IMG/VR virus record: IMGVR_UViG_3300006108_000074
Span: 1 to 20,795 of that record
DNA: 20,795 nucleotides
Source: a virus
Direction: 5' to 3' (one strand)
The position numbers were made by a program, and so were the translations under genes. The notes below the pieces were generated by a model. The model saw only the letters and a program-made list of their open reading frames with translations, searched no databases and was not told the origin of the DNA. Positions within the stretch are counted from its first letter, which is position 1. Each line of letters begins with the position of its first letter. Below, piece after piece: positions 1 to 20,795 of the stretch.

Positions 1-615
1 AAGACGACCTGCAAAGTCACGGGTAAGTTCTATGTTGGGATGCACTCAACAGACAACTTAGACGACGGTTATCTTGGTAGCGGTAAAATCTTGGGATATT
101 CTCGTCAAAAGTATGGTGACGAGAACCACGTAAGAGAAATTCTCGAGTTTCTTCCATCGCGTGAGGCGCTCAAAGCCCGCGAAAAAGAGATCGTTAATGA
201 AGAACTTCTTTCCGATCCTCTAAACGTCAATCTGAAATACGGCGGTGAGGGTGGCTGGGATCACAAACCGGGCGTCAAAATCCATCTTCAACAGTTTGAC
301 AGAAACAAAAGATCAGCAAACGCAGCGCTTACAAGAGCGAAGCGTAGTGAAAATCCCGAATATGCTCAAGCCCTTTTGGCAAAACTGTCTGCCTCTCACA
401 AAGGACAGCAAGCGTGGCTAGGCAAAAAGCATACGGATCAGACAAAGTCAAAAATGTCTGCGAGTATGAAGGGTAGGTATGACAAAGAAAATAACCCCCA
501 GTTTGGAAAATCCTGGGTGACAAATGGCATCAATGCCGTCATTGTGAAGAGAGAAGAGCTTCCTGAATATCTCAGCACTGGGTATGTTCTCGGAAGAAGA
601 GTTACGCGGGTGTAG
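1..615 (+). CDS. GIY-YIG homing endonuclease, 5' end outside window
   Basis: The reading frame is open from base 1, so the start codon lies upstream of the window. The first visible residues are the YVG half of the GIY-YIG catalytic core (YVGMHST), followed by the family blocks KYGDENH, REKEIVNEEL and NLKYGGEGG. The C-terminal half carries NUMOD3-like lysine-rich motifs (SASHKGQQAWLGKKH and SMKGRY) typical of DNA-binding tails of phage free-standing endonucleases. It is a close paralogue of the gene at 4454, with long stretches of near-identity such as GGWDHKPGV. It probably cuts a related phage lacking the gene and spreads by repair. It sits directly upstream of a decayed tRNA, in keeping with homing into a tRNA region. 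Confidence 0.93.
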   Translation, partial: KTTCKVTGKFYVGMHSTDNLDDGYLGSGKILGYSRQKYGDENHVREILEFLPSREALKAREKEIVNEELLSDPLNVNLKYGGEGGWDHKPGVKIHLQQFDRNKRSANAALTRAKRSENPEYAQALLAKLSASHKGQQAWLGKKHTDQTKSKMSASMKGRYDKENNPQFGKSWVTNGINAVIVKREELPEYLSTGYVLGRRVTRV

Positions 616-673
616 CTAAAAAGGAATAGCAACACAAAACCGGAGGTGTCACGGAAAGACCGACACGGATTAA

Positions 674-775
674 ATGGGTGAAGGGAATTTATGAACTCGC
701 GACACGCGGTTTTAACCGGAACTCAGCCCACTATGGGTGCCGTGGATGTGGGTTCGAGTCCCACCACCCGCGCCA
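674..775 (+). tRNA. Degenerate Leu-type tRNA (probable pseudo-tRNA)
   Basis: The 3' half is a perfect tRNA end: T-stem GTGGG/CCCAC with loop TTCGAGT (748-764), acceptor strand CACCCGC, discriminator G and encoded CCA at 773-775, five bases before tRNA-Thr. The best 5' acceptor strand is ATGGGTG (674-680), pairing at six of seven positions with an A-C mismatch at the end. The middle contains GACACGCGG and TTTTAA, reminiscent of tRNA-Leu(UAA), but the anticodon stem can form only about three pairs and the D-arm is not recognisable. A CCCA/TGGG hairpin could be a class II variable arm. It could be a decayed Leu tRNA or the 3' part of an interrupted one. Confidence 0.45.
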
Positions 776-780
776 TTTAC

Positions 781-856
781 GCCGGTTTAGCTCAGTTGGT
801 AGAGCGCCAGTTTTGTAAACTGGATGTCGTGGGTTCGATCCCTGCAACCGGCACCA
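781..856 (+). tRNA. tRNA-Thr(UGU)
   Basis: A complete cloverleaf: acceptor GCCGGTT/AACCGGC, D-arm GCTC/GAGC, anticodon stem CCAGT/ACTGG with loop TTTGTAA (anticodon TGT), T-loop TTCGATC, discriminator A and encoded CCA. Confidence 0.97.
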
Positions 857-884
857 TTTATCCGTACGTACGAAGGGAAAGAAA

Positions 885-1127
885 ATAGATTTTTATGAAC
901 GCTGCGCCGCTCTTTTGGGAGTCGAGTATGAATGTACTCCGTTCCCTTATTCGAAGCGCACACGATGGAATAACAGAGGGCCAGGTTCGGGAAGGTATCC
1001 CGGCTACGGTCTGATCAGAAAGTTTGGAACGGACATCCATGTTAACCTACGGCATCCAGTGCTTCACCGCGCTGTGTACAAGACCGAGGAAGAGGTGTTC
1101 AAGTTCCTTGAGAATATGAGGACGTAG
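885..1127 (+). CDS. Hypothetical phage protein with apparent ATA start
   Basis: Eighty codons with protein-like composition, rich in aromatic and basic residues (GRYPGYGLIRKFG, ALLGVEYECTPFPY). I do not recognise the family. No ATG exists at the 5' end of this frame. A good Shine-Dalgarno AAGGGA (873-878) stands six bases before an ATA codon at 885, exactly where an ATG would be expected. The next standard start is TTG at 915, which has no ribosome binding site and would remove ten residues. The gene may start at ATA, use the TTG, or be inactivated by an ATG-to-ATA change. Its last ten bases overlap the 5' end of the long tRNA at 1118. Confidence 0.55.
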   Translation: MDFYERCAALLGVEYECTPFPYSKRTRWNNRGPGSGRYPGYGLIRKFGTDIHVNLRHPVLHRAVYKTEEEVFKFLENMRT

Positions 1128-1241
1128 TTCAACGGCAGAACAGCCGCCACAACATCGTCTACGGTCACTTGTTGGCATCGCTAACCGAATGTGGATGGTT
1201 ATCCCAAGCAGCGAGTGTGGGTTCGATTCCCACCGTCCTCA
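1118..1241 (+). tRNA. tRNA-Gly(CCC)-like with 53-nt insertion at the anticodon loop
   Basis: Both ends are canonical: acceptor GAGGACG/CGTCCTC perfect over seven pairs, D-arm GTTC/GAAC with GG in the loop, T-arm GTGGG/CCCAC with loop TTCGATT, discriminator A, no encoded CCA. Between them are 74 bases where about 21 are expected. Assigning GCCGC (1143-1147) and GCAGC (1208-1212) as the anticodon stem (four of five pairs) leaves a normal seven-base loop ATCCCAA (anticodon CCC, U33 present) at 1201-1207, preceded by an extra 53 bases at 1148-1200. D-arm and CCCAAGC resemble bacterial tRNA-Gly(CCC). The insertion has internal helices (CCACA/TGTGG; GTTGGC/GCTAAC). Whether it is removed is unknown. 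Confidence 0.6.
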
Positions 1242-1253
1242 TACTTATTTCAT

Positions 1254-1328
1254 AGGCCTATAGCTCAGCGGTAGAGCAAACGCTTGATAAGCGTTAGGTC
1301 GGTGGTTCAAATCCACCTGGGCCTACCA
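1254..1328 (+). tRNA. tRNA-Ile(GAU)
   Basis: Acceptor AGGCCTA/TGGGCCT (one G-T wobble), D-arm GCTC/GAGC, anticodon stem AACGC/GCGTT with loop TTGATAA (anticodon GAT), T-stem GGTGG/CCACC, discriminator A and encoded CCA. Confidence 0.97.
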
Positions 1329-1335
1329 ATAATAT

Positions 1336-1412
1336 GTCCTTGTAGCCCAACTGGCAGAGGCGGCAGTTTCAAAAGCTGCATAGTGTCGGTTCGAATCCGA
1401 CCAGGGACACCA
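1336..1412 (+). tRNA. tRNA-Leu(CAA) with short variable loop
   Basis: Acceptor GTCCTTG/CAGGGAC (one wobble), anticodon stem GCAGT/GCTGC with loop TTCAAAA (anticodon CAA), T-stem GTCGG/CCGAC, discriminator A and CCA. The anticodon reads the Leu codon UUG, but the variable region is only ATAGT (five bases). Bacterial tRNA-Leu normally has a long class II variable arm, and the other two Leu tRNAs nearby do. Aminoacylation identity is therefore uncertain. Confidence 0.9.
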
Positions 1413-1417
1413 AGTTT

Positions 1418-1528
1418 GCTAAACCGTTGATGTTGGTTATCGGTAAAACTTCAATCCTCAAAATTGAACCAGGCGGTTCAAACCCGCCAACCACGAAAGT
1501 GGCAACTCGACATCGTCCTTCGTTTAGC
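1418..1528 (+). ncRNA. Structured RNA element with T-arm-like hairpin (element F)
   Basis: This stretch between tRNA-Leu(CAA) and an HNH gene folds by eye into a multi-helix structure. The closing helix is GCTAAAC/GTTTAGC (1418-1424 with 1522-1528), followed by GATGT/ACATC (1429-1433 with 1510-1514) and TGGTT/AACCA. Internal hairpins are TTCAAT/ATTGAA, a tRNA T-arm look-alike GGCGG-TTCAAAC-CCGCC (1472-1488), and CCAC-GAAA-GTGG with a GNRA tetraloop (1491-1502). It lacks a D-arm and cannot form a normal tRNA. Its core at 1429-1441 is almost identical to 2943-2955. It could be a remodelled tRNA or a separate phage RNA class. Confidence 0.55.
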
Positions 1529-1540
1529 ATTCCTTTGATT

Positions 1541-1576
1541 GGCACTCCCAATAAATAGACCTATAATGGGAGTACC
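1541..1576 (+). promoter_or_regulatory. Promoter-in-hairpin translational switch of the HNH gene
   Basis: GGCACTCCCA (1541-1550) pairs with TGGGAGTACC (1567-1576) at nine of ten positions, and the 3' arm includes the SD GGGAG of the gene starting at 1580. The loop holds a T4-type late promoter (AATAAATA, 1550-1557), which would start RNA near 1563 and so omit the 5' arm. A sigma70-like promoter TTGGCA-N17-TATAAT (1539-1567) overlaps it. Read-through RNA from the tRNAs would be blocked for translation; RNA begun at the late promoter would not. Confidence 0.75.
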
Positions 1577-1579
1577 AAT

Positions 1580-2005
1580 ATGAGTCGGAAAAAGGTAAAT
1601 GTTTCTAGCGCTGATCTTATCAGCGCTATGGAAAATTACCCACACGCCGGGGAAGCAGCAAAAAGTCTTGGACTTACCTATTCAACTTTTGCTAGAAGGT
1701 GTGGAGAGTTCGGGTTGCAAATAAAATCCAACCAGGGAAGAAAAGGCATAAAGGTCGGACGAACAAAAGAATATGCTGCTCTTGTCAATAAGGCAAGTAT
1801 CAAGCGTTGGATGATCGAAGAAGGAACTCCTAACGAGTGTAGCGAATGCAAAATACCACCAATATGGCAGGGGAAACCTTTATCCTTTCACCTGGATCAT
1901 ATTGACGGAAACAGGACCAACAATGATCGCAATAACTTGCGGCTAATGTGTCCCAACTGTCATTCTCAGACACCTACTTGGGGATCAAAGAACATTAAAA
2001 GATAA
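1580..2005 (+). CDS. HNH homing endonuclease with N-terminal helix-turn-helix
   Basis: The 141-residue protein has two parts. Residues about 8-50 look like a helix-turn-helix (AAKSLGLTYSTFARRC), a common DNA-recognition module in HNH proteins. Residues about 85-141 are the zinc-containing HNH nuclease: CSECKIPP, the LDHIDG core with the catalytic His, NNLRLMCPNC, then the TPTWGSKNI tail seen in phage homing enzymes. The start at 1580 follows SD GGGAG by seven bases. The stop is one base before tRNA-Leu(CAG). Context and family suggest a free-standing homing endonuclease acting in tRNA clusters of related phages. Expression is probably late, controlled by the hairpin at 1541-1576. Confidence 0.93.
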   Translation: MSRKKVNVSSADLISAMENYPHAGEAAKSLGLTYSTFARRCGEFGLQIKSNQGRKGIKVGRTKEYAALVNKASIKRWMIEEGTPNECSECKIPPIWQGKPLSFHLDHIDGNRTNNDRNNLRLMCPNCHSQTPTWGSKNIKR

Positions 2006-2006
2006 T

Positions 2007-2096
2007 GCGGGAGTGGACAAATCTGGTAAAGTCGCTCGGCTCAGAACTGAGAGTGGCGAAAGCCTATTGTGGGTTCGAATCCCACCTCCCGCACCA
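2007..2096 (+). tRNA. tRNA-Leu(CAG)
   Basis: Class II tRNA: acceptor GCGGGAG/CTCCCGC, anticodon stem CTCGG/CTGAG with loop CTCAGAA (anticodon CAG), long variable arm with GGC/GCC helix, T-arm GTGGG/CCCAC, discriminator A and CCA. It begins one base after the HNH stop codon. Confidence 0.96.
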
Positions 2097-2102
2097 GTTT
2101 AT

Positions 2103-2192
2103 GCGGATGTGATGAAATTATGGTAGACTTCCAACGTTGAGAGCGTTGGGCTCATAGAGAGCGTGCAGGTTCGAGTCCTGTCATCCGCACCA
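2103..2192 (+). tRNA. tRNA-Leu(GAG)
   Basis: Class II tRNA: acceptor GCGGATG/CATCCGC, anticodon stem CAACG/CGTTG with loop TTGAGAG (anticodon GAG), extended variable arm, T-arm GCAGG/CCTGT, discriminator A and CCA. Confidence 0.96.
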
Positions 2193-2195
2193 AAT

Positions 2196-2213
2196 AAGGA
2201 GGAGCTCCTCCTT
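2196..2213 (+). repeat. Perfect 18-base palindrome AAGGAGGAGCTCCTCCTT
   Basis: Four bases after tRNA-Leu(GAG) lies a perfect palindrome that joins a strong SD-like AAGGAGG to its complement CCTCCTT, followed by TTC. As RNA it would fold into a short hairpin and could end or process the tRNA transcript. The right half resembles the 3' tail of 16S rRNA (CCTCCTTTC), which may be coincidental. Confidence 0.6.
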
Positions 2214-2220
2214 TCAAGTT

Positions 2221-2328
2221 GACCGCGCGTAAGGTGAAACCCAAAAAGGCACCAAGCGCTTTATGACAGACGCGACGGTGGAAAAATCGACAAACGGGTC
2301 GTGATCAGCCCAAGTGCTTTCAGCGGTC
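2221..2328 (+). ncRNA. Possible structured leader/ncRNA before the CxxC gene
   Basis: The gap between tRNA-Leu(GAG) and the gene at 2351 has no convincing reading frame but has nested complementarity: GACCGC (2221-2226) with GCGGTC (2323-2328); just inside, AAGCGCTT (2254-2261) with AAGTGCTT (2312-2319); and a CGAC/GTCG hairpin (2288-2301). The helices are short enough that chance cannot be excluded. Confidence 0.3.
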
Positions 2329-2350
2329 ATTCATTTTAAGGAAGACGAAG

Positions 2351-2641
2351 ATGAAACTCAAGAACATCTGGCTGGTGTTGATCGATCAAGGTCCGCCTAA
2401 GAGGTTCCTACGAAACCTTTTCAAAGGTCATCTTCGTGGAGTCCTTCACATTAACTCGCACATCTCCCAAGGGACGGGAAAGCCCAAGGTGATGTACAAC
2501 ACAAAAGCTTCTGCCACCAAAGCTGCGGCTGCGATGACGAAGAAACACGGAACGTGGTTCTCTAACTACAAGTGCCTTCACTGTGATGGCTACCATGTAG
2601 GAAAGAACCGCGACAACAAACAACCGGGAGTTTCTACATGA
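2351..2641 (+). CDS. Small phage protein with zinc-binding C-terminus
   Basis: A 96-residue basic protein. Its C-terminal third has CLHCDGYHVGK, the CxxCxxxH pattern that appears at the end of many small phage proteins of unknown function and probably binds zinc. The preceding segment (NTKASATKAAAAMTKKHG) is alanine- and lysine-rich and likely helical. An AAGGA-type SD precedes the ATG. The stop overlaps the next start (ATGA at 2638), so the two genes are probably translated together. The function is unknown; nucleic-acid binding is a guess from charge and motif. Confidence 0.8.
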   Translation: MKLKNIWLVLIDQGPPKRFLRNLFKGHLRGVLHINSHISQGTGKPKVMYNTKASATKAAAAMTKKHGTWFSNYKCLHCDGYHVGKNRDNKQPGVST

Positions 2642-2850
2642 TCCAGATTACCGTCTTCGGACCAGAACATTCCAAGAAGGACTACATCATGCTCACGATC
2701 GCTAAGGCACTTCGTGAAGCCGGTGCAGACGTCAAAGTTCTTGGAGAGAACAGCTACTTCGCGCACAAGGCGGAGATGGATGAGGAGACCATCAAGTCAA
2801 AGCTTGAAGGACAATCCATTCGCATCTCTGAACAGCGAACGGCAGTTTAA
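2638..2850 (+). CDS. Hypothetical 70-aa phage protein
   Basis: Starts within the stop of the upstream gene (ATGA). The protein has an alternating hydrophobic N-terminal strand (IQITVFG), an amphipathic helix (IAKALREAGADVKVLGE) and a short charged tail ending IRISEQRTAV. The beta-alpha-beta pattern suggests a small compact fold. I do not recognise a family. Coupling to the zinc-motif gene suggests one short operon. Confidence 0.72.
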   Translation: MIQITVFGPEHSKKDYIMLTIAKALREAGADVKVLGENSYFAHKAEMDEETIKSKLEGQSIRISEQRTAV

Positions 2851-2894
2851 GCAAAAAGTTGCATTTTCTCTGTGTACTTTTCAGGAGAATGTGG

Positions 2895-2907
2895 TATAAT
2901 AAATAGG
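2895..2907 (+). promoter_or_regulatory. Overlapping extended -10 and late promoter
   Basis: TGG followed by TATAAT (2895-2900) forms an extended -10 box, and AATAAATA (2898-2905) is one base from the T4 late consensus. Either would start RNA at about 2907-2911, the first bases of the inverted-repeat leader that follows. No good -35 box is present. Confidence 0.65.
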
Positions 2908-2910
2908 AAT

Positions 2911-3064
2911 GCTGGATACGCTTCGTAATACTCCAACCGGAGGACGTTGGTTATCTTCACTTATGGAAAATGAACCGAGGACGTTCGATTCGTCCGTGCC
3001 CTTTTGGTAAAGGTGGGCAATGCCCGACTCCATTTTCGTTGAAGTATTACCAAGCGTATCCAGT
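2911..3064 (+). ncRNA. Large structured 5' leader closed by a 20-bp helix (element G)
   Basis: CTGGATACGCTT (2912-2923) pairs with AAGCGTATCCAG (3052-3063), and after one C-C mismatch GTAATACT (2925-2932) pairs with AGTATTAC (3043-3050), giving 20 pairs. Inside are CCAAC/GTTGG, a T-arm-like hairpin GGACG-TTCGATT-CGTCC (2979-2995), a CCTTT/AAAGG hairpin and GGGC-AAT-GCCC. Bases 2943-2955 match the core of element F at 12 of 13 positions. The transcript starts at the helix and leads into the gene at 3085, whose SD lies in a small CTCC/GGAG hairpin (3066-3078). A riboswitch-like, stability or packaging role is possible; none is shown. Confidence 0.75.
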
Positions 3065-3084
3065 ACTCCATATAGGAGGTCAAC

Positions 3085-3591
3085 ATGAAAATTCTGCTTC
3101 AGGTTATCAACAGAGATAACCAGCAGGTCTACAAGCGAGTTGATCTTGCTGATGATCTGTTTAGCTACGCGTGCGAACGTTTGGCTACTGAGCCACATAT
3201 CCGTTCTGCTCGTGTCTATCGAGAGGTGTTCTACACCCACAAGTCTTTCGCAGAGGATTTTGAAATCCCTGAGGAAGGTGTGGATCTTCTAGAACTTCTC
3301 AAGGGGACGAAGATTACCGAGGGCGACTTCGACATCTTCTCCAAGCAGAATCTTCCTAGGTTGTATGAGAACGCATCTGCCGCGAACTTCTACGACAGCC
3401 ATACTCGAAATGATCGACTGCGTTCGGTGATCCGGACTCTCGATCAAGTCGGTGAGAATGGACAGCTGCATGTTTCAAACCCGCAGCAGTTCAAAGAGGA
3501 TTTGCTCTCGATTCTGAGCGAGGTCTTCGATGAGGACTTCGAACAAACAGATGTTCGAGAGCTTGCTAAGGATCGTGAAAACACGGACTAG
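3085..3591 (+). CDS. Hypothetical 168-aa phage protein with structured leader
   Basis: A strong SD (AGGAGG, 3074-3079) precedes the ATG. The protein is acidic, without signal peptide or membrane segment, and mainly helical. It opens with a beta strand (MKILLQVI) and ends in a charged tail (FDEDFEQTDVRELAKDRENTD). I see no catalytic motif and do not recognise a family. The unusual feature is its roughly 170-base leader with a 20-bp helix, suggesting that its expression is controlled after transcription starts. The next gene downstream is an HNH endonuclease with its own late promoter. Confidence 0.8.
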   Translation: MKILLQVINRDNQQVYKRVDLADDLFSYACERLATEPHIRSARVYREVFYTHKSFAEDFEIPEEGVDLLELLKGTKITEGDFDIFSKQNLPRLYENASAANFYDSHTRNDRLRSVIRTLDQVGENGQLHVSNPQQFKEDLLSILSEVFDEDFEQTDVRELAKDRENTD

Positions 3592-3607
3592 TTCCATTGC
3601 TATGGTT

Positions 3608-3647
3608 ATCTGTACCGATGCTATAAATATAGCAAAGAGGTGCAGAT
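3608..3647 (+). promoter_or_regulatory. Promoter-in-hairpin translational switch of the second HNH gene
   Basis: ATCTGTACC (3608-3616) pairs with GGTGCAGAT (3639-3647) over all nine positions (one wobble). The 3' arm runs up to the ATG at 3648 and includes part of the SD AGAGG. The loop holds a perfect late promoter TATAAATA (3622-3629) that would start RNA near 3635, after the 5' arm, leaving the SD free. An alternative helix TTGCTAT/ATAGCAA (3597-3603 with 3629-3635) competes. Confidence 0.8.
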
Positions 3648-4013
3648 ATGCCATTCAAGAAAGGTCGAGAGGCTTGGAATAAGGGTAAGATAGGGGTTCA
3701 ACCGTCTCCTTTCAAAAAGGACGACAGTGAAGTCTTTGTTGAAAACTCTACATATCCACGCCATCGTCTTAAGGAACGAATCCTTAAGAACAACTTTATT
3801 CCATACCGCTGTGCCATTTGTGATATTGGACCAGTTTGGAATGGAAAACCAATGCCATTGATTTTAGACCATGAAAATGGGATAAACAATGATAACCGAT
3901 TGACTAACCTTCGTTTCGTTTGCAGCAACTGTGATACACAACTACCGACGTACAAGTCTAAGAATATCGGAAGAAACAACGGAAGCGTGGCAGAGTCAGG
4001 TTTATTGCGCTAG
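3648..4013 (+). CDS. HNH homing endonuclease overlapping tRNA-Ser
   Basis: A 121-residue protein. The N-terminus (AWNKGKIG) resembles a NUMOD3-type DNA-binding motif. The nuclease domain has CAICDIGPVW, the LDHENG core with the catalytic His, DNRLTNLRFVCSNC and the QLPTYKSKNIG tail, matching the zinc-containing HNH enzymes of T4-like phages and resembling the gene at 1580. The last eleven codons, including the stop, lie inside tRNA-Ser(UGA) at 3981, so the C-terminal residues are dictated by tRNA sequence. This may be a scar of insertion next to the tRNA. Expression is probably late. Confidence 0.93.
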   Translation: MPFKKGREAWNKGKIGVQPSPFKKDDSEVFVENSTYPRHRLKERILKNNFIPYRCAICDIGPVWNGKPMPLILDHENGINNDNRLTNLRFVCSNCDTQLPTYKSKNIGRNNGSVAESGLLR

Positions 4014-4072
4014 TCTTGAAAACTAGAGTACCTTCGCGGGTACCGTGGGTTCAAATCCTACCGCTTCCGCCA
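3981..4072 (+). tRNA. tRNA-Ser(UGA)
   Basis: Class II tRNA: acceptor GGAAGCG/CGCTTCC, anticodon stem CTAGT/ACTAG with loop CTTGAAA (anticodon TGA), variable arm GTACC/GGTAC, T-loop TTCAAAT, discriminator G and CCA. Its first 33 bases overlap the HNH coding sequence. Confidence 0.96.
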
Positions 4073-4077
4073 ACAAC

Positions 4078-4153
4078 GGGCCGATAGCTCATCTGGTAGA
4101 GCGCCTGATTTGCATTCAGGGGGTGGCAGGTTCGAGTCCTGTTCGGTCCACCA
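4078..4153 (+). tRNA. tRNA-Ala(UGC)
   Basis: Acceptor GGGCCGA/TCGGTCC (one wobble), D-arm GCTC/GAGC, anticodon stem CCTGA/TCAGG with loop TTTGCAT (anticodon TGC), T-arm GCAGG/CCTGT, discriminator A and CCA. Confidence 0.97.
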
Positions 4154-4159
4154 ACACAC

Positions 4160-4189
4160 GGCGGTTCTGCTGATTCCGGCAGAACCGCC
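4160..4189 (+). terminator. Strong hairpin after tRNA-Ala (possible terminator)
   Basis: GGCGGTTCTGC and GCAGAACCGCC form an 11-bp perfect stem with an eight-base loop. The downstream bases (AATACATAC) are not a T-run, so it may be an RNA-processing or stability hairpin rather than a factor-independent terminator. Confidence 0.55.
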
Positions 4190-4228
4190 AATACATACTT
4201 ACACAGACACACATACAGGAGTTTCACA

Positions 4229-4312
4229 ATGGACGTAATCGCACTAGGCGTGGTCTCGCTTTTCTTCACTCTACTCGCAGTATCGAGCGTTGATTGCAGC
4301 ACCAATAAATAA
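4229..4312 (+). CDS. 27-aa putative single-span membrane peptide
   Basis: A short frame between tRNA-Ala and tRNA-Pro with a good SD (AGGAG, ten bases before the ATG). It encodes one hydrophobic stretch (VIALGVVSLFFTLLAV) with a short polar tail ending in Cys-Ser-Thr-Asn-Lys, so it would insert in the membrane if made. There is no canonical lipobox. The stop codon lies within an AATAAATA late promoter (4304-4311) that faces tRNA-Pro. Small membrane peptides of this kind occur widely in phages; the role is unknown. Confidence 0.5.
   Translation: MDVIALGVVSLFFTLLAVSSVDCSTNK
4304..4311 (+). promoter_or_regulatory. Late promoter before tRNA-Pro
   Basis: AATAAATA, one base from the T4 late consensus, 18 bases upstream of tRNA-Pro. 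Confidence 0.55.
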
Positions 4313-4329
4313 GTTCACCAGTTTTTAAT

Positions 4330-4403
<74 letters not shown>

Positions 4404-4413
4404 CATCGGCCTC

Positions 4414-4454
4414 TTTTGTACCTCTTCTATAAATACCCTTAGGAGATTACAAAA
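4414..4454 (+). promoter_or_regulatory. Promoter-in-hairpin translational switch of the GIY-YIG gene
   Basis: TTTTGTA (4414-4420) pairs with TACAAAA (4448-4454), and after a small internal loop CTC (4422-4424) pairs with GAG (4443-4445) in the SD AGGAG. The loop holds a perfect late promoter TATAAATA (4428-4435), predicting an RNA start near 4441, just at the SD and downstream of the 5' arm. Confidence 0.7.
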
Positions 4455-5092
4455 TGCCCCGAGCGTCGAAGAAGTATCACTACGTCTATAAGACCACGTG
4501 TGTCATCACGGGTAGGTATTACGTTGGAATGCATTCAACGAATGACCTAGATGACGTTTACATGGGCAGTGGTAAACTTCTTCGACATTCCCGTAGAAAA
4601 TACGGTGACGAGAATCATAAGACAGAAATCCTAGAGTTCTGTTCTTCAAGAAATCACTTGAAGGAAAGAGAAAAGGAGATTGTCAACGAAGAGCTTCTTA
4701 AAGACCCACTCAACATCAATCTCAAATATGGTGGTGAAGGCGGCTGGGATCACAAGCCCGGCGTAAACATACAGCTTCAGCAGATTGACGCACTTGCAAG
4801 AGCAAGGAACGCTGCTAAAACTAGAAGACTTCGCAGACTTGATCCTAAATACGCTGAAAAGCATTCCAGAAAAATCTCAGAGTCGATGAAGGGGAAGCAA
4901 ACCTTTCTTGGACACAGACACTCCGAAGAAACACGCATGAAGATGCGTAAATCAAAAAATGTTGGCTCTTCAAACTCTCAGTTTGGGACAGCATGGGTAA
5001 CTGATGGTGTAAAACCCATCAAGATAAATAAGGAACTTCTTGAAGAATATCTTCAGAAAGGATATTCTAGAGGAAGATTATTTACTAGATGA
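4454..5092 (+). CDS. GIY-YIG homing endonuclease
   Basis: The full-length 212-residue paralogue of the truncated gene at the window start. Residues 10-25 carry the GIY-YIG pair (YVYKTT and YYVG), then KYGDENH, the REKEIVNEEL block containing the metal-binding Glu region, and NLKYGGEGG, completing the nuclease domain by about residue 100. The C-terminal half has NUMOD3-like repeats (SESMKGKQTFLGHRHSEETR) for DNA binding. The ATG at 4454 follows SD AGGAG by eight bases. The stop codon overlaps the first helix of the structured RNA at 5092. Late promoter and hairpin predict late-only translation. Confidence 0.95.
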   Translation: MPRASKKYHYVYKTTCVITGRYYVGMHSTNDLDDVYMGSGKLLRHSRRKYGDENHKTEILEFCSSRNHLKEREKEIVNEELLKDPLNINLKYGGEGGWDHKPGVNIQLQQIDALARARNAAKTRRLRRLDPKYAEKHSRKISESMKGKQTFLGHRHSEETRMKMRKSKNVGSSNSQFGTAWVTDGVKPIKINKELLEEYLQKGYSRGRLFTR

Positions 5093-5221
5093 AGGCATCG
5101 GCGTGGTGAGACACGCGACAGCCAATCAGCGTAGAGGTCCATGGTAGGGCGCTGACCGTGCATTCATCTCCGGCTTGGAGATGGCGGAAAGGATCGCATC
5201 GGTATCGAATCCGAGTGCCTC
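5092..5221 (+). ncRNA. tRNA-derived-looking structured RNA, element H1
   Basis: About 130 bases with an acceptor-like closing helix (5' strand 5092-5097, 3' strand GTGCCTC 5215-5221), hairpin GCGTG-GTGAGA-CACGC (5101-5116), stem CAGCG/CGCTG (5127-5154) enclosing a D-arm-like GTCC-ATGGTA-GGGC, a 7-bp hairpin CATCTCC/GGAGATG (5165-5183), and a T-loop-like TCGG-TATCGAAT-CCGA (5199-5214). GGCGTGG with GACACGC recalls the 5' half of bacterial tRNA-Leu with its D-loop shortened. No standard cloverleaf fits. It begins inside the stop codon of the GIY-YIG gene. Confidence 0.45.
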
Positions 5222-5232
5222 ATCTAGTACTT

Positions 5233-5415
5233 CTTAGTGAGCGGCGTGGAATGACACGCGGTCAGGGATGGCAACCTCGAAGGCGGATCAGCGCGTACTA
5301 GGCGCTCCGTGACTGGACTGAGCCACCGTTGTTCGTGCAAGCGAACCCACTAAGCAAGATTCGTCTCCTGTGCCATGCGTACACGGAGCATTCGGGGTTG
5401 CTCTGCAGCCCTAGC
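5233..5415 (+). ncRNA. Structured RNA, element H2, tandem with H1
   Basis: A second element opens with the same kind of hairpin, GCGTG-GAATGA-CACGC (5244-5259). The outer helix CTTAGTG/CACTAAG (5233-5239 with 5348-5354) encloses a 7-base-loop hairpin AGCGC-GTACTAG-GCGCT (5290-5306), shaped like an anticodon arm, and GTTCG/CGAAC (5331-5346). Two more hairpins follow (CTCC-GTG/CACGGAG near 5365-5388; GGG-TTGC/GCAGCCC near 5394-5411). No convincing reading frame exists here. A late promoter and tRNA-Gly follow. The shared hairpin suggests H1 and H2 have a common origin, possibly from decayed tRNAs. Confidence 0.45.
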
Positions 5416-5423
5416 CATAAATA
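5416..5423 (+). promoter_or_regulatory. Late promoter before tRNA-Gly
   Basis: CATAAATA, one base from the T4 late consensus, ten bases before tRNA-Gly(GCC). Confidence 0.6.
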
Positions 5424-5433
5424 ACTACCTAAT

Positions 5434-5508
5434 GCGGGTGTAGCTCAGTGGTAGAGCATCTGCTTGCCAAGCAGAAGGTCATGGGTTCGAGCCCCATTAC
5501 CCGCTCCA
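5434..5508 (+). tRNA. tRNA-Gly(GCC)
   Basis: Acceptor GCGGGTG/TACCCGC (one wobble), D-arm GCTC/GAGC, anticodon stem TCTGC/GCAGA with loop TTGCCAA (anticodon GCC), T-arm ATGGG/CCCAT, discriminator T and CCA. Confidence 0.97.
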
Positions 5509-5525
5509 CCAGGTTAGGTGGTTCC

Positions 5526-5548
5526 CTTAAATAGAGCATGCAACACTT
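5526..5548 (+). promoter_or_regulatory. Late promoter abutting a start codon held in a hairpin
   Basis: CTTAAATA (5526-5533) is a two-mismatch late promoter. Counting as for T4, RNA would start at about 5538-5539, at the ATG itself. The ATG also lies at the edge of a hairpin formed by ATAGAGCA and TGCTCTAT (5531-5554). No SD is visible. Confidence 0.45.
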
Positions 5549-6167
5549 GCTCTATAAAACCACCAATCTCCTCAACGGTCGCTTCTACGTTGGGATGCAT
5601 TCTACAAATAACCTCGACGATGGATATTTGGGAAGCGGACGACGACTAGTCGCCGAGATTAAGAAGTATGGTCGCGAGAACTTCAAGAGAGAAATCCTTG
5701 AAGTTCTCGCCTCACGAGATGCTCTCAAAGCGCGTGAGGCAGAGATTGTAAATGAGACGCTTCTTGCTGATCCACTTTGTCTGAACCTTAAGAATGGAGG
5801 TGAAGGTGGTGGGGCATTTTGGTCTAAAGATCAACAAGCCAAAGCATCTGTTTCGGGAAATAGATCACCGAAAAGAAACCACCCAACCATAATGGCTAAG
5901 GTAAACGCTACAAAAGCAGAGCGTGGATCTGGAAATTATTTTGGTGGCCGCCACGATACCTTCACAGGAAAAAAGCTGTCTGACGAACACAAGGCTAAGC
6001 AGCGAGCGGCTTTTGCTATGCGCGGACATCAGCAGGGAAAAGCTAACAGTCAGTTTGGGACATGTTGGGTAACCGATGGACAAAAAGCTATCAAGATTAA
6101 GCTTGAAGAGCTAAATAGATACGTTCAAGACGGATATATCCGTGGAAGAAAAAGTGCAGTTAAATAA
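5538..6167 (+). CDS. GIY-YIG homing endonuclease
   Basis: A 209-residue paralogue of the genes at 1 and 4454, with the core YKTTNLLNG, FYVGMHST, KYGREN, REAEIVNETL and NLKNGGEGG in the first hundred residues, then NUMOD3-like motifs (GKKLSDEHKAKQRAAF). It is shorter at the N-terminus than the 4454 protein: the first residue sits only four before YKTT, so the first GIY strand is minimal. The frame has a stop just upstream of the ATG, so no longer start exists. There is no SD; the transcript may be nearly leaderless. Its stop lies in a GTTAAATA late promoter for the next gene. Confidence 0.92.
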   Translation: MQHLLYKTTNLLNGRFYVGMHSTNNLDDGYLGSGRRLVAEIKKYGRENFKREILEVLASRDALKAREAEIVNETLLADPLCLNLKNGGEGGGAFWSKDQQAKASVSGNRSPKRNHPTIMAKVNATKAERGSGNYFGGRHDTFTGKKLSDEHKAKQRAAFAMRGHQQGKANSQFGTCWVTDGQKAIKIKLEELNRYVQDGYIRGRKSAVK

Positions 6168-6181
6168 CAGCATTGCTGTTA
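6159..6181 (+). promoter_or_regulatory. Late promoter with hairpin before the 74-aa gene
   Basis: GTTAAATA (6159-6166) overlaps the stop codon of the GIY-YIG gene. It is followed at once by the hairpin TAACAGC-ATT-GCTGTTA around the predicted RNA start. Confidence 0.45.
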
Positions 6182-6201
6182 ACATACAACGAGGTGTTAT
6201 C

Positions 6202-6426
6202 ATGAAGTTCGCAGATTGGAAAGAGCAGTTCGGCCATATTCACATGACCGATTCTATCAAGACACTTCTCGCTGAGCTGAAGACCTTCGAGCACGACGTT
6301 GAAGCCCAAGCATCTGCCCGTTTCAAGGAACTCAAGGAGTTCGAAGAAAAGGTTGAGAAGATGCTTGTCGCCGAATGGGAAGTCTTCCTCGCCAAGATCG
6401 AGGGACATCACGGCGACTACAACTAA
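6202..6426 (+). CDS. Hypothetical 74-aa coiled-coil-like protein
   Basis: The ATG at 6202 follows SD GAGG at 6191. The protein is almost wholly helical and highly charged (LKTFEHDVEAQASARFKELKEFEEKVEKML), with hydrophobic residues spaced as in a short coiled coil, so it probably oligomerises. No known domain. It has its own late promoter at 6159 and ends six bases before the next start. Confidence 0.75.
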   Translation: MKFADWKEQFGHIHMTDSIKTLLAELKTFEHDVEAQASARFKELKEFEEKVEKMLVAEWEVFLAKIEGHHGDYN

Positions 6427-6431
6427 CTGGC

Positions 6432-6788
6432 ATGATCCCGTTTGAGAAAAACGGGTGGACGGTCTCCCGCCGAATCGGTGTTGGAGACCGTGAACTTGTC
6501 CGCGCTGGACTTCTGCAGATCGGCCTGATGTCGAGCGCGCAGATAGAAGATCAGCTTTCCGCGTGCATTGAGGCCGCGAAGAGATTGGGAACCGGAATGC
6601 GTGTTTACGTAAACACGACGCGCATTAATTCCGACCAACTACAGAAAATAATTTTCCGAACTATGGGCCAAGCCCGTGACTACGACTTTATGGACGAGAC
6701 TGACCTCTCTCCTGAACGATTCTCTTGGGTCCTTGGACGATGCGATCTCATCGTTGAAGGTCAAGGATCGATGATCTCAACAGCCTGA
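6432..6788 (+). CDS. Hypothetical 118-aa phage protein, possibly frameshifted at its end
   Basis: The protein opens with MIPFEKNGWTVSRRIGVGDREL and shows a well-ordered alpha/beta composition, but I recognise no family. Near its end the composition changes: the last eight residues (GSMISTA after EGQ) look unnatural, whereas the -1 frame from about 6762 onward encodes a charged helical stretch (DDLNSLIQEAWRSTDG, then MLEAAWRQSEEDMREKFPEYYGD) continuing to a stop at 6928. The original gene may have run through to 6928 and lost frame, or two genes may overlap. The start ATG at 6432 lacks a strong SD and follows closely on the preceding gene. Confidence 0.65.
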   Translation: MIPFEKNGWTVSRRIGVGDRELVRAGLLQIGLMSSAQIEDQLSACIEAAKRLGTGMRVYVNTTRINSDQLQKIIFRTMGQARDYDFMDETDLSPERFSWVLGRCDLIVEGQGSMISTA

Positions 6789-6823
6789 TTCAAGAGGCGT
6801 GGAGATCAACCGATGGGCGCCAC

Positions 6824-6928
6824 ATGCTTGAAGCTGCATGGCGTCAGTCTGAAGAAGACATGCGGGAGAAGTTCCCAGAGTATTACGGTGACGAGGAGCG
6901 ACTTTTCGTCCTTTACACCAAGACATAA
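6824..6928 (+). pseudogene. Open -1 frame continuing the 118-aa gene
   Basis: This frame is protein-like upstream of its only ATG (6824): coding character begins near 6765 without any ATG, GTG or TTG. It therefore looks like the C-terminal part of the preceding gene displaced by a frameshift, encoding a helical, acidic tail ending LFVLYTKT. It ends one base before tRNA-Ser(GCU). If independent, it would be a 34-residue peptide from 6824. Confidence 0.4.
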
Positions 6929-6929
6929 C

Positions 6930-7019
6930 GGAGGCGTGGCAGAGTGGCCGATTGCACTCGGTTGCTAACCGAGAGAGCCCGAAAGGGCTCCGTGAGTTCG
7001 AATCTCACCGCCTCCGCCA
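6930..7019 (+). tRNA. tRNA-Ser(GCU)
   Basis: Class II tRNA: acceptor GGAGGCG/CGCCTCC, anticodon stem CTCGG/CCGAG with loop TTGCTAA (anticodon GCT), variable arm GAGCCC-GAAA-GGGCTC, T-arm GTGAG/CTCAC, discriminator G and CCA. Confidence 0.97.
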
Positions 7020-7025
7020 TAAATA
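7018..7025 (+). promoter_or_regulatory. Late promoter overlapping the tRNA-Ser CCA end
   Basis: CATAAATA begins within the CCA of tRNA-Ser(GCU) and faces the methyltransferase gene at 7054. Confidence 0.6.
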
Positions 7026-7053
7026 TCGGCATGGACCATTGGGATACACTGGC

Positions 7054-7704
7054 ATGCTAACGTTCAAAGACTTCCTTCTCACTGAAGAAGCCCAAGTCAA
7101 CAATACCCGCAAAACTCAGGTCGCCACTACGGGCGGAACCTACGAGAAGACTGGAAAGATTCTCGCGGGCAAGCTTGCTCCCGGTTCAAAGATCATCAGC
7201 ATTGGCGCTGGTCTTGACCATACCCGCAAGGCACTTTCTAAGGGTCTTGGCGATAATCATGGTCACACGATCCACGACATGGAACCAAATCCAGAGGGTC
7301 GTAAGGAAGCACCTGAGTTTACATCTGCTGGTGAGATTCCAAAGAACGCTTATCACGCTGCCGTAAGCCACAACGTTCTCAATGTCGTTGAGCCTCATGT
7401 CAGAGAGAAGGTGATGAAGTCACACTTCGACTCCGTGAAGCCAGGTGGCCACATGATCATTGGTACCCGCGCTTTCAAAGGCGATGTCGATCAGGCAAAG
7501 AACTTTGAACCTGCCAATGAGAAGGGCGCCATCTGGGTCAAGAAGGGTAAGGAACGCTCCTACCAGAAGGGCTTCGATGCTAACGAGCTCAAGGACTACG
7601 TCGAGGACTACGCCAAGCGCCACGGTCACGAGGTAGAGGTAAAGAGAATCTCCGGCGTCGCCAAGAACGCCGTCGAGGTCCACGTAAAGAAAAAGGGCAA
7701 GTGA
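7054..7704 (+). CDS. SAM-dependent methyltransferase-like protein, possible internal head protein
   Basis: A 216-residue Rossmann-type methyltransferase-like protein. Motif I is IISIGAGLDHTRKAL (about residue 47), followed by an acidic strand end (HDMEPNPEG), the motif IV region AVSHNVLNVVEP and the post-core VKPGGHMIIGTR. The substrate is unknown. The N-terminus MLTFKDFLLTEEA resembles the T4 capsid-targeting sequence (M-x-T-Y/F-x-x-F-x-x-E-A) that delivers internal proteins into the prohead and is then trimmed, so the enzyme may be packaged in the virion. The in-frame ATG at 7054 is preferred because upstream sequence in this frame is tRNA. Confidence 0.85.
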   Translation: MLTFKDFLLTEEAQVNNTRKTQVATTGGTYEKTGKILAGKLAPGSKIISIGAGLDHTRKALSKGLGDNHGHTIHDMEPNPEGRKEAPEFTSAGEIPKNAYHAAVSHNVLNVVEPHVREKVMKSHFDSVKPGGHMIIGTRAFKGDVDQAKNFEPANEKGAIWVKKGKERSYQKGFDANELKDYVEDYAKRHGHEVEVKRISGVAKNAVEVHVKKKGK

Positions 7705-7758
7705 CTGTTTACATCTGATTGAGTTTGTGTTACTATCAGATTGTCACTTAGATAAATA
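7701..7758 (+). promoter_or_regulatory. Sigma70-like promoter inside an inverted repeat, then a late promoter
   Basis: TTTACA (7708-7713) and TACTAT (7731-7736) are separated by 17 bases, matching the other sigma70-like promoters in the window. The region is also an inverted repeat: GTGAC with GTCAC (7701-7705, 7743-7747) and ATCTGAT with ATCAGAT (7713-7719, 7735-7741). A late promoter GATAAATA follows at 7751-7758. Confidence 0.65.
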
Positions 7759-7870
7759 CCCGGATCGCTGATAAGCCGTCTTGACGAGGAGGTGGACTCA
7801 GGAGTTTTTACGGCTTTCTCCCTGAGGTATCAACGCATTGGCACTCGAGCACTGAAATCGTCGCGATCAT
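7759..7870 (+). other. Transcribed leader region with hairpin, no clear gene
   Basis: Downstream of both promoters lie a strong SD-like GAGGAGG without a start codon behind it, and a hairpin CTCAGGAG/CTCCCTGAG (one bulged C). No reading frame is convincing before 7871. It may be an untranslated leader. Confidence 0.35.
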
Positions 7871-7972
7871 ATGAAACACAAGCTTACTGAGCTGGCGAAA
7901 TACGCCGACGAAGAAATAGCAGAAGAATGGGAACGCAGGGGGAATCCTGCAGCGCGTCATGCGCGAGATTGA
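7871..7972 (+). CDS. Possible 33-aa peptide
   Basis: A short helical, acidic reading frame beginning MKHKLTELAKYADEE and ending PAARHARD. No clear SD precedes it. A second frame of 26 codons (7959-8039, rich in Arg, Pro and Glu) overlaps its end, and that overlaps the 57-aa gene at 8005, so the three would form a nested chain. The composition of the first peptide is gene-like; the second is doubtful. Confidence 0.4.
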   Translation: MKHKLTELAKYADEEIAEEWERRGNPAARHARD

Positions 7973-8004
7973 AATAAAGCCCATGAGGGAACGTCCAACT
8001 AAAA

Positions 8005-8178
8005 ATGAGCGACCGCAAGAACCGAGACGTAGGCCGTAAGAAGGAATGGCAGAAGTATCACCACCTCTGCGATTGCTGGCTCTGCACGAACGGTAAGACG
8101 AAGAAGCGGTTGCTCAAAGAGCGTCAGCTCAACAAGCAGAAGCACAAAGATTTGGAAGATAGGTTGCAAGGTGCATAA
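8005..8178 (+). CDS. 57-aa basic protein with CxCxxC motif
   Basis: A small lysine-rich protein with the cluster HHLCDCWLC near residue 20, which could bind zinc or iron. Flanking regions are strongly basic (GKTKKRLLKERQLNKQKHK), suggesting nucleic-acid contact. No family is named with confidence. Its last 25 bases lie within tRNA-Ser(CGA) at 8154, so the final codons follow tRNA sequence, the second such overlap in the window. It has no strong SD. Confidence 0.65.
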   Translation: MSDRKNRDVGRKKEWQKYHHLCDCWLCTNGKTKKRLLKERQLNKQKHKDLEDRLQGA

Positions 8179-8240
8179 CGAGTTTCGAAAGCTCGCCTAA
8201 CCCTCACGGGTTAATGGTTCGATTCCATTATCTTCCGCCA
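8154..8240 (+). tRNA. tRNA-Ser(CGA)
   Basis: Class II tRNA: acceptor GGAAGAT/ATCTTCC, anticodon stem CGAGT/GCTCG with loop TTCGAAA (anticodon CGA), variable arm TAACCC/GGGTTA, T-stem AATGG/CCATT, discriminator G and CCA. The D-arm is less regular than in the other Ser tRNAs. Confidence 0.92.
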
Positions 8241-8255
8241 TCAGAAAGAGAATAG

Positions 8256-8882
8256 ATGATCGAGAGCGGCATCACGTTTGACCCGGGGTTTAAGCCGCCC
8301 TCGCCCTTCATCTACGAAGCACCGGTTTCCGTTCACGCGACGCATATCCAAGCCGGCGTAAGAATCTGCAAGCACACCTACGTCAACAGCGGAAGAATCT
8401 TTTCTGAGACGTACATTGGTCGGTACTGCTCTATCGGCAATGATGTCAGCATTGGCACGGGTCATCATGACATGCGCCAGATGTCCATGAGCCCATGGTT
8501 CGAGCTCGATGCTCCTCCATCCTATCGATACTGTGATCATCCGTCTGTAAAGGTTCGGATCAAGAACGACGTATGGATCGGCAATGGCGTGATCATCATG
8601 GGCGGTGTTACGGTTGGTAATGGTGCAGTGATCGGTGCTGGAGCCGTGGTCACCAAGGACGTTCCTGATTATGCTGTTGTCGCTGGAGTTCCAGCCCGCA
8701 TTTTGAAGTACCGCTTCTCGGAAGACATTATCGAAAGGCTGCTTAAGCTGAAGTGGTGGGAGTTGGATGAAAACATCCTTAAGGCTCGCCCTCTTTCGAA
8801 CCTAGAAGAAGACCTTGCGTACTTCGAATCTCTTCCTGAGTCTGCTAGAACAGATGTAAAGGAAAAACTGCTGCGCATCTGA
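8256..8882 (+). CDS. Hexapeptide-repeat (CatB/Vat-like) acetyltransferase
   Basis: A 208-residue left-handed beta-helix protein. Hexapeptide repeats run from about residue 50 (TYIGRYCSIGNDVSIG) and again at 103-140 (VWIGNGVIIMGGVTVGNGAV, AVIGAGAVVTKDV). Between them an excursion with GTGHHDMRQMSMSPW supplies the His expected as catalytic base in xenobiotic-type O-acetyltransferases. The AVVAGVPARILKYRF ending and C-terminal helices are typical. It would transfer acetyl groups from acetyl-CoA to a hydroxyl acceptor, perhaps a sugar on virion or host surface; the acceptor is unknown. It starts 16 bases after tRNA-Ser(CGA) with an AGAAAGAG leader. Confidence 0.9.
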   Translation: MIESGITFDPGFKPPSPFIYEAPVSVHATHIQAGVRICKHTYVNSGRIFSETYIGRYCSIGNDVSIGTGHHDMRQMSMSPWFELDAPPSYRYCDHPSVKVRIKNDVWIGNGVIIMGGVTVGNGAVIGAGAVVTKDVPDYAVVAGVPARILKYRFSEDIIERLLKLKWWELDENILKARPLSNLEEDLAYFESLPESARTDVKEKLLRI

Positions 8883-8941
8883 TAAGAATCGCAGTAAATA
8901 TCACGTCGAAAGACTACACACATCACACTAGGAGCTATCAA

Positions 8942-9223
8942 ATGTCAAGCAAGACCCCTTACGAAATCCGCTCTGAGCTCATCTGTCTGGCTCAGCGTCA
9001 TCTTGAACAGCAGTACTTTGCAAACCTCGAGTTCGCTCGCGCGGTTTACCAAAAGTCCATCGAGGGCATGCCTGCTCCGAACTGCAAGACCATCGAAGAG
9101 ATGGCCGAGTTCCAGAAGCAGATGATGGAAAGCGCAACCAAGTTTCTGCCGGCTATGCCTTCAATGGAAGAAATTACCAAGAAGGCAACCGAGCTCTATG
9201 CTTTCGTGAGCAAGCGCGACTAA
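8942..9223 (+). CDS. Hypothetical 93-aa phage protein (TPYEIR family-like)
   Basis: The ATG follows SD AGGAG. The N-terminus SKTPYEIRSELICLAQRHLEQQY recalls a small conserved protein of T4-like phages whose function is unknown (from memory, not searched). The rest is helical with a Met-rich segment (FQKQMMESATKFLPAMPSMEEITKKA). It has no membrane segment. A GTAAATA-type weak late promoter lies about 45 bases upstream. The gene stands alone, followed by tRNA-Asn. Confidence 0.8.
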   Translation: MSSKTPYEIRSELICLAQRHLEQQYFANLEFARAVYQKSIEGMPAPNCKTIEEMAEFQKQMMESATKFLPAMPSMEEITKKATELYAFVSKRD

Positions 9224-9233
9224 AGTTTCTTGA

Positions 9234-9308
9234 TCCTCAGTAGCTCAGCGGTAGAGCTCCTCACTGTTAATGAGGCTGTCGGTGGTTCGATCCCATCCTG
9301 AGGAGCCA
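9234..9308 (+). tRNA. tRNA-Asn(GUU)
   Basis: Acceptor TCCTCAG/CTGAGGA, D-arm GCTC/GAGC, anticodon stem CCTCA/TGAGG with loop CTGTTAA (anticodon GTT), T-stem GGTGG/CCATC, discriminator G and CCA. The spacer before the next tRNA contains a small hairpin TTCAACG/CGTTGAA. Confidence 0.96.
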
Positions 9309-9339
9309 ATACGTTCAACGACTAGACCACGTTGAATAT

Positions 9340-9431
9340 GGAAGGATGGCGGAGTGGTCGATCGCACCGTCTTGGAAAGGCGGCGTACCCGTTAAACGGT
9401 ACCGTGGGTTCAAATCCCACTCCTTCCGCCA
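9340..9431 (+). tRNA. tRNA-Ser(GGA)
   Basis: Class II tRNA: acceptor GGAAGGA/TCCTTCC, anticodon stem CCGTC/GGCGG (one wobble) with loop TTGGAAA (anticodon GGA), long variable arm TACCCG/CGGTA, T-arm GTGGG/CCCAC, discriminator G and CCA. Confidence 0.96.
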
Positions 9432-9438
9432 TTTTGTG

Positions 9439-9536
9439 GCATCGAAAGATGCGGGAAAAGGGCTTGGGACCAGAGTGAAATCAGGAGCCCTGCGACCGTA
9501 AGGTCAATACCCATTAAGATCGTCTGTAATCACTCT
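9439..9536 (+). ncRNA. Structured non-coding segment with two GNRA-type hairpins
   Basis: After tRNA-Ser(GGA) about 100 bases contain no gene but four clear helices: GCATC-GAAA-GATGC (9439-9452), GGGCT/AGCCC (9460-9464 with 9486-9490), GACC-GTAA-GGTC (9494-9505) and AGAGTGA/TCACTCT (9472-9478 with 9530-9536). The last crosses the GGGCT helix and so would be an alternative or a pseudoknot. It ends just before the bidirectional hairpin at 9543. Confidence 0.45.
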
Positions 9537-9542
9537 CACAAC

Positions 9543-9570
9543 TGGGCAGGAATCTTCGGGTTCCTGCCCA
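9543..9570. terminator. Ten-bp hairpin between convergent transcripts
   Basis: TGGGCAGGAA and TTCCTGCCCA form a perfect stem with an eight-base loop. It lies ten bases past the stop of the minus-strand gene and after the plus-strand tRNA region, so it can serve both directions. Neither side has a long T-run. Confidence 0.65.
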
Positions 9571-9579
9571 TCGTTGTAT

Positions 9580-10251
9580 CTAGAGGTCGATAGTTCCGAT
9601 GAAGGGATCGTCAGTCGCGTAAACGACCATAGCGCCATCTGGCATGGCGACCGGCTCATAGCTCCCACCGATCCATGGGGATGAGCTTTTAGGAAGACCA
9701 ACGACGACAAGCTTTGGCCCGTCGATCTTGGCGAGTTCGGCCAACTGCGCTTCCTCATATTCTACTATGCCGACATACTCCTCGTACAGCAGGTGCTGTG
9801 GGAAGTTCTTGGTGCATAGGAAATCATCGATGTAGAAATCGGTGAAGAACTCTGAGTAGACAGTTTTGCTCAGCTTTGAGGCCTCATATTCCTCTTTCGT
9901 AAGACATGGCCATCCGTACATTGACAGGGCAGTAACCCCATTGATGATCTTTGGGGTGTTTGCGTAATGCACGTTTGGTGGAGCAATCGTAGAGATGTTG
10001 TAGCGGAAGTGGGTCGATGCATTGATGTACTTAGGAGCGATTCTGTATTCGTACTCCAGCACACCCATGTTGAACACAACCGGAATATCTGGATGCGCTA
10101 GAGCTGCTTCCTCGACGTAGTGCAGCGTTCGCTTTGGGTGGGTGCAAATGTCTCCAGTGATGGCAATGAAATCGGTTCCTGGCTCAACAGCTGGGACATC
10201 AGTAAATGCCAAATAGCTTATAGCCAAACTGCTCACATGTAGGATCTTCAT
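9580..10251 (-). CDS. Degenerate metallophosphoesterase-like protein
   Basis: A 223-residue minus-strand protein whose ATG at 10251 follows SD AGGAG. The N-terminus (MKILHVSSLAISYL), then AITGDIC near residue 33 and VVFNMGVLEYEY near 60 align with the calcineurin-like phosphoesterase pattern: D-x-H, GD, then GNH(D/E). The first ligand pair has become S-x-A, GNHE has become GVLE, and only the GD aspartate remains. The C-terminus stops (PFIGTIDL) just where such proteins usually continue into the GH-x-H motif. It is probably a catalytically dead or truncated relative. It is the only convincing minus-strand gene. Confidence 0.75.
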   Translation of the reverse strand: MKILHVSSLAISYLAFTDVPAVEPGTDFIAITGDICTHPKRTLHYVEEAALAHPDIPVVFNMGVLEYEYRIAPKYINASTHFRYNISTIAPPNVHYANTPKIINGVTALSMYGWPCLTKEEYEASKLSKTVYSEFFTDFYIDDFLCTKNFPQHLLYEEYVGIVEYEEAQLAELAKIDGPKLVVVGLPKSSSPWIGGSYEPVAMPDGAMVVYATDDPFIGTIDL

Positions 10252-10262
10252 ATGCACGCTCC

Positions 10263-10270
10263 TATAAATA
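10263..10270 (+). promoter_or_regulatory. Consensus late promoter of the protease-oxygenase cassette
   Basis: A perfect TATAAATA 45 bases upstream of the subtilase gene. It lies beside the SD of the divergent minus-strand gene. Confidence 0.75.
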
Positions 10271-10314
10271 ATCACAACCACCGCTAGGTATTTACTTGGA
10301 ACTCTGGAGACAAC

Positions 10315-11859
10315 ATGAGCCAATATCTCGTAAAGACGCAGGACATCACTAAGGTCACTGCAGCCAAAAATCCTCAGGAAGTTCACCCAGGTTTCTATCT
10401 GGTTGAAGCTGACGATCTCGCCGCCCTTACCGCACAGGTTGAGAGCATTGAACCAGCTCATGACGAAGTGAAGCTTACCTTCCAAGTCGCGCCTGTTGCA
10501 GGCTCTGCAGATTTTGTCGGTCTTCCAGCAGATCATGAATGGGCTCGCCTCCGTGTTGTTTCGCGCGTTCACCCACTTCAGACCGTTTTCAATCGCGCTG
10601 ATTGCACGTACGTTCGCACTCCTGAACTGTTCATCGTAGATACCGGCGTCAACTTCTCCCACGATGAGTTTGTTGGAGTCGCTTCTACGAATGACTTCTA
10701 CAAGGTACCAGCGCTTTCATCCTTCCGTGACGATCTAGGCCACGGCACCGCGGTTGCTTCTCTTGCATGCGGTAAGAACATCGGCGTCGAGCAGTCTGTC
10801 TCCCTGCAAAACGTAAAGATCGCTGGCGATGGTCACACGACTACCAACCTCGAACTTGGTAACGCTCTGTTCTCCATTCTGAAGCACCATGCTGATACGC
10901 CAACCGTTCCTAAGGTTGTCAACTGCTCGTGGAACGTTCCTAAGAGCGCCTTCTTCGACGACATCTTCAAGGCGATGCTTTCTGCCGGTATCTGCGTTGT
11001 AGCAGCAGCTGGTAACACCGGTATCGACGTTACCGACACTACCCCAGCCGGTCTTGTCGACGTCATCACAGTTGCAGCATCTGACAAGGACGACGTTTCT
11101 GCAGGCTTCAACAACTTCTCGAAGCCAGACATGGCTATCACGACCAACGCTGGTCTTACGGTAGACATCTTTGCTCCAGGTGTTGACATCGTCGTTGCAA
11201 AGTATGATGGCAATGACCACTACTTCTCTGGTTCAGGTACGTCTTTCGCCGCTCCTCTGGTTACTGGCGCTGCATGCATCATCATGTCGATGCTGGAATC
11301 GGTATTTGGTTCAGATGTCCGTCAGATCATGATCGACACTGCTACTAAGGGCGCCCTTCTTCTCGACGCTTCTAAGTTCACTGCCGAACAGAACAACCTT
11401 CTGTTCCTTCTGAACACCGATGAAGCTGCACAGTTCAAGGATCTGACCTTCTTCGTCGACACGCTGTCGGTAACCAACCCAACGATCTCGTCTGACGTCA
11501 ACCGCGTTATGGCATGGAAGAACTACGAATCTGTATCTGGCGAATCTCCAGCATTCAGCATCGTTTATCCAGATGACGCCACGAAGGCAGCCCTTGAAAA
11601 CAATATCACGATCAGCAATGACGGTACATTCGTCATTACGAACCCAACGCTGACATGGGCAGCTGACGAAAATCTACGACTCATGGACTTTAAGGTAGCA
11701 GTGACGTTCAAGAATGTCAGCTACACTTCTCCAAAGATCGTATTCTTCGTTGTTAACCCAGCTCAGAAGGCTGACGTCAGTGGTGAAATCTCGTCTGCAC
11801 TCGAAAGCATGAACGCGCAGACCCTCTTCGCAGCATGGGCAAGCAAAACCCTAAAGTAA
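10315..11859 (+). CDS. Subtilisin-like serine protease (S8)
   Basis: A 514-residue protein with the complete S8 catalytic set: Asp109 in VDTG, His143 in GHGTAVAS, oxyanion Asn234 in AAGN and Ser310 in GTSFAAPLVTGA. Residues 1-100 form an N-terminal domain resembling an inhibitory propeptide but without a signal peptide, so it likely acts inside the cell or in the virion. Residues about 370-514 add a beta-rich domain (FKDLTFFVDTLSVTNPTI) unlike the protease core. SD TGGAG precedes the ATG. It leads a cluster with two oxygenases and a PP-loop ATPase, the next gene starting five bases after its stop. A protein-processing role in that cluster is inferred. Confidence 0.95.
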   Translation: MSQYLVKTQDITKVTAAKNPQEVHPGFYLVEADDLAALTAQVESIEPAHDEVKLTFQVAPVAGSADFVGLPADHEWARLRVVSRVHPLQTVFNRADCTYVRTPELFIVDTGVNFSHDEFVGVASTNDFYKVPALSSFRDDLGHGTAVASLACGKNIGVEQSVSLQNVKIAGDGHTTTNLELGNALFSILKHHADTPTVPKVVNCSWNVPKSAFFDDIFKAMLSAGICVVAAAGNTGIDVTDTTPAGLVDVITVAASDKDDVSAGFNNFSKPDMAITTNAGLTVDIFAPGVDIVVAKYDGNDHYFSGSGTSFAAPLVTGAACIIMSMLESVFGSDVRQIMIDTATKGALLLDASKFTAEQNNLLFLLNTDEAAQFKDLTFFVDTLSVTNPTISSDVNRVMAWKNYESVSGESPAFSIVYPDDATKAALENNITISNDGTFVITNPTLTWAADENLRLMDFKVAVTFKNVSYTSPKIVFFVVNPAQKADVSGEISSALESMNAQTLFAAWASKTLK

Positions 11860-11863
11860 GCTG

Positions 11864-12577
11864 ATGATCAGAGTTTCTCGCGTTGAGACACACGAAGGTC
11901 TGTGGAAGCATCATAACGTTCTTGATGCTTCCACATTCAACGCTCTTTATGGTCTCTCGCAGTTTCTAATCTCTCCGCAACATCATCGCCTCAACGAAGA
12001 AACCCGAGTTCTTAAGGGTGCTGATGGTGAGAATCTAAAGCTCGCCGCGGTAGGCTCAGAGCGTAGCTACAGCAAGCTGTGGCATCTTCCATTGGTTCCG
12101 GGCTATTGGTACCAGACCAATGAGACCATTGGAGCATGGGCAGAGACCCAGCTCAAATCAATCCACCCTGCCCTTCGCATGATGATAGCTCGCTTTCGTG
12201 AGCTTGAGCCGTTCAATGATGGGCATGAGTGGATTCCATATCGTGGCATCTTCAATCACCTGAAGGCAGGCGTTCCACTGGAACCTCATGAAGATGGATC
12301 AAGCGGCTTCGAGCTCGACATTGAAAAGCACAGCATCTACAGCTCAACCATCTACTTTCAGCTGCCTGATGAGGGCGGTATTTTCTGGGATGAGCGCGGC
12401 TTTATCCAGAAGCCAGAAGTGAACATGCTTCTTATCAACCGTGCAAGCCGCATCATGCATGGCGTCACTCCTGGAAATAAAGACCGTCTTGGCTTCACCA
12501 TTCGCTGGTGCCCTGCCCGTCATCTTCTGCTGCCAGGCAGCCCTGATCTGCTTTTCTGGAAGCCACCAGAAGTCTAA
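11864..12577 (+). CDS. Fe(II)/2-oxoglutarate-dependent oxygenase
   Basis: A 237-residue protein with the double-stranded beta-helix oxygenase signature: HxD as His142 and Asp144 (EPHEDG), distal His199 (RIMHG) and Arg208, likely the 2-oxoglutarate carboxylate ligand (DRLGFTIRW). It would hydroxylate or otherwise oxidise a substrate with O2 and 2-oxoglutarate; prolyl-hydroxylase-like phage proteins have this layout. It starts five bases after the subtilase stop, so the two are co-transcribed and probably co-translated. The substrate is unknown; virion proteins or a peptide matured by the protease are possibilities. Confidence 0.88.
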   Translation: MIRVSRVETHEGLWKHHNVLDASTFNALYGLSQFLISPQHHRLNEETRVLKGADGENLKLAAVGSERSYSKLWHLPLVPGYWYQTNETIGAWAETQLKSIHPALRMMIARFRELEPFNDGHEWIPYRGIFNHLKAGVPLEPHEDGSSGFELDIEKHSIYSSTIYFQLPDEGGIFWDERGFIQKPEVNMLLINRASRIMHGVTPGNKDRLGFTIRWCPARHLLLPGSPDLLFWKPPEV

Positions 12578-12605
12578 CCTGAAAAACTTTCGGATTGGAC
12601 CTGTG

Positions 12606-12628
12606 GTAAATACCTTATCGAGAGGTAT
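12606..12628 (+). promoter_or_regulatory. Late promoter with short SD-overlapping hairpin
   Basis: GTAAATA (12606-12612) is a weak late promoter. ATACC (12610-12614) can pair with GGTAT (12624-12628), which abuts the SD GAGAGG of the PP-loop gene. RNA begun at about 12618 would lack the 5' arm. With five pairs this is a weak version of the arrangement at 1541, 3608 and 4414. Confidence 0.4.
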
Positions 12629-12631
12629 CGC

Positions 12632-13582
12632 ATGTCTAGTCCAGTTCCATTCACCCGCGTGTTCAACGAAGGATGGATGAACTATGACCTGGTGAGCCGT
12701 GAGATCATTGAGTACACGATCAATCTTACTGCAGAACAAATCGAAAGCATTGAGCGCGATCGCTTCGCAGAATATCGTCGTAAGGCTGTTCATGACAGCC
12801 TGCTATTCGTTGGTGACAATCCAGCGGTTATGCTGAGCGGTGGCATTGACAGCCAGGTAATGCTCTATTCTTTCATCGAGACAGGGATCAAGGTATCCCC
12901 TGTTATCGTTGATTTTGACGGCAAGAACACCCACGACACTGACGTGGCGCTAGAATACTGCAAGCTGCTAAACGTTGATCCTACGGTTATCGAGCTAAAC
13001 GTCAAGTGGTTCCTTAATCGTGAAGGAGTGCAGTATGGCTTGAAGCACGGACTTCGTAGCCCACAGTTCACCTGTCATGCGAAGGCATGCGAGCTTCTTC
13101 AAGCTAAAGGATATACCGGTGCTGTGTTTGGCGGCAACTCGCTCTACCTAATCAAAAACCATTTGGACGTGAGCGAGGGTTGGATCTTTGGCGCATCCGC
13201 AGCCCAGCTTTTGGATCTGCCAACCTTTAGCCAATCGATCAACTGGCCGATTATCGGCAGCTTCTGTTCATGGTCTTGGCAAGCGTGCATGGCAATGTCG
13301 GCTCTGTCAGAAGAAAATGTAGACGATGCTGAAACCCGCTATCAGCAAAAGATTCAAGCGTACAGATCATTCGGTATTCCGATCATTCCACAAAAGCAGA
13401 AGTATACCGGATTCGAAAACATCAAGAATGAAATAGACGCCATGGACAAGGCTGGCTATTTTGAGTTGAAGTTTAGAGCTCCTCTTTACGCTAAGACACC
13501 AGACCAGTACAAGCCAAGACTTATTCTTACCGATGCGCAGCAACAAGCGCTTGACAACTTATCAGCGAGGCTAAAGACATGA
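12632..13582 (+). CDS. PP-loop ATPase (asparagine-synthetase-like adenylating domain)
   Basis: A 316-residue protein with the PP-loop motif VMLSGGIDSQVML near residue 67, the ATP-binding signature of N-type ATP pyrophosphatases. The following strand (VSPVIVDFDGKNTHDTDVA) fits the family, and a C-terminal helical region follows. It has no glutaminase domain, so it is not a full AsnB. It may adenylate a carboxyl or carbonyl group for amide or thio transfer. Its stop overlaps the start of the next oxygenase gene (ATGA), implying linked function. SD GAGAGG precedes the ATG. The substrate is unknown. Confidence 0.85.
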   Translation: MSSPVPFTRVFNEGWMNYDLVSREIIEYTINLTAEQIESIERDRFAEYRRKAVHDSLLFVGDNPAVMLSGGIDSQVMLYSFIETGIKVSPVIVDFDGKNTHDTDVALEYCKLLNVDPTVIELNVKWFLNREGVQYGLKHGLRSPQFTCHAKACELLQAKGYTGAVFGGNSLYLIKNHLDVSEGWIFGASAAQLLDLPTFSQSINWPIIGSFCSWSWQACMAMSALSEENVDDAETRYQQKIQAYRSFGIPIIPQKQKYTGFENIKNEIDAMDKAGYFELKFRAPLYAKTPDQYKPRLILTDAQQQALDNLSARLKT

Positions 13583-14223
13583 CCTTAACTGTCACTGATC
13601 TTGCCGCAAACATGGGCGACGTTTTTGTTCTTGACTATCCTCTATGGAATGTTGGTAGAGCACGCGACATCCTAGCGGAACATCCGGGCTGGGTTCAGTA
13701 CAACCCGCGCAAGCCTCACATCAAGCGCAAGGGCCTTTCGATAACCTCGCTTGACGGTGGCTTCAGCGGCATTCCAGATCTGGATTCGATTCGGGAATAC
13801 AACCGTGAGAATGGAACCACGTGGCAGGAGCATGACTTCAACAAGCCAACGAGCATCACTCGTCTGATTCCTGAAGCTCTTGATGTCCTTCAGTCATTCC
13901 CAGTAGGAACAATCGGACGCTGCCATTTTCTGCGTCTTGATGCAGGTGGGTTCTTCCCACCTCACCGTGACAATGGACTGGCCCTTCCAACAGGATCATT
14001 CCGTATCCTCGTTCCACTGGTCGATTTTGACGGTGATGGTCAGCACGTATGGCTTCAGGAAGGAAAGCCAGTATCGCTTAGAGCCGGCTACACGTACTTC
14101 ATCAACACGACCAAGGTCCATTCGCTGTTCTCGTTTGCAGATCGGTGCGAGATGGTGGTCATCAATGTCATAGCCGAAGAAAGCGCTATCAGGTATTGCG
14201 CAACGCGATCTAAGGTCGCCTAA
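13579..14223 (+). CDS. Second Fe(II)/2OG oxygenase, aspartyl-hydroxylase-like
   Basis: A 214-residue protein with His129 and Asp131 in FPPHRDNG, distal His181 in TTKVHSLFSF and Arg189, which fits the aspartyl/asparaginyl beta-hydroxylase-like cupin group better than the prolyl hydroxylase group. It would hydroxylate an amino acid or peptide residue. The start overlaps the PP-loop gene by four bases. Presence of two different oxygenases around an ATP-activating enzyme and behind a protease suggests multi-step modification of one target, which is inference. The C-terminal end is Arg- and Lys-containing and unstructured. Confidence 0.86.
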   Translation: MTLTVTDLAANMGDVFVLDYPLWNVGRARDILAEHPGWVQYNPRKPHIKRKGLSITSLDGGFSGIPDLDSIREYNRENGTTWQEHDFNKPTSITRLIPEALDVLQSFPVGTIGRCHFLRLDAGGFFPPHRDNGLALPTGSFRILVPLVDFDGDGQHVWLQEGKPVSLRAGYTYFINTTKVHSLFSFADRCEMVVINVIAEESAIRYCATRSKVA

Positions 14224-14241
14224 AAATACCCCACAAACCTG

Positions 14242-14270
14242 TTTACAATCAGGAGAAAGCGATGTATAAT
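14242..14270 (+). promoter_or_regulatory. Near-consensus sigma70 promoter of the diguanylate cyclase gene
   Basis: TTTACA (14242-14247), a 17-base spacer and TATAAT (14265-14270), giving RNA from about 14277. The same TTTACA-N17-TATAAT pattern occurs at 20374, suggesting an early promoter class read by host RNA polymerase. Confidence 0.85.
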
Positions 14271-14293
14271 CTAAAGGTAGGATGGACTAAGCC

Positions 14294-14932
14294 ATGAAGG
14301 ACCCAATGGACTCCAAAAACTCAATGCACGGGTACATCCGCATGCTGCAGCAGAAGCTGCAGGAAAAGGACCGGACCATCAACGAGCTGATGCAGCAGGT
14401 CAGTGACCTTCAAAAGCGCGTCTACACGGATGATATGACGGGACTGCTCACTCGCGAAGCCTTCAAGGACCGAGTGCGCCAGATGCTTTTGGAGACCACG
14501 CGTAACGGTGGACACACGTTCGTTGTGTTCCTCGACGTAGATAACTTCAAGGGCATCAATGACGCTCATGGCCACGATGGCGGCGACTTTGCTCTTATCA
14601 CGATTGCAACCAGACTTGGAAATGCCATGCGTCGTACCGACGTTGTGGGTCGTTGGTCTGGAGACGAGTTCGTCGCGGCCTTCCACATGACTCCGGAAGA
14701 GTTTGCCACTCAAGACCACCGCATTGTTTTTGAACGCATGCAGAAGGCAATCTCCAAGCCTACCTCGTTCAAGGACAAGGCGATGAACCTCACATGCAGC
14801 ATGGGTGCGGTCACCTATTCTGGCTGCGATGAGATTGACCCTGAAGAGCTGATCAACCAGGCTGACGAAGCGATGTACGCATCGAAGCGGGCCGGCAAGG
14901 ATCGCATTTCGGTAGCTGTCTATCATGATTGA
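14294..14932 (+). CDS. Phage-encoded GGDEF diguanylate cyclase
   Basis: A 212-residue protein: an N-terminal coiled coil (about 15-42), then one GGDEF domain. The active-site signature is SGDEF (122-126), with the metal and substrate motifs FLDVDNFKGINDAHGHDGGDF (79-99, conserved Asp, Asn and GHxxGD) and DDMTGLLTR before them. The product-inhibition site RxxD (Arg113, Asp116) stands the usual five residues upstream. It should make c-di-GMP from two GTP, with dimerisation by the coiled coil. It has an early-type sigma70 promoter. An ATG at 14306 behind AAGGA is an alternative start. It overlaps the QueC-like gene by eight bases. It may shift host motility, biofilm or defence signalling. Confidence 0.93.
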   Translation: MKDPMDSKNSMHGYIRMLQQKLQEKDRTINELMQQVSDLQKRVYTDDMTGLLTREAFKDRVRQMLLETTRNGGHTFVVFLDVDNFKGINDAHGHDGGDFALITIATRLGNAMRRTDVVGRWSGDEFVAAFHMTPEEFATQDHRIVFERMQKAISKPTSFKDKAMNLTCSMGAVTYSGCDEIDPEELINQADEAMYASKRAGKDRISVAVYHD

Positions 14933-15515
14933 GAACCTTCTGGATTTTCCTGAACAGCGAGTCGGTGTTTTCGTTTCGGCGGGCACCGACTCAACCATTC
15001 TGCTGTACCTCATTCTCAAGGAGAACATTACAGCGAAGAAGGACATCACCCTCTTCTGTATTCCTAAGCACGATGGCGCGGCAGATTACGTTCATGGCTG
15101 CGTGAACGCGGTCTGTGAGAAGTTGGGAGTTGCGGTTCCTCCGCTGTTCTTCGTTGGAAATCCAGACTGGGATCATACGTTCATCGTCCAGCGGGCATGG
15201 GGTGAGGTGGCAGATCGCAAGATCGTCGACAAGATTTTTCTAGCCGACAACGTTCCTCCACCCCTCAATCTTCCTGGCCTTCAGCCACGCCGTGGTCGCT
15301 CTACCCACCCGATGGCGGTCCAGCCGTTCTTCGACATGACGAAGGACCAGATCATCAAGCTCTATTTTGATTATGGGATAGAGGACATCCTCAAGCTGAC
15401 GCACACCTGCACGGAAACCCGAGTGGGTGCCTGCTGGAAATGCTGGCAGTGTAGTGAACGAATGTGGGCATTTGCGGAACTCGGGCTTCAAGACCCTCTC
15501 CGCCCAATCACCTGA
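14925..15515 (+). CDS. QueC-like PP-loop protein
   Basis: A 196-residue PP-loop ATPase with SAGTDST (18-24) near the N-terminus and a C-terminal zinc-type cysteine set, Cys162, Cys170, Cys173 and Cys176 (HTCTETRVGACWKCWQCSERMWAF region), in the C-x7-C-x2-C-x2-C layout of QueC. QueC makes preQ0 for queuosine and phage 7-deazaguanine DNA modification. The middle part is short and divergent, so substrate identity is unsure; it may activate a different carboxylate. No QueD, QueE, FolE or transglycosylase gene is in this window. It overlaps the diguanylate cyclase gene by eight bases. Confidence 0.78.
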   Translation: MIENLLDFPEQRVGVFVSAGTDSTILLYLILKENITAKKDITLFCIPKHDGAADYVHGCVNAVCEKLGVAVPPLFFVGNPDWDHTFIVQRAWGEVADRKIVDKIFLADNVPPPLNLPGLQPRRGRSTHPMAVQPFFDMTKDQIIKLYFDYGIEDILKLTHTCTETRVGACWKCWQCSERMWAFAELGLQDPLRPIT

Positions 15516-15521
15516 ATAAAG

Positions 15522-15553
15522 CAGTTCTCTTTTACGAGAAACTGTGATACAAT
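15522..15553 (+). promoter_or_regulatory. Inverted repeat and extended -10 promoter before the yqeY-like gene
   Basis: CAGTTCTC and GAGAAACTG (15522-15544) form a hairpin with one bulged A. TGA followed by TACAAT (15548-15553) is an extended -10 box. The hairpin could end the upstream transcript or act as an operator. Confidence 0.5.
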
Positions 15554-15584
15554 CGTTCCAGTAACAGAACTTAGAAAGGCCAAC

Positions 15585-16022
15585 ATGTCACTTATCGATC
15601 AAGTCAAGGCAGCGCAGATCGCTGCCCGTAAGTCGCGGAACTCTGCCGCGGCAGCGACCCTCACGACCCTAATCGGCGAGGCCGAAGCGGTGGGTAAGAA
15701 CGCTGGACGAGCGCCAACTGACGAAGAAGTCGTTGCGACCGTCAAGAAGTTCATCAAGAACATCGATGCGACTTTGGCCGTTCTGATCCCTGTTTCGGTT
15801 GCCTATGAGGCCTATGCGGCTGAAAAGGCGCTTCTGGAAACCTTCCAACCCAAGCAGATGAGCGAAGAAGAGCTCACCGCCGTGATCAAGACCATCGCAG
15901 CAGAAGTTGGAGCAACTTCTCCGAAGGACATGGGTAAAGTCATGGCCGCTCTAAAGGCAGCGCATGACGGCCAATACGATGGCAAGCTGGCATCTCAGCT
16001 GGTTAAAGCCGCTCTGGCCTGA
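15585..16022 (+). CDS. yqeY: YqeY/GatB-tail-like protein
   Basis: A 145-residue all-helical protein. The pattern SLIDQVKAAQIAARKSRNSAAAATLTTLIGEAE at the start, FQPKQMSEEELTAVIKTIAAEVGATSPKDMGKVM near 84-117 and the C-terminal DGKLASQLVKAAL match the YqeY family, whose fold is the tRNA-binding tail domain of the GatB amidotransferase subunit. The cellular role of YqeY is not settled; a link to tRNA is attractive in a genome carrying so many tRNAs, but is inference. SD AAAGG precedes the ATG. The stop overlaps a strong hairpin. Confidence 0.85.
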   Translation: MSLIDQVKAAQIAARKSRNSAAAATLTTLIGEAEAVGKNAGRAPTDEEVVATVKKFIKNIDATLAVLIPVSVAYEAYAAEKALLETFQPKQMSEEELTAVIKTIAAEVGATSPKDMGKVMAALKAAHDGQYDGKLASQLVKAALA

Positions 16023-16041
16023 TCAGGTTCACGCCTGATCA
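16020..16041 (+). terminator. Eight-bp hairpin at the yqeY stop codon
   Basis: TGATCAGG and CCTGATCA pair perfectly around the stop codon. It is followed directly by a late promoter CATAAATA (16040-16047) and by the terminator at 16052. Confidence 0.55.
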
Positions 16042-16047
16042 TAAATA
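16040..16047 (+). promoter_or_regulatory. Late promoter between two hairpins
   Basis: CATAAATA, one mismatch from the late consensus. Late RNA would begin near 16053, inside the 5' arm of the following terminator, possibly weakening it for late transcripts. Confidence 0.5.
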
Positions 16048-16051
16048 CTCT

Positions 16052-16079
16052 GCAACCTGAGTGTTGCGTTTTGTGTTTT
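16052..16079 (+). terminator. Factor-independent terminator
   Basis: GCAAC-CTGAGT-GTTGC hairpin followed by GTTTTGTGTTTT, upstream of the VWA gene. A possible promoter TTTACT-N17-TTTATA begins at its end. Confidence 0.65.
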
Positions 16080-16116
16080 ACTGTTTCAACCGTTTGAACT
16101 TTATAGGAGTTTGAAA

Positions 16117-17181
16117 ATGAAGAACTATATCGGCATCTCCCGCGATCATTCCGGCTCAATGAGCTCGATCGCCCGCGCAGCAGCTCGCGATTACAACGAC
16201 AATATCGCAGCCATCCGCGAAGCTTCCCTCTCTGAAAATCAAGACACTATCGTTTCTGTGGTCGAATGCGGCTACGGTGACACCGCCTCTGTGCGCCGGG
16301 CGATCGTCAACTCGAACGTCACCGCGCTGCAGCCTATCGCTGAAGGCGCCTACACTGCTCGTGGCCGCGGAACTCCGCTCTTCGACAGCGTCGGCGAACT
16401 GATCGAAATGTTCGAAAGCGTCCCCGACGCAGACGACATCAATGTTTCGTTCCTCGTCATGGCTGTTACCGATGGCCAGGAAAATGCTTCTCGCAAGTAC
16501 TCTGCCGCTACCATCGCCGCAAAAATCCGACAGCTTCAAGCGACTGACCGTTGGACCTTCGTGTTCCGCGTTCCTCGTGGAGATGCTCGCCGGCTGATGC
16601 AGCTGGGCATTCCTGAAGGCAACATCCTCGAGTGGGAACAGACCCAACGCGGTGTTGAAGTTGCTTCTGCCCGCACCCGTGAAGCCTTCACCGGCTACAT
16701 GTCGGCTCGTTCTTCTGGTGTCAAGTCCACTCAGAAGTTCTACACCGATCTGTCGAACGTCACGAGCAAGGACGTTGCAGCGGTTCTGGAAGACGTCTCC
16801 TCAGATGTTCTGATCTGGCCTGTCAGCGTTGCGGACCACGATGCAGAAATCCGTCCCTTCATCGAAGCTCGCCTTGGCGGTAAGCCAATGCTCAAGGGCG
16901 CCGGCTTCTACCAGCTGACGAAGACTGAGCCTACCGTCCAGGATCACAAGAAGATTCTCATCCGTGACAAGACCACGCAGGCCGTCTACTACGGTTCTGC
17001 AGCTCGTCAGATGCTGGGTCTGCCTACCTACGGTAACGTTCGCCTGGCTCCAGGCAACCACGGCAACTTCGACATCTTCATTCAATCCACCTCGGTCAAC
17101 CGCAAGCTGGCTGCCGGCACTTCCCTGGTCTACTGGGCAAACGTCGGAACCCGCTACAAGGAGGGTCCGTCCAGCCGCTGA
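16117..17181 (+). CDS. VWA-domain protein with intact MIDAS
   Basis: A 354-residue protein whose N-terminal 170 residues form a von Willebrand A domain with a full metal-ion adhesion site: Asp10, Ser12 and Ser14 (DHSGS), Thr86 (GTPLFDS) and Asp119 (VTDGQEN). Such domains bind partner proteins through the metal; TerY-like bacterial proteins are relatives. The C-terminal half (from about 230, VLIWPVSVADHDAEIRPF) is a separate conserved-looking domain of unknown role. The ATG at 16117 with SD AGGAG is chosen over an upstream in-frame TTG. The stop overlaps the start of a GIY-YIG gene (ATGA). Confidence 0.9.
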   Translation: MKNYIGISRDHSGSMSSIARAAARDYNDNIAAIREASLSENQDTIVSVVECGYGDTASVRRAIVNSNVTALQPIAEGAYTARGRGTPLFDSVGELIEMFESVPDADDINVSFLVMAVTDGQENASRKYSAATIAAKIRQLQATDRWTFVFRVPRGDARRLMQLGIPEGNILEWEQTQRGVEVASARTREAFTGYMSARSSGVKSTQKFYTDLSNVTSKDVAAVLEDVSSDVLIWPVSVADHDAEIRPFIEARLGGKPMLKGAGFYQLTKTEPTVQDHKKILIRDKTTQAVYYGSAARQMLGLPTYGNVRLAPGNHGNFDIFIQSTSVNRKLAAGTSLVYWANVGTRYKEGPSSR

Positions 17182-17741
17182 TGAGATATTACATCTACAG
17201 GATAACGCGTATAAAGGATGGTGCCTTTTATATAGGGCGCCATTCTTCACGTCTTCCAGAAGAAAAGGATCGGTATTTTGGTGGTGGTACAAGGATCAAG
17301 CGTTCCGTAAAACTTTATGGCAGAGAAGCCCATCTGAAAGAAATACTTGTAGAGGCGTCATCTTTAGAAGAGTTGATCTCTCTTGAGGCACAGATAGTGT
17401 CAAAAGATGTTATCAAAAACCCAAAATGCCTCAATCTTAGGCCAGGTGGGAAAGATGGAAAATTTGACTTTACACCAGAAAGACTTTCTCAGGTTTCTAA
17501 AGAGCTCTGGACACGACCAGAATATAGAGAAAAACTTAAAGATTTTGGACATTATGAAAGGTCAAAATCCACGCGTGAAAAGATGTCAAAAATCATGCGC
17601 TCGCGCATGACGACAGTCAATCATACGTCAAACACGGTGTGGATGACTAATGGATTTATCAGAAAAAGAATACCCATCTGTGATGAAGCGGCCTTTAAAG
17701 CTCTTGGATTTATCAGAGGGAGAAAAGGAAAAGCATTATGA
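17181..17741 (+). CDS. GIY-YIG homing endonuclease embedded between coupled genes
   Basis: A 186-residue GIY-YIG protein, divergent from the other three: YYIYRI and FYIGRHSS form the catalytic pair, followed by KLYGREAHLKE, LEAQIVS and NLRPGGKDG. The C-terminal DNA-binding half has a NUMOD3-like SKSTREKMSKIMRSR segment. It starts in the stop codon of the VWA gene and its own stop overlaps the next start, both as ATGA. Unlike the others it has no late promoter or hairpin and would be made with the VWA gene. Its codons are visibly more AT-rich than the VWA gene's, pointing to recent insertion. Confidence 0.93.
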   Translation: MRYYIYRITRIKDGAFYIGRHSSRLPEEKDRYFGGGTRIKRSVKLYGREAHLKEILVEASSLEELISLEAQIVSKDVIKNPKCLNLRPGGKDGKFDFTPERLSQVSKELWTRPEYREKLKDFGHYERSKSTREKMSKIMRSRMTTVNHTSNTVWMTNGFIRKRIPICDEAAFKALGFIRGRKGKAL

Positions 17742-17925
17742 CACCAAAATTTGAGATTGGATCATCACCAGATGATAAACAGGTTGAGTATGTCTGGGTA
17801 CATGAAGGTCCAGGTGTGACAGTATTCAAAAACTAAAATCTGGCTGGGTCATTAAGCAGGCAAATGTCGGTGGGTTGCCCGCAAACACCATTGCCAGGCT
17901 TGTTGCCAGTGAAATGCAGGAGTAA
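17738..17925 (+). pseudogene. Small gene split by a -1 frameshift before its first stop
   Basis: The zero frame (17738-17836) encodes 32 residues ending GPGVTVFKN and a TAA stop. Just before that stop lies CAAAAAC (17827-17833). Shifting -1 there opens a frame that reads VTVF-KK-LKSGWVIKQANVGGLPAN and runs in gene-like sequence to a stop at 17923-17925, giving about 62 residues. The seven-mer is close to, but not, the ideal A-AAA-AAC slippery site. Either the phage uses frameshifting or one A of a run has been lost. It starts in the GIY-YIG stop codon, which lies just upstream. The product is unrecognised. Confidence 0.6.
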
Positions 17926-17929
17926 GGAA

Positions 17930-18232
17930 ATGAGTTCACGTTATCCTTATTTTAAGGAAATCCCATTTACGAACCGTATCGGGCAGACTGTCCAAGTTGG
18001 TGATAGGGTCGTGGTCGTCACGACCGGCTATTGTCATCGCGTCAATGTCCGTGAGGGCATCTTCCTCGGTGTCACCAACCGTCATCCAACCATCCAGGTG
18101 GTTGAAGAGGCTATGTGCTGGGTTGCTCCCGATGGTTCTATCGGTCGGTGGAAGGACGGCGCAAAATACGAAAAGCGTCGTCGCACAATCCGCAGGACGC
18201 TTCAGGCAGATCGAGTTTTTGCGCTGAAGTAA
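17930..18232 (+). CDS. Hypothetical 100-aa basic protein
   Basis: The ATG at 17930 stands behind a double SD (AGGAG, AAGGA) and four bases after the -1 frame stop of the preceding gene. The protein has a small beta-barrel look: TVQVGDRVVVVTTGY, VREGIFLGVTN and IQVVEEAMCWVAPDGSI, then a strongly basic tail (KYEKRRRTIRRTLQ). An RNA- or DNA-binding SH3-like fold is plausible. I do not recognise a family. Confidence 0.8.
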   Translation: MSSRYPYFKEIPFTNRIGQTVQVGDRVVVVTTGYCHRVNVREGIFLGVTNRHPTIQVVEEAMCWVAPDGSIGRWKDGAKYEKRRRTIRRTLQADRVFALK

Positions 18233-18261
18233 ATAGTTCAACGAAACGCATGTTACAGCGA

Positions 18262-18290
18262 ATGGGTCATCGTCATGGTGACCCATTTTG
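18262..18290 (+). terminator. Hairpin terminator after the 100-aa gene
   Basis: ATGGGTCA and TGACCCAT form an eight-bp stem with a nine-base loop, followed by TTTGC. It lies 30 bases past the stop codon and before the SD of the next gene. Confidence 0.55.
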
Positions 18291-18308
18291 CTTTAGAGGA
18301 GATGCCAG

Positions 18309-18623
18309 ATGTTTGCCACCAACGAAAGAGATGAAGCCTCAATCAGGCACTCGCTTGCTATGGCTCGTGCTCAAGTCACGGCTTTAGAGAAGCAGCTTCG
18401 CCCAGATTCACCAACCACGATGGAAAAGCTTAGCACCTATGAAGGTCTGTTGCACGACATTCAGATGTTTGCAGAGGTTGTGCTGGATGCTGAGTCAACC
18501 AGGAAGCTGATTCACAATATCTGCTCATGGTCATACGCGCATCGCTGCGGCAATGGTGAGTTCTCTGAGGAAGAACAACAGGAAATCATCGACAGAGCAT
18601 TTAGAAAGCTCAGGGATCGATAA
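18309..18623 (+). CDS. Hypothetical 104-aa helical protein
   Basis: SD GGAG lies seven bases before the ATG. The protein is wholly helical and charged, with a heptad-like N-terminal half (IRHSLAMARAQVTALEKQL) and an acidic C-terminal helix (SEEEQQEIIDRAFRKL). It has no membrane segment or catalytic motif. The stop codon overlaps the late promoter GATAAATA of the next gene. Unrecognised. Confidence 0.78.
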   Translation: MFATNERDEASIRHSLAMARAQVTALEKQLRPDSPTTMEKLSTYEGLLHDIQMFAEVVLDAESTRKLIHNICSWSYAHRCGNGEFSEEEQQEIIDRAFRKLRDR

Positions 18624-18627
18624 ATAT
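18620..18627 (+). promoter_or_regulatory. Late promoter of the 404-aa gene
   Basis: GATAAATA, one base from the late consensus, overlapping the upstream stop codon and 27 bases before the ATG at 18655. Confidence 0.6.
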
Positions 18628-18654
18628 CCTTACGTTTAAACCACAGGTTCCAAG

Positions 18655-19869
18655 ATGCTAGTCAAAGACCTTTTCGAATCCTCAGAATCGCTTGAGAGCG
18701 TTGCTAACGAAGTTTACTCCGCTTTCGCATCTGCCCCAGAAGCTCGCCGCGCAACTACCCACCGTCCAGTAAAGGAAGGCAATCAGATGATGATTGAGTT
18801 CCGTCATTGGGGCTCTTGGGAAATGCCACAGGGCGAAGAAGATGATGGCGATTACGATTGGGAAGTTCCAACCGACGCGACTGGCCGTGCAGCTGAAAAG
18901 ATTGCTGCGGACCTAAGAAAGAAATTCCCAAAGTTCACCATCGAGTTCTCCTTCGAAGAGAAGAAGTACATGATGGTCTTCGTAAAAGCAAAAGCCGTAA
19001 AGGAAAATACCATGAAAGTCAGTGAGCTGTTCTCCGCGGCTGGTAAGCCAGTAAATGAAGATTGGGGTTCCAGCGATTGGTACCCAGTCATGCAGGCCAT
19101 GGCCAGAAACCTCCATGCAGGCATGAACATGCACGACGCGGCTTATGAGGCTGCGGTTCGATACAAAGACATGATGGGCTATGAAGACACTGCTGATGGT
19201 GACGAGGATATGATCCACGCAACTATCCATCGCTGGGCTCACATCTCTCCAGAAAACAAGAAGAAGTTCATGGACGAAGCTGCCGGTAAGAAGGTTACCG
19301 AAGCTGCTGATCCAAAGACGATGTCCCGCGCTGAAATCGAGAAGGAACTCGATAAGCTTGAAGGCATGCAGTACGACAAGATGGAGAAGTGGGAGCGTCA
19401 ACGCCGTGCTGAACTTCGCGTCGCTCTCAAGAACATGGACACTCCTCCAAAGACCAAGAATAAGGCCGGCATGCCATCTTGGCACGCATCTGCTCCTATC
19501 TCTGCAGCTGAACGCGCAGAAGCTAAGAAGGCAGAAAAGGAAGAGAAAGAAAAGCTCGACAGCCAGCTGTACCACAAAGTTGTTAATGCTATCGGCAACA
19601 GCTTCCCAGACGGTGACCCAATGGATCACTTCATGGACTGGATGGAGCGCAAGGGCCTCGACATGAAGGACGTTGATCGCGTCTTTAGGAAGTACGAAGG
19701 CAAGTCCTACTATCGCTACCTCGCGAACATGTGGGACGACTATGCTGGTGACAACATGGCTGACGCGAACAGCGAAATCGCTGCCGGCAAGAAGCCAGCA
19801 TCATCTGTGTTCTATCACTGGGACGGCAAGTCCAAGAAGGTCACCAAGGAAAAGAACCCATGGAAGTAA
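18655..19869 (+). CDS. Two-part 404-aa phage protein with internal start
   Basis: Residues 1-119 form a small domain (LVKDLFESSESLESVANEVYSAF, then a beta-rich MIEFRHWGSWEMPQG). Residue 120 begins again with MKVSELFSAAG, like the N-terminus MLVKDLFESS. An SD AAGGA stands seven bases before that internal ATG (19012), so a 285-residue second product is likely. The rest is charged and helical, with a Lys/Glu-rich linker (AERAEAKKAEKEEKEKL) and an aromatic, Asp-rich C-terminus. It may be a fusion of two internal-head-type proteins. It is late by promoter. No enzyme motif is seen. Confidence 0.8.
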   Translation: MLVKDLFESSESLESVANEVYSAFASAPEARRATTHRPVKEGNQMMIEFRHWGSWEMPQGEEDDGDYDWEVPTDATGRAAEKIAADLRKKFPKFTIEFSFEEKKYMMVFVKAKAVKENTMKVSELFSAAGKPVNEDWGSSDWYPVMQAMARNLHAGMNMHDAAYEAAVRYKDMMGYEDTADGDEDMIHATIHRWAHISPENKKKFMDEAAGKKVTEAADPKTMSRAEIEKELDKLEGMQYDKMEKWERQRRAELRVALKNMDTPPKTKNKAGMPSWHASAPISAAERAEAKKAEKEEKEKLDSQLYHKVVNAIGNSFPDGDPMDHFMDWMERKGLDMKDVDRVFRKYEGKSYYRYLANMWDDYAGDNMADANSEIAAGKKPASSVFYHWDGKSKKVTKEKNPWK

Positions 19870-19871
19870 AA

Positions 19872-20363
19872 ATGTCCCTGCTTCAGCAGGCTGAAATTAT
19901 TAACGAAGCGACTGACGCCAAACGCGAACAGATGTTAGCTGCTGGCAAGATGGCGAACAAGATCGCAACTACTGAAATTAAAAAGGCCGGGCTTAGCACC
20001 TCGTACCCACAGAAGGGAGCAACCTTCAAAAAGGCAGCAATCAGTCTTTCTCTGTCAGCCAAGGGCGGCGCCCTCTTTGACCATTCTGTTCCCCTGAAAA
20101 ATAGACATGATGGCCAAACTGCGCCTGCCTATGTAGCTTTTACTGTTTACGTTCTTTCATCTGGTGAAACGTTTAGAAACTCAATGGACGGCCCAATAGA
20201 TGAGAGCAAGGATTACTTTCATTGGTCGCATGAATGGAAAGATGAAGCCCCTACCGAAGCAGAGCTTAAGGCACAAATTCCTGCATTTAGGGCGGCAATC
20301 GAAAAAGCACTGAAAAAGTTCGACGAAGTTAAAAAGACCCTTGAAAAAAGGGATAGCAAGTAG
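19872..20363 (+). CDS. Hypothetical 163-aa phage protein
   Basis: Two starts are possible: 19860 (overlapping the previous stop) and 19872, which has a well-spaced SD GGAAG and gives MSLLQQAEIINEATDAKRE; I prefer the latter. The middle is beta-rich (VAFTVYVLSSGETF) and the C-terminus a lysine-rich helix (RAAIEKALKKFDEVKKTLEKRD). The N-terminal Q-x-x-E-I-I-N-E-A pattern loosely recalls capsid-targeting sequences. Probably co-transcribed with the 404-aa gene. No family is recognised. Confidence 0.8.
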   Translation: MSLLQQAEIINEATDAKREQMLAAGKMANKIATTEIKKAGLSTSYPQKGATFKKAAISLSLSAKGGALFDHSVPLKNRHDGQTAPAYVAFTVYVLSSGETFRNSMDGPIDESKDYFHWSHEWKDEAPTEAELKAQIPAFRAAIEKALKKFDEVKKTLEKRDSK

Positions 20364-20373
20364 GCAAAAGCAG

Positions 20374-20419
20374 TTTACATTCTCCATCAGGTAGGGTATA
20401 ATGATCCTATCTGATGGAG
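20374..20419 (+). promoter_or_regulatory. Sigma70 promoter in the loop of an SD-sequestering hairpin
   Basis: TTTACA (20374-20379), 17-base spacer, TATAAT (20397-20402). The 5' arm CTCCATCAGGTAGG (20382-20395) pairs with CCTATCTGATGGAG (20406-20419) over 14 positions (one G-T wobble), the -10 box forming the loop and the SD GGAGG the end of the 3' arm. RNA started here (about 20409) lacks the 5' arm and is translatable; read-through RNA is not. Confidence 0.85.
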
Positions 20420-20425
20420 GAAAAT

Positions 20426-20674
20426 ATGGACCTGCTGACCCTCAAGAAAGAACTTCATTCCCGCGTCGTGACCGTCACCTTCTTGAAGAAGAACGGCGAC
20501 ATCCGCGTGATGAACTGCACCACCGATCTCAATCAAGTTCCCCCTTCCTTCTGGCCAGCTTCGCGCCCGCTCCATGAAGAGAAGCCGGACTATGGTGATC
20601 AAGTCCGAGTCTACGACGTGACCGCTCAAGGATGGCGGTCGTTCCTGTTTGAGAACGTCATCGATATCTCATAA
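20426..20674 (+). CDS. SH3-barrel-like phage protein (DUF2693-like)
   Basis: The ATG at 20426 follows SD GGAGG; an in-frame ATG at 20414 precedes the SD and is unlikely. The 82-residue protein has the pattern VVTVTFLKKNGDIRVMNCTTDL followed by GDQVRVYDVTAQGWRSF, typical of a small SH3-barrel family common in T4-like phages (DUF2693, named from memory). The role is unknown. Its early-type promoter and hairpin imply expression only from its own start site. Confidence 0.85.
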   Translation: MDLLTLKKELHSRVVTVTFLKKNGDIRVMNCTTDLNQVPPSFWPASRPLHEEKPDYGDQVRVYDVTAQGWRSFLFENVIDIS

Positions 20675-20677
20675 ATA
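20670..20677 (+). promoter_or_regulatory. Late promoter before tRNA-Leu(UAA)
   Basis: CATAAATA overlapping the stop codon of the SH3-like gene, eight bases before the tRNA. Confidence 0.55.
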
Positions 20678-20684
20678 TCAATAC

Positions 20685-20761
20685 GCCTCAGTACGCTAAT
20701 TGGTAAAGCGGCTCCTCTTAAAATGGAGTGTTTGTGGGTTCAAATCCCTCCCGAGGCACCA
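20685..20761 (+). tRNA. tRNA-Leu(UAA) with short variable loop
   Basis: Acceptor GCCTCAG/CCGAGGC (one A-C mismatch), D-arm CGCT/AGCG, anticodon stem CTCCT/TGGAG (last pair T-T) with loop CTTAAAA (anticodon TAA), variable loop TGTTT, T-stem GTGGG/CCCTC (one T-T mismatch), discriminator A and CCA. Like the CAA tRNA at 1336 it has a Leu anticodon in a class I body. Confidence 0.88.
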
Positions 20762-20781
20762 TCATATCAGAAAGAGTACCA

Positions 20782-20795
20782 ATGACCCGCCGCTA
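20782..20795 (+). CDS. Start of a gene cut by the window end
   Basis: ATG followed by Thr-Arg-Arg, behind an AGAAAGAG leader six bases upstream. Too short to identify. Confidence 0.35.

What the first reader, a model, noticed from the sequence alone, without database searches (positions are those of the whole stretch)
2911..3064. Large structured 5' leader closed by a 20-bp helix, with a T-arm mimic inside
Two 21-22-base arms pair with a single mismatch and enclose several hairpins, one with tRNA T-arm geometry (5-bp stem, TTCGATT loop). Both candidate promoter forms start RNA at the first base of the helix, and the SD of the downstream gene sits in a separate small hairpin. I know no described T4-like leader of this form.
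Basis: partly seen in the sequence, partly recalled or inferred. Interest (0 to 1): 0.72.

Follow-up and report, generated by a model that had tools for sequence, protein, structure and literature searches.

The report
Phage Y RNA with tRNA-like arm
The stretch is very probably a small non-coding RNA gene of a large, tRNA-rich phage, not a gene leader: a relative of the Y RNAs that animals and some bacteria use as partners of the Ro60 RNA-quality-control protein, carrying a piece that imitates part of a tRNA.

Summary
The structure is real: two 27-nt arms (2911-2937/3038-3064) pair, fold z = -5.8, and relatives keep the helix with wholly different arm sequences. The 'T-arm mimic' is real too and covaries. 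The 'leader' reading is not supported: the downstream 168-aa gene is found only in one near-identical contig, while the RNA recurs in unrelated contexts. A covariance model built from seven copies finds relatives just upstream of the phage Ro60 (TROVE) gene: 18 of 26 strong hits lie within 2 kb of it (1.3 expected); none of 21 TROVE-less control records has a strong hit. Every record over 100 kb first found by the RNA (4/4) encodes Ro60. One relative passes Rfam's threshold for the nematode stem-bulge (Y-homologous) RNA family; others match YrlA below threshold. I conclude it is a phage Y RNA: Ro60-type lower stem (bulged CCG, GGUUAUC) with elongated S1 and a tRNA-elbow module (T-arm plus acceptor-like hairpin, no D-arm). 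Binding is untested, and the window's own Ro60 gene, if it exists, lies outside the fragment. The window holds a second Y RNA (1413-1533, miscalled tRNA-Sec) and a tRNA whose anticodon loop carries a capped Y stem (1118-1241).

The parts
2873..2900 (+). candidate promoter: TGTACT, 16 nt, TATAAT with TG extension (TGGTATAAT); overlaps a T4-late-like TAATAAATA
   Evidence: sequence, read by eye; not listed by the sigma-70 scan; relatives L009/L010 have TTTACT-17-TAGAAT/TACAAT at the same place (read)
2911..2937 (+). S1 (lower stem), 5' arm
   Evidence: covariation
2938..2941 (+). internal-loop CGGA with the bulged C of the CCG motif of the putative Ro60 site
   Evidence: conserved CCG in relatives; site described for vertebrate Y RNA in PMC4726728
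2942..2950 (+). S2 5' strand GG-AC-GUUGG
   Evidence: S2 pairs kept in 100% of cells, with two-sided changes at some pairs
2949..2955 (+). GGUUAUC motif, near-invariant, shared with animal Y RNAs and nematode sbRNAs
2956..2974 (+). weak hairpin UUCA...UGAA (UUUU...AAAA in relatives)
   Evidence: read from the sequences; not tested for covariation
2979..2995 (+). T-arm mimic GGACG-UUCGAUU-CGUCC
   Evidence: 4 of its 5 pairs show two-sided changes, 100% paired
2997..3019 (+). P5, hairpin directly after the T-arm (UGCCC...GGGCA), acceptor-like as in YrlA
   Evidence: present with different stem sequences in relatives
3024..3031 (+). S2 3' strand CCGAC-U-CC
3032..3037 (+). AUUUUC, bulge opposite CCG (canonical ACUUG region, diverged here)
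3038..3064 (+). S1 (lower stem), 3' arm
1413..1533 (+). second Y RNA in the window: S1 GCUAAAC/GUUUAGC, GGUUAUC, T-arm 1472-1488; ARAGORN calls part of it tRNA-SeC(tca)
   Evidence: 30.7 bits with model R1; sequence
1118..1241 (+). tRNA (ARAGORN with introns: tRNA-Gly ccc) with a 53-nt insert in the anticodon loop that reads as a capped, circularly permuted Y stem

Best explanation
The segment 2911-3064 is a stand-alone non-coding RNA gene of the Y RNA kind in the tRNA cluster of a large phage. Supported by comparison: a lower stem S1, an internal loop with the CCG motif, an upper stem S2 and a GGUUAUC motif, the arrangement of Ro60-binding Y RNAs; a loop module made of a T-arm and an acceptor-like hairpin; occurrence in phages that encode Ro60. 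Inferred: the stem binds the phage's Ro60 ring protein, and the T-arm/hairpin module, a tRNA-elbow mimic, brings in or blocks a tRNA-binding partner, so that the RNP acts in RNA quality control, structured-RNA decay or protection and repair of the phage tRNA pool during infection. The long S1 may help processing (RNase III) or stability. Transcription probably starts at about 2906-2911.
For: Structure conserved with compensatory changes: 24 distinct relatives 90.2% paired versus 62.2% shuffled, covariation score 0.673 versus 0.209; 62 relatives 88.1% versus 56.9%. Model R1, run over 50 TROVE-positive contigs, gives 18 contigs with at least 25 bits; of 26 such hits 18 lie within 2 kb of ro60 (1.3 expected, Poisson p 7.5e-15), all on its strand. 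0 of 21 TROVE-negative records reach 25 bits (Fisher p 0.0007). All four contigs over 100 kb first found by an RNA-only pattern encode full-length Ro60 against 1 of 10 comparable contigs found through other genes; among contigs added by the second pattern, six have a strong R1 hit, of which five are TROVE-positive and the sixth, L228, is a 42-kb fragment. In Rhodococcus phage Trina the RNA lies 743 bp upstream of the annotated 'Ro RNA binding protein', in unannotated sequence. Independent profiles: an R1-found RNA (L119) scores 38.1 bits, cut-off 38, on Rfam RF01656 (nematode sbRNA) and 19.1 on RF00019 Y_RNA; others match RF02553 YrlA over the full model at 42-45 bits. sbRNAs are homologous to Y RNAs (PMC4726728).
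Against: Rfam has no hit on the window RNA itself. Its Ro60 site is diverged: AUUUUC in place of the usual ACUUG region. No Ro60 gene is seen in the 20.8-kb fragment, and in L009, L010 and L014 the RNA is 7-57 kb from ro60. Many TROVE-positive phages give no strong R1 hit (32 of 50). The unconstrained MFE fold of the window RNA pairs the core differently (-61.9 versus -61.4 kcal/mol for the consensus). No binding or expression data exist.
Confidence: 0.87

Rival explanations
1. Cis-regulatory 5' leader of the 168-aa gene (3085-3591): the long helix stabilises the mRNA and the small hairpin controls access to the SD.
For: The gene starts 21 nt after the helix, the SD lies in a small hairpin, and no terminator-like site falls between helix and gene.
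Against: No relative of the gene was found outside a near-identical contig; the RNA recurs next to ro60 or between tRNAs; L010 has a terminator-like hairpin and T-run right after the RNA.
Confidence: 0.06
2. A tRNA-like decoy or degenerate tRNA (or tmRNA remnant) not connected with Ro60, for example bait for anticodon nucleases or RNase P.
For: T-arm with consensus loop, acceptor-like hairpin, position inside a tRNA cluster.
Against: S2 and GGUUAUC are conserved even in related hits that have no T-arm; association with ro60. Bait activity is not exclusive of Y RNA identity.
Confidence: 0.05
3. A DNA-level inverted repeat (replication or recombination site, mobile element end).
For: Long inverted repeat in a region rich in homing endonucleases.
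Against: Arms turn over completely while complementarity stays, and unpaired RNA motifs are conserved on one strand; no other copy of the arms in the window.
Confidence: 0.01

Closest known systems
YrlA (Rfam RF02553), bacterial Y RNA with a tRNA-like domain
   Same: Ro60-type stem made by the two ends; T-arm followed directly by an acceptor-like hairpin; R1 hits such as L125 1501-1652 and L123 1316-1422 match RF02553 over the full model
   Different: Window RNA has no D-arm hairpin, has an extra segment between GGUUAUC and the T-arm, a 27-nt S1, and no Rfam match; it sits in a tRNA cluster, not seen beside ro60
Vertebrate Y RNA (RF00019) and nematode sbRNA (RF01656)
   Same: CCG bulge, S2 and GGUUAUC in the same order; phage relative L119 reaches 38.1 bits on RF01656 (cut-off 38) and 19.1 on RF00019
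   Different: No tRNA-like module in the animal RNAs (own knowledge); the window RNA itself does not match these models
Ro60/TROVE proteins of phages (for example Rhodococcus phage Trina, Streptomyces phages)
   Same: Full-length TROVE plus vWA partner protein found in large phages that carry the RNA
   Different: Not visible in the window fragment
tmRNA and permuted tRNAs
   Same: Shared T-arm stem-loop only (8.5 bits on beta_tmRNA, for the L011 copy)
   Different: No full tmRNA or tRNA model match, no acceptor ends

Membership tests
Y RNA (general) | 5' and 3' ends form a conserved lower stem with a bulged C, then an upper stem | tested here: met
   S1/S2 with compensatory changes, CCG conserved
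Y RNA (general) | Exact Ro60 site: 7-bp helix, bulged C, 3-nt bulge opposite with conserved sequence (PMC4726728) | tested here: inconclusive
   Helix and CCG present; the opposite strand AUUUUC is diverged, while many relatives have CAUG/CUUG forms
Y RNA (general) | Genome encodes a Ro60 orthologue | tested here: inconclusive
   Window is a 20.8-kb fragment without TROVE; 4 of 4 records over 100 kb found by the same RNA encode it
Y RNA (general) | Gene close to ro60 | tested here: inconclusive
   Trina 743 bp; 18 of 26 strong family hits within 2 kb; not visible for the window and far away in L009/L010
Y RNA (general) | Physical binding to Ro60 | not testable with these tools
   needs biochemistry
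YrlA (RF02553) | Score at or above the Rfam gathering cut-off (69 bits) | tested here: not met
   no match at E <= 5
YrlA (RF02553) | T-arm followed by acceptor-like hairpin | tested here: met
   2979-2995 and 2997-3019
YrlA (RF02553) | D-arm after the acceptor-like hairpin | tested here: not met
   only four bases (AUGC) between P5 and S2
Cis-regulatory leader | Conserved association with a downstream gene | tested here: not met
tRNA/tmRNA | Full cloverleaf or tmRNA model match | tested here: not met
   no ARAGORN or Rfam hit at 2911-3064

The most novel reading that the evidence does not exclude
These phages run a Ro60-tRNA RNP system with several interchangeable Y RNA designs in one genome: elongated Y RNAs with a truncated tRNA elbow (2911-3064), YrlA-like RNAs, and complete tRNAs that carry a capped Ro60 stem in the anticodon loop (window 1118-1241; L009; L010; possibly L090 and L063, both just upstream of ro60). 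The last would be the unpermuted topology of YrlA and would bear on how Y RNAs and tRNAs interconvert.
Probability: 0.5. Interest if true: 0.82.

Novelty: new variant of a known kind. Interest (0 to 1): 0.68.

Why it matters
Phage Ro60 proteins have been noted, but in the phage records read here their likely RNA partners are unannotated or called odd tRNAs. A family model that finds them makes the role of phage Ro60 RNPs testable in cultured phages (Trina, Atu_ph07, Phosso). The tRNA-Y stem chimeras bear directly on how Y RNAs acquired tRNA mimicry.

Tried and rejected
Rfam on the segment: nothing. blastn of the RNA against phage records: only chance short matches. Relatives of the 168-aa and 70-aa neighbours: only the near-identical contig L004. 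A strict pattern search of bacterial and archaeal genomes: 0 hits. Weak Rfam YrlA matches near 30 bits were discounted because tandem tRNAs give them too (window 724-839). A local D-arm-like hairpin GGAU...AUCU as alternative to S2 was considered; S2 has the two-sided changes, and by eye the local hairpin is broken in the window and in L012. The window's vWA-like protein 16111-17181 was checked as a possible Ro60 piece: no Pfam match. The idea that the window's ro60 lies at the place seen in RHph_TM30 (between two tRNA-Leu genes) was dropped: other ORFs occupy it. Low-scoring R1 hits in TROVE-negative records reach 21.6 bits; the ones read lack the motifs, so 25 bits was used as threshold.

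Full report
OBSERVATION. The window is an IMG/VR virus fragment of 20,795 bases, a tRNA cluster with several GIY-YIG and HNH homing endonucleases. At 2906-2937/3038-3069 lies its longest inverted repeat of close arms; the enclosed RNA folds with z = -5.78.

CONSERVATION. One contig (L004) is nearly identical. The decisive relative was L005: downstream of its relative of the 96-aa gene and upstream of a tRNA-Ser gene it has 27-nt arms with unrelated sequence, again 100 nt apart, around a core that shares GGTTATCT, GTTCGATTC and CCGA-N-NCC. A pattern from this core found five further contigs, one of them Rhodococcus phage Trina. A looser one gave ten more contigs, of which six carry clear copies by model score and three (L221, L223, L227) look like chance matches. 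Bacterial and archaeal genomes gave none with a strict pattern. An alignment of the first seven gives S1, S2 (RUUGG/CCGAY plus GG/CC) and the T-arm, with two-sided changes at 18 of 28 predicted pairs. On 24 distinct relatives aligned to the model, 90.2% of cells pair against 62.2% for shuffled partners and 28-46% for slid ones; the alignment is fitted to the structure, so this leans in its favour, but the controls differ greatly. The hairpin P5 after the T-arm also keeps pairing with ten different stem sequences, although I picked those stems by eye. For the window RNA the consensus structure costs only 0.5 kcal/mol against the MFE.

WHAT IT IS. The layout (paired ends, T-arm mimic) suggested Y RNAs, partners of Ro60. 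Test 1: TROVE (PF05731) was found in all four records over 100 kb that had been brought in by the RNA pattern, and in none of the four short ones, the window included; the proteins are full length with a vWA motif DxSGSM. Among ten other contigs over 100 kb, nine reached through a homing endonuclease and one through the 96-aa gene, one has TROVE. Test 2: model R1 on 50 TROVE-positive contigs over 50 kb: 18 have a hit of at least 25 bits. Of 26 such hits 18 lie within 2 kb of ro60, expected 1.33; all are on the strand of ro60, though tRNA clusters there tend to share that strand. A longer list includes weaker hits that I chose partly by position and should not be used for statistics. Only Trina in this set was part of the model. 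Test 3: 21 TROVE-negative records, including T4, KVP40 and XacN1, have none at 25 bits. Test 4: sequence motifs. The relatives read, in the common form, RGYCGA...GGUUAUC at the 5' side and ...AYRUYC or ACUUGCCC at the 3' side, which is the arrangement of animal Y RNAs as I know them; the review PMC4726728 describes the Ro60 site as a 7-bp helix, a bulged cytidine and a 3-nt bulge opposite. Rfam, independent of my model, scores relative L119, which lies 235 bp upstream of a phage ro60, at 38.1 bits on the nematode sbRNA family RF01656 (cut-off 38) with Y_RNA second at 19.1, and L129 at 35.8 on RF01656. Others match YrlA over the full model at 42-45 bits, below its cut-off of 69.

HOW IT PROBABLY WORKS. 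Supported by comparison: structure, motif and gene association. Inferred: Ro60 binds the S1/S2 region; the T-arm plus hairpin form a tRNA-elbow-like module that interacts with a tRNA-binding protein or enzyme. [quoted passage not shown] TROVE proteins of jumbo phages have been linked to RNA repair (PMC7824862). A role in RNA decay, tRNA repair or counter-defence is therefore plausible; none is shown.

NOT A LEADER. The 168-aa gene has no relative found outside the near-identical contig. In L009 and L010 the RNA is preceded by TTTACT-17-TAGAAT/TACAAT, and in L010 it is followed by a terminator-like hairpin with a T-run; Atu_ph07 carries a 76-nt member between a TTGACA-type promoter and a terminator in an unannotated gap. 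These promoter and terminator calls are read by eye.

MEMBERSHIP AND NOVELTY. As far as I recall, Y RNAs of bacteria and phages were reported by Chen et al. 2014 (RNA 20:1715), a paper not held here; a jumbo-phage paper also mentions phage YrlA (PMC7765460). So the kind is known. The window RNA is not filed as YrlA: the D-arm and the Rfam cut-off were tested and not met. It is a Y-type RNA with an elongated S1, a truncated tRNA module and a diverged Ro60 site: a new variant of a known kind.

SURROUNDINGS. The window has a second member at 1413-1533 (30.7 bits), part of which ARAGORN reports as tRNA-SeC. The tRNA at 1118-1241 has a 53-nt insert in its anticodon loop, which reads as a Y stem in permuted order: CAUCGUCUAC-GGUCACUU-GUUGGC-AUC-GCUAAC-CGAAU-GUGGAUG-GUUAUC. 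L009 and L010 have the same with a GCAA cap; L090 and L063 have candidates about 250-330 bp upstream of ro60. This is the unpermuted topology of YrlA and deserves its own study.

LIMITS. No expression or binding data; the fragment does not show its own ro60; G004, which shares a gene with the window (45% identity over the C-terminal part of the 404-aa protein), has one. Some structural details (P5 stems, the weak hairpin, the tRNA-Y stems) were read by eye. Only one form of the family was followed, so its true spread is unknown.

Noticed in passing
window 1118-1241; L009 925-1050; L010 4318-4444 (-); L090 550-673; L063 603-757: tRNAs with an insert in the anticodon loop that folds as a capped, circularly permuted Ro60-type Y stem (GCAA cap in L009/L010). 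L090 and L063 candidates lie just upstream of ro60.
   Followed up: partly
window 1413-1533: Second Y RNA; ARAGORN's tRNA-SeC(tca) 1425-1496 is very probably a miscall. L005 5504-5625 is a similar case, called tRNA-Ile(aat).
   Followed up: partly
window 606-772: tRNA-Pro(ggg)-like gene with a 95-nt insert at position 32/33 that shows no GGUUAUC motif; nature unknown.
   Followed up: no
Agrobacterium phage Atu_ph07 NC_042013 467016-467091 (-), locus L193; Sinorhizobium phage Phosso PV764938 19150-19294 (+), locus L191: Predicted stand-alone Y RNAs in unannotated gaps near a peptidyl-tRNA hydrolase gene in both phages, with promoter- and terminator-like sequences; both phages encode TROVE.
   Followed up: partly
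Rhodococcus phage Trina NC_042040 81037-81159, 83610-83715, 83727-83856, 83947-84053: Up to four Y RNA candidates upstream of the Ro60 gene (the last is weak, 16.6 bits); three lie in an unannotated gap and the first slightly overlaps a hypothetical CDS.
   Followed up: partly
window 16111-17181: 356-aa protein with a vWA/MIDAS-like motif near its start (DHSGSM) and no Pfam match; free-standing vWA candidate.
   Followed up: no
window 12632-13582 and 14925-15515: Two PP-loop (QueC-like) proteins near a YqeY-like protein (15585-16022) in the same tRNA-rich region.
   Followed up: no
window 10315-11859: Subtilase-family (S8) protease encoded within the phage fragment.
   Followed up: no

Follow-up and report, generated by a model that had tools for sequence, protein, structure and literature searches.

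PP-loop enzymes that modify partner proteins have newly been recognised. Cap9 of type IV CBASS modifies the terminus of its partner protein, and the same has been suggested for QatC of qatABCD (PMC13279940). The phage PP-loop enzyme described here, PPL1, resembles them in having a dedicated partner protein. The target of Cap9 and QatC is an N-terminal glycine, whereas the partner of PPL1 is a subtilisin, S8, with a conserved C-terminal lysine. Cap9 and QatC belong to the QueC family, whereas PPL1 lacks the QueC Cys motif and has an AsnB-like predicted fold. If the role proposed below is correct, the phage example would join these enzymes. No description of a near-obligate PP-loop/subtilisin pair with a tip lysine was found in the literature searched.

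Lasso peptide clusters likewise join an ATP-dependent macrolactam enzyme and a protease to a 2OG hydroxylase (CanE in the canucin cluster) or an acetyltransferase (AlbT in the albusnodin cluster), as described in PMC9266682. Those clusters use a cysteine protease, whereas the phage module has an S8 subtilisin and no precursor peptide was found within 4 kb. Asparagine synthetase B and beta-lactam synthetase (PF00733) share SGGxDS and, over most of PPL1, the predicted fold (Z 15.6 to 13.5), but PPL1 lacks both their Ntn glutaminase domain and G.G.[DS]E, the second motif of that family.

Gene order and linkage across phages

The window is the whole stretch of 20,795 nucleotides that was analysed. 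A sequence-only reading had picked out a four-enzyme cluster, S8-OG1-PPL1-OG2, under a consensus late promoter, and its layout was confirmed (Table 1). All four genes lie on the + strand, with gaps of 4 bases (S8/OG1) and 54 bases (OG1/PPL1) and an ATGA overlap of 4 bases (PPL1/OG2), and the promoter TATAAATA is in place upstream of S8. Three copies of TATAAATA occur in the window, compared with 0.15 expected from shuffles. The reading had overlooked two genes, MPE, although it is a module member, and the second, QueC-like PP-loop gene PPL2.

Table 1. Features of the locus, in window coordinates
Feature	Position	Strand	Description
MPE	9580-10251	-	degenerate metallophosphoesterase-like, divergent from S8, fifth module member
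T4-type late promoter TATAAATA	10263-10270	+	45 bases upstream of S8
S8	10315-11859	+	subtilisin, 514 aa, C-terminal extension ending ...AWASKTLK
Last three S8 codons, T-L-K	11848-11856	+	conserved [I/L/F]-Lys-COOH tip
OG1	11864-12577	+	Fe/2OG oxygenase; H142xD144, H199, R208
PPL1	12632-13582	+	PP-loop enzyme lacking a glutaminase domain; fold predicted to be asparagine-synthetase-like
OG2	13579-14223	+	AspH-type Fe/2OG oxygenase; H129xD131, H181
PPL2	14925-15515	+	QueC-like PP-loop protein with a Cys motif at its C-terminus; sometimes accompanies the PPL1+S8 core

Co-occurrence in other phages, which the reading had proposed as a check, proved strong for all four families and for a fifth, MPE. 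Among 79 IMG/VR OG2 loci, S8 was found in 26 of the 29 with PPL1 and in none of the 50 without it. S8 lies near PPL1 in 55 of 61 non-redundant PPL1 loci, and five of the misses are contig ends. PPL1 is present in 40 of 41 loci of full-family S8s versus none of 39 loci of generic phage S8s; the catalytic domain of the latter is alike (27-32% identity in the compared records), but they score low against the full-length S8 profile. The five genes stay linked in differing orders (MPE-S8-OG1-PPL1-OG2 in the window, OG2-PPL1-MPE-S8-OG1 in others), and a distance correlation of r=0.951 over 49 loci, a value as high being reached in 0 of 2000 permutations, points to co-inheritance. S8 is the most constant partner of PPL1, while OG1 and OG2 are missing from many PPL1 loci. 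PPL1 occurs without S8 in L155/L303, in L297 and on four Bdellovibrionota MAG contigs; in that phylum L160 pairs PPL1 with a GNAT gene, and the other contigs carry PPL1 with neither GNAT nor S8. Independent occurrence, which the reading had held would speak against its view, was observed in part, for OG2 alone (50 of the 79 OG2 loci lack PPL1). The module is conserved, and its core is a near-obligate PPL1 and S8 pair.

The carriers are many uncultured, largely T4-like phages. Of two markers of T4-like phages, TATAAATA occurs in the window and a Gp23 capsid gene on the contigs of 12 of 29 relatives; the 20.8 kb window has no known capsid gene. Megablast of positions 9000-20795 against 50,697 phage records gave no match, and tblastn of PPL1 (from the window, L128 and L147), OG1 and PPL2 against the same records gave none, so that the pair was unseen there at that sensitivity. 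The close-relative scan likewise found no relative with the window S8, OG1 or PPL1 each as the only query.

The reading had taken the late promoter as a hint of virion maturation. For S8, late expression is supported by the wider family. TATAAATA lies within 150 bases upstream of 8 of 54 S8 genes, at distances of 27-53 bases, where about 0.5 would be expected; the exact motif is absent upstream of the other 46. Two S8s carry an S74 self-cleaving domain, which is typical of phage fibres. A consistent virion-structural neighbourhood was not found across the listed loci.

Enzymes of the module

The catalytic motifs named in the reading were borne out. The window S8 matches Pfam Peptidase_S8 (E 2.3e-26) and keeps D109, H143 and S310 together with N234 in an alignment of 17 sequences, all 17 of which match PF00082 with the Asp/His/Ser triad of Peptidase S8. 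The two oxygenases are distinct and each has the HxD...H triad of Fe(II)/2OG enzymes, H142-x-D144 and H199 with R208 being invariant in 20 of 20 OG1 members and H129-x-D131 with H181 in 25 of 25 OG2 members. Pfam matches are sparser: window OG1 has none, 7 of 20 OG1 members match 2OG-FeII_Oxy_3, and window OG2 reaches Asp_Arg_Hydrox at E 0.017, below cut-off. IMG/VR yielded 26 OG1 loci, of which 23 belong to contigs that carry the module and the other 3 lie at the ends of contigs.

PPL1 contains the PP-loop SGGIDSQ, and its family keeps SGGxDS, as in asparagine and beta-lactam synthetases, along with N99, D102 and K257-TGFE. The predicted structure (pLDDT 92.2, pTM 0.91; a model from one sequence alone reached only pLDDT 34.7) recovered AsnB-type chains at Z 15.6-15.1, beta-lactam synthetase at Z 14.0 and carbapenam synthetase at Z 12.7. 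An asparagine-synthetase-like fold is therefore predicted for PPL1. The lasso peptide cyclase is AsnB-like as well. G.G.[DS]E was found in 0 of 50 PPL1 members, and the window PPL1 has about 60 residues ahead of the PP-loop with no Pfam match to an Ntn glutaminase-type domain; hhalign against E. coli AsnB aligned the N-terminal half only (prob. 33.8, E 4e-4). K257 is a conceivable counterpart of the AsnB active-site lysine. The match to PF06508 (QueC) spans residues 66-124 only, and the C-terminal Cys zinc motif of QueC was not seen in PPL1, with CxxC in 1 of 50 members. Assignment to the PP-loop sulfurtransferases (TtuA, LarE, ThiI) was rejected, since their conserved catalytic or cluster-binding cysteines were not found (best Cys column 35/50, CxxC 1/50).

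Canonical metallophosphoesterases carry the metal-ligand motifs DxH / GDxxD / GNH / GHxH. In MPE these ligands are replaced, as judged by eye in alignment A4, and the match to Pfam Metallophos is weak (window E 0.072; 3 of 18 members matched); the MPE profile had no match in the PDB. MPE accompanies S8 in 24 loci. A GNAT gene matching Pfam Acetyltransf_1 adjoins the core in many loci, radical SAM genes do so in L147 and L132, and in one clade S8 and OG1 are separated by a transglutaminase-like protease, C93.

The C-terminal tip of S8

Wherever OG1/MPE is present, at 24 loci counting the window, the last two residues of S8 are [I/L/F]-Lys (penultimate residue I in 12, L in 11, F in 1). The final Lys is encoded by AAA in 16 and by AAG in 8, and 8 different codons occur at the penultimate position. 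Since the tip codons vary, selection on the tip acts at the protein level. For OG1, PPL1, OG2, MPE or GNAT from these loci, the most frequent C-terminal residue accounts for at most 12 of 23 proteins. Among unpaired control S8s, K is the last residue in 4 of 31.

Lysine also recurs beyond these loci. It is among the last two residues in 42 of 43 S8 tails that are not Cys-rich. The remaining 34 are rich in Cys and mostly have a single Lys directly before CxC; Lys is found in 33 of them, exactly one in 27, and in 31 it precedes CxC or CxxC by 1-6 residues, versus a mean of 10.1 and a maximum of 19 in shuffles that kept the Cys. The exceptions are L131, which has no Lys, and L266 and L275, which depart from the spacing. 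In 6 S8s a Hint or S74 self-processing domain follows the Cys-rich unit. Tail type tracks the accessory genes, OG1/MPE occurring only with Lys-ending tails. The tip pattern was spotted post hoc on 55 S8s. A second sample of 19 new tails contained 14 Cys-rich ones, 12 of them with the K..CxC motif, while the second search for the [I/L/F]K ending returned no new loci, its hits being contigs already known or contig ends. Lysine is frequent close to C-termini and lies within the last two residues of 11 of the 31 unpaired control S8s. Because the loci are related, the tip and linkage counts are not independent.

Possible roles of the module

The dedicated modification system suggested by the reading is partly supported, by the conserved co-occurrence and by the late programme of S8. 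The small precursor peptide expected nearby did not emerge, the largest small-ORF family within 4 kb of PPL1/S8 spanning 10 of 58 loci, and the modified target is one that we infer: the best candidate is the C-terminus of S8 itself. We tentatively favour a phage-encoded, late-expressed protein-modification module in which PPL1 would act at the S8 tip and the oxygenases would tailor. PPL1 may activate a carboxylate as an acyl-adenylate and couple it to the tip through an amide linkage, with the lysine there as the simplest acceptor. Tailoring of the substrate or of the added group would fall to OG1 and OG2, joined in relatives by the GNAT acetyltransferase. S8 may be a surface or virion-borne protease that the modified tip anchors, protects or aims. 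A more specific version, on the unlikely side, has an AsnB-like ligase attaching a group or protein to the tip lysine of the phage's own virion-borne subtilisin, with clade-specific 2OG hydroxylation or acetylation and, in some phages, Hint/S74 self-cleavage exposing the tip; single-Lys Cys-rich tips would then be modified binding tips stabilised by disulfides or metal. The conserved lysine of S8 beside PPL1 hints at an undescribed phage way of chemically modifying its own protein.

If S8 instead matured another protein or peptide, be it a protein of the virion or a RiPP-like precursor with its gene elsewhere, then PPL1, the oxygenases and GNAT could modify that substrate as in lasso clusters, where the same mix of chemistry occurs with a 2OG hydroxylase (canucin) or an acetyltransferase (albusnodin; PMC9266682). 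The GNAT, radical SAM and C93 genes near the core fit such a scheme, but no conserved small ORF was found near the core and the S8 tip conservation is left unexplained, and we regard this as a serious though unlikely alternative. Somewhat more doubtful is a role for S8 as a protease of the virion whose fibre-like C-terminal tips are exchangeable, the tip Lys serving folding, assembly or stability while the target of PPL1 is unrelated to the tip. The S74 and Hint domains found at the ends of some S8s, the T4 late promoter and the variable Cys-rich tips are consistent with this; it gives no reason for the nearly constant adjacency of a special S8 subfamily to PPL1, nor for the persistence of the two together through many gene orders.

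Synthesis of a small molecule, such as a beta-lactam-like ring that PPL1 would form and the 2OG enzymes would oxidise, with S8 as bystander, seems improbable. Beta-lactam-type pathways do employ 2OG oxygenases, and the fold matches to beta-lactam and carbapenam synthetases agree with it, but the most constant partner is S8 rather than the oxygenases, and G.G.[DS]E is missing from all 50 PPL1 members. That unrelated auxiliary genes were pooled in a variable region by a tRNA and homing-endonuclease cluster is hardly credible: tRNAs and endonuclease-like ORFs do abound in the window region, and OG2 often occurs without PPL1, but all the linkage statistics speak against it, and the OG2/PPL1/S8 counts and the difference between full-family and generic S8s contradict it. 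A known anti-phage defence system was also rejected, PADLOC giving no whole match and only a generic subtilase, a partial IetS and a partial QueC.

Further genes accompany the favoured tip-modification module in some relatives. PPL2 matches QueC (E 8e-08), and its homologs lie near PPL1/S8 in L030, L110, L111, L128, L137, L261, L264, L267 and L285. In one clade PAAR genes lie ahead of PPL1.

Composition and conservation of the module

The window, an IMG/VR virus record of 20,795 bases, carries a subtilisin (S8), two Fe/2OG oxygenases (OG1 and the AspH-type OG2) and a PP-loop enzyme (PPL1). The four-gene cluster described in the sequence-only reading, with gaps of 4 and 54 bases and an ATGA overlap, was borne out by ORF calls and sequence. 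That reading was right but incomplete: it missed a fifth gene, the degenerate metallophosphoesterase-like MPE, and the informative part of the cluster is the PPL1-S8 pair with the C-terminal end (tip) of S8. In Pfam, S8 matched Peptidase_S8 (E 2.3e-26); for PPL1 the match was to QueC, in its PP-loop part (E 1.4e-5), and OG2 matched Asp_Arg_Hydrox weakly and below cut-off (E 0.017). Neither OG1 nor the VWA-like gene had a match in this search. By sequence, the window looks akin to T4-like phages, since its VWA-like gene shares 59% identity with a gene of Caulobacter phage Cr30, whose record is annotated with T4 homologs.

Positions of features in the window and in related loci
Locus	Positions	Strand	Feature
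Window	1-9431, 17181-17741		14 tRNA calls among ORFs that by eye are GIY-YIG-like and HNH-like
Window	1425-1496	+	tRNA, UCA anticodon (SeC), only 72 bases (ARAGORN)
Window	9580-10251	-	MPE
Window	10263		T4-type late promoter
Window	10315-11859	+	S8, ending TLK
Window	11864-12577	+	OG1
Window	12632-13582	+	PPL1
Window	13579-14223	+	OG2
Window	14262-14297	+	11-residue ORF MYNLKVGWTKP, good ribosome-binding site
Window	14294-14932	+	GGDEF (diguanylate cyclase), SGDEF motif
Window	16111-17181	+	VWA-like gene (named by eye), phrog_26613, adjoining YqeY and QueC-like genes
L132	4142-5164		Radical SAM gene near PPL1/S8
L147	6289-7305		Radical SAM gene near PPL1/S8
L160	7408-9264		Consecutive Cys-rich ORF, PPL1, GNAT (acetyltransferase)
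L191	815-7443		PPL1-S8 pair twice in tandem, behind a homolog of the window's VWA-like gene

A scan with OG2 gave 79 IMG/VR loci, in which module members were identified by profile searches. The co-occurrence in other phages that the sequence-only reading proposed to look for was seen in many loci as a module of five, OG2, PPL1, MPE (opposite strand), S8 and OG1; the window has the same genes in a different order. S8 was present in 26/29 OG2 loci with PPL1, the three exceptions all stopping at a contig edge, OG1 in 23 and MPE in 24 of the 29, whereas none of the three occurred in the 50 loci without PPL1. Scanning independently with the PPL1 alignment and pooling the hits with earlier loci gave a non-redundant set of 61 PPL1 loci that includes the window. 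S8 lies within about 3 kb in 55; five of the remaining six (L015, L027, L029, L141, L153) are cut off by the end of a contig, whereas L155 is a true absence. In a third scan, the 80 loci found with S8 fell into two score groups, with PPL1 in 40/41 at or above 229 bits (the exception, L185, begins inside S8) and in 0/39 at or below 138 bits; the high-scoring proteins therefore form a distinct S8 subfamily tied to PPL1. The three scans overlap, many contigs appearing in more than one. PPL1 distances paralleled S8 distances (r 0.951, 49 loci, 0/2000 permutations as high). OG1 is confined to the module: of its 26 loci, module contigs account for 23 and the other 3 sit at contig ends. The OG2 family extends wider, including Pelagibacter phage Mosig. 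T4-type capsid Gp23 was found in 12/29 contigs tested. The module is real and conserved in phages, and we did not find it described in the literature searched.

The C-terminal tip of S8

The tip pattern was noticed on reading the ends of paired S8s (those near PPL1) and tested afterwards. Where a non-redundant locus has OG1 or MPE, the last residue of S8 was Lys (24/24). The residue before it was I (12), L (11) or F (1), those further upstream were variable, and codons and stop codons varied; the other module proteins of these loci had no comparable C-terminal end. Among unpaired phage S8s, 4/31 ended in Lys (Fisher p 9e-12, a value too small because the S8 loci are related).

A census of 77 complete non-redundant paired S8s found Lys last in 30, Lys second-last in 12 and a Cys-rich tail in 34; the remaining one, L257, had none of these and has its Cys-rich stretch internally. 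In another count the Lys-ending and Cys-rich classes were 32 and 32 rather than 30 and 34, because L123 and L138, which combine a Cys-rich unit, S74 and a final Lys, switch class. By that count OG1/MPE occurred solely with Lys-ending tails (24/32, against 0/32 Cys-rich). Of the 34 Cys-rich tails, 22 had exactly 8 Cys, 33 contained Lys (exactly one in 27), and in 31 a Lys precedes CxC or CxxC by 1-6 residues (Cys-keeping shuffles: mean 10.1, maximum 19). An additional scan, run after this pattern had been seen, yielded 19 new tails, 14 of them Cys-rich with 6 or 8 Cys, including 12 with the Lys motif; the other five were L257 and four in which a Hint domain follows the Cys-rich stretch. Two S8s from earlier scans carried an S74 domain in that position.

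Predicted chemistry, substrate and late expression

A PPL1 structure model from a 50-member alignment (pLDDT 92.2, pTM 0.91) matched human and E. coli asparagine synthetases best in VIA-align (Z 15.6 to 15.1, rmsd 4.5-4.8 over 276-278 residues), followed by beta-lactam synthetase (Z 14.0) and LarE (Z 11.6); Foldseek's own ranking placed TtuA first, with low TM-scores. The G.G.[DS]E motif was missing from all 50 members, and the alignment showed no conserved Cys pair that would support sulfur transfer. We infer that PPL1 adenylates a carboxylate and then forms an amide.

The T4-type late promoter TATAAATA noted upstream of S8 is indeed present; the window contains 3 copies, where 0.15 would be expected. 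In 8/54 loci a copy lies no more than 150 bases upstream of S8 (about 0.5 expected), compared with 3/54 for PPL1 and 0-2 for other module genes; the exact sequence is absent upstream of S8 in most of the 54. In at least some loci, then, S8 belongs to the late genes.

We favour a testable function in which S8 would be produced late, PPL1 would use ATP to activate a carboxyl group and link it at the S8 tip, and OG1/OG2 and GNAT would perform tailoring. Alternatively, the substrate could be some protein other than S8. A small precursor peptide, which the sequence-only reading suggested seeking near the enzymes, is not conserved near the core. Among known systems, the QueC-family protein modifiers (PMC13279940) offer the nearest precedent, and lasso peptide tailoring (PMC9266682) comes nearest in its mix of chemistries. 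QueC-family gene neighbourhoods are treated in PMC13329287, and the words protease, peptidase and subtilisin are absent from its main text.

Other genes in relatives and in the window

The loci with radical SAM genes lack 2OG enzymes. L160, from a Bdellovibrionota MAG, lacks S8, and its Cys-rich ORF contains a K-W-C-E-C stretch. In six loci (L025, L028, L032, L048, L116, L118) the S8-OG1 interval holds a transglutaminase-like protease (C93) together with two small membrane/lipoprotein-like ORFs, possibly lysis genes.

In the window, OG2 is closely followed by a stand-alone GGDEF gene (Pfam E 5.9e-40), apparently an unusual gene for a phage; the stop of the 11-residue ORF overlaps the GGDEF start, and the two may be translationally coupled. 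The UCA tRNA, not in Rfam at gathering score, could be a UGA suppressor or a false call. For one of the endonuclease-like ORFs in the tRNA region, the match is a phage Cr30 homing endonuclease.
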